Source: Mesorhizobium sp. SARCC-RB16n
GTDB taxonomy: Bacteria; Pseudomonadota; Alphaproteobacteria; Rhizobiales; Rhizobiaceae
Direction: 5' to 3'
DNA length: 64,000 nt
Assembly: GCF_008520305.1 (NCBI RefSeq)
Contig: NZ_ML703268.1
Location: 150,784-214,783, forward strand
The translations under genes and the position numbers were made by a program. Position 1 is the stretch's first letter, and the number at the start of each line of letters is the position of its first letter. This document shows, piece after piece, positions 1 through 64,000 of the stretch. The notes beneath the pieces were generated by a model. The model was not told the DNA's origin. It did not search any database and worked only from the letters and a program-made list of their open reading frames with translations.

Positions 1-44
1 GCATGTCGCCCGGAAGTGTCCTCGGTTCCGGGATAACGACATGC
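1..44. repeat. Palindromic intergenic repeat (REP-like), copy 1
   Basis: The outer arms GCATGTCG (1-8) and CGACATGC (37-44) are perfect complements. The inner arms CCCGGAA (9-15) and TTCCGGG (26-32) also pair, leaving a four-base bulge. From memory this resembles a palindrome common between genes in Mesorhizobium, often followed by a GCATAAAA tract, as here at 43-50. It lies upstream of purL. The same outer stem recurs at 3886-3905. Confidence 0.7.
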
Positions 45-209
45 ATAAAATCAGAAGCTTACAGCAGGTCGGGCGAATCCTATTCGCCGCGACATGCTGT
101 AGCGCGATCCATTGTGGTCATCACCCTGTTGCTTTCTGCCTTTTTCCTCCGCCGACGGGTGTATCGGCCGCAAAGCTTGCGATAAGAGGAGACTCAAAAT
201 CCCTGCTCC

Positions 210-233
210 ATGGACATAAATCGCCGCCCATGA
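210..233 (+). CDS. Possible 7-codon leader ORF overlapping the purL start
   Basis: An ATG at 210 opens the peptide MDINRRP. Its TGA stop (231-233) overlaps the purL ATG (230-232) as ATGA. The arrangement could couple purL translation to a leader. The only purine-rich Shine-Dalgarno-like stretch (around 185-191) is far from this ATG, so chance is quite possible. Confidence 0.25.
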
Positions 234-2461
234 CCATTTCCAATTCCGTGCCGATCACACCGGACCTCATCGCCGCGCATGGGCTGAAGCCCGACGAGTA
301 TCAGCGCATATTGGATCTGGTCGGACGCGAACCGAGCTTTACCGAACTCGGCATCTTCTCGGCGATGTGGAACGAGCACTGCTCCTACAAATCCTCGAAG
401 AAATGGCTGCGCACCTTACCGACCACCGGTCCGCAGGTCATCCAGGGCCCGGGCGAGAATGCCGGCGTGGTCGACATCGGTGACGGCGACTGCGTCGTCT
501 TCAAGATGGAAAGCCACAACCACCCGTCTTTCATCGAGCCGTATCAGGGTGCCGCGACCGGCGTCGGCGGCATCTTGCGCGACGTCTTCACCATGGGCGC
601 GCGGCCGATCGCGGCGATGAACGCGCTGCGCTTCGGTGCTCCCGATCATCCCAAGACCAGGCATCTCGTCGCCGGAGTGGTTTCCGGCGTCGGCGGCTAC
701 GGGAATGCCTTCGGCGTGCCGACGGTTGGCGGCGAGGTCAATTTCGATGCTCGCTACAACGGCAACATCCTGGTCAACGCCTTTGCCGCCGGCCTTGCCA
801 AGACGGACGCCATCTTCCTGTCCGAGGCCAAGGGCGTCGGCCTGCCGGTCGTCTATCTCGGCGCCAAGACCGGTCGCGACGGTGTCGGCGGCGCCACCAT
901 GGCCTCGGCCGAATTCGACGACAAGATCGATGAAAAGCGCCCGACGGTGCAGGTCGGCGATCCCTTCACCGAAAAATGCCTGTTGGAAGCCTGCCTCGAG
1001 TTGATGGCCTCGGGCGCCGTCATCGCCATCCAGGACATGGGTGCGGCCGGCCTCACCTGCTCTGCCGTTGAAATGGGCGCCAAGGGCGACCTCGGCATCG
1101 AGCTCGACCTCGACAAGGTGCCGGTGCGCGAAGAGCGGATGAGCGCCTACGAGATGATGCTGTCGGAAAGCCAGGAGCGCATGCTGATGGTGCTGCGCCC
1201 CGAAAAGGAAAGGGAAGCCGAGGCGATCTTCCACAAATGGGGCCTCGACTTCGCCATCGTCGGCAAGACCACCGATGATCTGCGCTTCCGCGTGCGGCAC
1301 CAGGGCGACGAGGTTGCCAACCTGCCGATCAAGGATCTTGGCGACAAGGCACCGGAATACGATCGCCCGTGGATCGAGCCGAAGAAGCCGGCGCCGCTTG
1401 CCGGCAATGACGTTCCGCAGGCCGATGTTGCCGATGCGCTGTTGAAGCTGCTCGGCGGACCGGACCTTTCGTCACGTCGCTGGGTGTGGGAGCAATACGA
1501 CACTTTGATCCAGGGCAACTCGCTGCAGCTTCCGGGCGGGGATGCCGGCGTGGTTCGCGTCGAGGGACATCCGACCAAGGCGCTGGCCTTCTCCTCCGAC
1601 GTGACGCCGCGCTATTGCGAAGCCGACCCCTATGAAGGCGGCAAGCAGGCGGTGGCCGAATGCTGGCGCAACCTGACCGCCACGGGGGCGCTGCCGCTCG
1701 CCGCCACCGACAATCTCAATTTCGGCAATCCGGAACGGCCCGAGATCATGGGCCAGCTGGTCGGCGCGGTGAAAGGCATTGGCGACGCCTGCCGGGCGCT
1801 GGGTTTCCCGATCGTGTCGGGCAACGTCTCGCTCTACAACGAAACCAATGGCCAGGGCATCCTGCCGACACCAACCATCGGCGGCGTCGGCCTGATATCG
1901 GACTGGTCGAAGATGGCACGGATCGGTTTCGCCGCGGAAGGCCAGATGATCCTGCTGGTCGGCGCACCGGCTTCCTGGGGCACGCATCTCGGTCAGTCGG
2001 CGTATATGCGCGATGTCCACGGCCGCAGCGATGGCCCGCCGCCCCCGGTCGATCTCAAGCACGAGAAGCGCGTCGGCGACCATGTACGCTCGTTGATCGC
2101 GTCCGGCATCGTCACGGCGGCGCATGACGTCTCCGACGGCGGCATCGCGGTGGCGCTGGCCGAAATGGCCATGGCGTCGGGGATCGGCGCGACCGTTCCC
2201 GGCCTTGTCGGTACCGATCCGATCCCGGTCTGGTTCGGCGAAGACCAGGGCCGCTACCTCCTGACGCTGTCGATCGATCCGCACGGCGATGAATGGGACG
2301 CGATCCGCAAGCAGCAGGGCGAACTCGGCATCTTCGCGCCGTGGATCGGCTCGACGGGGGGCAATACGCTGAAGCTCGGCGATGCAAGGGCAATCCCGGT
2401 CAGCGACTTGACCGCCGCCCATGAAGGCTGGTTCCCGCGTTTCATGGATCAGGCCAGTTGA
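230..2461 (+). CDS. purL: Phosphoribosylformylglycinamidine synthase subunit PurL
   Basis: The large subunit of FGAM synthase does the fourth step of purine synthesis, ATP-dependent amidation of FGAR in the cytoplasm. At 743 aa it is the short PurL type that needs separate PurS and PurQ (not in this window). NEHCSYKS lies at residues 48-55 and the ATP/metal motif MESHNHPSF near 93. A second AIR-synthase-like half follows, with DNLNFGNPE and SGNVSLYNE motifs. The reading frame is open back to 41, but that extension crosses a palindromic repeat and does not look like PurL. The ATG at 230, just before the family-typical N-terminus, is therefore chosen. bolA and grxD follow downstream, an order common in alphaproteobacteria. 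Confidence 0.97.
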
Positions 2462-2464
2462 CGA

Positions 2465-2513
2465 GAGCATGATCCCGAAAAGTGGAAACCGGTTTTCGGA
2501 AAAGATCCTGCTC
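2465..2513. repeat. Rhizobial palindromic repeat (GAGCATGATC family)
   Basis: The outer arms are GAGCATGATC (2465-2474) and GATCCTGCTC (2504-2513), with one mismatch. The inner arms are CCGAAAA (2475-2481) and TTTTCGG (2493-2499). I recognise this as a widespread intergenic repeat in rhizobial genomes, typically read in frame as MIPKSGNRFSEKI. It starts 3 bases after the purL stop and supplies the first possible ATG (2469) of the next gene. Confidence 0.8.
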
Positions 2514-3032
2514 AATCATAGGAAACTAGCTGTACGGGCGCTGCTTGCAGTGGTCTTCTGGCCGTCGCTGTTCTTTTTCTGGTGCCTCGGGCCGTTCGTC
2601 TTCTTCCTGTTGTCGACGACCTCGAGTGAGGTTTGCCCCAGGCTGGAAACACGCGCCGAGTTCCTCGCCGCGGCCAACGGCACGCTTCCGATGCTGGTCC
2701 TTCAGGACTTGATCTATGCGGTTCCGATCGTCTGCCTGGTGCTTTGGAACCGGCTCCTGCCGGAGCCAACGCGGGCCAGGCACATCATCACCTGCATCAA
2801 GCTTTTCGTCGTCTCGGCTGTGCTCGGGGCCTTGTGGGAGTATGGCTCTTCGCTTGTCTGCGATGGCTACGGCCGGCCGTTCTTCTCGCCTGCCTGGCAA
2901 ATGACCAGTTATCTGCCGATCGCCAACCTGGCGGTCAACATCCCGCTCTACGTGCTGGTCTTCAGCCTGGGCCGCGCCTTCTCGATGCGCGAGGACGAGC
3001 CGGCGCAGGAGCCTGATGAAACCCTCTCCTGA
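2469..3032 (+). CDS. Hypothetical four-helix membrane protein
   Basis: I do not recognise a family. The protein has about four hydrophobic segments: residues roughly 22-50, 75-97, 108-128 and 145-165. The tail is short and acidic. The first 13 residues are encoded by the palindromic repeat. An in-frame GTG at 2550 is another start and would keep most of the first helix. The gene lies between purL and bolA on the same strand. The hydrophobic pattern and an aromatic-rich first segment support real coding, but no function can be assigned. Confidence 0.6.
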   Translation: MIPKSGNRFSEKILLNHRKLAVRALLAVVFWPSLFFFWCLGPFVFFLLSTTSSEVCPRLETRAEFLAAANGTLPMLVLQDLIYAVPIVCLVLWNRLLPEPTRARHIITCIKLFVVSAVLGALWEYGSSLVCDGYGRPFFSPAWQMTSYLPIANLAVNIPLYVLVFSLGRAFSMREDEPAQEPDETLS

Positions 3033-3154
3033 ACACCAACAGGACGTACACCGGACGGAACCGCTTCAATCCGGATTGGAAAGGCTTTAGTCTTGGCCGA
3101 CTCTCATCGCACGGGCCGCCGCGTCGCCGCCCTCCCGAAACAGGAATTTCTGCA

Positions 3155-3388
3155 ATGGCAATGGACGCCCACGACATCGAAAAACTGATCAAGGACGGCA
3201 TACCGGACGCCCGCGTGACGATCCGCGACCTCGCCGGCGATGGCGATCACTATGCGGCCGAAGTCGTGGCCGAGAGCTTTCGGGGAAAAAGCCGCGTCCA
3301 GCAGCACCAGATGGTCTATGACGCGCTGAAGGGCAATATGGGCGGCGTGCTGCATGCGCTGGCACTGCAGACCAGCGTCCCGGACTGA
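3155..3388 (+). CDS. bolA: BolA family protein
   Basis: This 77-residue protein has the compact BolA/YrbA fold pattern: an N-terminal helix, the [18 protein letters not shown] strand-turn-strand, then [11 protein letters not shown] near residues 50-60. BolA proteins bind CGFS monothiol glutaredoxins through a shared [2Fe-2S] cluster. The next gene encodes such a glutaredoxin, so a BolA-Grx complex is a strong inference. The start at 3155 has a second ATG two codons later that could also be used. About 150 bp separate it from grxD. Confidence 0.93.
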
Positions 3389-3539
3389 GGCATTCCCACC
3401 CGTCACGCTTGGCCCAAAACAGCCCATTCTTTGCGCCATTCGGGTGATGGCATGGCTAAAGTCTTGTTTCGGGCAACCTATGGGGTTATTTGAAAGACAT
3501 GTTTCGAGCCTGACTCCCACAGGCGTGAAAGGATATTCC

Positions 3540-3875
3540 ATGAGCGGTATCAACGACTACATCGACAACGAAGTGAAGGGCAACGACGTCGTCCTTTTCA
3601 TGAAGGGTACGCCCGGCTTCCCGCAATGCGGATTTTCGGGCCAGGTCGTCCAGATCCTCGACTATATCGGCGCCGACTATAAGGGCGTGAATGTCCTGGA
3701 CTCCGCCGAACTGCGCCAAGGCATCAAGGACTATTCCAACTGGCCGACGATCCCGCAGCTCTACGTCAAGGGCGAATTCGTCGGCGGCTGCGACATCATC
3801 CGCGAGATGTTCCAGGCTGGCGAATTGCAGACATTCCTGGTCGAGAAGGGCGTGAGCGTCAAAGGCGCCGCCTAA
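3540..3875 (+). CDS. grxD: Monothiol glutaredoxin, Grx4/GrxD type
   Basis: This 111-residue protein carries the CGFS active site (C30) after KGTPGFPQ, which is diagnostic of class II monothiol glutaredoxins. [19 protein letters not shown] provides the cis-proline and glutathione-binding loop. Such proteins hold and pass on [2Fe-2S] clusters with glutathione and partner with BolA. The reading frame extends upstream to 3354, but that part lies in the bolA-grxD spacer; the ATG at 3540 matches the family N-terminus. It probably works with the SUF system encoded at 21-29 kb. Confidence 0.95.
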
Positions 3876-3880
3876 TTCAG

Positions 3881-3910
3881 CCAAGGCATGTCGACACCGA
3901 CATGCCTTGG
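3881..3910. repeat. Perfect 13-bp hairpin after grxD (REP-like, copy 2)
   Basis: CCAAGGCATGTCG (3881-3893) and CGACATGCCTTGG (3898-3910) are exact complements around the loop ACAC. No T-run follows on either strand, so it is not a classical terminator. Its core arms GCATGTCG/CGACATGC equal the outer stem of the repeat at 1-44. Confidence 0.75.
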
Positions 3911-3974
3911 GCACCGGGGCAGCCCCACCTCGGCAATTTTTACATCCCGGACACCGGGACCAGGACGAGCCAAT

Positions 3975-4002
3975 GCGCCGGCCCGCCGGCGCGTTTTCGT
4001 TT
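3975..4002 (+). terminator. Rho-independent terminator downstream of grxD
   Basis: The 8-bp perfect stem GCGCCGGC (3975-3982) / GCCGGCGC (3985-3992) is followed by GTTTTCGTTT. It is oriented to end grxD transcription and lies just before the MFS gene. Confidence 0.65.
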
Positions 4003-4019
4003 GAGAGATCGGACTTGCC

Positions 4020-5306
4020 GTGGACCAGCAGAAATCAGCGCCGCAGGGGGCAAGCACCTTGCCCGGGGCAAGCAGCTTGCCCATTCCGCGCTGGGAGTTC
4101 ATCGCGCTCTGCGCGGCGCTGATGGCGCTCAATTCGCTGGCCATCGACATCATGCTGCCGGCGCTGCAGCAGATCGGCGCCTCGCTCGGCGTCGAGAATG
4201 AAAACCACCGGCAATATGTGATCACCGCCTACATACTGGGTTTCGGCGGCGGCCAACTGCTCTTCGGGCCGATCTCGGACCGGTTCGGTCGCCGTTCGCC
4301 GCTCGTCGCCGGCCTGATTATCTATGTGGCGGCGGCCGCCGCGGCTGCCATCGCGCCGAGCTTTGAAACACTTTTGATATGCCGCGCCGTGCAAGGCATC
4401 GGCGCGGCCGCCACGCGCGTCATCGCAGTCTCGATCGTGCGCGATACATTCGATGGCCGGCGAATGGCCGAAGTCATGTCGCTGATCTTCATGGTGTTCA
4501 TGGCCATCCCGGTCGTGGCACCAGGCATCGGCCAGTTTATCATGCTGTTCGCGACCTGGCATTGGATATTCGTCACCATGGCCGTCGGCGCCCTGGTCGT
4601 GTCGGCATGGTCGCTGCTGCGCCTGCCTGAGACGCTGCATCCCGAATACCGCCGGCAACTGACGGTATCCTCCATCCTCGGCGGCTTCCGCATCGTGCTC
4701 ACCAACCGCATCGCGCTCTGCTATGCCTTCGCCAGCACTTTCATCTTCGGTGCCATGTTCGGCTTCATTGCCTCGGCGCAGCAGATCTATGTCAACATCT
4801 TCAACGTCGGCGAGATGTTTCCCGTCATCTTCGCCGGTGTCGCGGCCGTGCTCGCCTTCTCCAACTTTCTGAACTCGCGCCTCGTCGGCCGCATCGGCAT
4901 GCGCCGACTGTCGCAAAGCGCGCTGCTGCTGTTTCTGGTGATCAGCCTGGCCTGGCTGGTGCTTTCACTGGAAACGAAGATGCCGCTCTGGCTGTTCATC
5001 ACCTTCTTTGCCGGCGCAATGGTGCCGTTTGGCTGTCTCGGCGCCAATTTCAACGCGTTGGCCATGGAGCCGCTTGGCCAACTGGCCGGCACGGCGTCGT
5101 CCATCCTGGGTTTCATGCAGACGTTTCTCGGCGGCATTCTCGGCACGTTGATCGGCCAGGCTTTCAATGGTACGGTGACACCGTTGGCCGCTGGGTTCTG
5201 CAGCGTCTCGGTCGCAGCGCTGCTGATGATCCTGATTGCCGAGCGCGGCAAGATGTTCCAGCCGCAGAACGCACCCGTGTCAGGGCACGTTACCGACCTG
5301 CATTGA
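4020..5306 (+). CDS. MFS drug-resistance transporter, Bcr/CflA-like
   Basis: This 428-residue inner-membrane protein has 12 predicted helices. MALNSLAIDIMLPALQQIG in helix 1 and LLFGPISDRFGRRSP in the loop between helices 2 and 3 are typical of the Bcr/CflA drug/H+ antiporter branch. The likely role is proton-driven efflux; the substrate is unknown. The start is a GTG at 4020. The first about 20 codons contain a duplicated GCAAGC hairpin sequence (4048-4082), giving the repeated peptide GAS-TLP/GAS-SLP. No better downstream start preserves helix 1. No local regulator is visible. Confidence 0.88.
   Translation: MDQQKSAPQGASTLPGASSLPIPRWEFIALCAALMALNSLAIDIMLPALQQIGASLGVENENHRQYVITAYILGFGGGQLLFGPISDRFGRRSPLVAGLIIYVAAAAAAAIAPSFETLLICRAVQGIGAAATRVIAVSIVRDTFDGRRMAEVMSLIFMVFMAIPVVAPGIGQFIMLFATWHWIFVTMAVGALVVSAWSLLRLPETLHPEYRRQLTVSSILGGFRIVLTNRIALCYAFASTFIFGAMFGFIASAQQIYVNIFNVGEMFPVIFAGVAAVLAFSNFLNSRLVGRIGMRRLSQSALLLFLVISLAWLVLSLETKMPLWLFITFFAGAMVPFGCLGANFNALAMEPLGQLAGTASSILGFMQTFLGGILGTLIGQAFNGTVTPLAAGFCSVSVAALLMILIAERGKMFQPQNAPVSGHVTDLH
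4048..4082 (+). repeat. Two tandem 17-base hairpins in the 5' end of the MFS gene
   Basis: GGGCAAG-CAC-CTTGCCC (4048-4064) and GGGCAAG-CAG-CTTGCCC (4066-4082) are two near-identical perfect hairpins with an 18-base period, 28 bases into the coding sequence. They keep the reading frame. Either a small in-frame duplication or an mRNA structure affecting translation would explain them. Confidence 0.7.
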
Positions 5307-5336
5307 TCTTGCCGCCGACACCGCGCAGAAGTTAAC

Positions 5337-6164
5337 CTATTCCGCCCACAGTTCCCGGCGCAGTTCCTGCCAGCTGTCCTGGTCCGGCGCGACCAGCAGG
5401 CCGCCGTCGACATGCGAGGGCAGATAGGCACTGCCATCAATGCGCGCGGCATGGCCGCCGGCTTCCTGATGGATCAGCACGCCGGGCAGATGATCCCAAG
5501 GCATCAGCTTGTTGTAGACGACAAAATGCGCATGCCCGCTCGCCAGCAGGCGATACTCGTGAGCAGCGCAGCGATAAGCGAACTGCGACAATGCCTTGGT
5601 CTGGTTGCGCGCAAGGCGTGAGCGCTCCGGTTCGTCGAGATATTGCCAGGAGACCGCGCCGGTCATTTGCGATATCGGGACAGGCGACGCCACATGCACT
5701 TTCTCCAGGCTTCCATGGGCATGCCTGATATGGCTGCCGGCACCCTTGGCGGCGATCAGCCAATCCTTGCCCACCGGATCATGGATGATGCCCGCGACCG
5801 TCTCGCCTCTGACAACGACCGCCAGCATGACGCCGAAGAGCGGTACGCCGGATGCGAAATTGAAGGTGCCATCCACCGGATCGATGGTGAATGCCAGTTC
5901 AGCGTCGCCCAGGCCATCGAGCAGCGCCGGATTGTCGGAGCAGGCCTCCTCGCCCACCATCATGGCCGAGGGATAGCGCTCGCGCAGCCTGGCGGTGATC
6001 AGCCGCTCGGCGTTGACATCGGCTTCCGTCACCAGATCGGCGGCGGATGTCTTCTGCCTGATATCGCCATCGCCCAATCGGCGAAAGCGCGGCATGATTT
6101 CAACGTGGGCTGCCTCGGCCAGAATCCCGGCTAGCCAGTCGATCGCGGTATCGTCAAATGTCAT
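5337..6164 (-). CDS. Inositol monophosphatase family protein
   Basis: With the start at 6164 this is 275 aa. It has the Mg-dependent phosphatase motifs of the IMPase/CysQ/HisN superfamily: GEEA (71-74), DPVDGT (95-100) and, near the C-terminus, [15 protein letters not shown]. Members hydrolyse inositol-1-phosphate, histidinol phosphate or PAP; the motifs do not decide which. The frame can start at 6197, but the ATG at 6164 fits the family N-terminus and overlaps the end of ttcA by 11 bases, suggesting coupling. The WD-HLPG variant differs slightly from the usual WDxAAG. Confidence 0.85.
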
Positions 6165-7041
6165 CGGAAATGTCTTGCCTGATCGCGAGGGTTTCATTGA
6201 GGGCGGCGAAATCGAACAGCTTTCGGTCGAGCAAATGCGACGGCCTGGTGTTGGACAGAGCGCGGATCATGGTGTCCTTGCGGCCGGGCATGCGCTTTTC
6301 GATGTCCTCGAGCATCGCCTTCATGGCGTTGCGCTGCAGCCCTTCCTGGCTGCCGCAGAGGTCGCAGGGGATGATCGGGAACCGCATCGCGGCAGCGAAT
6401 TTCTCAAGATCTGCTTCGGCGCAATAACTCAGCGGGCGAAGCACCATGACGTCACCTTCGTCGTTGAGCAGCTTTGGCGGCATGGCGGCAAGCCGGCCGC
6501 CATGGAACAGGTTCATGAAGAAGGTTTCGAGGATGTCCTCGCGGTGATGGCCGAGAACCAGCGCCGAGCATCCTTCCTCACGTGCGATCCGATAGAGATG
6601 GCCGCGCCGCAGCCGCGAGCAGAGCGAGCAATAGGTGCTGCCTTCGGGGAGCTTGTCGGTGACGACCGAATAGGTGTCCCGGTATTCGATACGGTGGGCT
6701 ATGCCGTTGGCGTCGAGATAGTCGGGCAGGATGTGCTTGGGGAAATTTGGCTGGCCCTGGTCCAGGTTGCAGGCCAGCAACTCGACCGGCAGCATCCCGC
6801 GCCATTTGAGATCAAGCAGCATGGCCAGCAGACCGTAGGAATCCTTGCCGCCCGACAGCGCGACTAGCCAGCGCTCGCCGGGCTTCACCATCGAGAAGTC
6901 CTCGATCGCCTGGCGGGTCTGCCGCAGCAGCCGCTTGCGCAGCTTGTTGAACTCGACCGAGGACGGTACCTCGGCGAACAGCGGGTGGGAGCCACCTTCG
7001 GCGGCCGGTTCAAGCGTTTCGATGTCTGGCAGCATGTTCAT
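6154..7041 (-). CDS. ttcA: tRNA 2-thiocytidine biosynthesis protein TtcA
   Basis: TtcA thiolates cytidine 32 in tRNA using ATP and a [4Fe-4S] cluster. The PP-loop SGGKDS is at residues 63-68. CSLC (C138, C141) and CDLC (C226, C229) are the TtcA-type cysteine pairs. Length (295 aa) is usual. It is the first gene of a minus-strand pair with the phosphatase gene. It depends on Fe-S supply, presumably from the SUF operon. Confidence 0.95.
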
Positions 7042-7137
7042 GGCGCGACGGCCCCGGATGTTACTTCCGCCGGCTTAGCGCATTGGCCGGAAAATCGAAA
7101 TTGATTTCAGCGACACGCCGCAAAGCGGATGCGCGAA

Positions 7138-7167
7138 AACAAAAAGGCCGCCTCGAAGGCGGCCTTT
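7138..7167 (-). terminator. Rho-independent terminator of rpsD
   Basis: The arms AAAGGCCGCC (7143-7152) and GGCGGCCTTT (7158-7167) form a GC-rich hairpin. On the minus strand it is followed by a run of T (the A5 at 7141-7145). It lies 25 bases after the rpsD stop and would also limit read-through to ttcA. Confidence 0.85.
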
Positions 7168-7191
7168 CCGGTATCGCAGAAAATCGTTCGC

Positions 7192-7809
7192 TTAGCGCGA
7201 GTAGAATTCGACGACCAGGTTCGGTTCCATCTGCACGGCGAATGGAACGTCCGCCAGGCCGGGGATGCGCGAGAAGGTCGCGACCATCTTGTTGTGATCG
7301 GCTTCGATGTAGTCCGGCACGTCGCGCTCGGCGAGGCCGACCGACTCCAGGACGATGACCAGCTGCTTCGACTTTTCGCGCACTTCGACGACATCGCCCG
7401 GCTTGCAGCGATACGAGCCGATGTTGACGCGCTTGCCGTTGACGTTGACGTGGCCGTGGTTGACGAACTGGCGGGCGGCGAAGATGGTCGGCACGAACTT
7501 GGCGCGGTAGACGACCGCGTCGAGACGCGATTCGAGCAAGCCGATCAGGTTCTCCGAGGTGTCGCCCTTGCGGCGGTCGGCCTCTTCATAGACCTTGCGG
7601 AACTGCTTTTCCGAAACGTCGCCATAGTGACCCTTCAGCTTCTGCTTGGCGCGCAGCTGCAGGCCGAAGTCGGAAAGCTTGCCCTTGCGGCGCTGGCCGT
7701 GCTGGCCGGGACCGTATTCACGCTTGTTGACCGGGGACTTCGGGCGGCCCCAGATATTTTCGCCGAGACGGCGGTCGATCTTGTATTTCGCGGATTCGCG
7801 CTTGCTCAT
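7192..7809 (-). CDS. rpsD: 30S ribosomal protein S4
   Basis: This is a 205-residue primary 16S rRNA-binding protein needed for 30S assembly. It starts [12 protein letters not shown] and has [19 protein letters not shown] followed by the S4 RNA-binding domain (about residues 95-155, [11 protein letters not shown] and [13 protein letters not shown]). It stands alone rather than in the alpha operon, as usual in rhizobia. It has its own terminator and a structured leader upstream. Confidence 0.98.
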
Positions 7810-8185
7810 CGCATTCCCTTTTCAAAAACAACACACCCGGCACCTCATGGTCCGGGTGAAGGAAACGCGCCCTCCTCTGGCCTCCGTTTTCGAGACCTGA
7901 CAGGGTTTTCCCACGCAACGCGGCGGAAAACCCACGGGACACGTCAGTTCAAACAAGATCGGAAACGACTGTCGTGACAGACCTTGCGTATACAAAACAA
8001 ACACCGGACATCGCTGCCCGGCGTTGGCGGCTGGTTAAACCGAGATTTAACCGGTGTCAAGCTTGTGAGTGGCACGGGCCGGCGCAACTGTATAGCGTTC
8101 AGGGCGTTGATGCGATGCCGGGATGTGGCGGGAGGTTTGCGCCAGCGGCACCAAGAAGTGACTGGAGCTAGAGGAGCCTAATTGC
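7810..8185. other. Long spacer upstream of rpsD with two inverted repeats
   Basis: No gene is convincing here. CACCCGG (7834-7840) / CCGGGTG (7852-7858) would form a hairpin about 25 nt before the rpsD start. GGGTTTTCC (7903-7911) / GGAAAACCC (7925-7933) forms another 13-base-loop inverted repeat. As leader RNA they could serve S4 autoregulation, known for rpsD in other bacteria; as DNA they could be operators. The rest (7940-8185) shows nothing beyond the presumed promoter of the small secreted protein. Confidence 0.45.
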
Positions 8186-8383
8186 ATGAAGAAGTTCTTC
8201 CTTACCCTGGCAGGCGCCGCGGTGCTTGCAGGTTCGATGGCGGTGGCCCCCGAACCGGCCATGGCGCGCCATTGGCATGGCCACAAACAGGTCTGCCGGG
8301 TCATCGTCAAAAAGCGAGTGGTGTGGCGGCATGGTCATCGCAGGGTGATCGTCGAGAGAGTACGGCGCTGCCACCGCTGGTAG
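8186..8383 (+). CDS. Small secreted basic protein (65 aa)
   Basis: The N-terminus is a clear signal peptide (MKKFFLTLAGAAVLAGSMAV, cleavage probably after AMA near residue 27). The mature part of about 38 residues is very rich in His, Arg, Lys and Val, with two Cys and alternating RVIVKKRVVW-type strands. Similar short RVIVKKR/HRWH proteins are common, uncharacterised exported proteins of rhizobia. A GAGG-type Shine-Dalgarno (GAGGAGCC) lies near 8171. Metal binding or envelope binding is possible from composition only. A tandem terminator follows. Confidence 0.75.
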   Translation: MKKFFLTLAGAAVLAGSMAVAPEPAMARHWHGHKQVCRVIVKKRVVWRHGHRRVIVERVRRCHRW

Positions 8384-8403
8384 GCTGTCAACGCAACAAT
8401 CCC

Positions 8404-8474
8404 AGGGCCAGCGAACGTCGCTGGCCCTTTCCATTCCAAGATAGTGTGGCCAGCGAACGTCGCTGGCCCTTTTT
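8404..8474 (+). terminator. Tandem duplicated rho-independent terminators
   Basis: Hairpin 1: GGGCCAGCGA (8405-8414), loop ACG, TCGCTGGCCC (8418-8427), then TTT. Hairpin 2: GGCCAGCGA (8448-8456), the same loop, TCGCTGGCC (8460-8468), then CTTTTTC. The about 41-base units are near-identical, including the CATTCCA and TAGTGT flanks, so this is a recent direct duplication of one terminator. Confidence 0.85.
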
Positions 8475-8501
8475 CATTCCAGGTAGTGTGGCTCGAAGCG
8501 C

Positions 8502-8690
8502 TCAATCCTGGGATTTTTTCTCCGGCAGTCCCTTGCGCTTCGTCTCGGCGAATTCCTCGAGCTGTTTTTCATTCATCGATTCATACATGCCCTTGGAAGC
8601 GCCTTTGAGCTCGCTTTTCTTGGTCTCGCCGCGTTTGGCGGAGAGTGCGGCGCCGGCGGCCTTCTGCTGGGCTTTCGAGGTGGCTGGCAT
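8502..8690 (-). CDS. DUF3008-like small basic protein (62 aa)
   Basis: The protein begins MPATSKAQQKAAGAALSAKRGE, is Lys/Ala/Glu rich, and ends in a charged LEEFAETKRKGLPEKK tail. It resembles the small DUF3008 family of alphaproteobacteria, whose function is unknown. The start at 8690 is chosen because AAAGGAGAA precedes it at good spacing on the minus strand; a longer frame to 8768 lacks this. The protein is soluble and probably partly disordered. It is convergent with the small secreted protein gene. Confidence 0.75.
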   Translation of the reverse strand: MPATSKAQQKAAGAALSAKRGETKKSELKGASKGMYESMNEKQLEEFAETKRKGLPEKKSQD

Positions 8691-8846
8691 GGCGGGTTCT
8701 CCTTTGCTGTCATGGAAACGCCGCGCTTCGGCGGCGGTTCCAGCGACAGGGCTCGTTCCGGTCCGCACGATGCCAGCCGGTAGCCGGCCTTGGCGATTTT
8801 CGTTGGTAGCCTTCCCGTGTCCGGAACCCCAGTGTAGGACGGCTGA

Positions 8847-10229
8847 ATGAAATCCCTGACCGATCCCTCACAGGCTCTCTCCACTGGCCTGACGAAAATC
8901 CGCACCGAATTGCACGTGCCGGACGGATTTCCGGCTGATGTGGTTGCCGCGGCGGAGGCGGCGGCCAAACGCGTGCCCGACCAGCATGCCGATCGAAGGG
9001 CGATGCCCTTCGTCACGCTCGATCCGGCTGCTTCCACCGACCTCGATCAGGCGTTCTCGATCGAGGCGAGCGGCAGTGATCTTCTGCTGCATTATGCCAT
9101 TGCCGATGTGGCCTGGTTCGTCCAGGACGGCGACACGGTGGATCTCGAAGCCTGGACGCGGGGCGAGACACTTTACTTGCCAGACGGCAAGGCCGGGCTC
9201 TACCCGCCGGTGATTGCCGAGGGTGCGGCAAGCCTGTTGCCGGATGGACCCCGTCCAGCAGTTATCTTCACGGTCCGGGTTGCGCAGGACGGTGCGACGA
9301 AGTTGGACGGCGCGGAGCGGGCAATCATTCAAAACCGCGCCAAGCTCGCGTACGACAGCGTGCAGGCGTCCGACGTCCCGGCCGGCTTCGCCGAAATGGC
9401 GCGGCGCATGGCGACGAACGAACAGCGCCGCGGGGCTTCCCGCGTCGATCCGCCCGAGCAGGAGGTAGAAAGACTTGCCGATGGCACATACCGGCTTTCG
9501 TTCAGACCGCTGCTGCAATCCGAGCAGGACAACGCCGCGCTTTCGCTGGCCGCCAACATGGCGATTGCCGATGCCATGCTTGCGCATCATACCGGCTTGT
9601 TCCGGGTGATGTCGGGGCCGGATGCCTTCAAGGTTCAAAGGTTGCGCAACGCGGCACAGGCTCTCGGACTGTCCTGGCCGGCCTCCACCAGCTTGCGAGA
9701 CTATCAGCGAACCCTCGATCCGACCGATCCGCAACAGGCGGCGCTGATGCTGGAAATCCGCCATGCAAGCCCCGGCGCGTCTTATCAACCCTATCACGAT
9801 GGCGTTGTCCCCTGGCATGAGGCCCTGGCCGCCACCTATGCCCATGCAACGGCGCCACTCAGGCGACTTGCCGATCGCTATGTCGTGCGCTGCGCGCTGG
9901 CTATCGCCAACGGCCAGCCCGTGCCACAGGCTGTCACCGACGCGTTCGCCAGATTGCCGAAGACGATGGGACGTGCGGATAGCCGCGCTTCGCTGATCAA
10001 CCACGCGGCCATCGACCTTGCCGAGGCAATAATGCTGGAAGGCCGCGAGGGTGAGACGTTCAAGGCCGTCGTCACCGACTTCGTCGACCACGGCGTGCGC
10101 GTTCAGCTTGCCGACATGCCTGTCGTCGCCACCGTAAAGGCCTCCGGCCTCAGACAGGGCGACGGTCTGACGCTAAGGCTGGTCCTAGCCGATCCGGATC
10201 GACGCAGCATCGTCTTCGAACCTGTTTGA
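8847..10229 (+). CDS. RNB-domain ribonuclease (RNase II/R family, catalytic domain only)
   Basis: This 460-residue protein contains the RNB exoribonuclease core. [16 protein letters not shown] near residue 60 carries the Mg-binding aspartates, and [12 protein letters not shown] follows. [32 protein letters not shown] near 320-350 is the typical C-terminal RNB arginine motif. It lacks obvious N-terminal cold-shock and C-terminal S1 domains seen in full RNase R (700+ aa), so it is a short RNB form common in alphaproteobacteria. Predicted role is 3' to 5' RNA decay. Its 3' end overlaps the convergent murI by 45 bases. Confidence 0.88.
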
Positions 10230-11042
10230 GTGGCGGGCACCTCCGCCACTATCCAAGTGCACGGTCAGCCCAAATCCCTGCATAAGGCGGCTGACGGCGA
10301 AATCCGCCTTGCCCGAGGTGAACACCGCGATATCGGGCTCGCCTTGCGGCAGAGCTCCATCGATGGGCGGCAGCAGCGAAAGGGCACGGCGAGCGATCGC
10401 CTCGGCCGGATCGATCCAGTCGACCGGCCAGGGCGCGGTCTTGCGCATGCGATTGACCAGAAAGGGATAGTGCGTGCAGGCCAGCACGACGATATCGGTG
10501 CGCATGCCGTCGCGCTCGATGAAGCATGGCGCGATCTCGGCGCGCACGGCCTCCTCGTCGACGAAGCCCTCGCGCATGTAGGCCTCGGACAGGCCCGCCA
10601 GCCTGTCACTGGCGACCAAGCGGACATGGCATTTCTGCGCCCATTTGCTGATCAGGTCGCGCGTGTACTGGCGCTTTACCGTGCCCGGCGTCGCCAGCAC
10701 CGAGACCAGGCCCGAGCGCGTACGCTCCGCCGCCGGCTTGACCGCAGGTACCGTGCCGACAAAGGGATGGCCCGGAAATCTTTCGCGCAAAGCGTCGATC
10801 ACCAGCGTCGAGGCGGTGTTGCAGGCAATGACCGAAATGGCCGGCGCAAAGCGGTCGAGCAATTTGGCGAACAGCTCCAGTATATGGGTCCGCAGCGCCG
10901 GCTCTTCCCAGGCGCCAAAAGGAAAAGCGGCATCGTCGGCGACATAGATGAAGCGCCGGTCGGGCATCAGGACGCGCGCCTCACGCAACACGGTGAGCCC
11001 GCCGACGCCGGAATCGAACATCAGGATCGGCTGCTCAGTCAT
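10185..11042 (-). CDS. murI: Glutamate racemase
   Basis: MurI makes D-glutamate for peptidoglycan. The 285-residue protein has [10 protein letters not shown] near residue 9 and the two catalytic cysteines in ACNTAS (C74) and ACTHYPF (C189). The ATG at 11042 matches the family start and overlaps the upstream trmJ-like gene by 8 bases, so the two are probably co-transcribed. The C-terminal end runs 45 bases into the convergent RNB gene; the last about 25 residues are beyond the conserved core. Confidence 0.96.
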
Positions 11043-11964
11043 TGTCGGTTCCCTTGCCGCCAAGTGGCGGCGTGTCCGCGTCGTCGCCGTTGGCGTCCGG
11101 CACCTGGCCAGCCGCCTCCGCCTTGCGGGCGCGCGCGGCTGCCGCTGGCAAACGCCTCGGATCATCGCCCGGTGAGCCATCGCCGCGCGGCATCGCCGGC
11201 GAAAACCGGTCGAGCGACGAGATGATGCCGCGCAACACCTTGAGCTCCGGTTCGGCAAAGCCGGCGCGCGTCAGCACGGCGCGCAGATTGTCGACCATCT
11301 TCGGCTTCTTCGGCGCCGGCCGGAAATAGCCGCGCGCTTCCAACGCGCCTTCCAGATAGGCGAACAGGCCGTGCAATTCTTCCTTGCTTGCCGGCTTCAT
11401 CTCCGGCCCCGAAAAATTGGTCCTGGTTTCGTCCTCCAGGCCCGACTTCATCCACTCATAGGACATCAGCAAGGCCGCCTGGGCGATGTTGAGCGAGGAG
11501 AAATCGGGGTCGACCGGAAAAGTGACGATCTCGTCGGCGAGGCCAACCTCGTCATTGTAGAGACCGAAGCGTTCGCGTCCAAACAGGATGCCGGTGCGCT
11601 GCCCCATTCCGTGACGGGCGCGCAGCATCCTTCCCGCCTCCACCGGGCCGCGAACGGATTTGAAACCGTCGCGCTGCCTGGCGGTGGTGGCGAAGACGAA
11701 GTTCAGATCAGCGAGCGCCGAGGCCAGATCCTCGTAAACGGTGACGGCATCGATGACATGGTCGGCACGGCTGGCGGCGGCGCGTGCTTTCTCGCTCGGC
11801 CAGCCGTCGCGCGGGTTGACCAGGCGCAGCTCCGACAGTCCGAAATTGGCCATGGCGCGGGCGACCATGCCGATGTTCTCGCCGAGCTGCGGCTCGACGA
11901 GGATGATCGCCGGGCCGGCGGCTGCGGGGTTGGCGGGGTCTTTGGTGATGGGCATGACTGTCAA
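11035..11964 (-). CDS. trmJ: tRNA/rRNA methyltransferase, TrmJ/SpoU family
   Basis: This is a SPOUT-fold 2'-O-ribose methyltransferase, 309 aa. The N-terminal motif [35 protein letters not shown] in the middle and [15 protein letters not shown] are the three SpoU motifs that form the knot and SAM site. The TrmJ group modifies position 32 of tRNAs. A charged C-terminal tail follows residue 260. The start could be 11964 or the ATG at 11955. It overlaps murI by 8 bases. Confidence 0.9.
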
Positions 11965-12169
11965 TGAACTGCTGTTTGCGGCATTTCAGCGTCCCCTGCC
12001 ATATTCGGCCGCGAAAATGAAGCATTCGCAAATGAAGGCGGCCATGCCTCACATTCGTGACCGATCGCCGTTTGCGTGGCCAAAAACGCTTTGGTATACG
12101 GGCGCAATCTCCCGGCCGAACGCCACGCGGGCAAGGCCGTCCCATTCCCAGCAACGAGGCATTCTTTCC

Positions 12170-13381
12170 ATGGCGAAGATCAAGGTGGCGAACCCGGTCG
12201 TCGAACTCGACGGCGACGAGATGACCCGCATCATCTGGCAGTTCATCAAGGACAAGCTGATCCACCCTTATCTCGACCTCAAGCTCGAATATTACGACCT
12301 CGGTATCGAGCACCGCGACGCCACCAACGATCAGGTGACGATCGATTCGGCCAACGCCATCAAGAAATACGGCGTCGGCGTGAAATGCGCGACGATCACC
12401 CCCGACGAGCAACGCGTCGAGGAATTCAAGCTGAAGAAGATGTGGAAATCGCCGAACGGCACCATCCGCAACATTTTGGGCGGCACCATCTTCCGCGAGC
12501 CGATCATCATGAAGAACGTGCCGCGCCTGGTGCCCGGCTGGACCAAGCCGATCATCGTCGGTCGTCATGCCTTCGGCGACCAGTATCGCGCCACCGATTT
12601 CCGCTTCCCCGGCAAGGGCAAGCTGACGATCAAGTTCGTCGGCGAGGACGGCCAGGTGATCGAGCATGACGTGTACGATGCGCCCGGCGCCGGCGTCGCC
12701 ATGGCCATGTACAATCTCGACGAGTCGATCCGCGAATTTGCCCGGGCGTCGCTGAACTACGGCCTGCTACGCAACTATCCGGTTTACCTGTCGACCAAGA
12801 ACACCATCCTCAAGGCCTATGACGGCCGCTTCAAGGACATTTTCCAGGAGGTCTACGAGGCTGAATTCGAGGCCGAGTTCAAGTCGAAGAAGCTGTGGTA
12901 CGAGCACCGGCTGATCGACGACATGGTGGCGTCGAGCCTGAAATGGTCGGGCGGCTATGTCTGGGCCTGCAAGAACTATGACGGCGACGTGCAGTCCGAC
13001 ACGGTGGCGCAAGGTTTCGGTTCGCTCGGCCTGATGACCTCGGTGCTGATGACGCCGGACGGCAAGACCGTCGAAGCCGAAGCCGCGCACGGCACCGTCA
13101 CCCGCCACTACCGCCAGCATCAGAAGGGCGAGGAAACCTCGACCAATTCGATCGCCTCGATCTTCGCTTGGACGCGCGGCCTCGCGCACCGCGCCAAGCT
13201 CGACGACAACGCCGACCTGAAGCGCTTCGCCGAGACGCTGGAAAAGGTCTGCATCCAGACCGTCGAGTCCGGCTTCATGACCAAGGACCTGTCGTTGCTG
13301 ATCGGCCCCGACCAGCCCTGGCTATCGACCACCGGCTTCCTCGACAAGATCGACGAGAACTTGCAGAAGGCGATGGCGTAA
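12170..13381 (+). CDS. icd: NADP-dependent isocitrate dehydrogenase
   Basis: This TCA-cycle enzyme converts isocitrate to 2-oxoglutarate with NADP. The 403-residue sequence [20 protein letters not shown] is the eukaryote-like homodimeric IDH subfamily usual in rhizobia. GTIFREPI and [19 protein letters not shown] bind substrate, LIDDMVA the metal, and [13 protein letters not shown] is the NADP region. The frame is open upstream to 11741, but the ATG at 12170 gives the conserved N-terminus. A GST gene follows 16 bases later. Confidence 0.97.
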
Positions 13382-13397
13382 GCAGCCTCGAGGACAA

Positions 13398-14024
13398 ATG
13401 GGCAAGCCGGTCGTCTACGGCGCGGACTACAGCGTCTATGTGCGCATCGTCCGGCTTGCGCTCGAGGAGAAAGGCGTCGCCTACGACCTCGTGCCGGTGG
13501 ACATTTTTGCGGAGGGTGGCGCGCCGGCATGGTACGGCGAACGCCATCCTTTCGGCCGCATCCCGGCCTTCGAACATGATGGCTTTCGGCTCTTCGAGGC
13601 CAGCGCGATCGCGCGCTATGCCGACGAAGCTTTCGACGGTCCGGCATTGCAGCCCGCCGATGCGCGCGGCCGCGCCAGGATGGGCCAGATCATCGGCATG
13701 TTCGATGCCTATGCTTATCGGGCAATGGTGTGGGACGTCGCCGTCGAGCGGCTGGAGAAAGAAACGCCCGACGAGACGCTGACCGCCGAAGGGCTGCGCC
13801 GGGCCGAAACCGTGCTCAGGGTGCTGACGTCACTGAAGGCACAAGGGCCGTGGCTGCTTGGCGACCAGCTGACCTTGGCCGACCTGCATGCGGCGCCGAT
13901 GATTGGCTATTTCGTCAAGGTCAGCGAGGGGCGCGACTTGCTGGCGCGGTTTGCGGATATCCGGGACTGGTACGCGCGTGTCTCGGTGCGTGCAAGCTTT
14001 GCGCGCACCGACAAGGTTGGTTGA
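13398..14024 (+). CDS. Glutathione S-transferase family protein
   Basis: The 208-residue protein has a thioredoxin-like N-terminal domain (VVYGADYSVYVRIVRLALEE, then FGRIPAFEHDGFRLFEASAIARY with the cis-proline and the Glu-Ala-Ser glutathione site) and an all-helical C-terminal domain with LGDQLTLADLHAAPM. It is a soluble glutathione-dependent transferase or detoxifier; the substrate is unknown. It sits 16 bp after icd on the same strand and may be co-transcribed with it. Confidence 0.92.
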   Translation: MGKPVVYGADYSVYVRIVRLALEEKGVAYDLVPVDIFAEGGAPAWYGERHPFGRIPAFEHDGFRLFEASAIARYADEAFDGPALQPADARGRARMGQIIGMFDAYAYRAMVWDVAVERLEKETPDETLTAEGLRRAETVLRVLTSLKAQGPWLLGDQLTLADLHAAPMIGYFVKVSEGRDLLARFADIRDWYARVSVRASFARTDKVG

Positions 14025-14041
14025 TAAGTCCAATCCGACGC

Positions 14042-16708
14042 TTACGCTGCCTCCAGCGCCGCCCTTACCGCGGCGATCGCATCATTGGCTTTTGACGCAT
14101 CCGGGCCACCGGCCTGGGCCATGTCGGGACGGCCGCCGCCGCCCTGCCCGCCCAATGCGGCGGAGGCCACGCGCACCAGGTCGACGGCGCTGAAGCGGCT
14201 GACGAGATCATCGGTGACGGCGACCACGACACTTGCCTTGTTGTCCTCGCCAGCGCCAACGAACACGACGACGCCAGAGCCCAACGAAGTCTTCCCGGCA
14301 TCGGCCAGCGGCTTCAGGTCCTTCGGCGAAACGCCGGAAACCGCCTTGCCGAGGAAGCCGACACCAGCGACGATCTCGTTGGCGGCTGGGGCATCGGCCG
14401 GCGACCCGCCGCCCAGCGCCAGCTTCTTGCGCGCTTCGGTCAGGTCCTTCTCGAGCTTCTTGCGCTCTTCGAGCAGCGCTTCGACGCGCGCCGGCACATC
14501 TGCCGGCGAGATCTTCAGCGTGGCGGCGGCCGCCTTCAGCCGCCTGTCCTGCTCGTCGAGATGTTTTCGCGCGGCCTCACCGGTCAACGCCTCGATGCGG
14601 CGCACGCCTGCGGCGACCGCACCGTCCGAGACGATGCGCACCAGGCCGATATCACCGGTCGCCCTGACATGCGTGCCGCCGCAGAGTTCGACCGAATAAG
14701 GCCGGTTGGCCTTGGCGCCATGCAGACCTGTGCCCATCGACACGACCCGCACCTCATCACCATACTTCTCGCCGAACAGCGCCATGGCGCCCTCGGCGAT
14801 GGCGTCGTCGACCGACATCAGGCGCGTGGTGACCGGGCTGTTCTGGACAACGATCTCGTTGGCCATGCGCTCGACCTCTTCGAGCTCCTCGGCGGAAATC
14901 GGCTTGTTGTGCGAGATGTCGAAACGCAGGCGCTCGGGGGCGACCAGCGAGCCCTTCTGCGCGACATGGGTGCCCAGCACCTCGCGCAGCGCCTCATGGA
15001 TTAGATGCGTCGCGGAGTGATTAGCGCGCAGCCTGGAGCGGCGTGCATGATCGACCTTCAGTTCGACCGCGGCACCCGTCTTGACCGTGCCGGCAATCAC
15101 CTTGCCCAGATGCACGAACAGACCATCGGCCTTCTTCTGGGTATCGGAGATCTCGATCGAGAACCCCTCGCCTGACATCAAGCCGGTGTCACCCATCTGG
15201 CCGCCGGATTCGCCATAGAACGGCGTCTGGTTGACGATCACGGCGACCGCATCGCCCTTGGCGGCGCTGTCGACGGTCTTGCCGTCCTTGACCAGCGCCT
15301 GGATAAGGCCCTCAGCCTGCTCGGTTTCGTAGCCGAGGAATTCCGTGGCGCCGGTCTTTTCACGCACGGAGAACCAAACCGTCTCGGTGGCGGCCTCGCC
15401 GGACCCGGCCCAGTGCTTACGCGCCTCCGCCTTCTGCTGCTCCATCGCATTGGTGAATCCGGCAAGATCGACCGAAATGCTGCGCTGCCGCAGCGCATCC
15501 TGCGTCAGGTCGAGCGGGAAACCATAGGTGTCATAGAGCTTGAATGCCGTTTCGCCATCCAGCATGTCGCCAGCGCCGAGCTTCTCCGTCGCCTCGGAGA
15601 GCAGGCCGAGGCCGCGCACCAGCGTCTTGCGAAAGCGTGTCTCCTCGAGTTTCAGGGTCTCGGTAATCATCGTTTCGCCACGCACCAGTTCCGGATAGGC
15701 CTGGCCCATCTCGCGCACCAGGGCCGGCACCAGTTTCCACATCAACGGATCGCGGGCGCCGAGCAGCTGCGCATGGCGCATGGCGCGGCGCATGATGCGG
15801 CGCAGCACATAGCCGCGGCCTTCATTCGACGGCAGCACGCCGTCGGCGACCAGGAAGGAGGATGAGCGCAGGTGATCGGCAATGACGCGATAGGACGCCA
15901 CCGTTTCGGCGTCGGGCGCGCGCCCAAGCGCGGAGGACGCCGCATCGATCAAATGACGGAACAGGTCGGTCTCGAAGACGCTTTCCACCCCTTGCAGGAT
16001 GGATGCCATGCGCTCCAGGCCCATGCCGGTGTCGATCGACGGGCGCGGCAGGTCGACGCGCTCCTCTTTCGTCAGCTGCTCGTACTGCATGAACACCAGG
16101 TTCCAGAATTCGAGGAACCGGTCGCCGTCCTCCTCGGGACTGCCCGGAGGGCCACCCCATATGTGCTCGCCACGGTCGATGAAGATTTCCGAGCAGGGGC
16201 CGCAGGGGCCGGTGTCGCCCATCGCCCAGAAATTGTCCGAGGTCGCGATCCGGATGATGCGATCGTCGGAGAAACCGGCGATCTTCTTCCAGAAGCCGGC
16301 CGCCTCATCGTCCGTATGATAGACGGTGACCAGCAGCTTGTCCTTCTTCAGCCCGAACTCCCTGGTGATGAGGTTCCAGGCAAGCTCGATGGCGCGCTCC
16401 TTGAAATAGTCGCCGAAGGAAAAATTGCCGAGCATCTCGAAGAAGGTCAGATGGCGCGCGGTATAGCCGACATTGTCGAGATCGTTGTGCTTGCCACCGG
16501 CGCGAACGCTTTTCTGGGCCGTGGTGGCACGCGAATAAGGCCGCTTCTCCAAGCCGGTGAAGACGTTCTTGAACTGCACCATGCCGGCATTGGTGAACAT
16601 CAAGGTCGGATCGTTGCGCGGCACGAGCGGGCTCGAGGCCACGACCTCGTGGCCTTCCTTGCGGAAATAGTCGAGAAAGGTCGACCGGATCTCGTTCACG
16701 CCACTCAT
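14042..16708 (-). CDS. alaS: Alanyl-tRNA synthetase
   Basis: The 888-residue enzyme charges tRNA-Ala. The class II catalytic core begins at [15 protein letters not shown] with [13 protein letters not shown] (motif 2). The editing domain carries HSATHLIHE and CGGTH zinc/editing motifs. A C-terminal DHHA1-type domain ends with [18 protein letters not shown]. The frame runs upstream to 16870, but the ATG at 16708 matches the family start. It is downstream of recA on the same strand, as is usual in alphaproteobacteria, separated by a terminator. Confidence 0.97.
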
Positions 16709-16872
16709 GGATACTGCCTTTTCAAGAGAGCCGCCGGCCGGACCGGCGGGAGATGGCTCAGTGTTTTCTAGAAGATGGAGTTGGCCTTTTAGCCGTAGCT
16801 CTTGACCCTGTCCAGAAACACGGAATTGGGCCAATTCACACCTTGCATCGGCACTTGCGCGGGCGCGCAAAC

Positions 16873-16903
16873 GAAAACCGCCGGCTCGAAGGCCGGCGGT
16901 TTG
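16873..16903 (-). terminator. Terminator downstream of recA
   Basis: AAACCGCCGGC (16875-16885) and GCCGGCGGTTT (16892-16902) form an 11-bp perfect stem. On the minus strand TTTTCGTTT follows. It lies about 75 bases after the recA stop and upstream of alaS. Confidence 0.8.
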
Positions 16904-16976
16904 GAACGCAGTACTAAAGAACTCTGTTACTTAAGCGTCGGATAGGCTGGATTTATGGCCAAACTCTGGCGTTGCC

Positions 16977-18077
<1,101 letters not shown>

Positions 18078-18135
18078 GATACATCACCCCTTGGTCGTCA
18101 ATGAAGGCCGGACAATCCGTAATCCCTGTCATTTT

Positions 18136-18150
18136 GTACCTTTTTTGTTC
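18136..18150. promoter_or_regulatory. Possible LexA (SOS) box upstream of recA
   Basis: GTAC-N7-GTTC (18136-18150) is one base off the alphaproteobacterial SOS motif GTTC-N7-GTTC, about 60 bases before the recA start. A second weaker match, GTTC-N7-GTCT, is at 18202-18216. Which is used, if either, is not decidable here. Confidence 0.45.
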
Positions 18151-18358
18151 TCATTTGGCAAGGGGTAGCAACCAATTGAAAAACAAGCGATATCCCGATT
18201 TGTTCTTTTTTTGTCTTGCCAAGCCGGTCAGGAACAGGCTCCGCATTGGGCCAGCCGGGCCCAGCATCCCACCCCGCCGAATCGCCGTCTTGCGTGCGAA
18301 GCTCTGTCGCGCACTCTAGCGCTTGTGCGGCTACAACAACAAAGGTCATATCGCCGCC

Positions 18359-19303
18359 ATGGTGAAATCAGCGAAGATACTGGCCGTGGGCGGCGCCCAT
18401 ATCGACCGGCGTGGCCAGGTATCCGGTCCTTATGTGCCAGCCGCCTCCAATCCCGGCACGATGCGCGAGGATGTCGGCGGTGGCGTCTTCAACGCCCTGC
18501 GCGGCATGGTGCGGCGCGGCCTCTCCGCATCGCTGCTTTCGGTGCGCGGCGGCGATGCGTCAGCCGATACGGTTTCACGGGCCATCGCCGAGGCAGGCAT
18601 CGTCGATCTGTCGGCGGTGTTCCTCGACCGTACGACGCCGAGCTACACGGCACTGCTCGACCGCGAAGGCGAACTGATCGTCGGCTTTGCCGACATGGCG
18701 CTGTACGACCTGGCCTTTCCCAAGCAGATCCGGCGCTCCAGGATACGCCAGGAAGTGGCCGCCGCCGATGCTATCCTGTGCGACGCCAATCTGCCGTCGG
18801 CCGCGCTGGAGCGGCTGCTGTCGTTAGCCGCCGGCAAACCGGTTTTCGCCATTGCGATTTCGCCGGCCAAGGTGACGCGGCTGATACCGGTGCTCGGCGG
18901 GCTGGCTCAGCTCTTCATGAACCGGCGGGAGGCCGTTGTGCTGGCTGGGGTCAATGCAAATGCCGCCGAGCGGGAGATGATCGACGGGTTGCGATGCAGC
19001 GGCCTTGCCAGCGGCGTGGTCACGGCAGGCAGTGGCCCTGTGTTGGGTTTCGACGGCACAGGCGCCTTTTCGATCGTGCCGCCTGCCCCCAGAAAAGTCG
19101 CCGATGTCACCGGCGCCGGCGACGCGCTGGCGGGTGTGACGGTGGCGGCGCTGCTGCGCGGCCTGCCGTTGCGCCAGGCCCTACGCGAAGGCGTCGCCGC
19201 GGCAACGCTCGCCATCGAAAGCGCCAACGCAGTGCCCGAATTCAACGCTGCAAGCTTCGCGGAAGCGCTGGCCCTTGTGCCGGATGCCAGGGAAGTGGCA
19301 TGA
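18359..19303 (+). CDS. psuK: PfkB family kinase, probable pseudouridine kinase
   Basis: A 314-residue ribokinase-fold sugar kinase. ILAVGGAHIDRRGQV at the N-terminus and DVTGAGDALAGVTVA near residue 255, with the catalytic Asp, are PfkB signatures. The next gene, 57 bases on, is a pseudouridine-5'-phosphate glycosidase, so phosphorylation of pseudouridine is the best inference. The frame can start at a TTG (18323); the ATG at 18359 fits better. Confidence 0.88.
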   Translation: MVKSAKILAVGGAHIDRRGQVSGPYVPAASNPGTMREDVGGGVFNALRGMVRRGLSASLLSVRGGDASADTVSRAIAEAGIVDLSAVFLDRTTPSYTALLDREGELIVGFADMALYDLAFPKQIRRSRIRQEVAAADAILCDANLPSAALERLLSLAAGKPVFAIAISPAKVTRLIPVLGGLAQLFMNRREAVVLAGVNANAAEREMIDGLRCSGLASGVVTAGSGPVLGFDGTGAFSIVPPAPRKVADVTGAGDALAGVTVAALLRGLPLRQALREGVAAATLAIESANAVPEFNAASFAEALALVPDAREVA

Positions 19304-19360
19304 GACCGGCAAATTCATAAAGCGCAGTGGATGCGCCGCACTCCGGATTGGAGATCAGAC

Positions 19361-20278
19361 ATGACGCCAGAGACCGCCCGCCCCTTCATCGATATCCACG
19401 CACCGGTGGCGCAGGCCCTGGCCGCCGGACGCCCGGTGGTGGCGCTCGAAAGCACCATCATCACCCATGGCATGCCCTATCCCGACAACGGCGCCATGGC
19501 GGCCAATGTCGAAAAGATCATTGGAGATGGCGGCGCGGTGCCGGCGACGATTGCCGTGGTCAACGGCCGCATCAAAATCGGACTTTCGGACGGCGAACGC
19601 GAATCGCTGGCGATGACGGGTGACGCCATGAAATTGTCGCGCGCCGATCTCGGCTTCGCCGTCGCGCAAGGCCGCACCGGGGGCACCACGGTCGCGGCGA
19701 CCATGATCGCGGCTGAAATGGTCGGAATAAAAGTGTTCGCCACCGGTGGCATTGGCGGCGTGCACAAGGGCGCGGAGAAGAGTTTCGACATCTCGGCCGA
19801 CCTCGATGAACTGGCGCGCACGCCGGTCATCGTCGTCTCGGCCGGCGCCAAGGCCATTCTCGACATCGAAAAGACGCTGGAGGTGCTGGAAACGCGCGGC
19901 GTGCCCGTGGTCGGCCATGGCTGCGAGACGATGCCGGCCTTCTGGTCGCGGCAGTCGCCGTTCCGGGCGCCATTGACCTTGCACAAGCCGGAAGACATCG
20001 CGCATTTCTACCAGACGCGGCAAGCGCTTGGGCTTAGCGGCGGCTTGCTGGTCGCCAATCCGGTCCCGGAAAACCACGAAATCCCCGCTGAAGAAATGGC
20101 CGGCTACATCGAAGCCGCGCAGAAGGCGGCAGAGGCGCTCAACGTTACCGGCAAAGCCGTAACGCCGTTCCTGCTGGGAAAAATCCTCGAACTCACCGGC
20201 GGCCGCAGCCTGAAGACCAACATCGCGCTGGTCGAGAACAATGCGCGATTGGCGGCTAAGATCGCCAAGGCCTTGTAG
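19361..20278 (+). CDS. psuG: Pseudouridine-5'-phosphate glycosidase
   Basis: PsuG cleaves the C-C glycosidic bond of pseudouridine phosphate to uracil and ribose-5-phosphate. The 305-residue protein has ALESTIITHGMPYP near residue 27, KLSRADLGFAVAQGRTGGTTVAATM and ATGGIGGVHKGAE, all typical. It forms a two-gene salvage operon with psuK. Start at 19361, preceded by GGAGATC. Confidence 0.96.
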   Translation: MTPETARPFIDIHAPVAQALAAGRPVVALESTIITHGMPYPDNGAMAANVEKIIGDGGAVPATIAVVNGRIKIGLSDGERESLAMTGDAMKLSRADLGFAVAQGRTGGTTVAATMIAAEMVGIKVFATGGIGGVHKGAEKSFDISADLDELARTPVIVVSAGAKAILDIEKTLEVLETRGVPVVGHGCETMPAFWSRQSPFRAPLTLHKPEDIAHFYQTRQALGLSGGLLVANPVPENHEIPAEEMAGYIEAAQKAAEALNVTGKAVTPFLLGKILELTGGRSLKTNIALVENNARLAAKIAKAL

Positions 20279-20290
20279 GGTTCCGCGCCG

Positions 20291-20614
20291 TTACCTGCCG
20301 GCCCGCAGCCCGGCTTCATAGGCGCGCCGCGCCCACACCGTCATTTCGTCAGGATCGTCGAAGGCCCTGTCGGGAATGCTCCAATAGGGCATTGCCACCA
20401 GCTTGCCATGGCGGGAGCCGGTATAGGTCCACTGCCGGCAGCCAGCGGCTTCGAAATCCGGCACGCTTTGTTCGTCCGCCTTCAGCAGCAATTCACCGCG
20501 CAGCACGATGGCGACGATGATGCCGTCGAAATAGATCCCCTTGCCGCCGAACAGTTTTCGGATGCTGACCGGGCCGAGGCCCTCGAACAGTTCCGCGATG
20601 CGCTCATTGTCCAT
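20291..20614 (-). CDS. TfoX/Sxy N-terminal domain protein
   Basis: The 107-residue protein is a stand-alone TfoX-N domain: LFEGLGPVSIRKLFGGKGIYFDG near residues 8-30 and VLRGELLLKAD. In gammaproteobacteria the domain belongs to the competence regulator Sxy. Short alphaproteobacterial versions are uncharacterised and no competence genes are nearby. It is convergent with psuG, 12 bases apart. Confidence 0.85.
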   Translation of the reverse strand: MDNERIAELFEGLGPVSIRKLFGGKGIYFDGIIVAIVLRGELLLKADEQSVPDFEAAGCRQWTYTGSRHGKLVAMPYWSIPDRAFDDPDEMTVWARRAYEAGLRAGR

Positions 20615-20705
20615 GCCACGATCATGTCACCGGCATTTGGCCTTGTCATCGCCGAAACCAAAATTCATGCTGACAGGTTGAGGCTATCCTGTCGGAGTTT
20701 TTGCC

Positions 20706-21203
20706 ATGCCTGTGCTGCTCAAGGGGTCCTGTCGCTGCAACGCCGTGCGTTTCGAAGTGGAAAGCCACACGCCGGTGCCGTTCATGCTGTGCTACTGCTC
20801 GATCTGCCGCAAGCAGCAAGGCGGCGGCGGTTTCGCCATCAATCTCGGTGCCGACTACGAGACACTGAACATCAAGGGCAAGAGGAGCCTCGGTGTGTAC
20901 CGAGCCGAGATCGAGGACGACGAGCATCCCCATTGCGAGGTCTCGACCGGCGAGCGCAATTTCTGCCGCAAATGCGGTTCGGCGCTCTGGCTCTACGACC
21001 CGACCTGGCCGGAACTTGTCCATCCCTTTGCCTCGGCGATAGACAGCGACCTGCCGAAGCCGCCGGAAAAAGTGCATCTGATGCTGAAATACAAGGCGGA
21101 CTGGGTCGAGCCCGAGATCGGCAAGGGCGACAAGACGTTCGACGTCTATCCCGAGGAATCAATCGCCGACTGGCACAGGCGGACGGGCATGTGGGTGGAT
21201 TAG
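20706..21203 (+). CDS. GFA family protein (Gfa/CENP-V zinc-binding fold)
   Basis: This 165-residue protein has the zinc-cysteine pattern of the GFA family: GSCRCNAVRFEV near residue 8, CYCSICRKQQGGGGFAINLG near 35 and NFCRKCGSALW near 90. The family is named for glutathione-dependent formaldehyde activation, but most members are uncharacterised. Residues 120-165 carry extra sequence (VHLMLKYKADWVEPE). Monocistronic. Confidence 0.88.
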   Translation: MPVLLKGSCRCNAVRFEVESHTPVPFMLCYCSICRKQQGGGGFAINLGADYETLNIKGKRSLGVYRAEIEDDEHPHCEVSTGERNFCRKCGSALWLYDPTWPELVHPFASAIDSDLPKPPEKVHLMLKYKADWVEPEIGKGDKTFDVYPEESIADWHRRTGMWVD

Positions 21204-21239
21204 CGGCAGGTAGATGGGCGAAATTCTGAGAGGCAGGCG

Positions 21240-21292
21240 CTGCCCCTCATCCGGCCCTTCGGGCCACCTTCTCCCCGTGAACGGGGCGAAGG
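21240..21292. repeat. Rhizobial intergenic hairpin repeat
   Basis: Two adjacent hairpins: GGCCC-TTC-GGGCC (21253-21265) and CCTTCTCCCCG-TGAA-CGGGGCGAAGG (21267-21292, one mismatch). The CCCTCATCCGGCC...CCTTCTCCCCG motif is a very common rhizobial intergenic repeat. It sits between the convergent GFA gene and sufA and may act as a bidirectional terminator. A worn remnant is near 55850-55876. Confidence 0.7.
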
Positions 21293-21296
21293 AAGG

Positions 21297-21677
21297 CTAG
21301 GCCGAGGCGCGCGCCTCGGCCAGCGCCTTGAGATCGGCGGGCTTCAATTCGACCGATTCGCCGCAACCGCAGGCAGAGCTCTGGTTCGGGTTGTGGAAGG
21401 TGAAGCCCGTGCGCAGCGTCGTCTGTTCGAAATCCATCTCGGTGCCGAACAGGAACAAGGCAGCTTCCGGCGCGACATACACATGCGCGCCGTCGCGCTC
21501 GATGTGGTCGTCCTTGGCGTTGGGCTCGGTCACCAGATCGACCGTGTATTCCATGCCGGCGCAGCCGCCCTTCTTGATGCCGAGGCGAATGCCGTGCGCA
21601 GTGTCACGCGTGGCGACGATCTCGCGCACCCGGTCGGCGGCCTTTTCGGTCATCGTGATGACGGCAAAGCGTCCCAT
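21297..21677 (-). CDS. sufA: A-type iron-sulfur carrier, SufA/ErpA family
   Basis: A 126-residue HesB/IscA-like carrier that receives Fe-S clusters from SufBCD and delivers them to apoproteins. GGCAGMEY near residue 43 and SACGCGE near 107 hold the three conserved cysteines. A GTG four codons upstream is possible, but the ATG at 21677 has a GGAG Shine-Dalgarno at proper spacing. It is the last gene of the SUF cluster, 86 bases after the DMP19-like gene. Confidence 0.93.
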   Translation of the reverse strand: MGRFAVITMTEKAADRVREIVATRDTAHGIRLGIKKGGCAGMEYTVDLVTEPNAKDDHIERDGAHVYVAPEAALFLFGTEMDFEQTTLRTGFTFHNPNQSSACGCGESVELKPADLKALAEARASA

Positions 21678-21763
21678 GTCATTCTCCACTTTCGCGCGAG
21701 TTCAAGGCCCGCAGAACGAGTCTTACCTAAAATGGTTACAATTGCACTTTGCTGCAAGAGATC

Positions 21764-22264
21764 TTATTGCCATTGTCCGTGCAGCGCTGCCGTCGCGTAT
21801 GCATCAAGAACAGCTTCAGATGAGTCCCGTTCATGCTCCTCCAAGGCATAGAACGCGTCATCCAAGGCATTGAAATCTATGCCACGGCCGCCGGCTTCAC
21901 CCACGATTTCCATCCTTGCCAAACGCTCATCGGGAAAACGCTCGCCCAACAGAGCACAGGCCTGTCGTGTCAATTCCGCATGCATTTCAAGGCCCATCGC
22001 ATGGAAACCTTGAATGGCCCCCTGCGCCGTTATCCCATAAGAATTCCAGAAATACTGCCTGAAGCCGCCGTTCAGAACCTGCCAAGTCAGTAACTCGACA
22101 CAGATGACGTTCCTGATCGCGGAAGGCATAGCGCTGACAATTCTACGATACTCGGGCGGTCGATCGAGAGCGCCGATAACTGGAGCGCCCCAAAGCTCAA
22201 CGACTTTCTCCGAAGGCGGGACATCCCTTGCGCTCAAGTAATCCGGCGAAAATTTGTCGGACAT
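21764..22264 (-). CDS. DMP19/DUF4375-like protein inserted in the SUF operon
   Basis: A 166-residue protein with CVELLTWQVLNGGFRQYFWN near residues 60-80, which resembles the DMP19/DUF4375 family core (E..NGGF.QYF.NS.G). Neisseria DMP19 is described as a DNA mimic, but most members are uncharacterised. It starts 16 bases after sufT; a TTG at 22294 would overlap sufT. Base use is less GC-rich: 32 G+C in 22021-22080 against 44 in 22381-22440 of sufT. This suggests later arrival. A role in Fe-S biogenesis is not established. Confidence 0.75.
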   Translation of the reverse strand: MSDKFSPDYLSARDVPPSEKVVELWGAPVIGALDRPPEYRRIVSAMPSAIRNVICVELLTWQVLNGGFRQYFWNSYGITAQGAIQGFHAMGLEMHAELTRQACALLGERFPDERLARMEIVGEAGGRGIDFNALDDAFYALEEHERDSSEAVLDAYATAALHGQWQ

Positions 22265-22280
22265 AATTCGTCTGACCGCC

Positions 22281-22676
22281 TCAATACCAGCCAACCGCCA
22301 CCTGTGCCTCTTCCGACATACGGTCGGGCGTCCAGGGCGGATCGAAGGTCATGTTGACCTCGACCCCGGAAACGCCTTCGACGGCGCCGACGGCATTTTC
22401 CACCCAGCCAGGCATTTCGCCGGCCACCGGGCAGCCGGGCGCGGTCAAAGTCATGTCGATCTTGACCGAACGGTCGTCCTCGACGTCGATCTTGTAGACG
22501 AGACCGAGCTCGTAGATGTCGGCCGGGATTTCCGGGTCGTAGACCGTCTTCAGCGCCGAGACGATGTCATCGGTCAGCCGCGCCAGTTCATCGGCGGGGA
22601 TGGCCGAGGCGGAAACGACGCTGTTGCCGGCCGGTACGGTCTCTGCGGTTGTACTCACATCATCCATGGTCGTCAC
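22281..22676 (-). CDS. sufT: SUF assembly protein SufT (MIP18/DUF59 family)
   Basis: The 131-residue protein has the MIP18/DUF59 core: IVSALKTVYDPEIPADIYELG near residues 38-58 and DMTLTAPGCPVAGEMPGWVE, with the conserved Cys in the APGCP loop. SufT-type proteins help mature Fe-S clusters. The first start (GTG, 22676) overlaps the sufS stop by four bases (GTGA); an ATG at 22667 is also possible. The N-terminal about 30 residues are a variable low-complexity extension. Confidence 0.92.
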   Translation of the reverse strand: MTTMDDVSTTAETVPAGNSVVSASAIPADELARLTDDIVSALKTVYDPEIPADIYELGLVYKIDVEDDRSVKIDMTLTAPGCPVAGEMPGWVENAVGAVEGVSGVEVNMTFDPPWTPDRMSEEAQVAVGWY

Positions 22677-23926
22677 CCGAAAAACTTGCGCGCTTTTTCA
22701 AGCGCCTCGGCCAAAGCGTCGACTTCGGCCCTGGTATTATACATGCCGAACGATGCCCTGCATGTGGAGGTTACGCCAAAGCGTTTCAACAGCGGCTGCG
22801 CGCAATGGGTGCCCGCGCGGACAGCCACGCCTTGCCTGTCTATCACCATCGATACGTCATGGGCATGAATACCTTGCAGTTCGAAGGAGATGATGGCGCC
22901 CTTGCCAGGCGCATCGCCGAAGATGCGCAGCGAATTGATGGCCCGCAGCCGCTCATGGGCATAATTCTTGAGGTCTTCCTCATGCGCCGCGATGCGCTCG
23001 CGGCCGACGCTTTCCATGTAGTCGAGTGCCGCGCCCAGCCCGATCGCCTGGACGATCGGCGGCGTGCCAGCCTCGAAGCGGTGTGGCGGCTCATTATAGG
23101 TGACTACATCCTCCGTCACCTCCTCGATCATCTCGCCGCCGCCCATGAAGGGACGCATGCCTGCGAGAATATCCCTCTTGCCATAAAGCACGCCGATGCC
23201 CGAGGGGCCGTAGACCTTGTGGCCAGTGAAGACGAAGAAATCGCAATCGAGGTCCTGCACGTCGATGGGCATGTGCACGGCGCTCTGGCTGCCGTCGACC
23301 AGCACCGGGATACCGCGCGCATGGGCAATGCGGACGATCTCCTTGATCGGCGTCACCGTGCCCAGCGCATTCGACATCTGCGTGATGGCAACGAGCTTCG
23401 TCTTGTCGGTCAGGCGCTTCTCGAATTCCTCGATGTGAAAGACACCGAGGTCGTCGACCGGCACCCAGACCAATTTCGCGCCCTGGCGCTCGCGGATGAA
23501 ATGCCAGGGCACGATGTTGGAGTGATGCTCCATGATCGACAGCACGATCTCGTCGCCCTCACCGATGTTGGGCATGCCGTAGCCATAGGCGACGGTGTTG
23601 ATGGCCGAAGTCGTGTTCGAGGTGAAGACGATGTTGTCGGTGCTTGGCGCGTTGAGGAAACGGCGCACTGTCTCGCGCGCCTTTTCATAGGCATCGGTAG
23701 CGGCATTGGAGAGGAAGTGCAGGCCGCGATGGACGTTGGCATATTCCTGGGAATAGGCATGCTGGATGGTATCGACCACCACCTGCGGCTTCTGTGCCGA
23801 GGCGCCATTGTCGAGATAGACGAGCGGCTTGCCATAGACTTCGCGCGACAGGATCGGGAAGTCACGGCGGATCGCCTCGACGTCGTAGAAATCTCCGATC
23901 TTGCCTGGAGCGTTCATCAGGATCAC
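22673..23926 (-). CDS. sufS: Cysteine desulfurase SufS (group II)
   Basis: This PLP enzyme takes sulfur from cysteine for the SufBCD scaffold. The 417-residue protein has the PLP lysine in FFVFTGHKVYGPSGIG near residue 235 and the group II active-site loop AVRAGTHCAQP with the catalytic Cys near residue 370. Start overlaps the sufD stop by four bases (ATGA), which indicates translational coupling. SufE is not in this window. Confidence 0.96.
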   Translation of the reverse strand: MILMNAPGKIGDFYDVEAIRRDFPILSREVYGKPLVYLDNGASAQKPQVVVDTIQHAYSQEYANVHRGLHFLSNAATDAYEKARETVRRFLNAPSTDNIVFTSNTTSAINTVAYGYGMPNIGEGDEIVLSIMEHHSNIVPWHFIRERQGAKLVWVPVDDLGVFHIEEFEKRLTDKTKLVAITQMSNALGTVTPIKEIVRIAHARGIPVLVDGSQSAVHMPIDVQDLDCDFFVFTGHKVYGPSGIGVLYGKRDILAGMRPFMGGGEMIEEVTEDVVTYNEPPHRFEAGTPPIVQAIGLGAALDYMESVGRERIAAHEEDLKNYAHERLRAINSLRIFGDAPGKGAIISFELQGIHAHDVSMVIDRQGVAVRAGTHCAQPLLKRFGVTSTCRASFGMYNTRAEVDALAEALEKARKFFG

Positions 23927-25230
23927 CCGTGCGTCACAAACCAGTCGTCGAGCCGCGCTTCCAACGCCTCGACGATCGCTTCGTCATCCAGTTCCTCGAT
24001 CACTTCGGCCACGAAGGCTTTGACGAGCAACCCCCGCGCGCTCTTTTCATCGACGCCGCGCGCCATCAGGTAGAACAAATGGTCGTGGTCGATCTCGGTG
24101 ACCGTCGCGCCATGGCCGCAGACGACGTCGTCGGCGAAGATTTCAAGCTCCGGCTTGGTCGAGAATTCGCCATCGTCCGACAAAAGCAGCGTGTTGCAGG
24201 CCATCTTGGCGTTGGTCTTCTGCGCATATTGGTGAACGTTGATGCGCCCCTGAAAGACCCCGCGCGCCTTGCCCGTCACCACGTTGCGGATGACCTCGGT
24301 CGATGCCGTATGCGGCACGGCATGGTCGAGCACCATGGTGACGTCGGTGTGGGTGTCGCCCGCCAACAGGTTGATGCCGCGCAGCTTGAAGTCGGCGCCT
24401 TCGCCCGTCGTCTTGACCATGATTTCCTGGCGCACCAGCCTGCCGCCGGCGTTCATGACGAACAGCGTCAGTTTTGCATTCTTGCCGATATGAGCCTTGA
24501 ACTGCGCCAGATGTGTTGCCGTTTCCGGCTGTTCCTGGACGATGAGCCAAGTTACCTCGGCGCCCTCGCCGAGCACGAGCTGGCAGACCGAGCTCGTCAA
24601 TGCCGCGCCCTCGCCGGCCTGACGCTCGACGATGACCGCCTTGGCGCCGGCGCCGACCCGCACCGGCAGGCGCACATGGGTCTGGCCGCCGGCCTGCAAA
24701 TTCTGCAGCTCGATCGGCTTTTCCAGTTCGACACCGTCGGCGATGTCGACAAAATAGCCGTCGGCGACAAAGGCCGTGTTCAGCGCACCGATGGCGTCAT
24801 CGCTGCCATAGGGATCGAGCCCCGGCGCGATGCTGCCGTCGGTCAGCTTTTCGAACAGGCGCTGGACGCTGACGCCTTCGACGACCGGCGCCTTGGCACT
24901 CGATACGCCGTTCAACAGGGTCAGAACCGTCGAACCGTCGACGATTGGCGCGATGGCTTTCGCAGCGGCAGCCGGATCGAAGTCCGGCACCACATTCAAA
25001 AGCCGGCGCAGATCGGTGTAATGCCAGGATTCGATGCGCCGCGTCGGCAGGCCGTGCTTGATCGCTTCTATGGCGTCGTCACGCTTCAGCATCACCGCGC
25101 CGTCGCCCGGCAGCAGCGACAGCCGGTCGCCGAACGCGTCGATCAACGCGGTTTCGGCCGGTGTGCGCTGCGGTTGTGTATGCATGTTCATCAGTGTCGC
25201 CCTGTCTTTTGGCACAAAATGACTTGGCAT
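23923..25230 (-). CDS. sufD: Fe-S assembly scaffold protein SufD
   Basis: The 435-residue protein is the SufD partner of SufB in the SufBC2D scaffold, beta-helix fold. FVMNAGGRLVRQEIMVKTTGEGADFKL and the C-terminal region with CGHGATVTEIDHDHLFYLMARGV are typical, including the conserved His. The start is 1 base after sufC. An ATG at codon 14 or 16 is also possible. The first about 45 residues are poorly conserved. Confidence 0.95.
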   Translation of the reverse strand: MPSHFVPKDRATLMNMHTQPQRTPAETALIDAFGDRLSLLPGDGAVMLKRDDAIEAIKHGLPTRRIESWHYTDLRRLLNVVPDFDPAAAAKAIAPIVDGSTVLTLLNGVSSAKAPVVEGVSVQRLFEKLTDGSIAPGLDPYGSDDAIGALNTAFVADGYFVDIADGVELEKPIELQNLQAGGQTHVRLPVRVGAGAKAVIVERQAGEGAALTSSVCQLVLGEGAEVTWLIVQEQPETATHLAQFKAHIGKNAKLTLFVMNAGGRLVRQEIMVKTTGEGADFKLRGINLLAGDTHTDVTMVLDHAVPHTASTEVIRNVVTGKARGVFQGRINVHQYAQKTNAKMACNTLLLSDDGEFSTKPELEIFADDVVCGHGATVTEIDHDHLFYLMARGVDEKSARGLLVKAFVAEVIEELDDEAIVEALEARLDDWFVTHG

Positions 25231-25231
25231 C

Positions 25232-25987
25232 TCACGCGGCTTCGCCGATCACGCCGGCATAGCCATTGGCTTCGAGGTCGAGCGCCAGCGACTTGTCGCC
25301 CGACTTGATGACCTGGCCCTTGTAGAGCACGTGCACGCTGTCGGGCACGATGTGTTCGAGCAGGCGCTGGTAATGGGTAATGACCAGGAACGCCCGGTCG
25401 GGCGCGCGCAGCGCGTTGACGCCATCCGAAACGATCTTCAGCGCATCGATGTCGAGGCCGGAATCGGTCTCGTCGAGCACGCACAGCTTCGGCTCCAGAA
25501 GCTTCATCTGCAGGATCTCGGCGCGCTTCTTCTCGCCGCCGGAAAAGCCGACATTCAGCGGCCGCTTCAGCATCGCCATGTCCATGTTGAGCGAGGCGGC
25601 GGCGTCCTTCACGCGCTTGAGGAATTCCGGGATCTTCAGCGGTTCCTCGCCGCGCGCCTTGCGCTGCTCGTTCATCGCCACCTTGAGGAATTCCATGGTC
25701 GCCACGCCCGGTATCTCCATCGGATACTGGAAGGCGAGGAAAATGCCCGAAGTGGCGCGCTCCGCCGGATCCATTTCGAGGATCGACTGGCCGTTGTAGA
25801 GGATGTCGCCCTCGGTCACCTCATAGTCCTCGCGGCCGGCGAGGATGTAGGAGAGCGTCGATTTGCCCGAGCCGTTCGGCCCCATGATCGCGGCGACCTC
25901 GCCGGCTTTCACCGTCAGGTTCAAGCCGCGGATGATCTCGGTGCCGTCATCGACGATGCGGGCGTGCAGGTTCTTGATCTCAAGCAT
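25232..25987 (-). CDS. sufC: Fe-S assembly ATPase SufC
   Basis: The 251-residue ABC-type ATPase drives the SufBCD scaffold; it is not a transporter. Walker A GPNGSGKST is at residues 36-44. FSGGEKKRAEILQM is the SufC-specific signature. Walker B LCVLDETDSGLDIDALK follows with its Asp-Glu. Thirty bases separate it from sufB. Confidence 0.97.
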   Translation of the reverse strand: MLEIKNLHARIVDDGTEIIRGLNLTVKAGEVAAIMGPNGSGKSTLSYILAGREDYEVTEGDILYNGQSILEMDPAERATSGIFLAFQYPMEIPGVATMEFLKVAMNEQRKARGEEPLKIPEFLKRVKDAAASLNMDMAMLKRPLNVGFSGGEKKRAEILQMKLLEPKLCVLDETDSGLDIDALKIVSDGVNALRAPDRAFLVITHYQRLLEHIVPDSVHVLYKGQVIKSGDKSLALDLEANGYAGVIGEAA

Positions 25988-26017
25988 TTTTGTTTCCTGA
26001 ATATTTGTCCGGGCCGG

Positions 26018-27535
<1,518 letters not shown>

Positions 27536-27718
27536 ATGCGTTCTCCATCCACGCCGGGGTCAAGGCCCGACAGTTTTCAAACTATGGCACCGCCGATTGG
27601 ACGCCGAGCAGCGTCCGCGGCAGCGTAAGTTCAATATAGTGCGCCTCGACCGGAAATTCACCCGGCCAGCATGAAACGCACGGCTCTACCAGGCCGAAGC
27701 CCAAATCCGTTTTTCTCA

Positions 27719-27743
27719 AGCATCGGATTTTCGGTCCGATGCT
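27719..27743. repeat. Perfect 9-bp hairpin between iscS-like gene and sufB
   Basis: AGCATCGGA (27719-27727) and TCCGATGCT (27735-27743) pair exactly around TTTTCGG. It is 8 bases after the desulfurase stop. There is no T-run, so mRNA processing/attenuation or a shortened rhizobial GAGCAT/CCGAAAA palindrome are the likelier readings. Confidence 0.65.
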
Positions 27744-27750
27744 CAAACCG

Positions 27751-28911
27751 CTACGCGGCTTTCTCTCTACCCGCCCGGCGCGCGGCAATTCCTTCCAGCG
27801 CGGTGCGGAACAGTTCGACGTCCTCGGCACCGGTCGTTGCGCCGACCGACACGCGCAAGGCGCCAAGGCTGTCACCGTACCCCATGGCCTTCAGCACATG
27901 GCTCGGTCCAACCTTGCCCGACGAGCAGGCGGAGCCGGCGGAAAGCGCCACGCCCGCCAGATCGAAGGCGATCTGGGCGGTTTCGGCTTTGACGTCGGGA
28001 ATAGCGAAGAATGTCGTGTTGGCAAGCCTTGGTGCGCCGGCCCCGAAGATTTCCACATCCGGTACCAGCGTCTTGATTGACGTTTCGACCTCATCGCGAC
28101 GCTGACGCACGGCACCGATGGCGTTCAGTCCGGCCAGGGCGTCTCGCGCGGCGGCGCCAAAACCGGCGAGGCCAGGCAGGTTCTCGGTGCCGCCACGGCG
28201 GCCCTTTTCCTGGCCGCCGCCATTGATCAGCGGCCTCGGCATCATCAGGTCAGCGGCGGCAACGATGGCGCCAGCGCCCTTGGGCCCGCCGATCTTGTGC
28301 GAGGACAGAATCACATAGTCGGCGTATTCGGCCGACATATCGATGGAAACGCGGCCAGCGGCCTGGACGGCGTCGACGACAAGAATGCCGCCCGCCGCCC
28401 TGACGATCTCCGCGATGCGGTCGATCGGCTGGATGACGCCGGTTTCATTGTTGGCGGCGTGGATCGCGACCAACGGTAAGCCATCGGCCTTGTCGTGACC
28501 GGCGAGCGCCGCCGTCAAGGCGTCGACATTGACGATGCCATCGGCGCCGACACCGATCCGCGTCACCAGGTCTGCCGGGAAGCGTCCGCCATTCAGCAGG
28601 CACGGATGGTCGGCCTCGCACACGTAGAGCCGGCTCATGCGAATGGCGCCGCGCCCCATCCGCCAGTCCGGCGTCAGAAGCGTCGAGGCGGCCTCGGTCG
28701 CGCCCGATGTGAAGACGACATGCTCGGCCTTGCCGTTGACCAACGCCGCAACGTCGCGCCTGGCATTCTCGACCAGCCTGCGCGCGGCACGCCCCTCGGC
28801 ATGGACCGACGAGGGATTGGCCGCATCAAACGCCGCGACCATGGCCTCGCGCGCCGCTGAAAGCAGCGGCGCACTGGCATTATAGTCGAGATAGGCGCGT
28901 ATCGCGGCCAT
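27751..28911 (-). CDS. Cysteine desulfurase, group I (IscS/NifS-like), first gene of SUF cluster
   Basis: A 386-residue PLP enzyme that takes sulfur from cysteine. YLDYNASAPLLSAA at the N-terminus, SSHKIGGPKGAG with the PLP Lys near residue 205, and the group I loop SAGSACSSGKVGPSHVL with the catalytic Cys near residue 328. It corresponds in position to the sufS2-type gene at the head of rhizobial/Agrobacterium suf operons. The frame extends to 28983, but the ATG at 28911 fits. An Irr-like box lies 134 bases upstream. Confidence 0.93.
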   Translation of the reverse strand: MAAIRAYLDYNASAPLLSAAREAMVAAFDAANPSSVHAEGRAARRLVENARRDVAALVNGKAEHVVFTSGATEAASTLLTPDWRMGRGAIRMSRLYVCEADHPCLLNGGRFPADLVTRIGVGADGIVNVDALTAALAGHDKADGLPLVAIHAANNETGVIQPIDRIAEIVRAAGGILVVDAVQAAGRVSIDMSAEYADYVILSSHKIGGPKGAGAIVAAADLMMPRPLINGGGQEKGRRGGTENLPGLAGFGAAARDALAGLNAIGAVRQRRDEVETSIKTLVPDVEIFGAGAPRLANTTFFAIPDVKAETAQIAFDLAGVALSAGSACSSGKVGPSHVLKAMGYGDSLGALRVSVGATTGAEDVELFRTALEGIAARRAGREKAA

Positions 28912-28964
28912 TGTCGTCCAGTCCTTCCCGTCAGAAGCCATTCCGCCGACGTATGGCGTTATTT

Positions 28965-29006
28965 CCTTGAAATTCCAAGGCAAGCCGTCCTATTTACGCG
29001 GCTTGC
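28965..29006. promoter_or_regulatory. Inverted repeats in the suf promoter region
   Basis: GCAAGCCG (28980-28987) and CGGCTTGC (28999-29006) are exact 8-bp arms around 11 bases. Next to it, CCTTGAAATTCCAAGG (28965-28980) is an imperfect 16-base palindrome. Both are between the ICE box and the iscS-like start, so either could be a second operator (for RirA or another Rrf2-type factor) or 5' leader structure. Confidence 0.4.
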
Positions 29007-29044
29007 GGCGAGTGCGACCGGGCGATCGCGTTTCGGCCACCCAG

Positions 29045-29061
29045 TTTTGAACAATTCTAAA
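29045..29061. promoter_or_regulatory. Irr-type iron-control element (ICE box)
   Basis: TTTTGAACAATTCTAAA (29045-29061) matches the ICE consensus TTTAGAAnnnTTCTAAA with one mismatch. Irr, a Fur-family heme-responsive regulator of Rhizobiales, binds such sites. The site sits between the suf cluster and the divergent alpha/beta hydrolase gene, so iron control of suf is a good inference. Confidence 0.65.
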
Positions 29062-29163
29062 CTAGCTTCTAGGAAGACGCTCGCCCTGCGTCAAGGTCTG
29101 TGGAAGCGGGGCCAGAGGAAGAGTTCCGGGCGCCGCACTTGTATATGTCACGTGGAGTATTTC

Positions 29164-29838
29164 ATGCCTGAGGTCATTTTCACCGGTCCGGCTGGCCGCC
29201 TGGAGGGACGCTACCAGCCCTCGAAGGAAAAGAGCGCGCCGATTGCCATCGTGTTGCATCCGCACCCGCAGTTCGGCGGCACGATGAACAACAAGATCGT
29301 TTATGACCTTTTCTACATGTTCCAGAAGCGCGATTTCACCACGCTGCGCTTCAATTTCCGTGGTATCGGCCGCAGCCAGGGCGAGTTCGACCACGGCACC
29401 GGCGAGTTGTCGGACGCGGCGGCGGCGTTGGACTGGGTGCAGTCGCTGCATCCGGATTCCAAGAGCTGCTGGGTGGCCGGCTATTCCTTCGGTTCGTGGA
29501 TCGGCATGCAGCTCCTGATGCGCCGGCCCGAGATCGAGGGCTTCATCTCGATCGCGCCGCAGCCCAACACCTATGATTTTTCCTTCCTGGCGCCCTGCCC
29601 GTCCTCGGGCCTGATCATTCACGGCGATGCCGACAAGGTGGCGCCGCCGAAGGACGTGCAAGGCCTGGTCGACAAGCTGCACACGCAAAAGGGCATCACC
29701 ATCACGCAGAAGACTCTGCCCGGCGCCAACCATTTCTTCGCCAATGACGCCGATGTCCTGATCGAGGAATGCGCCGACTATCTCGATCGCCGGCTGGCGG
29801 GAGAGTTGTCCGATCCGCGGCCGAAACGGCTGCGCTAA
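29164..29838 (+). CDS. Alpha/beta hydrolase
   Basis: The 224-residue protein has a compact alpha/beta hydrolase fold: LHPHPQFGGTMNNKIVY near 33-49, the RFNFRGIGRSQGEFD loop near 62, a GYSFGS nucleophile elbow near 105 with Ser, IHGDADKVAPP with an Asp near 155, and ANHFF with the His near 190. It resembles the CC_3314-like family of short hydrolases. Substrate unknown. The start at 29164 fits this N-terminus; the frame is open to 29047, across the ICE box. It diverges from suf. Confidence 0.88.
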   Translation: MPEVIFTGPAGRLEGRYQPSKEKSAPIAIVLHPHPQFGGTMNNKIVYDLFYMFQKRDFTTLRFNFRGIGRSQGEFDHGTGELSDAAAALDWVQSLHPDSKSCWVAGYSFGSWIGMQLLMRRPEIEGFISIAPQPNTYDFSFLAPCPSSGLIIHGDADKVAPPKDVQGLVDKLHTQKGITITQKTLPGANHFFANDADVLIEECADYLDRRLAGELSDPRPKRLR

Positions 29839-29923
29839 GACATCAGGCGATCCGTATTCGCGGCAATGAGTGGGCGGGCAATGCCCGCCTCCTCGACATA
29901 TGTCTTGCCGCCGTGCTGATGTC
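29839..29923. other. Structured 85-base intergenic element
   Basis: Nested complementarity: GACATCAG (29839-29846) with CTGATGTC (29916-29923); GCGGCA (29860-29865) with TGCCGC (29906-29911); inner hairpin GGCGGGC-AAT-GCCCGCC (29873-29889) and a palindrome GACATATGTC (29895-29904). It lies between two convergent genes and could be a small RNA, a composite repeat or a bidirectional terminator. Confidence 0.5.
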
Positions 29924-29933
29924 CGGCAGCGAC

Positions 29934-30755
29934 CTATTTTTCTGGGGCAATGAGCCGGAACGATGGCTTGCGGACCGGCAATCCTGAAGGAGCCGGCCGG
30001 AAGATGAAGCCGAGCCTGGCGAAGACCAGTCCGACTGCCAGCGCGAAGGCGCAGCCGAGGCCGAAGCCGGCTACGGTGTCGCTCGGATAGTGCGCGCCGA
30101 CGAAGACCCTGGTCGAGGCGATGCAGGCCGTGACCACCAGGGCAATGTACCAACGCCGCGGAAACAAAAGCAGCAGGATGCCGAACACTGCGCCCATCGT
30201 CGTGGCATGGCCGGAGGGAAAGCCGGCAAAGCGCGCATCGAAGGCAAAAGGGTGCAGCGCAAGGACGCCAAAATCCTGGTAGTAGAGCGGGCGGGCTCTG
30301 CCAATGGCATATTTCAGGACATTGACGGTGAGGCCCGAAAGGCCGACGGCGCTCAGCACCAAGAAAGCCAGACAGGTCCAACTGTAGACCAGCATCAGCG
30401 CGCGCCGCGATAGGCTTCGCCAATCCGTCAGATTGGCCGCGACAAGCAGAAGCGCGGACGGGATGAGATACCAGCCGCCCAGTCCGAATTGCGTGAAGAA
30501 CTCGGCAAGCCTGGCCACATCAGGCGACCATTGGCCATGGGTCACTCCTGCTGGCGTGTCGAGACGAACAAAGGCCGCTGCCGTCAGAAAGACCCAGACC
30601 AGGCCCCACGCCCACCACGAAATGTTGGGATAGCGAGCCGGGCGAACGGCAAGGCGCCGTCTTGCGATCTGCAGGGTGTCGCGAAAATTGCCTAGGGATC
30701 GGCGTCCTATCCCGAGGAGCGATCTGGAAACTGGCGGGCGCGATCTCAGGAGCAT
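29934..30755 (-). CDS. PAP2-family phosphatase, candidate lipid A phosphatase
   Basis: The 273-residue inner-membrane protein has the three PAP2 motifs: KYAIGRARP near residue 150, PSGHATTMG near 180 and RVFVGAHYPSDTV near 218. About five to six membrane helices surround them. The PAP2 group includes lipid A phosphatases LpxE and LpxF and undecaprenyl-PP phosphatase. The gene follows an ArnT-like transferase (gap 25 bases) and an RgtE/RgtF-like pair, so lipid A dephosphorylation is the favoured reading. Confidence 0.85.
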   Translation of the reverse strand: MLLRSRPPVSRSLLGIGRRSLGNFRDTLQIARRRLAVRPARYPNISWWAWGLVWVFLTAAAFVRLDTPAGVTHGQWSPDVARLAEFFTQFGLGGWYLIPSALLLVAANLTDWRSLSRRALMLVYSWTCLAFLVLSAVGLSGLTVNVLKYAIGRARPLYYQDFGVLALHPFAFDARFAGFPSGHATTMGAVFGILLLLFPRRWYIALVVTACIASTRVFVGAHYPSDTVAGFGLGCAFALAVGLVFARLGFIFRPAPSGLPVRKPSFRLIAPEK

Positions 30756-30780
30756 TGGGAACTCGACCCCATCATCATCG

Positions 30781-32430
30781 TCATTGCGCTATACGGTAGA
30801 GACCGAGCGACAGTTTGTCTCCCGACGAATAGTTGAGACCGTCGACTTCGGCGATCCGGTTTGCCGACTTGCCTTGCACTGACAGCATGCCATTCAATTT
30901 CTGTTCGTCGCCGATCGGTGCCAGCCCCAAGGAGCAAGCAGGATCGGCAAGCAGATGCTCCGCCACGCCGCCGACATCGGTCAGCACCGTTTTCGTGCCG
31001 ACCAGGAACACCAGACTCGGCTCCTGATAGCGCGCCGAGGCCAGTACGGTCGTGTCGCAAGGTTTGTTGGCGCGCACCGCTTCCCTGATTGCCGGGCTCA
31101 GCCATATCGGCTTCAGGGACGGGGCGATGATCCCGAACAACAACGCATAGGCAATACCGGCACAGGCGGCGGTGGCGCCGATGCGGGGCAGCGGCACCTG
31201 CAACTGGCGGGAGAACGCAAAATAGCCTGCGCCGAGTGCGGCCGCCGCCGCCGGAATGCTCCACCAAGAGAAAGTATGGGTAAGGTAGATCGGCGCGCCG
31301 ATGCAGACCGCCGCCAGGCCCAGGCTGACCACGACAAGACCGAATGCGGTCGACCACCACAACCATTGCTGCCAGCGCCTGAGCGGCGCATTGGCGTCCT
31401 GCGGCTGCAATGTCAGCAGCCACCCAGTCAGCAGCGCCATGCCGGGATAGGCCGGCAGGACGTAATGCGGCAGCTTGGTGGGAATGAGTTCGAAGACGAG
31501 CCAGAACGGAATGTACCAGGCGAGGCAGAAGCGCAGCCTGACATCGTCGCGCAGACGGTTGAGGGCCTGCAAGCCAGCGCCGACCGCGATCAGGCCGAAC
31601 GGCCACATGAACAGCGAATAGGTCAATATATAGAAACCGGGCGGCAGGCCATGCGATTCCGCGCCTGACGCGACCTTGCCGAGCATGTCCTTGCCAACGG
31701 CCTGCTGCAGGAAAGCACCGTGGCTCTTCCAGGTGATCGCGGCGAGCCAGGGCAGAGCAATCACCAGGACGAGCAGCAAGCCGCGCCCAACCCTGAGCTT
31801 CGACAGCCAGCGCCCGTCGCGTTCGAAGGCGAACAGCGTCGCGACGGTCAACGCGGACAGCAGCGGCGCAATCGGCCCCTTGATGAGGATCGCGGCCCCT
31901 TGCGCGATCCAGAAGATCCACCAGAGATGACCTCCGACCGGTTCATTGCGGCGCGATGCGAGATAAATCTGCGCCAGCGCCCCTTGCGCCGCTACGCAGC
32001 AGGCCAGCAGCATGGCATCGGTCTTTGCGTCGCGGCCTTCGAAAGCGGTGGCGAAGATGGCGGCCATCACCAGGCCGGCCGCGAGGCCGGCATTGGCACC
32101 GAAAAGATTGGTCCCGGTCCAGGCGATCGCCAGCACTGCAATGGCAATGCCAAGTGCCGAAACCGTGCGATAGACCCAGATCGGCGCCTCGGCACCCTGC
32201 CCGCTCAGCGCCACGGCCGCCGATTGCAGCCAGTAGATGCCGATCGGCTTCTGGTAGCGTGAGGTGTCCTGAAAGCGGATGTCGACATAGTCGCCGCTCT
32301 CGACCATCTGCTTGGTGGCCTGGACGAAGCGCGGCTCGTCACGGTCGATCGGCGGCATCGATGCCAGGCCCGAAGCCGTCATCACCAGGCTGAACAGGAA
32401 GAGAAATATGTAGTTCCTGTTCAACGCCAT
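30781..32430 (-). CDS. ArnT/PMT-like polyprenyl-phosphate-sugar transferase
   Basis: The 549-residue protein is a GT-C glycosyltransferase of the PMT/ArnT type: 12 or so helices and the first periplasmic loop DRDEPRFVQATKQM near residue 29 with catalytic Asp/Glu. RYQKPIGIYWLQ follows at about 58. GT-C members move a sugar from a polyprenyl phosphate to a periplasmic acceptor such as lipid A. Rhizobial relatives are RgtA-D galacturonate transferases. The RgtE- and RgtF-like genes are upstream on the same strand. Confidence 0.87.
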   Translation of the reverse strand: MALNRNYIFLFLFSLVMTASGLASMPPIDRDEPRFVQATKQMVESGDYVDIRFQDTSRYQKPIGIYWLQSAAVALSGQGAEAPIWVYRTVSALGIAIAVLAIAWTGTNLFGANAGLAAGLVMAAIFATAFEGRDAKTDAMLLACCVAAQGALAQIYLASRRNEPVGGHLWWIFWIAQGAAILIKGPIAPLLSALTVATLFAFERDGRWLSKLRVGRGLLLVLVIALPWLAAITWKSHGAFLQQAVGKDMLGKVASGAESHGLPPGFYILTYSLFMWPFGLIAVGAGLQALNRLRDDVRLRFCLAWYIPFWLVFELIPTKLPHYVLPAYPGMALLTGWLLTLQPQDANAPLRRWQQWLWWSTAFGLVVVSLGLAAVCIGAPIYLTHTFSWWSIPAAAAALGAGYFAFSRQLQVPLPRIGATAACAGIAYALLFGIIAPSLKPIWLSPAIREAVRANKPCDTTVLASARYQEPSLVFLVGTKTVLTDVGGVAEHLLADPACSLGLAPIGDEQKLNGMLSVQGKSANRIAEVDGLNYSSGDKLSLGLYRIAQ

Positions 32431-32467
32431 TTTTGAGTCTCTCCGATCATTTCTTTTGGGCGGCTGC

Positions 32468-32800
32468 TCAATCGACCTTGGTCATCGCCGCCTTGCGCTC
32501 ATTGGCGATCAGCCAGAGATTTCTGATGTAGATGAACATGCCCATGGCCTGCCCGGCGATGAACACCGGATCCTGGCGCTGGATGGCATAGATCAGAAGC
32601 AGGCCACCGCCGAACAGGGAGAAGAACCAGAAGGCCACAGGCACGACGCTGCGCTTGGCCTTTTCCGAGGCGAGCCACTGCACGACGAAGCGCATGGTGA
32701 AGAAGAACTGGGCGATGAAACCGAGCAGAACCCACGCATCGAACTGCTTGATGAAAACCTGGTGAAGCCAGGTCCCCAGTTCCTGAAGCACATTAAACAC
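32468..32800 (-). CDS. rgtF: LAB_N-domain membrane protein, RgtF-like
   Basis: A 110-residue membrane protein made only of the lipid-A-biosynthesis N-terminal (LAB_N) domain: RFVVQWLASEKAKRSVVPV near residue 38 and YAIQRQDPVFIAGQAMGMF with YIRN. About three helices. In Rhizobium leguminosarum RgtF acts with RgtE to form polyprenyl-phosphate galacturonate. It overlaps the GT2 gene by 8 bases and lies 37 bases before the GT-C gene, which supports an operon. Confidence 0.85.
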   Translation of the reverse strand: MFNVLQELGTWLHQVFIKQFDAWVLLGFIAQFFFTMRFVVQWLASEKAKRSVVPVAFWFFSLFGGGLLLIYAIQRQDPVFIAGQAMGMFIYIRNLWLIANERKAAMTKVD

Positions 32801-33560
32801 GCTTGATTTCCTCTACTTTTGGCATTCTGCGGCGCCGGCGGCGCAACCACCAGACGCCAATGAGATCGGCCGCGCCCTGCAAGCCGCGATCGAAAATGCC
32901 GTAATTCGATTTGCCGTGCCGGCGCGAGCGATCGATCACATCGCAATGCACGACGCGGTACCCCTCCTGGATGACCAGCGCCGGAACGAAGCGATGGGTG
33001 CCGTCGAAGAACGGCAGTTTGCGCAGGATATCGGTATGCACCGCCTTCAGGCCACAGCCGGTATCGCGCGTCTCGTCATGCAGGATGGCGTTTCGCAGCC
33101 AGTTGGCGAAACGCGACGCCAATTGCTTGACCTTGCTGTCGCGGCGCTTGAGGCGCTGCCCTTGCGCGGCGCCGAAATCGGGGCCGGCCTGGCGTAAGGC
33201 ATCGACCAGCATCGGAATGTATTGCGGATCGTTCTGGCCGTCGCCGTCGATGGTCGCGACAATGCCGCCGCGCGCCGCCCAGGCGCCCGAACGCACCGAG
33301 AGGCTCTGGCCGGCGGATTTTTCATGCCGCAACTCGCGCAGCGGAAACGGGCGTCGCGCCGCCTGTTCGGCGAGCACGGCAACGGTCTCGTCGGTCGAGC
33401 CGTCATTGACGATGATCAGTTCGAAGTCGCGGCCAGCCATCGCCGCCTCGATCTCGTCGATCAGCAGCGGCAGGTTTGCCGCCTCGTTTCTGCAAGGAAT
33501 GACAATGGATATCAATGCGTCCGGCATGTCGCGTCGGGGCTCTGTCGTCGGATATGGCAT
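32793..33560 (-). CDS. rgtE: GT2 glycosyltransferase, RgtE/dolichol-phosphate-mannose-synthase-like
   Basis: The 255-residue GT-A enzyme begins ISIVIPCRNEAANLP and has ELIIVNDGSTDETV, ATIDGDGQNDP with the DxD-type motif, and HGKSNYGIFDRG near residue 215. Such enzymes load a sugar from a nucleotide onto polyprenyl phosphate. In this cluster galacturonate is likeliest by analogy to RgtE. No membrane helices are obvious except a weak C-terminal one, so partner RgtF may anchor it. The ATG at 33527 is an alternative start. Confidence 0.85.
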   Translation of the reverse strand: MPYPTTEPRRDMPDALISIVIPCRNEAANLPLLIDEIEAAMAGRDFELIIVNDGSTDETVAVLAEQAARRPFPLRELRHEKSAGQSLSVRSGAWAARGGIVATIDGDGQNDPQYIPMLVDALRQAGPDFGAAQGQRLKRRDSKVKQLASRFANWLRNAILHDETRDTGCGLKAVHTDILRKLPFFDGTHRFVPALVIQEGYRVVHCDVIDRSRRHGKSNYGIFDRGLQGAADLIGVWWLRRRRRRMPKVEEIKRV

Positions 33561-33793
33561 TTATGGATGCCGTGCGGTGCCGCTTGAGGTCGTGGGCTGC
33601 AAGAACCTTTTGGGGCGGCGCCTCATTACGCCAGCCGAAACGATGAAGCAAGCATTGCAGCCGTATCGCCGCTGGCACCATCCGTTCGGGCCGCAAAACC
33701 GGAATCCACTTTTGCTGATGCCACTTGAGTGCTAAACGCGCGCGTTCACATATGCCCGCGCCGGACCGGGCGCACGCTTTCGGGAAAGAAAAC

Positions 33794-35047
33794 ATGCCTG
33801 CCTTCAAATCCGATTTCCTGCGCACGATGAGCGAGCGCGGCTTCATCCACCAGACCTCGGATGATGCCGGCCTCGACAACATCTTCGCCAAGGAAACGGT
33901 GACGGCCTATATCGGCTTCGATGCCACGGCCAAGAGCCTGCATGCCGGCTCGCTGATCCAGATCATGATGCTGCACTGGCTGCAGCAGACAGGCCACCGG
34001 CCGATCGCGCTGATGGGCGGCGGCACCTCGATGATCGGCGACCCCTCCTTCAAGGACGAGGCGCGCAAGCTTTTGACGCCACAAGATATCGACGACAATC
34101 TCGCCGGTATCCGCCGCAACTTCATGCCCTACCTCAAATTCGGCAGTGGTCCGAACGACGCGGTCATGGTCAACAATGCCGACTGGCTGATGGAGATCAA
34201 CTACGTCAATTTCCTGCGCGATGTCGGCCGGCACTTTTCCGTCAACCGCATGCTTGCGTTCGATTCCGTCAAGTTGCGGCTCGATCGCGAGCAATCGCTG
34301 TCGTTCCTCGAATTCAACTACATGATCCTGCAGGCGTATGATTTCGTCGAACTCTACAAGCGCCTCGGCTGCCGCCTGCAGATGGGCGGCTCCGATCAAT
34401 GGGGCAACATCATCAACGGCATCGATCTCGGCCGCCGTATGGAGGATGCGCAACTCTACGCACTGACCACGCCGCTGCTCACCACCTCGTCCGGCGCCAA
34501 GATGGGCAAGTCAGCTTCGGGCGCGGTCTGGCTCGATCCGGAGATGCTGAGCCCCTACGAGTTCTGGCAGTACTGGCGCAACACCGAGGATGCCGACGTT
34601 GCCCGCTTCCTGAAACTCTACACCACGCTGCCACTGGACGAGGTCGCGCGGCTCGAGCGGCTGGGCGGCTCCGAGATCAACGAGGCAAAGAAGATCCTCG
34701 CTACCGAGATCACCGCCCATCTGCATGGCCGCGCGGCCGCCGACCAAGCCAGTGAAACCGCGCGCAAGACCTTCGAGGAAGGCGCGCTCGCCGACACGTT
34801 GCCGACCGTCGAGACGGACAAGGCCGCACTCGAAGCCGGCGTCGGCATCCTGTCGCTATTGGTCAGCGCGGGGCTGGCATCGTCCAATGGCGAGGCACGG
34901 CGACATATCCAAGGCGGCGCCGTGCGCTTGAACGACCAGCCGGTAAGCGACGACCGTCGACTGGTCACGCTTGAGGATTTGAGTCCGGAAAACGTCGTAA
35001 AGCTTTCACTGGGCAGGAAAAAACACATCCTGGTGCGGCCGGCCTGA
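33794..35047 (+). CDS. tyrS: Tyrosyl-tRNA synthetase
   Basis: The 417-residue class I enzyme charges tRNA-Tyr. Tyr/ATP-binding [15 protein letters not shown] contains the HIGH variant HAGS near residue 50; [14 protein letters not shown] and the KMSKS variant KMGKS near 235 follow. The C-terminal 65 residues are an S4-type RNA-binding domain. The frame is open to 33725, but the ATG at 33794 is the family start. It is convergent with the AsmA-like gene, with only four bases between the stops. Confidence 0.97.
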
Positions 35048-35051
35048 GATC

Positions 35052-38000
35052 TCACCTGTATTCGAAGATCGACCTGAATATCCCCGGCGCGATCACCGAC
35101 AGCGGGTTGACGTCGAGCACCGGCTTGTTGGCATTGCCCCTGAGCCGGTAGGTCACACCGATCAGGCCGCGGTCTCGGCCATTGCCCAGAAGCGCGCCGA
35201 CGATGGGCAATTCGCCAAAAATGCGGTTCAGGCCGTAGACCGGCATGAAGGTGCCGGTCATGTCCATATTGTTGTTCTGGTCGTAGAGGATGCCCTGGAA
35301 GGTCGTACCGATGCGCGGCCCACGCAGCACGCCATTGGTCAGCTTCAGGTAGCCGCTGCCCTTGTCGATCTCGGCGTAACCGCGTTCGAACTTCACCCGC
35401 GACGTGTCGAGGTTGCCCTTCACCGCCTGGTTGAGGCTGCGGCTGTCGCCGGCGGGCGTGGTCGAGACGATGGAGGCAAGCTTGGGTTCGTTGACGACGA
35501 AGAAGTTGCTGGTGTCGACCTTGCCCTTCATCGGTCCGTCGCTGGCCCCCGTCAGCGCCAGCGTAATCGATCCGCCTTCCATGTGCTCATAGATGTTGAG
35601 GAACCGCAGGATGGCGCCGGCGTCCGCCGACCGCACGCTGAGCGAGCGCCTGCCGTCGCCGGTGGTATTGCTGATGGCGATGGCAGCGCCGGAACTCGCC
35701 GTCGCGCTGACCTTCAGTCCGTTCACCCTTGAACCAGCCGCACTGTAGTCGAGCTTCAGGTTGGACAGTTGCTCATCGTGGAAACCGGTCAATTGATCGA
35801 CATCGGCGCTGACGGAAATGTTGTCTGTTCCTGTCGTCTTGGTTGCGGTGTCCACATCGGACGTGAACTGCTTGATGAGCGAACGAGCGTCGAGCGCTTT
35901 GCCATTGATGTCGACCGCATAGCCCTTGCCCGATCGCTTCACCGAAACCGCCACGTCGTCGCCCCTGTTCAAGGTGACCTTGCTGAACTTGGCCGAAGAC
36001 AAGGCGCCGTTGACCAGCACGATGCTGCCGTCGACGGTGAATGTCTTTCCGTCGAGGTTAAAGTCGGACAGTGTCGTGGTGTCGCCGGACTTGGTCATGA
36101 CGAATGTGGCGCTGGCGGGAACCCCCGCCCCCTTGCTCCAGCCGGCCCAGGGAACGTCCAGCCTGGCATTGGTCAGGTCGGCCGAGACGTTCTGGTTGCC
36201 GCTGCCGCTCTTGTCGATTGCGACCTTCACCGTACCGCCAAGCAGCGGCGTCAGGCCGGGCATGGCGGCGGCGCGGATCTTGTCGTCGAGCACCAGGGCT
36301 ACCTTGCGGCTGCGCGCCGGGCCGTCATCCGCCAGCGGCTCGATGAGGTCGAGTTCGGCCGGAATGCCGTTCAGCGACGCCTTGGCGGAAATAACAGCCT
36401 TTTGCGGGTCGACCGTGATCGAACCATCGGCACCCGTCACGGTCTGTCCCTCGAACGGCTTGGCCAGCGACAGGCCGGTGTAGTCGAGCGACACCAGCCA
36501 ATCGAGCTTCAAGGTGTCGACGCCAGACTGCAGCGGGATGTCCGCCTTGACATGGCCCGTGACGCCGCCGGAAAGGTCCTCCGGCAGAATGCCGACATGG
36601 CGCATGGCATTGATCGGTTCGTAGGATGCAAGTTCGGCGACGGCGGACGCATCGCCGGCAACGTCGATATCGAGAGCGCCGATGACCGGCGGGCGGTTTG
36701 CTGCCTTGACGGCCAATGTCCCGTTGCTGGCCGCCACCACGCGGCCACTTGGCATGAAGACGGTGCCCGACGACAACGAGATGTCGACGTCGTTGCCGTG
36801 GAAGCCGACGACGCCCATCGCGTCGCGGATCGGCGGAATGCGGCCGGCTGTGTCGAAACGCGTCCCCTCGATCTGGAAACGGCCGAAGACCTCGTCGGCG
36901 GAAAGCGGCACGCCATTGCCGAGGCGGTCCGGCACCACCTGAAACTGGAGATTGGCGTCTACCACGCGGCCGCCGAACAGATTATCCAGCACCCAGAGCC
37001 GCGCATTGCGCGCCGAAAACCAAGGCCAGAGCTGTTTGACGTGAGAGACCGGCATATTGTGGACGTTGAGCGCCAGATTGATCCCGGGGGCCTTGCCGTC
37101 AACGAATTCCACCGTCGCGGTGCCAAGCACCTCACTGGAAGCGGCGGATCGAACGGCGATCTGCTCGGCCACCAGCTTATGGCTTTTGGTCTGATAGACG
37201 CCGGCAACGCGCGAGAGGAAAGTCAGCGCGGGCTCCGGCGATTCCGACGGCGCCAGGGTCGAGCCGTCGCTGGTCAGGTCGTAACGGTAGGCGGGCTCCT
37301 CATCCGCGGCACCGGTCGAGGGCTTGGGCCCGATGGAGCCGGCAAAATCGAAAGTCGAGCGGCCGGTCTTTAGCAGCAACCTGTCCACCTGGATCTTGTT
37401 GGAGCCATAGACAAGCGTCGCATCGACATCAGCATCTGCCGGCAGCAGCCCGCGCGTGCCAAGATCCAGCACCGACCCGGTGGACGAAAGGGCGGCGGTC
37501 AAGCGTGATGCGGCGGCACCTGAGCCTTCCGATCCTGTGAGCTTCAACGCGACGGCCCCAAGCTTGCCGGAGCCGGCTGCGGCGCCGGCATCCGCCAGAT
37601 TGATGCTGGCATCCAGGCTTGTCACACGGTGCGCCGCGATATCGCGGGTGGCGGAAGCCGCAACGGTGACTGTCCTGCCGTCGACATCCGCCTCGGATGT
37701 GAACTTCATGCCGCCAGGTCCCGACTGAACGACGGTGGCGTCGGCGATCTTGACCAGTTTGATCGGTCCGGCGTCGGGCAGCACGAACTCGACATTGCTG
37801 AGATCGATCCGGCGCATCGAATCTTCCCGCACGGCGTCGAGTGCGCCATGGATGTTGCCGAACACCGCGTCCGACAGTTTCTCCGGGTCGACCAGGCCGT
37901 CCGAGTTGCGCAGCGCCGCGGTCCAGTCGCCGCCGGACGGCATCGCCGCCATGAGGATACGGGCATCGGAGACCCTGGCACTGGTCAGCCGCACCTCGCC

Positions 38001-38429
38001 CCAAAGCAGCGGCACCAGGCGCACGCCAAAGCGCACGCGGCCCACATCGGCCATGGGTTTGCCGTCGCCGGTCTTCAGGCTGACATCGCTCACCTGGAGA
38101 GCGACGAAGCTCGAACTGTCGAGTGTGATGCGCGCGGGTCCGACCGCGACATTGACGTCGACGCCCGCCAGCCTCTCTATGGCGCTCTCCGCCTCCACGC
38201 GCAGCCTGTCCGAGCCGATGCCGTAAAGGCCGATGAGGTAGACGGCCACCGCGGCCAGCAGTATGAATGCGACCAGGCCGGCAAACACGCGCGAGAGCAT
38301 GCGGACGCCGCGGCCGATAGCAGCCTGACCGAGAGGCGGCACGCGGCAAGCGGACGGCAAGGCCCCCAGGTCGGTGATCTCGTCCCGCCTGAACCTGATC
38401 TTCTCGTGCTGCGGTTGCTCCTGGTCCAC
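35052..38429 (-). CDS. Very large AsmA/YhdP-like envelope protein
   Basis: An approximately 1125-residue protein with one N-terminal membrane helix (MLSRVFAGLVAFILLAAVAV) and a long beta-rich periplasmic body. Its C-terminus (RGPRIGTTFQGILYDQNNNM, then MPVYGLNRIFGELPIVGALL) is typical of AsmA-like/YhdP proteins, which bridge the periplasm for lipid transport to the outer membrane. Start is unsure: the frame opens at 38510, GTG at 38429 follows a GGAAG site, and an ATG at 38303 sits right before the helix. It diverges from the peroxiredoxin gene. Repeated Val/Asp/Gly-rich strands support a repetitive groove. Confidence 0.87.
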   Translation of the reverse strand: MDQEQPQHEKIRFRRDEITDLGALPSACRVPPLGQAAIGRGVRMLSRVFAGLVAFILLAAVAVYLIGLYGIGSDRLRVEAESAIERLAGVDVNVAVGPARITLDSSSFVALQVSDVSLKTGDGKPMADVGRVRFGVRLVPLLWGEVRLTSARVSDARILMAAMPSGGDWTAALRNSDGLVDPEKLSDAVFGNIHGALDAVREDSMRRIDLSNVEFVLPDAGPIKLVKIADATVVQSGPGGMKFTSEADVDGRTVTVAASATRDIAAHRVTSLDASINLADAGAAAGSGKLGAVALKLTGSEGSGAAASRLTAALSSTGSVLDLGTRGLLPADADVDATLVYGSNKIQVDRLLLKTGRSTFDFAGSIGPKPSTGAADEEPAYRYDLTSDGSTLAPSESPEPALTFLSRVAGVYQTKSHKLVAEQIAVRSAASSEVLGTATVEFVDGKAPGINLALNVHNMPVSHVKQLWPWFSARNARLWVLDNLFGGRVVDANLQFQVVPDRLGNGVPLSADEVFGRFQIEGTRFDTAGRIPPIRDAMGVVGFHGNDVDISLSSGTVFMPSGRVVAASNGTLAVKAANRPPVIGALDIDVAGDASAVAELASYEPINAMRHVGILPEDLSGGVTGHVKADIPLQSGVDTLKLDWLVSLDYTGLSLAKPFEGQTVTGADGSITVDPQKAVISAKASLNGIPAELDLIEPLADDGPARSRKVALVLDDKIRAAAMPGLTPLLGGTVKVAIDKSGSGNQNVSADLTNARLDVPWAGWSKGAGVPASATFVMTKSGDTTTLSDFNLDGKTFTVDGSIVLVNGALSSAKFSKVTLNRGDDVAVSVKRSGKGYAVDINGKALDARSLIKQFTSDVDTATKTTGTDNISVSADVDQLTGFHDEQLSNLKLDYSAAGSRVNGLKVSATASSGAAIAISNTTGDGRRSLSVRSADAGAILRFLNIYEHMEGGSITLALTGASDGPMKGKVDTSNFFVVNEPKLASIVSTTPAGDSRSLNQAVKGNLDTSRVKFERGYAEIDKGSGYLKLTNGVLRGPRIGTTFQGILYDQNNNMDMTGTFMPVYGLNRIFGELPIVGALLGNGRDRGLIGVTYRLRGNANKPVLDVNPLSVIAPGIFRSIFEYR

Positions 38430-38524
38430 GCAATCTTCCGTTGTACGAATTCGCTCGTGGACGAATCCCCGCTCGACACTATATCGCTGTGGCTTCGCGC
38501 GTAACCTCAAACAAGGGCATCGAT

Positions 38525-38992
38525 ATGGCCGACCTCGACGTAGGCGATCCCGCGCCGCAATTCGACCTGCCGCGGGATGGTGGTGGATCGCTCAGCCTAG
38601 CCGCATCCACCGGCAAGCCTGTCGTGCTCTATTTCTACCCGCAGGACGACACGACAAGCTGCACGCAAGAGGCGATCAGCTTCTCACAGCTGAAGCCGGA
38701 ATTCGAGAAGGCCGGCGCCGTCGTCATTGGCCTGTCGCCCGACAGCGCCAAGAAACACGACAAGTTCAAGTCAAAATACGATCTCACCATCGATCTTGCC
38801 GCCGACGAGGAGCGCAAGGTGATCGAGGCCTACCATCTATGGGTCGAGAAATCGATGTATGGCCGCAAATACATGGGTGTCGAGCGCGCGACGTTCCTGA
38901 TCGGCCGCGACGGGCGGATCGCCAGGATTTGGCGCAAAGTCCGGGTCAAGGGCCATGCCGAGGCCGTGCTGGAAGCCGTTCGCGCGCTTTGA
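38525..38992 (+). CDS. bcp: Peroxiredoxin, Bcp/PrxQ family
   Basis: A 155-residue thiol peroxidase. FDLPRDGGGSLSLA leads to VLYFYPQDDTTSCTQEAI with the peroxidatic Cys near residue 45. The resolving Cys expected five residues on in many Bcp proteins is Ser/Phe here, so this looks like a one-Cys form. It reduces peroxides, probably via thioredoxin or glutathione. Start at 38525 gives MADLDVGDPAPQFDL. Confidence 0.93.
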   Translation: MADLDVGDPAPQFDLPRDGGGSLSLAASTGKPVVLYFYPQDDTTSCTQEAISFSQLKPEFEKAGAVVIGLSPDSAKKHDKFKSKYDLTIDLAADEERKVIEAYHLWVEKSMYGRKYMGVERATFLIGRDGRIARIWRKVRVKGHAEAVLEAVRAL

Positions 38993-39033
38993 GCGTCGCC
39001 GAAGCCCGCGAAAGCAATCGACAATTGCGATCG

Positions 39034-40170
39034 TTACTCGTCGGGCGCCTCGGCCTTCGGCTGCCGCCCAGTCCTCCAGGATTTCGAAACATGGCCCACA
39101 TGATCGGCCAGCGCGGCGAGATGACCGCGCAAGCCGCGCGCACCCATCATCGATGACAGCATGACCGACTGCGTGGCGAAGCGCCGCTTGAAATCCTCGC
39201 CGCCGCAGAGAAAATCAATTTTGGCCAAGCCACGGTCGAGCGACCACTGGATATAGTCCATCATCAGCACCATACCCGGCGAGGCGCGCTCGTATTCGGG
39301 ATCATAGGTGGTGACGAAAGCCATCATCGTGCCGTGCTGCTCGAAATTGATCGAGACGGCGACGATCGTGTCGTCAAGCTCTAGCACGAAGATGCGCAAC
39401 AGCCCGAGGTCGGCCAGCACTGAAATAAGCGCGGAGAGAACGGGCGAACCCTCATCAAACAGATCCGAGGCGCGCCCATGGCGGGCGAGCCAGAGGCGCT
39501 TCAGCGTCGCGACCCGCTCGAGCACCGGCTCGCGCGGGTCCTCCGCATCCAGTAGCCGGAAACGCAATGCGCCGCTCTCTTCCATGAACTTGCGGCCACG
39601 ACGATAGTTCTGCCGGCCCTTCTTGGACAACGTCTCGAACCATTCCGCCCCGCGCTGCCAGGGGCCGGCGACGCGATAGCTGATTTCAGTGCGGTGGTTG
39701 GGCCGAAGTGCCTTGCCGTGGGCCGGCTGCAGCAGGGCATGAACACCGGCATCCGGCAGCAGACGGTTGAGATAGATCAGGTCGAAGCCGCCCTGGTCGA
39801 AAACATACTGCCAGAGGCGCGAGATCGCCCGCGGATCGCAGTCGGGTGCAACCAGCGCGTCGCCATAGTCACTGTGATCCTTCGCCGCCCATTCGAGCAA
39901 GCGGATGCCTGAGCGCCTGAAGGTTGCGAGCGCTATCACGCCATCGAGCCGGTCGCCGTTCCAGGCAAGCCCGATCCTGAGCGTGCGCCGCTCCTGGTGC
40001 GGGGTGGTGCGCCACCAGGCCGCGATCCAGTCCGGATGCTGGAACACAAGCCCGCCAGCCCGCTGCCAGAGCGCGCTCCAGGCCGGTGCGATCTCGGCCA
40101 GGCGCACCGCCGATGTCACGACTTCGAAGGTGCGTGTCCGCGGGATTGCGAGCACAACGGGAGCGTTCAT
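39034..40170 (-). CDS. GNAT/FemAB-like acyltransferase (CelD/BcsL type)
   Basis: A 378-residue protein of the Acetyltransf_6 (CelD/BcsL) type: tandem GNAT-like folds, FQHPDWIAAWW near residue 45, YLNRLLPDAG near 130, LSKKGRQNYRRGRKF near 185 and DFLCGGEDFKRRFAT near 330. Members acylate polysaccharides, peptidoglycan peptides or small molecules. The start overlaps the stop of the sterol-desaturase-type gene (ATGA). The substrate is unknown. Cytoplasmic. Confidence 0.83.
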   Translation of the reverse strand: MNAPVVLAIPRTRTFEVVTSAVRLAEIAPAWSALWQRAGGLVFQHPDWIAAWWRTTPHQERRTLRIGLAWNGDRLDGVIALATFRRSGIRLLEWAAKDHSDYGDALVAPDCDPRAISRLWQYVFDQGGFDLIYLNRLLPDAGVHALLQPAHGKALRPNHRTEISYRVAGPWQRGAEWFETLSKKGRQNYRRGRKFMEESGALRFRLLDAEDPREPVLERVATLKRLWLARHGRASDLFDEGSPVLSALISVLADLGLLRIFVLELDDTIVAVSINFEQHGTMMAFVTTYDPEYERASPGMVLMMDYIQWSLDRGLAKIDFLCGGEDFKRRFATQSVMLSSMMGARGLRGHLAALADHVGHVSKSWRTGRQPKAEAPDE

Positions 40171-41162
40171 GGCCGTGTCCCTTCCGATGATCGCGAGGTG
40201 CGTGGCTTTCCAGGCCGGATGCGCCTTGCAATATGCCCCCACATCCGCTTCAGCGGCATGACATAAAGGCCGGCGAGCGACTGGTAGTCGCGCACATCGC
40301 GGTCGACCAGCCCGAACCTGAAGTCCTCGTCGGGCCTCGGAACACACAATGTTCCGAAGAGCCGATCCCAGAACGAGAAGAGCAGCCCGAAATTCTTGTC
40401 GTAGTGGCGCGGATCGACGCTGTGATGCAACTGGTGCCAATGAGGACACAGGATCAAATTGTTGAGCGGGCCGAACGAAATCTTGAAATGCGTATGCCTG
40501 ACGAAATCCATCATCAGGATGTTGCGCATGACATAGACGTTGACGCCAAAGACGGTCAGTTCGACAAGGTTCAGCGAAATCAGCGACCAGACGCCGAAGC
40601 AGAACCCCACGATGACGCCGTCCCAGGCTCGATTCATCAACTCGTCGAGCGGGTGGACCCGGTCCTTGGTGATCCCGACCATCACCTCGGCCGAGTGATG
40701 CACCTTGTGCAGTTCCCAAAGCAGCGGATAGCGATGCTGGGCGACGTGATAGAGATAGTAGGAAATGTCGTAAGCAAGCAGCATGCTGACGGTGAAGATC
40801 AGCACCGTCACTGGCCCTGCCGGCCCCTCCATCAGAGGCGGCTGGAACTGGAACAGTGTCGAAAACAGCCAGTTGGTCCCGTAGCCCACCGCCGTGACGA
40901 AGACAATTCCGGCGGGCAACATCAGGAAGGGCATCAGGGCCTTCTTCGTTACCCAGAACATCAGGTCGGCCTTCGCCGAGGGATGGGTGATGACCTCATG
41001 CGGGATGACGAATTCGAAAAACTCCCTCCAGTTCTTCTCCTCGACCGTGCGCCAATAGGCCACGAGCGCGCTGACAAAGGCAGTCAGCAGCAAAAGCCCG
41101 GTCGCCAGCAGACTGGTGCCCGAAATCTTGTCGAGGATCTTGCCAACCAGATCGTTCAGCAT
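40167..41162 (-). CDS. Fatty acid hydroxylase/sterol desaturase family protein
   Basis: A 331-residue membrane di-iron enzyme. The His boxes HVAQH near residue 140, HKVHH near 153 and HQLHH near 245 (HxxxH, HxxHH, HxxHH) ligate iron. About four to five helices. It likely hydroxylates an acyl chain or hopanoid/sterol-like lipid. An in-frame TTG at 41186 is possible; the ATG at 41162 gives MLNDLVGKILDK. It is translationally coupled to the GNAT gene downstream. Confidence 0.88.
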   Translation of the reverse strand: MLNDLVGKILDKISGTSLLATGLLLLTAFVSALVAYWRTVEEKNWREFFEFVIPHEVITHPSAKADLMFWVTKKALMPFLMLPAGIVFVTAVGYGTNWLFSTLFQFQPPLMEGPAGPVTVLIFTVSMLLAYDISYYLYHVAQHRYPLLWELHKVHHSAEVMVGITKDRVHPLDELMNRAWDGVIVGFCFGVWSLISLNLVELTVFGVNVYVMRNILMMDFVRHTHFKISFGPLNNLILCPHWHQLHHSVDPRHYDKNFGLLFSFWDRLFGTLCVPRPDEDFRFGLVDRDVRDYQSLAGLYVMPLKRMWGHIARRIRPGKPRTSRSSEGTRP

Positions 41163-41466
41163 TCCCACCGCCACGGTCAATTCCAAATATCAGCACGCCT
41201 TTACTCGAAAAGCGTCAATTAAATGCAATCGAAGACAGTTAAGAAACCCGAGCCTTGCTCTGGGCACGACAAGCCGCTGCTGGCAGAACATTGGGTGCTC
41301 ATCGCCAACGATTTCGCGACATGGCGGCCGCACCTTGGCGGTTCTCATGCAATCTCTTGCCCGCGCTGCGTGCATTCGGCGCCGCACAGCGGACAAGGCA
41401 AGCCTTTGTTAACCCTAATAATGTGTAATCAAGCTGTCGTGGTGTCGTAAACGAAAGCTTGGTCCC

Positions 41467-42771
41467 GTGAACGCAACCGGTCAGTCCGCAGTCTTCGGCA
41501 GGCGCAAAGAACCCCACACGGTCATCATCGCCCGAGGCAGCGAGATCAGGCACTTCACGATCCGCCCCTGGCTCGCGGCATTCATCGGTTCGGCACTCGC
41601 CGCGATTGCCATCGGCTATCTCCTGGCCACATCCTATCTCGTGCTGCGCGACGACCTGATCGGCGCCACCACCGCGCGCCAGGCGCGCATGCAGCAGGCT
41701 TATGAGGACCGCATTTCGGCGCTTCGCGCCCAGGTCGACCGCATCACCAGCAGGCAGTTGCTCGACCAGCAACTGATGGAAACCAAGGTCAGCGAACTGC
41801 TTGAGCGGCAGACGCAGCTCAGCCAGCGGCATGGCCGTCTCGGCCCGCTGCTCGAACGCGCCGAAAATGAGGTCGGAACGGTGCCCGCCGACGATCCGGC
41901 CGCGGCTGCCAAGCCGGACAAGCGCGCCGAGGTGACCGGCAGCATCAAGCAGCCGGCGCAGAACTACGCGGTCGCCAGCCTGGGCGCCGATCTCGGCACC
42001 GCCGACACGAGGCCCTTCTCCCTGTGGTCGACCCGCACCGATCCGCTGCCCACCGATTCAGCCGCCGATCGCGCCGACAAGCTGTTCGTCTCGATCAACC
42101 AGTCGCTGAAATCCATCGAGAACGAACAGCTCAGCCGAATCAGCACGCTCGCGGATAATGCCTACAAAAGCGCAGATGCCATCCAGCAGGCGCTGCAGGC
42201 AGCCGGACTGCCGGTCGACAGCAATTTCGGCAAGAACGAGAGCGATGTCGGCGGACCGTTGATCCCGCTCGACTCCTCGATGATCTTCGACAGCAAGGTC
42301 AAGGAACTGGACGAGGCGCTGGACACGCTCGATCAGCTGAAGAACGAAGCGCGCCGGCTGCCGCTTGCCAATCCCGCCCCCGGCCATTCCGTCACCAGCC
42401 CGTTCGGCGTGCGCACCGACCCCATCCTCGGCACGGCCGCGCTGCATTCGGGAATGGACTTCAGGGCACCTATCGGCATGGCGGCGCGGGTGACGGCGGC
42501 CGGCGTCGTGACCAAGGCCGGCTGGAACGGCGGTTATGGCCGCATGGTGGAAGTCGATCACGGCAACGGCTTTGCGACTCGTTACGGGCATCTGAGCGAG
42601 ATCGATGTGACGGTGGGCGAAAAAGTGGACGCCGGCGCCATCATCGGCAAGACCGGCAGCAGCGGACGCTCGACCGGCCCGCATCTCCACTATGAAGTGC
42701 GGCACAATGGCGAGGCGATCGATCCGCTGCGCTTCCTGACCGTCGGCAGGAAAGTCGCACAATATCTCTAG
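41467..42771 (+). CDS. M23-family peptidoglycan endopeptidase-like protein
   Basis: A 434-residue envelope protein with one transmembrane helix (WLAAFIGSALAAIAIGYLL, about residues 35-55), a coiled-coil region (residues about 65-160 with Arg/Gln-rich heptads), and a C-terminal LytM domain: HSGMDFRAPIG near residue 319, and HLHYEV near 402 with the His pair. The HxxxD and HxH zinc ligands are present, so it may be active. Such proteins cut or guide peptidoglycan at division. The start is a GTG at 41467. Confidence 0.92.
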   Translation: MNATGQSAVFGRRKEPHTVIIARGSEIRHFTIRPWLAAFIGSALAAIAIGYLLATSYLVLRDDLIGATTARQARMQQAYEDRISALRAQVDRITSRQLLDQQLMETKVSELLERQTQLSQRHGRLGPLLERAENEVGTVPADDPAAAAKPDKRAEVTGSIKQPAQNYAVASLGADLGTADTRPFSLWSTRTDPLPTDSAADRADKLFVSINQSLKSIENEQLSRISTLADNAYKSADAIQQALQAAGLPVDSNFGKNESDVGGPLIPLDSSMIFDSKVKELDEALDTLDQLKNEARRLPLANPAPGHSVTSPFGVRTDPILGTAALHSGMDFRAPIGMAARVTAAGVVTKAGWNGGYGRMVEVDHGNGFATRYGHLSEIDVTVGEKVDAGAIIGKTGSSGRSTGPHLHYEVRHNGEAIDPLRFLTVGRKVAQYL

Positions 42772-42926
42772 CGAGGGCGACCGCTCGCTTGCCGGCTGGA
42801 ATCCGCAACCACCGAGGGTGAGACGTCGTGGGTCGGCAGCTCTGTCCGTGTTCCGGATCATTTTTGAATTCCATTTGACTGAATAAATGTTTGATGCGAA
42901 CCTCACGTCAAGTGGGGACGCAAGGC

Positions 42927-44093
42927 ATGGCATTGCGGGGGACCAATCAGGAGTTCGGACGGCCGTACAACCGGCGTATCGTGCTGGAGTCCATCCGCCG
43001 TCATGGCCCGATAGCACGTGGCGACATCGCCAGGCATGTCGGGCTCACCGTCCAGACCGTGTCGACCATCGTTCGCGAACTGGAGGAACAGGGCTACATC
43101 CTGTCCGTGCGCGAAGAGCCGAAGGGGCGTGGCCTGCCACCGGCGACGCTGCGTATCAACCCGGAAGGCGGCTATGCCGTCGGCATCCACCTGACGCCGC
43201 TTGGAATAGACGCCGCATTGATCAATCTCAGCGGCGATGTCATCGAGAGTTCACGCCGCGAAGCGCCCAACGCGGCGCCCGATCATGCGTTCGAGCAGAT
43301 TGGCGCCATGGTCCGCGACCTGACGGGCAAGCGGCCCGGCGGCCGCGTCATCGGCATCGGCATGGCGCTTCCCGGTCCGTTCGACGTGGACTCCATGAGC
43401 TTTGTCGGCCCGACCACGATGACCGGTTGGAAGCACGTGGCGCTGCGTGAACGGCTGACGGCCGCGACGGGATTGCCGGCGTTCTTCGAGAGCGACATGG
43501 CCGCCGCCGCGATGGGCGAGCGGCTCTATGGCATCGGAGCCCGCCATTCCGACTATTATTATCTCTATTTCGGCGTTGGGCTTGGCGGCGCCATGATGCA
43601 TGACGGCGCCGTTCTGCGCGGCGCCTGGGGCAATGCCGGCGAGATCGGCCACATTCCCGTGGTCCCTGACGGCGAGCTTTGCCCCTGCGGCAACCGAGGC
43701 TGCCTCGAGCGCTACCTCTCGCTCGAAGCGCGGGGCCGCTGGGCCGGCGACGACACCGATTGGGTGGCGCAAGTCGGCCCGATCTTCCGCAACACCATCG
43801 CCATCATCGAAAACCTCTTCGACCCAGAGACGGTCGTGCTCGGCGGCTTGGCGGCATCGGAGTTGCTCGAACGCCTGGCAGACGCGGCCGAACCGCTGCA
43901 CAATTCGGTCTCGGCCCGCGCGGACCGCAAGACGCCGCGTGTCATCGTCGCCAGCGGCGGCCAGCATGCCGTGCTGCGCGGCGCCGCGGCCCTCGCCGTT
44001 TCCGGGGTGTTGTCGCCCCGCTTCGGCCAGATGTTCGCCGCCGAACGCGAGCGCGGCCGCGACATCCTTTCGGCCAGGGAGATTGCCGCATGA
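42927..44093 (+). CDS. ROK family transcriptional regulator
   Basis: A 388-residue repressor-like protein with an N-terminal winged helix (IVLESIRRHGPIARGDIARH and LTVQTVSTIVRELEEQG) and a ROK sugar-binding domain: GIGMALPGPFDVD near 142, GVGLGGAM, GEIGHIPV and the CPCGNRGCLE zinc motif near 250. The ATG at 42927 is chosen from starts at 42891/42894/42927. Stop and the ABC ATPase start overlap as ATGA, so the regulator is the first gene of the operon it probably controls in response to a sugar. Confidence 0.92.
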   Translation: MALRGTNQEFGRPYNRRIVLESIRRHGPIARGDIARHVGLTVQTVSTIVRELEEQGYILSVREEPKGRGLPPATLRINPEGGYAVGIHLTPLGIDAALINLSGDVIESSRREAPNAAPDHAFEQIGAMVRDLTGKRPGGRVIGIGMALPGPFDVDSMSFVGPTTMTGWKHVALRERLTAATGLPAFFESDMAAAAMGERLYGIGARHSDYYYLYFGVGLGGAMMHDGAVLRGAWGNAGEIGHIPVVPDGELCPCGNRGCLERYLSLEARGRWAGDDTDWVAQVGPIFRNTIAIIENLFDPETVVLGGLAASELLERLADAAEPLHNSVSARADRKTPRVIVASGGQHAVLRGAAALAVSGVLSPRFGQMFAAERERGRDILSAREIAA

Positions 44094-44854
44094 GCGAACC
44101 CCTGCTGGTGCTCGACAACGTGACCAAGAACTATGGCGCGATCGAAGCGCTGAAGGGGATCAGCTTTTCCATCGGCAAGGGCGAGGTCGTGGCGCTGCTC
44201 GGCGACAATGGCGCCGGCAAGTCGACGCTGGTCAAGATCATTGCGGGCGGTCTCGAACCGACCTCCGGCCGCATGCTGTTCGAGGGCAAGGACTTCCTGG
44301 CCCGGTCGCCGGCGGAAGCCAAGGCGGCGGGGATCGAAACCGTCTACCAGGACCTATCGCTCTGCACCAATGTCGACGTGGTGGCCAATTTCTTCATGGG
44401 CCGCGAGATCACCAGGAAGGTGCTTGGCATTCCCGTGCTCGATGAGCGCGCCATGGAAGCCGTCGTCGGCAAGGCGCTGGCCAGCGCCGGCACCCGCATT
44501 CCATCGCTGCGCACCAATGTCGAGCATCTCTCGGGCGGCCAGCGGCAGGCCATCGAGCTCAACCGCTTCGTGCATTGGGGCGGCAAGCTGGTGCTGCTCG
44601 ACGAGCCGTTCGCCGCGCTTGGCGTCGAACAGACGCGGCGCGGTCTCGACATGATCCGCCAGGTGGCGAGCCAGGGCATCGGCGTCGTCATCATCACCCA
44701 TATCATGCAGCAGGCTTTCCAGGTCGCCGACCGGATCGTGGTGATCCGGCAAGGCGTCGTGGCGGGCGATGTCGCACGCAACAAGACAAGTCCCGACGCG
44801 GTGATCAACATGATCACCGGGGAGACGCTCGCCGGTGCCGGACCGGCGGGCTAA
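44090..44854 (+). CDS. CUT2 sugar ABC transporter ATPase (single domain)
   Basis: The 254-residue ATPase has Walker A GDNGAGKST near 38, signature LSGGQRQ near 148 and Walker B LVLLDEPFAALG near 168. CUT2 ATPases are usually double-length (about 500 aa). Single-domain forms, as in the fructose FrcA type, occur. It energises uptake with the binding protein and permease that follow. Confidence 0.92.
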   Translation: MSEPLLVLDNVTKNYGAIEALKGISFSIGKGEVVALLGDNGAGKSTLVKIIAGGLEPTSGRMLFEGKDFLARSPAEAKAAGIETVYQDLSLCTNVDVVANFFMGREITRKVLGIPVLDERAMEAVVGKALASAGTRIPSLRTNVEHLSGGQRQAIELNRFVHWGGKLVLLDEPFAALGVEQTRRGLDMIRQVASQGIGVVIITHIMQQAFQVADRIVVIRQGVVAGDVARNKTSPDAVINMITGETLAGAGPAG

Positions 44855-44893
44855 GGGACAAAGAGGGGTCCGGCTTAACAGGGAGCCAACGAC

Positions 44894-45934
44894 ATGAAGC
44901 GAATACTTCTTGCTGTCTTCGGTATCCTGGCACTGGCTTTTGCCACGCTCACGCCGGCATTCGCGCAGTCCAAGGGTACTGTCTACTACATGGTGCCGAC
45001 ATTGCTCGACGAGTTCCAGACTGGCTCGGTGAGCGCGCTGGAGCTGTTCCTGAAACAGACCGGCTACGAGATGAAGACGCTGAACGCCGACAACAAGACC
45101 GACGCGCAGCAATCGCAGATGAACGACGTCATCGCGCTGAAGCCGGCGGCGATCATCCTGGCCGCCGTCGATTTCAATGCGTTGAAACCATCGATCGAGG
45201 CAGCCCGCGCCGCCGGCATTCCGATGATCGAGTTCGACCGCCAGATCACGTCGACACCGTCCGACTTCACATCGGTCGCGGGTACCGTCGAGATCGGCTA
45301 CGTCGCCGCGGACCAGGCCGAAAAGCTTCTTAAAGCCAAGAACGGCTCGGTGAAGGGCAAGGTCCTTCAGGTGCTTGGCGATCCCGGCGATCCCTACACG
45401 CTCGACATCCAGAAGGGTTTTGAAGAGAAGATGAAGGCGTTCCCGGACGTCAAGATCATCTCGCTGCCGGCCATGCAATGGGAGGCTAGCAATGCCGGCA
45501 CCATCGTTGCCGACCAGATGCTGGCCAACCCCGACATCGACCTGATCTTCAGCCATGCCGCACACCTGTCGGTCGCCGCTGTCGCTTCGCTCGAGGCCGC
45601 CGGAAAGAAGCCAGGCGACGTCATGCTGATGAGCTCGAACGGTGCGCCGGTCGGCCTCGACCTGATCCGCAAGGGCTGGCTCAACGTCGAGGTCGAGCAG
45701 CCGCTTTACGCACAGGCCGCTGCCGTCGCCATGTTTATGGACAAGGTCGTCAAGAAGGAAGAGATCAAGCCCGGCGAATACGACGTGCTTGGCCTGAAAT
45801 CGACCGTCACCAAGGAAGCCTGGGGCCCGAACATCAAGATTCCGGGCGCCGCCATCACCAAGGAGAACGTCGACAATCCGGCCTTTTGGGGCAACCAGAA
45901 GCCGCCGACCGACACGGTCAAATCAGTCGAATAG
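44894..45934 (+). CDS. CUT2 sugar ABC transporter, periplasmic binding protein
   Basis: A 346-residue protein with a signal peptide ([19 protein letters not shown], cleavage after AFA-Q near 26) and the type I periplasmic binding fold of ribose/fructose-binding proteins: [29 protein letters not shown] near 115, and [15 protein letters not shown]. The sugar is not decided by motifs. It starts 39 bases after the ATPase gene with a GGGAGCC site upstream. Confidence 0.93.
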
Positions 45935-46051
45935 GCATGCCGCCTGAAACGCTCCGGGCCATACCCGGCCCGGAGCCTTTCCCTGCCCTCATGGAACGAG
46001 ACGCAGACAATTCGCTGCGGCCTTGATTGCGCACGCCAATCGGATCGACAC

Positions 46052-47047
46052 ATGAACCTTCGCACACGCCATGCCCTGGAGTTCGTCCTCGACAACCTCG
46101 TCTGGTTCATGCTGCTTCTTGTCCTGGTTGTCTTCTCGCTGTTCATCCCGAACTATTTCCAGCTCGGAATCTTCGCCAACATCATCGAGGCATCGAGCGT
46201 GCTCGGCGTCATGTCGATCGGCCTGGCGCTGGTCATTATTGCCGGTCACATGGACCTGTCGGTCGAATCCGTCGCCGCGCTCAGCGCCATGGCGGTGGGC
46301 ATCCTGTTTTGTTCCTCGGGCATCGGCCTCGGCGTCCAATTGCACCCGGAATGGCTGATGGTTCCGGTCTCGCTGCTGCTGGCGCTGGCCGTCGGCGGCC
46401 TCATCGGCGCGTTCAACGGCTATCTTGTGGTCAAGGTCAAGATGAGCGCTTTCATCATCACCTTGGCCTCCTACATCTGGGTACGCGGCCTCGTGCTGGT
46501 CATTTCGGGCGGCCGCTCGGCGCAGGACCTGGCGCCTGCCATCCGCTGGTTCGGCATCCAACGCCTGATCGGCCTGCCGCTTACCGCCTGGATCGCGGTC
46601 GCCTGTTTCGTGGTCTTCTCGCTGATCATGGCCAAGACGCCGTTTGGCAGGCACCTCGTGATGATCGGCGGCAATGAAACTGCGACCTTCCGCGCCGGCA
46701 TACGGGTGAATCGCAACTTGATCATCGCCTTCGTGCTCGCCGGCGCCATCGCCGGCCTGGCAGGCTGGCTGCTGGCGATCCGCACTTCGGGCGCCACCGC
46801 CAATCTGGGTGTAGGCCTTCTGTTCAATGCCTTTGCGGCCGTGGTTATCGGCGGCGTCAGCCTGAAGGGCGGCGTCGGCACCCTGCCCGGCGTCTACGCC
46901 GGCGTGCTTCTGCTCTCTGCCATCAACACGGCGATCAACCTGATGGGCCTGCCCGCCAACTTCACCCAGGTCATCCATGGCCTGCTGGTTCTGGCAGCCG
47001 TCTTGCTCGACGCATTCAAGCAAACCATCCGCCAAAGATTGGCATGA
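46052..47047 (+). CDS. CUT2 sugar ABC transporter permease
   Basis: A 331-residue integral membrane protein of the RbsC/FrcC type, with 8 to 10 helices and the coupling motif GGNETATFRAGIRVNR near residue 208. It forms the channel for the transporter. About 117 bases separate it from the binding protein gene. Its last codons and stop (ATTGGCATGA) are repeated twice more just downstream. Confidence 0.93.
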   Translation: MNLRTRHALEFVLDNLVWFMLLLVLVVFSLFIPNYFQLGIFANIIEASSVLGVMSIGLALVIIAGHMDLSVESVAALSAMAVGILFCSSGIGLGVQLHPEWLMVPVSLLLALAVGGLIGAFNGYLVVKVKMSAFIITLASYIWVRGLVLVISGGRSAQDLAPAIRWFGIQRLIGLPLTAWIAVACFVVFSLIMAKTPFGRHLVMIGGNETATFRAGIRVNRNLIIAFVLAGAIAGLAGWLLAIRTSGATANLGVGLLFNAFAAVVIGGVSLKGGVGTLPGVYAGVLLLSAINTAINLMGLPANFTQVIHGLLVLAAVLLDAFKQTIRQRLA

Positions 47048-47080
47048 GAGGGGATTGGCATGAGGCGGGAATTGGCATGA
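47038..47080 (+). repeat. Three copies of ATTGGCATGA at the permease-SDR junction
   Basis: ATTGGCATGA occurs at 47038-47047 (includes the permease stop), 47054-47063 and 47071-47080, with 16- and 17-base steps. The repeats carry a GCATGA that resembles a start-stop pair. A short tandem duplication of the gene end is the likeliest origin. Confidence 0.75.
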
Positions 47081-47093
47081 CAGGACGGCTCGC

Positions 47094-47864
47094 ATGACAG
47101 CACGACTGAAAGACAAGGTGGCGTTGATCGTCGGCAGCGCGCGCGGCATCGGCAAAGGCATCGCGCTGCGCTTCGCCGAAGAAGGCGCAAGGCTGGTGCT
47201 GGCCGATTCGGAGGAGGAGGCCGGGCAAGCAAGTGCGGATGAACTCGGCGTCCCCTTCATCCGCACCGACATCTCGGTAATGAGCGACGCCGAGGCCGCG
47301 GTGGCGCTTTCGCTGAAACACCACGGCCGCCTCGACATTATCGTCCAGAATGCCGGCATCTATCCCTGGCAGTTGATCGAAAACACCAGCACCGACGACT
47401 GGGACCGCGTTATGGCCGTCAACCTGCGCGGCACTTTCAATGCTAGCCGCGCGGCCCTGGCGCCGATGAAGGCGCAGCGCTTCGGGCGCATGCTCTACAC
47501 CTCTTCCATCACCGGCCCGCACGTTACCAGCCCCGGCCATGGCCATTATTCGGCGACCAAAGCAGGCATCAACGGCTTCATCCGCGCGGCCGCGCTGGAG
47601 TTTTCCGGCTACGGCATCACCGTCAACGGCGTCGAACCCGGCAATATCCTCACCGAAGCCATTCAGCAGCATCGCGGCGATGCCTATATCAAGAACATGG
47701 AGGATTCGATCCCGCTCGGCCGGCTCGGCAGCCCGCGCGACGTGGCTAACGCCTTCCTGTTCCTCGCCTCGGACGACGCCAGCTACATCACCGGCACGAC
47801 CATCGTCGTCGATGGCGGGCAATTGCTGCCCGAGGGCAAGGATTTCCGGATGGTGCCGCCGTGA
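47094..47864 (+). CDS. Short-chain dehydrogenase/reductase
   Basis: A 256-residue NAD(P)-dependent SDR: VGSARGIGKGIALRF (TGxxxGIG variant), NAGIY near residue 83, Ser in SSITGPH and YSATKAG with the Tyr/Lys pair near residue 152, and PEGKDFRMVPP at the end. It is the last gene of the ROK-ABC operon, so it probably oxidises the imported sugar or its lactol. Confidence 0.92.
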   Translation: MTARLKDKVALIVGSARGIGKGIALRFAEEGARLVLADSEEEAGQASADELGVPFIRTDISVMSDAEAAVALSLKHHGRLDIIVQNAGIYPWQLIENTSTDDWDRVMAVNLRGTFNASRAALAPMKAQRFGRMLYTSSITGPHVTSPGHGHYSATKAGINGFIRAAALEFSGYGITVNGVEPGNILTEAIQQHRGDAYIKNMEDSIPLGRLGSPRDVANAFLFLASDDASYITGTTIVVDGGQLLPEGKDFRMVPP

Positions 47865-47928
47865 AGCCGCGAGGCGCCTGCAGCCAGCAGTTCGGCCTCC
47901 GGCAGATGACTTGAAATATGGGTTTGAA

Positions 47929-48004
<76 letters not shown>

Positions 48005-48221
48005 GCTCCGGGCCGGACCTTTAAGCGGTCGGGACTGGCTTCGCAAGGCCAAATGAGCGTGGGACGCCCTGTTCACAGGCCGGATTTGCGAACAAAATGC
48101 CGGCTGTCAAAAAACCTTCTCCTGTTTGGCGTTATGATGGTTTGGTGCGCTTGACACCCGGTAGCGAACCCCTTATCCAGCGCCCCAACGACGAACACGG
48201 CTGACACGTGCTCGTCAATGC

Positions 48222-48298
48222 GCGGGTGTAGCTCAGTTGGTTAGAGTGCCGGCCTGTCACGCCGGAGGTCGCGGGTTCGAGCCCCGTCACTCGCGCCA
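48222..48298 (+). tRNA. tRNA-Asp (anticodon GUC)
   Basis: Acceptor GCGGGTG pairs with CACTCGC, then G and encoded CCA (48296-48298). The anticodon arm CCGGC-CTGTCAC-GCCGG gives GTC. The T arm is GCGGG-TTCGAGC-CCCGT. Length 77 with CCA. A lower-GC stretch follows. Confidence 0.96.
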
Positions 48299-48672
48299 TT
48301 TCTCTCAAGGGACACAAACCCTTGGCTTAGGAGAAATGTCGACGTTGTCTGTCAAAGATGCATGTATGCGGATGCGATCCAGAACCTTTCAAATCTGGGT
48401 TCGATCTGCCGTGCATGGGCCTGCGGCCATGATCGTGGTGCCCGGATGAGATTTGCTTCCTGTCAGCTCGGAAAGTCGGCTGCGGGCCCTGTTTCAGCTC
48501 CTACGTTGACAGATGTCTTCCCTTGGCCGGACGTTTGCGCCAGGCAAACCGCTCGAACGGGGCTTGCGCATCCGCCTAAAAAAAAGCTTGATTCACCTCT
48601 GAAATAACTTGGCCTGAAATAATCCGGCTACCATAACATACATACAGCCTGAACGACCCTGGAGGACTTACA
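48299..48672. other. 374-base spacer after tRNA-Asp
   Basis: No convincing gene. Just after the tRNA there is a nested inverted repeat: TTTCTC (48299-48304) / GAGAAA (48331-48336) enclosing CAAGGG (48306-48311) / CCCTTG (48319-48324), perhaps tRNA processing or termination. The part from about 48580 is AT-rich (26 G+C in 48601-48660) and has TGAAATAA twice (48600-48607, 48615-48622). A 37-codon frame (48336-48449) has AGGAG too close to its ATG. Confidence 0.5.
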
Positions 48673-49188
48673 GTGTCTATCGCCTCAACCACTTCGATGA
48701 GCACGGTGTTCACGGCCATAAGCTTTGCTGGCCTTACAATAGTTGCTTCCGCCATCTTTCCCGCCACTGCTTCGGCTGCTCGGCTTCAGCGATGCGCAAG
48801 GGAGGGCGGCATTTGCCGACTGCCATTTCCGGCTGAAGTGGTTTTTGGCGACGGAGGCCGCACTACATCGCGCTTTATCGACCGTGACGCGGTCCCATGC
48901 TCAACTCGCGTTTTTGGCGACCCTGCGCCTGGCCACGAAAAGACGTGCTCTATCGTGTTGCGCGATCGTGGCGAATCCGATGGCGGTTACGATGAGCCTC
49001 GCCGCGAGAGATGGGTGGCCTGTGCCGATGAAGGCGAATTCTGCGATTTCTATGGCCGCAAGGTGGTCAGGTATGGCGCGCGCGGCCGGTTCACGCAGGA
49101 CGTGTTCCGGGATGGCGTCGAATGCGACAATGATTCCTTCGGCGATCCCGCTCCCGACGCCGGGAAGCGCTGCTACATCAAGCAGTAG
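48673..49188 (+). CDS. Secreted Cys-rich protein with two FGDP repeats
   Basis: The 171-residue protein starts at GTG 48673 with an excellent GGAGG (48661-48665). A signal peptide ends near ATASA (about 35). The mature part is a tandem repeat of about 55 residues: each half has C-x5-C near the start, a V-C before an FGDPAP motif and K-x-C at the end (four Cys per repeat). FGDPAP occurs at about residues 81 and 157. The pattern resembles a small FGDP...K.C domain seen in secreted proteins of other bacteria and fungi, from memory. Function unknown. Confidence 0.8.
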   Translation: MSIASTTSMSTVFTAISFAGLTIVASAIFPATASAARLQRCAREGGICRLPFPAEVVFGDGGRTTSRFIDRDAVPCSTRVFGDPAPGHEKTCSIVLRDRGESDGGYDEPRRERWVACADEGEFCDFYGRKVVRYGARGRFTQDVFRDGVECDNDSFGDPAPDAGKRCYIKQ

Positions 49189-49272
49189 CTTCTCAACGCC
49201 CATCTAACAGGAGACATCGGTGGCCGGAACAGTCCGGCCTCCGGTGTGGCCTGCGAGCTCCGAGCAATCGCC

Positions 49273-50217
49273 TCAGCTCTTGGCCAGCAGCGCCTCGACC
49301 TCCTGCAATGTCGGCATCGACGGTGCGGTGCCTGGACGGGTCACGGAAATGCCGGCAATAGCGCAGGCGAAGCGCACCGCCTCCAGAGGCTCCACGCCGC
49401 GCGACAGTGCTGCGGCAAGGCCGCCACTGAAGGCGTCCCCCGCGCCGGTGGTCTCCACGACAGGGCCGGCACTGATGGCTGGAACATGCTCGGAGCGATC
49501 CTTCGTGTGCAGGAGCGCGCCCTTATCGCCGAGCGTGACGATGACCGTGCCGACGCCCTTTTCGAGCAGCTTGCCGGCGGCGGCGCGCGCTTCATCGGGC
49601 GAGGAGACTTTCAGTCCGGTCAATTCCTCCGTCTCTGTCTCGTTAGGCGTGAGATAGTCGCAGAGCGTGTAGATGCGGTCGGGGAGCTTTGCCGCCGGTG
49701 CCGGATTGAGAATGGTCGTCACTCCTGCCCTGCGCGCGATCTCCAGCGCCCGCATCGCGGCTTCGATCGGCTGTTCGAGCTGCGTCACGAAAACACCGGC
49801 ACCACGGATCAGCTCGACATTGGCCTCGATATCCTCAGGCGTGATCAGCATGGCAGCGCCGGGGCTGACGATGATGGCGTTGTTGCCGCTTCCCTCCTCG
49901 ACGAAGATGTAGGCGGCGCCCGTATAGCTGTCCGGCGTGTCGATGGCCGCGCTCTTCACGCCGGCATCCTTCCAGGTCCGCTTGGCCATGTCGGCGAAGG
50001 CATCGACGCCGAGCCGGGTCAGGAACGTGACGTCCGCCCCCAGCTTGCCGGCCGCCACCGCCTGGTTCGACCCCTTGCCGCCTGGCCCCAGCTTGAAGGA
50101 ATTGCCGAGGATCGTTTCGCCCATGCGCGGCTGGCGCTGCGCCCTGTAGGCCGTATCGGCGACGAACACGCCCAATATGACGACAGGCTTCATGACGATC
50201 GGCTTGCCCGAGGCCAT
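49273..50217 (-). CDS. Ribokinase-like PfkB sugar kinase
   Basis: A 314-residue PfkB kinase: GETILGNSFKLGPGGKGSNQAVAAGKLGADV near residues 32-62 and ETTGAGDAFSGG near residue 260 with the catalytic Asp. It resembles ribokinase in length and motifs. The start at 50217 begins MASGKPIVMK; 50193 is an alternative. It is downstream of an RbsD/FucU gene, 4 bases apart, so it may phosphorylate the sugar the mutarotase supplies. Confidence 0.88.
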   Translation of the reverse strand: MASGKPIVMKPVVILGVFVADTAYRAQRQPRMGETILGNSFKLGPGGKGSNQAVAAGKLGADVTFLTRLGVDAFADMAKRTWKDAGVKSAAIDTPDSYTGAAYIFVEEGSGNNAIIVSPGAAMLITPEDIEANVELIRGAGVFVTQLEQPIEAAMRALEIARRAGVTTILNPAPAAKLPDRIYTLCDYLTPNETETEELTGLKVSSPDEARAAAGKLLEKGVGTVIVTLGDKGALLHTKDRSEHVPAISAGPVVETTGAGDAFSGGLAAALSRGVEPLEAVRFACAIAGISVTRPGTAPSMPTLQEVEALLAKS

Positions 50218-50221
50218 GCCG

Positions 50222-50674
50222 CTACTCCGCATCCGGCGGCACGACGCCCTTGCGGAAGGCAAAGCAGCCGTAGAAGCGGCGTTCGCCGGTCTGGATGACG
50301 CAATAAGCCTGCTTTGCGCGTTCGTAGAAGGCGTAACGCTCGACCGGCACCATAGGCCAGGATTTACCCTCGGCGGCGTCGATCTCCTTCTGCACTTCCT
50401 TCTGTACCGTTGGGATCTCGTCGGGCTTGCCGACGATCTCCATGCGGGCTGCCGAGTCGTCGACGAACGTGTCCAGCGGGTAAAGCGACAGCACCGCCTT
50501 CACCACCTGCGCCGCCGAGGCATCGATGCGCAGCACCCGACCGAGCGCCGTCTGGCGCGCGACCGAATCGGACGGGAAGTTGGTGTCGGCGATGATCAGG
50601 TCGTCGCCATGTCCCATCGCGCGCAAAGCCTGGAGCACGTCGGCATTGAGCAACGGATCGATCCCTTTGAGCAT
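50222..50674 (-). CDS. RbsD/FucU family sugar mutarotase
   Basis: The 150-residue protein has MLKGIDPLLNADVLQALRAM, GHGDDLIIADTNFP near 21-34 and RFYGCFAFRKGVV near the C-terminus: FucU/RbsD signatures, including the catalytic His/Asp/Tyr. The family interconverts anomers of fucose or ribose. FucU-like length (about 140-150). It lies between the ABC ATPase (27 bases) and kinase genes (4 bases). Confidence 0.92.
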   Translation of the reverse strand: MLKGIDPLLNADVLQALRAMGHGDDLIIADTNFPSDSVARQTALGRVLRIDASAAQVVKAVLSLYPLDTFVDDSAARMEIVGKPDEIPTVQKEVQKEIDAAEGKSWPMVPVERYAFYERAKQAYCVIQTGERRFYGCFAFRKGVVPPDAE

Positions 50675-50700
50675 GATGTCCTCGTGAAGTGCGTTTGAGA

Positions 50701-51750
50701 TCAGAGACGCTTGCCGGTCTCGGCGTCGAACAAATGGAGATGATCGAGCCTTGGCCGAAGCTTCAGCGTATCGCCGGGCTTGAAGTCGTGGCGCTCGCGA
50801 AACAGCGCCACCATCTCGCCGTCGCCAAAGCGCAGAAAGACCAGGGTTTCCGAACCGGTCGGCTCGACCACGGAAATCTTCGCCGGCACACCATCCGGGT
50901 GGATCTCGAGATGTTCGGGGCGCACACCATAGACGACGGAGCGCCCCTCCTCGACGGCGTTGTTTGGAGCGACCGGGAACAGCGTTCCGGCAATGTCGAC
51001 GCCACCCTTGCGACCGGTACCCTTGAGCAGGTTCATCGACGGCGAGCCGATGAACCCGGCAACGAAAAGATTGGCCGGCCGGTCGAACAGCTCCAGCGGC
51101 GCGCCGACCTGTTCGATGCGACCGTCGCGCATGACGACGATCTTGTCGGCCATCGTCATGGCTTCGATCTGGTCGTGGGTGACATAGATGGTGGTGGTCT
51201 TCAGCCGCTGGTGCAGTTCCTTGATCTCGGTGCGCATCTGCACGCGCAGCTTGGCGTCGAGGTTCGAAAGCGGCTCGTCGAACAGGAATACCTGCGGATT
51301 GCGCACGATCGCGCGACCCATGGCGACGCGCTGACGCTGGCCGCCGGAAAGCTGGCGCGGATAGCGCTTCAGATAGGGGCTGAGGTCGAGGATGTCGGCG
51401 GCGCGCTTGACCCGCTCGGCCACCACGGCCGGATCGGTCTTGCGCAACTTGAGCGCGAAGGCCATGTTCTGCTCGACCGTCTTGTGCGGATAGAGCGCAT
51501 AGTTCTGGAACACCATGGCGATGTCGCGCTTGGCCGGCGGCAAATGATTGACGACACGATCGCCGATGACGATCGTGCCGCCGGAGACGGTCTCCAGCCC
51601 CGCCACCATCCTGAGCAGCGTGGACTTGCCACAACCGGATGGGCCGACCAGCACGACGAACTGGCCATCGGCAATGTCGACGCTGACTTCGTGCAGAACC
51701 TTGACGGTTCCAAATGCCTTGGCCACATTGCTGATCGCGACTTGAGCCAT
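50701..51750 (-). CDS. CUT1 sugar ABC transporter ATPase (UgpC/MsmX type)
   Basis: A 349-residue ATPase: Walker [10 protein letters not shown] near 37, [14 protein letters not shown] near 133, Walker [17 protein letters not shown] near 155, and a TOBE domain in the C-terminal third ([11 protein letters not shown]). Such ATPases serve CUT1 sugar importers. It is divergent from the binding protein and permease genes, so the promoter region between (51751-52025) probably serves both. Confidence 0.94.
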
Positions 51751-51846
51751 CGTTCCCCCATCGGCCCCACTGGCCGTAGGCGCAGAAGCTAACCAACGCG
51801 ACCTGTCAGGGCAAGTCGGTCCCTTATAGATAAAAACCCGTTCTCG

Positions 51847-51875
51847 TTGACACGGCGTTTGGTTGTGAGAATAGT
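51847..51875 (+). promoter_or_regulatory. Possible promoter for the CUT1 binding protein gene
   Basis: TTGACA (51847-51852), 17 bases, then AATAGT (51870-51875). The -35 is a perfect consensus, the -10 is weak. It would give a leader of about 145 bases before 52026. The rest of the 275-base divergent spacer shows no clear operator. Confidence 0.4.
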
Positions 51876-52025
51876 GACGGGCGCCGATCCGAACGCCGGT
51901 ACTCTACCCGAAAAACGGAACCCGAAGCGACGCAGGTTGGGGTCGTGGTTTCGCTTCTGAACAAGGCCAGCGCCGGGCACGATTGGCACTTCGATTCACG
52001 ACTAACGTTCTGGGAGGAATAGTCC

Positions 52026-53690
52026 ATGAGAGTAGATCTTTACGAAAAACTGGTCCGTGCCGGCGCTACCAGACGCGACATACTGAAAGGCGCGGCCAGC
52101 ATGGCCGCGATCGCGGCGGCATCGGGCGCGGGCCTCGGCGCCTTGACGCGTCCTGCCTCCGCGGCAAGCGAACTTCGTGCGAAAATCCTGCAGATTCCCG
52201 GCGTTGGCAAAGGCCAGCCGACCGATGCCGATTTCCAGAAGGTCGGCGAGCTCTGTCTCGATGCGACCAAGGCAAGTGTCAAGCAAGGCGAGTTTGCCGG
52301 GGTCGAGCTTGCGTTCATGGGCCTCAACAACCAGAACCTGCACAATGTGCTGTTCCGCGGCTTCCTGAAGCCATGGGAGACCTATACCGGCGCCAAGATC
52401 AACTGGATCGATCTGGCGCAAGCGGATTACAACGCCCGCCTGCAGCAGTCGATCGCCACCGGAACCGTCGACTTCGACATTGCCGAGATGGGCGCGCCTT
52501 TCGAAGGCGATGTCTGCGGCAAGGGACTCACTTCGGAAATGCCCGACTGGGTCAAGAAACAGATCGATCTCGACGACCTCGTCAATTATCTGAAGCCGCC
52601 GGTCGGCACCTGGGATGGCAAGCAGTATCGCGTCACCATCGACGGCGACACGCACAATTTCAACTACCGCACCGACGTGTTCGCCGACGCGGATCTCGCC
52701 AAGCAGTGGAAGGACGGCGGCGGTGCCGGCGAATGGGGCGTGCCGAAGACCTGGCAGCAGGTGCAGGCCGTCACCAAGTTCCTCAAGGGCAAGAAATTCA
52801 AGGGCCAGGATGTCTATGGCTACCTCGATGCGCCCAAACCATGGGGCGGTTTCGGCTTCTACTTCCTCGGCAGCCGTGCCAGCGCCTATGCCAAGCATCC
52901 CGACGATAAGGCCTGGCTGTTCGACGCCGACACGATGAAGCCACGTATCAACAACCCGGCCTGGGTGCGTGCCATCCAGGACGTGATCGACGCGCTGCCA
53001 TCAGAACCCGCCGACCAGATCAACGCCGACCCGAACACCACTGGTTTCCAGCAGTTCCTGGCCGGAACCGGTTCAATGATCCCCTGGTGGGGTGACATCG
53101 GCTCCAATGCCAAAACCAACGATTCCTCGGTGATTGGCGACCTTTGCGGCTTCGACATCCTGCCGGGCTCGGATGACGTCTACAATTCCAAGACCGGCAA
53201 ATGGGACAAGCTGCCGGGCGGACCGAACTACGCGCCCAACCTCGCCTATCTCGGCTGGGGCGTCTATGTCATGGCCCGCGTCGACAGCGATCCGAAGAAG
53301 CACAAGGCAGCCTGGAGCGCGGCGGCGCATCTCGGTGGCAAGGATCTGGCAATCTGGACGGCGATGTATCCGTCCGGCTTCCAGTGCTACCGCAACAGCC
53401 AGCACGACATCGACGAATGGGTGGCCGCCGGCTACGACAAGGCCTTCATCACGAACTACCTCGACTCCCAGTTCAACTCTTACAATCATCCGAATGGTGC
53501 TATCGAGCCACGTATCCCCGGCATCTTCCAATACTACAGCGCTGCCGAGGACATCCTGGCCAATACGTTCGCAGGCAAGATGAAGGCACAGGAGGGTGCC
53601 GATGCCATTGCCGCCGCCTGGGAGAAGCTGACCGACCAGATCGGCCGCGAGAAGCAGATCAAACTCTATAAGGCCTCGCTCGGCGCCTAG
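52026..53690 (+). CDS. CUT1 sugar ABC transporter, binding protein with Tat-type signal
   Basis: A 554-residue extracellular solute-binding protein of family 1, longer than most (about 420). The N-terminus has TRRDILKGAASMAAIAAAS, a twin-arginine signal, suggesting folded export to the periplasm. WIDLAQADYNARLQQSIATG near residue 130 and FQQFLAGTGSMIPWWGDIGS near 340 mark the sugar-binding lobes. GGGAGGA lies 10 bases before the ATG. Substrate unknown. Confidence 0.9.
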   Translation: MRVDLYEKLVRAGATRRDILKGAASMAAIAAASGAGLGALTRPASAASELRAKILQIPGVGKGQPTDADFQKVGELCLDATKASVKQGEFAGVELAFMGLNNQNLHNVLFRGFLKPWETYTGAKINWIDLAQADYNARLQQSIATGTVDFDIAEMGAPFEGDVCGKGLTSEMPDWVKKQIDLDDLVNYLKPPVGTWDGKQYRVTIDGDTHNFNYRTDVFADADLAKQWKDGGGAGEWGVPKTWQQVQAVTKFLKGKKFKGQDVYGYLDAPKPWGGFGFYFLGSRASAYAKHPDDKAWLFDADTMKPRINNPAWVRAIQDVIDALPSEPADQINADPNTTGFQQFLAGTGSMIPWWGDIGSNAKTNDSSVIGDLCGFDILPGSDDVYNSKTGKWDKLPGGPNYAPNLAYLGWGVYVMARVDSDPKKHKAAWSAAAHLGGKDLAIWTAMYPSGFQCYRNSQHDIDEWVAAGYDKAFITNYLDSQFNSYNHPNGAIEPRIPGIFQYYSAAEDILANTFAGKMKAQEGADAIAAAWEKLTDQIGREKQIKLYKASLGA

Positions 53691-53789
53691 ATGGACCCTT
53701 GATATAAGTCTCGGCCCGGCGTCACATCATCGCCGGGCCGAGTTTTGACCGGCTCTTGTTCGGTCAGTGTGGCAGAAGAGGCGAGAGGC

Positions 53790-54911
53790 GTGGCTGAACA
53801 GACTTCGACCACGAATGCGTGGCCGGCAAATTCCGCACCAATGGATCTGATCCCGCCTGGCCGCAAACGCCTCGGCTGGGCACTGATGGCCTTGGCCACA
53901 TTCGGCCTCCTGGCGACAATCCTGCTTCAGATCCTCTACAAGAGCGAGGTCGATACGATCGGCTTCGAGACCTGGCGACCGGTCGTCTATGCCTACGTGC
54001 TGTGGGGCGTGGCTATCGGCATCGGCCAGGTGCTGACGCGTGGCGAGGACGGCCAGCGCGCGCTGTTCCTGCTGCCGGCCCTGCTGTTCACCATCGCCAT
54101 GGTGATCTTCCCGACGCTGTTCGGCTTCTACATCGCGCTGACGGACTGGAACCTGAGTTCTTTCTCGGGCCGAAAATTCAACGGGCTCGACAATTTCTGG
54201 CAGATGCTGGGCGATCCCTACTACCGCAATGCGCTGTTCAATATGGTGCTTTATGTGCTGGCGGTGCTGGTGGAATATGTCATCGCCTTCGCGCTGGCGC
54301 TGTTGCTCAACGCACAGATCCGGGCGCGAAAATTCTTCCGTGTCGTCTTCCTGATGCCGCTGATGCTGTCGCCGGTCGCGGTGTCCTGGATGATCGGCAA
54401 ATCGCTGATGGAGTACCGGTTCGGCCCGGCAGCGACGCTGGCGCGCCACCTCGGCTGGGACAATCCCGCCTTCTTCTCCGACCCGATCACAGCTCGCATT
54501 TCGGTCATGATGCTGGACGCCTGGACCTTCATTCCGTTCATGATGATCATGCTGCTGGCCGGACTGCAGGCGATGTCGCGCGAGGTGCTGGAGGCGGCAC
54601 GTGTCGATGGCGCCAGTGCATGGCAAACCTTCTGGCAGGTCACCTTCCCGCTGATGCTGCCGGTGTCGGTGACCGCCGTCGTCCTGCGCATCATCTTCAA
54701 GCTGAAGCTTGCCGACATCATCATCACGGTGACGTCGGGCGGCCCGGGCGGTGCCACCGATTCCGTGTCGAGCTTCATCTACCGCGAATACCGCGACCGC
54801 TCGAATGTCGGCTACGGCACCATGCTGGCGATGGCCTATCTTGTCATCATCGTCGTGTTCGTGACCTGGCTCCTGAAGATCGCCAACCGCTTCGTGCGCA
54901 ACGTCAACTAG
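53790..54911 (+). CDS. CUT1 sugar ABC transporter permease 1 (MalF-like)
   Basis: A permease of about 373 aa with 8 or so helices, including two extra N-terminal ones, and the EAA loop EVLEAARVDGASAWQTFWQV near residue 267. It pairs with the next permease. The start is unclear: TTG 53745, GTG 53769 or GTG 53790, chosen for a GAAGAGG region upstream. A 12-base gap to the next permease. Confidence 0.9.
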   Translation: MAEQTSTTNAWPANSAPMDLIPPGRKRLGWALMALATFGLLATILLQILYKSEVDTIGFETWRPVVYAYVLWGVAIGIGQVLTRGEDGQRALFLLPALLFTIAMVIFPTLFGFYIALTDWNLSSFSGRKFNGLDNFWQMLGDPYYRNALFNMVLYVLAVLVEYVIAFALALLLNAQIRARKFFRVVFLMPLMLSPVAVSWMIGKSLMEYRFGPAATLARHLGWDNPAFFSDPITARISVMMLDAWTFIPFMMIMLLAGLQAMSREVLEAARVDGASAWQTFWQVTFPLMLPVSVTAVVLRIIFKLKLADIIITVTSGGPGGATDSVSSFIYREYRDRSNVGYGTMLAMAYLVIIVVFVTWLLKIANRFVRNVN

Positions 54912-54923
54912 AGCGGCCGGATC

Positions 54924-55841
54924 ATGAGTGTTCAGACCACCGACTATACCGTCTCCGAAATCCGCTCCCCGGCTAGCTTCATCACCAGCCGTGTCTTCAT
55001 CTATGGCGCGCTTGTCTTCTGGGCTTTCATTTGCCTGTTCCCCATCTACTGGACGATAACGACCTCGTTCAAATCGGCGGTCGACGTCACGCAAGGGCAT
55101 CTGATCCCGTTTGTCGACTTCCAGCCGGATTGGAAAGGCTGGCGATCGCTTGGCCTGTCGCCGGACTCGATCTTCCAGACCTCGACCGTGCGCGACGAGT
55201 TCCTCAAGCGTTTCATGAACTCGGTCATCACCTCGGTTGGTGCGTCGAGCCTGGCGATCATCATCGGCAGCCTCGCCGCCTATGGCCTCACGCGCTATCG
55301 CTACAAGTTCGCCTGGTTCAAGAACGAGGATATCTCCTTCTTCTTCCTGTCCCAGCTGATCCTGCCGCCGGTGGTGCTCGCCCTACCCTTCCTGGTGCTC
55401 TACCGCGAGGTCGGGTTGCTCGACACCCGCGTCGGACTGATCCTGCTCTACACGCTGATGGTGCTGCCGATCGTCATCTGGATCATGCGTGACCAGTTCA
55501 ATTCCATCCCCGTCGAACTCGAGGAAGCCGCCCTTGTCGACGGCCTATCGATCTGGGGCGCCTTTTTCCGTATCGTCATGCCGATCGCGCTGCCGGGCAT
55601 GGTCGCCGCCTTCATCCTGGCGATGGTGCTATGCTGGAACGAGTATTTCTTCGCCGCCCTTTTGACTTCGACGGACGCCAAGACAATCCCGGTCATGGTC
55701 GCCAGCCAGACGGGGTCGCAAGGCATCAACTGGTGGTCAATGGCTGCCCTTGCCACCGCGGCGATCGCGCCGCTGGCGATCATCGGCATCGCGCTGGAAC
55801 GCTACCTGATCATGGGCATGACGGCAGGTGCGGTGAAGTGA
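54924..55841 (+). CDS. CUT1 sugar ABC transporter permease 2 (MalG-like)
   Basis: The 305-residue permease has six helices and the EAA loop ELEEAALVDGLSIWGAFFRIV near residue 200, followed by IALPGM. It completes the CUT1 importer with the binding protein and the divergent ATPase. The AYGLTRYRYKFAWF region is before helix 3. A degenerate hairpin remnant follows at 55850-55876. Confidence 0.92.
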   Translation: MSVQTTDYTVSEIRSPASFITSRVFIYGALVFWAFICLFPIYWTITTSFKSAVDVTQGHLIPFVDFQPDWKGWRSLGLSPDSIFQTSTVRDEFLKRFMNSVITSVGASSLAIIIGSLAAYGLTRYRYKFAWFKNEDISFFFLSQLILPPVVLALPFLVLYREVGLLDTRVGLILLYTLMVLPIVIWIMRDQFNSIPVELEEAALVDGLSIWGAFFRIVMPIALPGMVAAFILAMVLCWNEYFFAALLTSTDAKTIPVMVASQTGSQGINWWSMAALATAAIAPLAIIGIALERYLIMGMTAGAVK

Positions 55842-55883
55842 CCGGGCGCCTTCACCTCCCTTGTGGGAGAAGGTAGGGTCGCG

Positions 55884-56627
55884 CTAGGCTTTCAGGATCG
55901 CGCGCAGGTGATCCATGATCATGGCGACGCCCCTCTGTCCGAGTTCTGCCGAGGCATCCGCCGCGCTCGCCGTATACCAGCTTTTGTTATCCGCCAAGTG
56001 AGCGGCATCCACTGCTTCCGGACATAGCGCCAGCATCAGCGACGTCTCGCCGATGCCGGCATGGTCGAACGGATAGTGGCCGTTCATGGCGGCCGGCATC
56101 AGCGGATGCACCTGCACCCAGTTGAAGAAGTTTTCGCCCGCCGCATGTCCGGCATAGTAATCGGCCATCGCCTCCGACCCCCACCAACCCTCGCCGCGCG
56201 TCTTCTCGAGGAAGCGGAAGATCGCCTGTCTGCCGGCGGTCTTGAAAGCGAGATCGGTCGGCATGCCGGCGGCGAAATTCTCGGTCTGGTGATGAATGAT
56301 GGCGTGGATGTTGCGGAAACCGATACGCAGCAGGCTGTAGAACAGTTCCTCGCCGAATGGCGCCAGTTGATTGCCGCCGACCTGAACGGAGCCGCTGCCT
56401 TCCGGTGGCGCGACGGCATAGCTCGCCGCACCGTAATAGAAGGGCGGCAGGATGACGATGTCGCTCTCCTTTTCGAACAGTTCCAGCGTCTTGATGACGG
56501 CCAGTGTGTCCATGCCGACGGCCATGTGCTCGCCATGGTATTCCAGCACGCCGAGCGGCAGTGCGACCGGCCAATTCTGAGCGATCGCCTTACGGATCTG
56601 GTGCGGCAGCATCAGTTCATAGCGCAT
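55884..56627 (-). CDS. Creatininase family hydrolase
   Basis: The 247-residue protein has the creatininase metal motif GVLEYHGEHMAVGMDT near residues 26-41 (E-x-H-G-x-H-x-x-x-x-x-D). HHQTENFAAG near 112, and SLMLALCPEAVD near residue 195. The family includes creatinine amidohydrolases, IolN-type 3-dehydro-scyllo-inosose hydrolases and FAPy deformylases. Here it is paired with a SIS protein, 3 bases downstream of it, next to a sugar transporter, so a ring-opening hydrolase in sugar or cyclitol breakdown is a guess. Confidence 0.85.
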   Translation of the reverse strand: MRYELMLPHQIRKAIAQNWPVALPLGVLEYHGEHMAVGMDTLAVIKTLELFEKESDIVILPPFYYGAASYAVAPPEGSGSVQVGGNQLAPFGEELFYSLLRIGFRNIHAIIHHQTENFAAGMPTDLAFKTAGRQAIFRFLEKTRGEGWWGSEAMADYYAGHAAGENFFNWVQVHPLMPAAMNGHYPFDHAGIGETSLMLALCPEAVDAAHLADNKSWYTASAADASAELGQRGVAMIMDHLRAILKA

Positions 56628-56630
56628 GAT

Positions 56631-57197
56631 CTATTCCATGTTGGTGTGGCGGGCGCGCATCGCTTCCGGCGACGCCGAAGTCAATTCCCTGAGTTTCAGC
56701 ACCATGGTCTCGAACAGCAGGAACAACGCGCCCTCGAACACCGAGCCCATCGGCAGCACCGACGTCTTTTGCGGCCCTTGGTCGTCGGCCATGGTCTGCG
56801 CCGGGATCAGCAGCATCAAATCGGCCAGCCCTGCGGCGCTGCCGTCTGCCTGGGCGGTCAGGAGCAGGACGGTCGCGCCGGCCTCGCGCGCGATGCGCAT
56901 CAGGGTGAGTACGGTCGAGGTTTCGCCAGGCCCGGAACTGACAAGGAAGACATCGCCCTGCCCTACGGGCGGCGTGGTCATGTCGCCGACCACCGAAACC
57001 GGCAGGCCCAGATGATAGAGCCGCATGGCGAAGCCCTTCACCTGCAGGGCTTCGCGGCCGCAGCCATAGGCGACGATCTGTCTGGCACCCGCCAGCATCC
57101 CGCAAGCGGCATCGATCCGGTCGCCATCGACGCGCGCCAGCACCGCGCCAAGCTCGTCGAGCGCGGTCCTGAACATTTGCGAGGCGGAATTGCTCAT
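56631..57197 (-). CDS. SIS-domain protein, sugar phosphate isomerase-like
   Basis: The 188-residue protein is a stand-alone SIS domain: IVAYGCGREALQVKGFAMRL near residue 40, FLVSSGPGETSTVLTLM near 83. It resembles 6-phospho-3-hexuloisomerase and other small SIS isomerases that bind phosphosugars. It sits upstream of the creatininase-family gene, so the two form an operon. The frame goes to 57239; the ATG at 57197 fits. Confidence 0.85.
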   Translation of the reverse strand: MSNSASQMFRTALDELGAVLARVDGDRIDAACGMLAGARQIVAYGCGREALQVKGFAMRLYHLGLPVSVVGDMTTPPVGQGDVFLVSSGPGETSTVLTLMRIAREAGATVLLLTAQADGSAAGLADLMLLIPAQTMADDQGPQKTSVLPMGSVFEGALFLLFETMVLKLRELTSASPEAMRARHTNME

Positions 57198-57387
57198 GGC
57201 CCCTCCGCCGGCGTGCCGGCAATCGAAGATGATCGGCAATTCCCGGTCACGCTTTTTCCCCGAACAGCTTGATTTCGTTCATGCTAGCAACCGCGAAAAT
57301 GCGTGTCCAACGCTCAGCGGTGCTTTTGCCGAGCCACGAGCATGATAGTGTCATGTCAGACAAATCAATCCGGGAAAATCTCAAGAC

Positions 57388-58410
57388 ATGAAGACACGGC
57401 ATTTCGACCGCATCGGCAATGGCGGCATCACCTTCACGGAGCTGGGCTTCGGCACGGCTCCGCTCGGCAATCTTTACCGCGCCGTCTTCGACGAGGACGC
57501 CAATGCGACGCTGGAGGCCGCCTGGGCGACTGGCTGCCGCTACTATGACACGGCACCGCTCTATGGGCTCGGCCTGTCGGAAACACGCCTCAACCCGTTC
57601 CTGCGCTCAAGGAAGCGCGACGACTACGTGCTGTCGAGCAAGGTCGGCCGCATCATGCGCGCCTGCCCGCCAGAGGAGCGCACGGGCATCGGCAAGTTCT
57701 TCGACACGCCGTCGCGCAAGGAGGTCTATGACTACAGCTATGACGGCGTCATGCGCTCGTTCGAGGCCTCGCTGGAGCGGCTCGGCGTCGATCGCATCGA
57801 CATCCTGTTCGTGCACGATGTCGACATCTTCACCCATGGCAGCAAGGAGGCGTCCGACCAGCGCATCGATGAGTTCATGCGCTCGGGCTATTATGGCCTG
57901 CTCGCCCTGCGCGACCAGGGCGTCATCAAGGCGTTTGGCGGCGGCATCAACGAGTGGCAGGTGGCGCAGACACTGGCCGAGCGCGGCGATTTCGATCTGT
58001 TCCTGCTTGCCGGGCGTTATACGCTGCTGGAACAGGAGGCGCTGACCTCTTTCTTGCCGCTTTGCCAGAAACGCGGCATCGGCATCGTTCTCGGCGGCCC
58101 CTACAATTCCGGCATCCTGGCGACCGGACCGAAGCCGGGCGCCTACTACAACTATTCCGAAGCGCCGCAGGATGTGCTCGAGCGCGTGACGCGCATCGAG
58201 GCTGTCTGCAAGCTCCATGGTATCAGGCTGATCGAGGCCGCCCTGCAATTCCCTCTCTTGCACCCGTCGGTGGTTTCGGTCATCCCCGGCGGTCAGCGGC
58301 CTGAAGAAGTCGACAGCAACCGGTCGCTTCTGGACGCGAAACTCCCTGCAGCGCTCTGGGCCGATCTCAAGAAGGAAGGCCTGATGCGGGCGGACGCGCC
58401 GACTGCGTGA
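57388..58410 (+). CDS. Aldo/keto reductase, L-fucose/D-threo-aldose dehydrogenase-like
   Basis: A 340-residue AKR: GFGTAPLGNLY near residue 20, YYDTAPLYGLGLSETRLN with catalytic Asp and Tyr near 51-62, SSKVGR with the Lys near 84, and FVHDVD with the His near 139. The YGLGLSE type occurs in D-threo-aldose (L-fucose) 1-dehydrogenase and pyridoxal 4-dehydrogenase. With the FucU-like gene nearby, lactone-forming oxidation of a fucose-like sugar is plausible. The start at 57388 is an ATG. Confidence 0.88.
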   Translation: MKTRHFDRIGNGGITFTELGFGTAPLGNLYRAVFDEDANATLEAAWATGCRYYDTAPLYGLGLSETRLNPFLRSRKRDDYVLSSKVGRIMRACPPEERTGIGKFFDTPSRKEVYDYSYDGVMRSFEASLERLGVDRIDILFVHDVDIFTHGSKEASDQRIDEFMRSGYYGLLALRDQGVIKAFGGGINEWQVAQTLAERGDFDLFLLAGRYTLLEQEALTSFLPLCQKRGIGIVLGGPYNSGILATGPKPGAYYNYSEAPQDVLERVTRIEAVCKLHGIRLIEAALQFPLLHPSVVSVIPGGQRPEEVDSNRSLLDAKLPAALWADLKKEGLMRADAPTA

Positions 58411-58440
58411 CCGCTCCAGCTTTGCAATGCCAATAAAATG

Positions 58441-58464
58441 AAAAGCCGGGCAAGCCCGGCTTTT
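58441..58464. terminator. Bidirectional terminator between AKR gene and hup
   Basis: AAAAGCCGGGC (58441-58451) and GCCCGGCTTTT (58454-58464) are exact complements around AA. T-runs flank both sides (TTTTCTGG on +, TTTTCATTTTATT on -), so it can end both convergent genes. Confidence 0.85.
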
Positions 58465-58492
58465 CTGGTCTTTTGAAAATGGAAAAAGGCGC

Positions 58493-58765
58493 TTAGTTGA
58501 CGGCGTCCTTGAGGCCTTTGCCGGCCGAGAACTTCGGCACCGTGCGTGCCGGGATCTGCACTTCAGCGCCGGTCTGCGGGTTGCGGCCGGTGGACGCGGC
58601 GCGCTTCGACACGGTGAAATTGCCAAAGCCGACAAGCCGGACATCGCCGCCCTTCTTCAGTTCGCCGGAGATGACAGAAAACACTGCATCAACCGCCGAC
58701 TGCGCGTCACCCTTCGAAATGCTCGCGGCGTCGGCGACTGCGGACACCAGTTCGTTCTTGTTCAT
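58493..58765 (-). CDS. hupB: HU family DNA-binding protein
   Basis: The 90-residue HU protein (MNKNELVSAVADAASISKGD, FGNFTVSKRAASTGRNPQTG near residue 48) compacts and bends DNA. The C-terminal PKFSAGKGLKDAVN is typical. A GAAGGGA Shine-Dalgarno precedes the ATG at 58765; the extended frame to 58789 is unneeded. Its promoter candidate is upstream and it is downstream of lon, the normal order in rhizobia. Confidence 0.97.
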   Translation of the reverse strand: MNKNELVSAVADAASISKGDAQSAVDAVFSVISGELKKGGDVRLVGFGNFTVSKRAASTGRNPQTGAEVQIPARTVPKFSAGKGLKDAVN

Positions 58766-58821
58766 AAAAATTCCCTTCCATGAGAACACCGGAACTTACG
58801 ACTCATCCGGCAGGAAACGGA

Positions 58822-58850
58822 CTTTAGAAAGAAGCGTTCCCGCAACCAAG
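58822..58850 (-). promoter_or_regulatory. Candidate housekeeping promoter of hup
   Basis: On the minus strand CTTGGT (58850-58845), 17 bases, CTAAAG (58827-58822). This fits the rhizobial sigma-70 consensus CTTGAC-N17-CTATAT at 9 of 12 positions, with a leader of about 50 bases before hup. Confidence 0.5.
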
Positions 58851-58907
58851 TCGAAAAGGCAGGAAAAAAGCGGAAAAAGCCCGGAATTCCGGGGTTTTTC
58901 ACATGAA

Positions 58908-58933
58908 AAAGCCGGGCGCGAGGCCCGGCTTTC
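58908..58933 (-). terminator. Terminator of lon
   Basis: AAAGCCGGGC (58908-58917), loop GCGAG, GCCCGGCTTT (58923-58932). On the minus strand TTTTTCATG follows. It begins about 30 bases after the lon stop. Confidence 0.85.
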
Positions 58934-58961
58934 TGTTTGTGCGCTGCAACCTTAGAAAAAA

Positions 58962-61373
<2,412 letters not shown>

Positions 61374-61594
61374 TGTCCAACCTTTCATGTCGCGGTCACC
61401 ATCAGGCCAACCGCGAATCTCATATTAACGACCGGGGATCGTTCCGCCTACCACCGTTTATGACGGGAGTTTTACAGCACAGAAATCGGGCACCTCGGCC
61501 TTCTTGTGTTAGGTGGATGCAGGCGGGCCAAAGATCAAGAGTTAACATGGTCCGCAATCCATTCCATCGCGAAGGTGTGCCGGTTCCTCGCAGC

Positions 61595-61619
61595 AAAACG
61601 GCGCCGCAAGGGCGCCGTT
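61595..61619 (-). terminator. Terminator of clpX
   Basis: AACGGCGCC (61597-61605) and GGCGCCGTT (61611-61619) are exact complements. On the minus strand TTTTGCTG follows. It starts 28 bases after the clpX stop. Confidence 0.8.
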
Positions 61620-61646
61620 CCACAAAAATATAGGCCGGGTGCCATA

Positions 61647-62921
61647 TCAGGCGCTGACATTGCCCTTCTTTTCCTTCTGTTCGGAATAGATGTAGAGCGG
61701 CCGGGCGCTGCCGGTCACCACTTCTTCCGAAATCACCACCTCACGCACGCCTTCGAGCGCGGGCAGTTCGAACATCGTGTCGAGCAGGATCGCTTCCATG
61801 ATCGAACGCAGGCCGCGCGCGCCGGTCTTGCGCTCGATGGCCCGCTTGGCGATCGCCGAAAGCGCGTTCTCGTGGAAGGTCAGGTCGACATTTTCCATCT
61901 CGAACAGGCGCTGATACTGCTTGACCAGCGCGTTCTTCGGTTCGGTCAGGATCTGGATCAATGCCGGCTCGTCGAGATCTTCGAGCGTCGCCAGAACCGG
62001 CAGACGACCGACGAATTCCGGAATGAGGCCGAATTTCAACAGATCCTCGGGCTCGACCAGGCGGAAAACATCACCCGTGCGGCGATCCTCCGGCGACGCG
62101 ACGATGGCGCCAAAACCGATCGAGGTTTTCCTGCCGCGGTCCGAGATGATCTTGTCCAGCCCGGCGAAGGCGCCGCCGCAGATGAACAGGATGTTGGCGG
62201 TGTCGACCTGCAGGAACTCCTGCTGCGGGTGCTTGCGGCCGCCCTGCGGCGGCACGGAAGCGACCGTGCCTTCCATGATCTTGAGCAGCGCCTGCTGCAC
62301 GCCCTCGCCCGACACGTCGCGGGTGATCGAGGGATTGTCGGACTTGCGCGAAATCTTGTCGATTTCGTCGATGTAGACGATGCCGCGCTGGGCACGCTCG
62401 ACATTGTAGTCGGCCGACTGCAACAGCTTCAGGATGATGTTCTCGACGTCCTCGCCGACGTAACCGGCTTCGGTCAGCGTCGTGGCGTCGGCCATGGTGA
62501 AAGGCACGTCGATGATGCGGGCCAGCGTCTGCGCGAGCAGCGTCTTGCCGCAGCCGGTCGGGCCGATCAGCAGGATGTTGGACTTGGCCAACTCGACATC
62601 GTTGTTCTTGCCGGCATGCGCGAGGCGCTTGTAGTGGTTGTGCACCGCCACCGACAGCACGCGCTTGGCGTAAGGCTGGCCGATGACGTAGTCGTCGAGA
62701 ACCTTGAGGATCTCCTGCGGGGTCGGCACGCCCTCGCGCGACTTCACCATCGAGGTCTTGTTCTCCTCGCGGATGATGTCCATGCAGAGCTCGACGCACT
62801 CGTCGCAAATGAACACCGTCGGGCCGGCGATCAGCTTGCGCACCTCGTGCTGGCTTTTGCCGCAAAACGAGCAATAGAGCGTGTTCTTGGAATCACCGCT
62901 GTTGTTGCCGACCTTGCTCAT
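61647..62921 (-). CDS. clpX: ClpX, ATPase subunit of ClpXP protease
   Basis: The 424-residue unfoldase has an N-terminal zinc domain (C17, C20, C39, C42: CSFCGKSQ...CDEC), Walker A GPTGCGKT near 119 and the [11 protein letters not shown] pore region near 195. The ATG at 62921 has AAAGGA at good spacing; the ATG at 62927 is too close to it. It partners ClpP, encoded upstream on the same strand with a 294-base gap. Confidence 0.98.
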
Positions 62922-63215
62922 TTTCATGTCCTTTCATGGCCGCCCGCCGATGGTCTGGCTGAAAGGGCGCATACTCTATTTATCGCGGGAATCCGCCGCC
63001 GCCAGTGTTCCGGCTCCCGCAACGTATTCCGTACGAAACACAAATCAGAAAACGTGGCAATGATTCGCAGCTTCCCCATGCAAAGCTAAGCCGTCGAAAA
63101 TCAACATAGCCTTAACGTAGGCAATCCCAACGTCCGAGGGAACAGCCAATTGTGGCCGAAATGCCGCAAGACGCGCCAAAAGCGCGTGATGGTGCCATCC
63201 AACTGCCACTAGCCT

Positions 63216-63845
63216 TTATGCCAATGCCCCCTCGGCCGCCTCGCGCGACGAAATGACCTTGTCGATCAGGCCGAAATCCTTGGCCTCGTCGGCGGTCATG
63301 AAATGGTCGCGGTCGAGCGTCTTCTCGATCTCGTCATAGCTCTTGCCGGTGTGCTTGACATAGACCTCGTTGAGACGGCGCTTCAGTTTGATGATGTCCT
63401 GGGCGTGACGCTCGATATCGGACGCCTGGCCCTGGAAGCCGCCGGACGGCTGGTGAACCATGATGCGGGCGTTCGGCGTGGCGAAGCGCATGTCCTTGTG
63501 GCCGGCGGTCAAAAGCAGCGAGCCCATCGAGGCCGCCTGGCCGATGCACAGCGTCGACACGGCCGGCTTGATGAACTGCATTGTGTCGTAGATCGCCATG
63601 CCCGAAGTGACGACGCCACCCGGCGAATTGATATAGAGGTTGATTTCCTTCTTCGGGTTTTCGGCTTCGAGGAACAGGAGCTGCGCGCAAACCAGCGTCG
63701 CCATGCCGTCCTCGACCGGACCGGTGATAAAAATGATGCGCTCCTTGAGGAGACGCGAGAAAATGTCGTAGGCCCGCTCGCCGCGATTGGTCTGTTCGAC
63801 CACCATCGGAACGAGGTTCATGTAGGTTTCGACGGGATTCTTCAT
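63216..63845 (-). CDS. clpP: ClpP protease subunit
   Basis: The 209-residue serine peptidase forms the 14-mer ClpP chamber. The catalytic triad is S106 (GQAASMG), H131 (VHQPSGG) and D180 (TLDRD). [21 protein letters not shown] at the N-terminus is typical. A stress-type promoter candidate lies upstream. It works with ClpX (and ClpA). Confidence 0.97.
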
Positions 63846-63928
63846 CAGTTATCTCTTCTCGCGGTGGGATTTCCGGCGCCGGGCAGGCTGGCAGTTCGGG
63901 CAGAATCGGTTCTGGATCGTTACGATGT

Positions 63929-63958
63929 AAATAGGATGCCGGCTCATCCTTGTGCAAG
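63929..63958 (-). promoter_or_regulatory. Candidate heat-shock-type (RpoH) promoter of clpP
   Basis: On the minus strand CTTGCAC (63958-63952), 16 bases, CCTATTT (63935-63929). This resembles alphaproteobacterial RpoH promoters (CTTGAA-type -35, CCTATnT-type -10). The leader would be about 75 bases. The rest up to 64000 shows nothing else. Confidence 0.45.
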
Positions 63959-64000
63959 GCCGACCCGTCCTAGCCATCTGGGTAAGTCGAATCAAGCTTC

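Follow-up and report, generated by a model that had tools for sequence, protein, structure and literature searches.

On the chromosome of Mesorhizobium sp. SARCC-RB16n, adjoining hupB-lon-clpX, lies a block of nine genes (positions 49273-58410 of the 64,000-nucleotide window, the whole stretch of DNA analysed here) whose creatininase-family gene is linked by distribution and gene order, in two bacterial families, to the importer encoded beside it. We tentatively propose, with confidence a little short of even, that the block serves the salvage of an aldopentose, a route in which an aldo-keto reductase (AKR) of the L-fucose dehydrogenase type would form a side branch. The block genes are real and conserved, and the CUT1 importer, FucU, kinase, creatininase-fold, SIS and AKR genes listed in the initial annotation are all present, at the following coordinates:

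49273-50193, minus strand: rbsK, ribokinase-type PfkB kinase (TIGR02152; solved relatives)
50222-50674, minus strand: fucU, FucU/RbsD-family anomerase (PF05025)
50701-51750, minus strand: UgpC/MalK-type CUT1 ATPase (NF008653, 505.3 bits against a cut-off of 432)
51751-52025, no strand: conserved divergent promoter region between ATPase and binding protein (conserved blocks)
52026-53690, plus strand: CUT1 substrate-binding protein, 554 aa (family profile matches PDB 5iai)
53769-54911, plus strand: CUT1 permease 1, start uncertain (PF00528)
54924-55841, plus strand: CUT1 permease 2 (PF00528)
55884-56627, minus strand: predicted creatininase-family metal hydrolase of its own subfamily (PF02633)
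56631-57197, minus strand: predicted SIS-fold, HxlB-like phosphosugar isomerase (TIGR03127; alignment to YckF)
57198-57387, no strand: conserved divergent promoter region between SIS-creatininase and AKR (conserved blocks)
57388-58410, plus strand: AKR, L-fucose/L-galactose dehydrogenase type (PF00248; PDB; phylogeny)

Conservation of the block in Mesorhizobium

Gene identity, order, conservation and co-occurrence are matters of observation here. The block is made up of divergent groups rather than a single operon: rbsK, fucU and the ATPase gene, and the SIS-creatininase pair (3-nt gap), run leftwards, while the binding protein and permeases, and the AKR, run rightwards. No regulator gene was seen within 49273-58410, and third-position GC lies between 0.79 and 0.84 in eight of the nine genes (fucU left out). 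Both divergent promoter regions contain conserved blocks in alignments of 27 (51751-52025) and 26 (57198-57387) sequences, window included, for which one in three of the 80 loci described below was taken. A TTGACA-17-AATAGT site lies at 51847-51875, in a scan that gave three sites overall against a shuffle mean of 2.3 and thus no excess. An operator common to the two regions is rejected: ungapped comparison over 12, 16 and 20 columns revealed no shared motif beyond column shuffles, six of 60 of which scored as high as the best profile match.

Loci were found through the creatininase-family protein, and the best 80 of 194 stretches were compared, 78 of them titled Mesorhizobium. Gene order is retained in all 80 up to contig ends, SIS excepted, and the AKR lies within the block in every one; importer, FucU and rbsK stand together in 76, the remaining four being interrupted by contig ends. 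The SIS gene is intact in 72 and absent, split or a remnant in eight (missing in six), with the creatininase-family and AKR genes still present. Against eight Mesorhizobium loci, dN/dS was 0.07-0.13 for the creatininase-family gene, 0.07-0.11 for the AKR and 0.16-0.22 for SIS (the seven loci having it), with 0.03-0.07 for the comparison gene lon; these low values argue for purifying selection on all three block genes.

The importer is present in 100 of 109 Mesorhizobium genomes searched. The binding protein occurs in all 95 Mesorhizobium genomes that carry the creatininase-family gene and, in genus g67 of another family, in 11 of 12 such genomes, although the genomes are related and Fisher values overstate independence. 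Synteny and co-occurrence thus uphold the initial view of a sugar-use block of unassigned pathway that unites the creatininase-family gene with importer, FucU and kinase.

The importer and its orthologous loci

The ATPase passes the curated cut-off of the UgpC subfamily. The binding protein is unusually large for a CUT1 system, with a Tat-like start as judged by eye; it has no Pfam or NCBIfam match at 1e-3 and, as a single sequence, no PDB match. A profile of its family does find PDB 5iai, a 'Sugar ABC transporter' (1.5e-35), and this top solved relative is presumably ribitol-bound. AlphaFold models built on shallow Mesorhizobium alignments were too poor for use for both the binding protein (mean pLDDT 44.3) and the creatininase-family protein (40.8).

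Orthologs of the importer are found on many rhizobial plasmids, adjoining FucU, ribokinase and TIM-barrel isomerase genes. As annotated, importer, FucU and rbsK stand together in three of four loci of about 78% identity, the fourth, on a Phyllobacterium plasmid, having FucU with a ribokinase only farther off; they also stand together in both loci of about 68%, with a LacI gene in the same run. Neither a creatininase nor an M42 hydrolase is annotated within 12 kb of six plasmid orthologs (the gene table is incomplete), and the creatininase-family protein matched no plasmid record at 1e-10. The divergent Mesorhizobium genome G870 lacks the creatininase-family gene and has the order ATPase-fucU-rbsK-akr, SIS lying across the importer. 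This arrangement indicates that AKR and SIS are members of the set even without that gene; in G021, too, the AKR stays with the importer and the creatininase is absent. Conversely, in five g67 loci (L039, L041, L043, L044, L171) the creatininase-family gene adjoins the importer and the fetched stretch contains no AKR or SIS match. Among 12 g67 importer loci, an FGGY kinase is encoded in 10, a xylose-isomerase-like protein in 11 and an M42 metallopeptidase-like hydrolase in 10; the last was found in none of 10 Mesorhizobium genomes.

Family assignment of the enzymes

RbsK, scored on the open reading frame 49273-50262, exceeds the ribokinase cut-off TIGR02152 (314.2 vs 299.65 bits) and falls below the narrower ribokinase model PRK11142 (282.9 vs 341), and its closest solved relatives are ribokinases. 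FucU, a PF05025 member whose closest solved chain is Atu2016 (E 2.1e-64), lies below both the L-fucose mutarotase (87.1 vs 141 bits) and D-ribose pyranase RbsD (35.5 vs 93) cut-offs. The SIS protein is five bits short of the HxlB (6-phospho-3-hexuloisomerase) model TIGR03127 (155.2 vs 160), and it aligns nearly end to end with the HxlB of Bacillus subtilis, YckF, including a C-terminal HxNxE; this HxlB-likeness is a detail beyond the initial annotation. Hexulose-phosphate synthase (HxlA) is over its cut-off in none of 12 other genomes, eight of which give weak matches below it, while the search control exceeded the cut-off in 2 of 14; the SIS protein thus stands without a visible RuMP partner, and a RuMP pathway is rejected.

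The AKR is a PF00248 member, and the top five of its 40 PDB matches are L-galactose dehydrogenases. It falls among AKRs of other sugar-use clusters, in a clade (96/99) with the G870 AKR and an AKR of the g67 genome G105; the G105 gene has an altronate-type dehydratase and a FucU-like gene close by, as well as, judged by eye, a CUT2 importer. Phylogeny and context make the block enzyme a candidate aldose 1-dehydrogenase.

The creatininase-family protein matches PF02633 with 90.6 bits against 31.3. By alignment it has counterparts of creatininase E34, H36, D45, H120 and H178, consistent with a common fold family, whereas E122 and W174 are replaced by T and Y. Creatinine use is rejected on these two positions and by the score against TIGR04448 (63.9 vs 235); the MftE model is likewise far from reached. 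IolN, the 3-dehydro-scyllo-inosose hydrolase, shares the fold family, yet its model gives 40.6 bits against 245 and covers residues 3-115 only, which leaves the cyclitol or inosose pathway entertained initially without support. The block enzyme would be an accessory to the importer, with amide or lactone opening as its most likely task.

A tentative route and its alternatives

We infer every reaction of the block, and its substrate, as follows. The CUT1 importer would take up a free aldose, FucU would accelerate exchange between its ring or anomer forms, the RbsK-type kinase would phosphorylate it, and from the resulting aldose 5-phosphate the HxlB-like SIS protein would make a ketose 5-phosphate that can enter the pentose phosphate pathway. 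The AKR, as an aldose 1-dehydrogenase, would supply an oxidative side branch. If the compound arrives as an amide or lactone, the creatininase-family enzyme would most likely open it ahead of this common route. In g67 the FGGY kinase and xylose-isomerase-like protein could yield the same ketose 5-phosphate with the order of steps reversed; PfkB-type kinases are also encoded in its importer loci, and the FGGY route is therefore not the sole option there.

The imported simple sugar is probably a pentose. D-arabinose accounts best for the joint presence of FucU, an AKR of the L-fucose dehydrogenase type, ribokinase and a SIS isomerase, and we favour it as the candidate, with D-ribose next. D-arabinose matches L-fucose in stereochemistry, and an excerpt of PMC11301363 describes it as a close structural analog of L-fucose. 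An assay described in PMC11430244 (excerpt) relies on human ribokinase to produce D-arabinose 5-phosphate, and the reference list of that paper holds a title on mutating Escherichia coli ribokinase for higher D-arabinose activity, a title which suggests that the wild-type enzyme may be weak on this sugar. Several points weigh against aldopentose salvage: a ribitol-bound relative would suit a pentitol equally, a kinase and a C1 dehydrogenase acting on one sugar are redundant, FucU and SIS lie below their cut-offs and RbsK below the narrower model, and SIS is lost or damaged in eight of the 80 listed loci. In addition, fucU-rbsK adjoin DeoC and aldehyde dehydrogenase genes in G699 and in the distant relative L151, which points to deoxyribose or ribose there.

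These same neighbours, the RbsK score over the ribokinase equivalog cut-off and the LacI-FucU-RbsK order in the two plasmid loci of about 68% lend some weight to uptake of D-ribose or 2-deoxy-D-ribose, with FucU as pyranase, ribokinase, a CUT1 importer in place of RbsACB, SIS as ribose-5-phosphate isomerase, and AKR and creatininase as unrelated neighbours. We consider this rather unlikely, given an AKR that is in the block at all 80 listed loci and in G870 shares a run with rbsK, and a creatininase that co-occurs with the importer. Ribose uptake of the E. coli rbsDACBK type places an RbsD-family anomerase and ribokinase beside a CUT2 importer. The block resembles it in setting an RbsD/FucU-family anomerase and ribokinase by a sugar ABC importer, with LacI in some orthologous loci, but has a CUT1 importer, a FucU-like rather than RbsD-like anomerase, and additional AKR, SIS and creatininase-family genes.

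In an improbable alternative, oxidation of an aldose by the AKR would give a lactone that the creatininase-fold enzyme opens, as in L-fucose or D-arabinose oxidation, and the acid would be finished by dehydratase, SDR and FAH-type enzymes whose genes lie outside the block; no lactonase, dehydratase, SDR or FAH gene of the L-fucose oxidation pathway is found in 49273-58410. Such genes do accompany relatives of the AKR: one adjoins a lactonase-like amidohydrolase in L154, a locus that also contains dehydratase, SDR and FAH genes (amidohydrolase 196 vs 400 and FAH 450 vs 500, under curated cut-offs), and another lies near a dehydratase in L216. A dehydratase of this family is present in all 12 genomes searched and DeoC-ALDH-SDR-FAH in G001, and it also speaks for the scheme that just one of 10 Mesorhizobium genomes encodes a close amidohydrolase lactonase (G004, 49%; others 27-34%). 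However, a different AKR adjoins the dehydratase in all four Mesorhizobium genomes viewed, kinase and SIS are left without a role, and the AKR occurs without creatininase (G870, G021) as creatininase does without an adjoining AKR (g67). Because creatininase is found apart from AKR and SIS, and these apart from creatininase, the linear chain of the initial annotation, AKR oxidation followed by creatininase hydrolysis of the product, lacks support; it is weakened rather than refuted, since a g67 genome may encode such an AKR elsewhere, as G105 does. The L-fucose system of Sinorhizobium meliloti, in which the excerpt of PMC3454389 places a CUT2 importer contiguous with SMc02775, a 'putative L-fucose dehydrogenase', is similar in having an importer adjoining a sugar dehydrogenase and differs in importer class.

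Amide cleavage is known among creatininase-fold relatives, and a further reading has the importer take up an N-linked sugar, a riboside or glycosylamide, whose amide the creatininase-family enzyme would cleave to free the sugar for FucU and RbsK. That creatininase goes with the importer and not with AKR or SIS agrees with this, as do the frequency of the M42-like hydrolase in g67 and its absence from the 10 Mesorhizobium genomes; the six plasmid importers with neither hydrolase annotated nearby, the lack of plasmid creatininase matches and a block in which no nucleobase or amino-acid genes were seen leave it improbable.

To return to aldopentose salvage, its boldest form is improbable: a new creatininase-fold subfamily would be essential for opening a pentose lactone or N-glycosidic amide in a CUT1-fed, D-arabinose-type pathway, with Mesorhizobium passing from kinase to SIS and g67 from TIM-barrel isomerase to FGGY kinase to reach the same ketose 5-phosphate. 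No description of the block was found among titles and abstract openings listed by one open-access library, outside which most subscription journals lie. The link to a specific importer narrows the search for the substrate and activity of this creatininase-fold subfamily to a handful of pentoses. If true, the proposal would add a new reaction to the creatininase fold and point to a carbon source for which rhizobia may compete.

Layout and conservation of the block

The genes named in the initial annotation are all present: rbsK, fucU, the ATPase, binding protein and two permeases of a CUT1-type importer, a creatininase-family gene, an HxlB-like SIS gene and an AKR gene (window 49273-58410). 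They lie on a Mesorhizobium chromosome, where the neighbours were recognised by eye as hupB, lon, clpX and clpP, and are arranged as divergent groups rather than as a single operon, with two divergent promoter regions that are both conserved. Of 194 stretches matching the creatininase-family protein in a scan of named genomes, 80 loci were kept, titled Mesorhizobium in 78 cases, ‘Bacterium M00...’ in one and ‘Hyphomicrobiales bacterium’ in one. Gene order is constant among these up to contig limits. The AKR gene is found in all 80, as is the creatininase-family gene by construction of the set; the permeases are found in 77, and 76 loci have the binding protein together with FucU, the ATPase and RbsK. 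Judging by their lengths, the loci lacking these importer, FucU or RbsK genes are truncated at contig ends. The SIS gene is found in 74 loci by a loose test and is intact in 72 by a stricter one, which gives no match in five, a remnant in one and a gene split into two pieces in two. The eight affected loci (L103, L104, L111, L115, L122, L131, L132 and L140) retain the AKR and creatininase-family genes. SIS and creatininase-family genes are separated by 3 nt in the window and by a few bases in all 74 listed loci with both, while the gap from the second permease to the creatininase-family gene spans 28 to 3314 nt across the loci listed. For every gene computed, dN/dS is far under one.

Other features were seen in the window. 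At 42891-47864, a ROK regulator, a CUT2-type binding protein, a BPD_transp_2 permease and an SDR stand in a row, with no intervening ATPase gene seen. A small ORF at 48673-49188 (+) begins, by eye, like a signal sequence and repeats a motif ending FGDPAPG..K.C in two rough copies; it contains a single 12-nt direct repeat, with copies 69 nt apart, and had no match in a Pfam search. At 18323-20278 an Indigoidine_A-family protein comes after a PfkB kinase, presumably the pair for pseudouridine breakdown.

Association of the creatininase-family gene with the importer

The main result worth keeping is that this creatininase-family subfamily is tied to the importer. Among 109 Mesorhizobium genomes surveyed at E 1e-60, the binding protein occurs in 100 and the creatininase-family gene in 95 (both 95, binding protein only five, creatininase only none, neither nine). 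The five are G021, G841, G863, G870 and G890; in G841 and G863 the importer lies on short contigs of less clean assemblies. In g67, a second genus from another family, 12 of 37 genomes carry the creatininase-family gene and 15 the binding protein (both 11, creatininase only one, binding protein only four, neither 21), the lone creatininase-only genome, G827, being 89% complete. Fisher tests of co-occurrence give 5e-10 for Mesorhizobium and 2e-5 for g67, values that are over-optimistic for related genomes. The gene stands divergently next to the ATPase gene in four of the six g67 loci first fetched (L039, L041, L043 and L044) and in L171; in G170 and G833 it and the binding protein gene are on separate contigs, each at a contig end, and in G220 the two lie apart. 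Across the order at 1e-20, it was found in 2 of 141 genera (Mesorhizobium and g67) and 13 of 397 evenly drawn genomes. A search of 72,556 plasmid records gave zero matches to the creatininase-family protein at 1e-10. The binding protein matched 144 of these records at 1e-20, and in 104 the best place reached at least 60% identity.

The initial annotation had the AKR oxidise a sugar and the creatininase-family enzyme hydrolyse the product. G870 retains importer, FucU, RbsK, AKR and SIS without the creatininase-family gene, and G021 retains importer, FucU, RbsK and AKR at a locus without creatininase-family or SIS genes. In G834 the SIS gene adjoins a TIM-barrel isomerase and PfkB, without the creatininase-family gene, and the fetched stretch of G890 holds importer, FucU and RbsK, its sole AKR being more distant (45%). 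From these gene sets we infer that the creatininase-family gene goes with the importer rather than with the AKR and SIS genes, and, since these are separable, that the block is no single obligatory chain. The initial interpretation is supported in part: the reading as a sugar-use block with an importer-linked creatininase-family gene holds, and the chain from AKR product to creatininase-family enzyme is weakened.

Importer neighbourhoods in other genomes

Rhizobial plasmid orthologs of the importer at about 78% identity have two ribokinases nearby, the first of which is absent from a Phyllobacterium locus of this group, along with FucU, a TIM-barrel isomerase, an RpiR-type regulator and a CUT2 importer. 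The two loci viewed from a group at about 68% carry LacI, FucU and ribokinase. Among 12 fetched g67 importer loci, an FGGY kinase occurs in 10, an M42 hydrolase in 10 and a TIM-barrel isomerase in 11, and PfkB-type kinases are also common; the two without FGGY lie on short contigs. FucU, FGGY and M42 lie near the importer in G591, as do FGGY, M42, BtpA/SgcQ, PfkB, TIM-barrel isomerase, aldehyde dehydrogenase, DeoC, RbsK, FucU and ATPase genes in G699. M42 was present in both g67 genomes searched and absent from all 10 Mesorhizobium genomes searched. Of nine more remote binding-protein homologs fetched (about 25-32%), five lie within fucU-rbsK-CUT1 runs, with DeoC in L151 and aldehyde dehydrogenase in L150; another, L154, is part of a locus for sugar oxidation that also carries AKR, dehydratase, SDR and FAH genes and a lactonase-like amidohydrolase.

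FGGY kinase, M42 and BtpA/SgcQ genes were also seen in one run near the importer in L043, L044, L149, L164, L165 and L166; the E. coli sgc genes include two of these three families. BtpA/SgcQ, FGGY kinase, SDR, a DeoR-type regulator and a CUT1 importer form a recurring cluster on Shinella, Labrenzia and Thermus plasmids (L186, L187 and L188).

Enzyme assignments and the proposed pathway

RbsK scores above a broad ribokinase cut-off and below a narrower one. FucU belongs to the Pfam RbsD/FucU family, below both specific cut-offs, with Atu2016 as its nearest solved chain. The SIS protein scores 155 against an HxlB cut-off of 160 and can be aligned with YckF over almost its whole length; HxlA was above cut-off in none of 12 genomes. 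GutQ and KpsF, which share the SIS fold, are D-arabinose 5-phosphate isomerases. The top five solved relatives of the AKR are L-galactose dehydrogenases, and its clade (96/99) also takes in an AKR from G105 and the one found in the rbsK run of G870, in a tree whose exact branching is unsure because some branches are long. The G105 AKR has an altronate-type dehydratase and a FucU-like gene (36%) nearby, together with what looks by eye like a CUT2 importer. The AKRs adjoining the Mesorhizobium dehydratase group apart, at 45-48% identity to the window AKR. This second AKR of Mesorhizobium genomes adjoins an altronate-type dehydratase in L212, L213, L214 and L217, in some of which a CUT2 importer was also seen by eye, and belongs to a distinct sugar-acid pathway. 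The binding protein is recognised by neither Pfam nor NCBIfam and reaches PDB chains through its family profile only, the best being 5iai.

We tentatively propose, at somewhat short of an even chance, that the block serves pentose salvage, the simplest account using most of its parts, with each reaction predicted. D-arabinose is the favoured candidate substrate because it is the pentose with L-fucose stereochemistry; it is described as closely analogous to L-fucose in structure (PMC11301363), and human ribokinase as yielding D-arabinose 5-phosphate (PMC11430244). The main rival substrate is D-ribose, which the kinase taken alone fits better. The creatininase-family protein, in which alignment reveals the general metal-site residues, scores far from the creatininase, IolN and MftE models. 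Its candidate role is hydrolysis of either a lactone or an amide. The block is a sugar-use set of known kind to which an unassigned hydrolase subfamily is joined.
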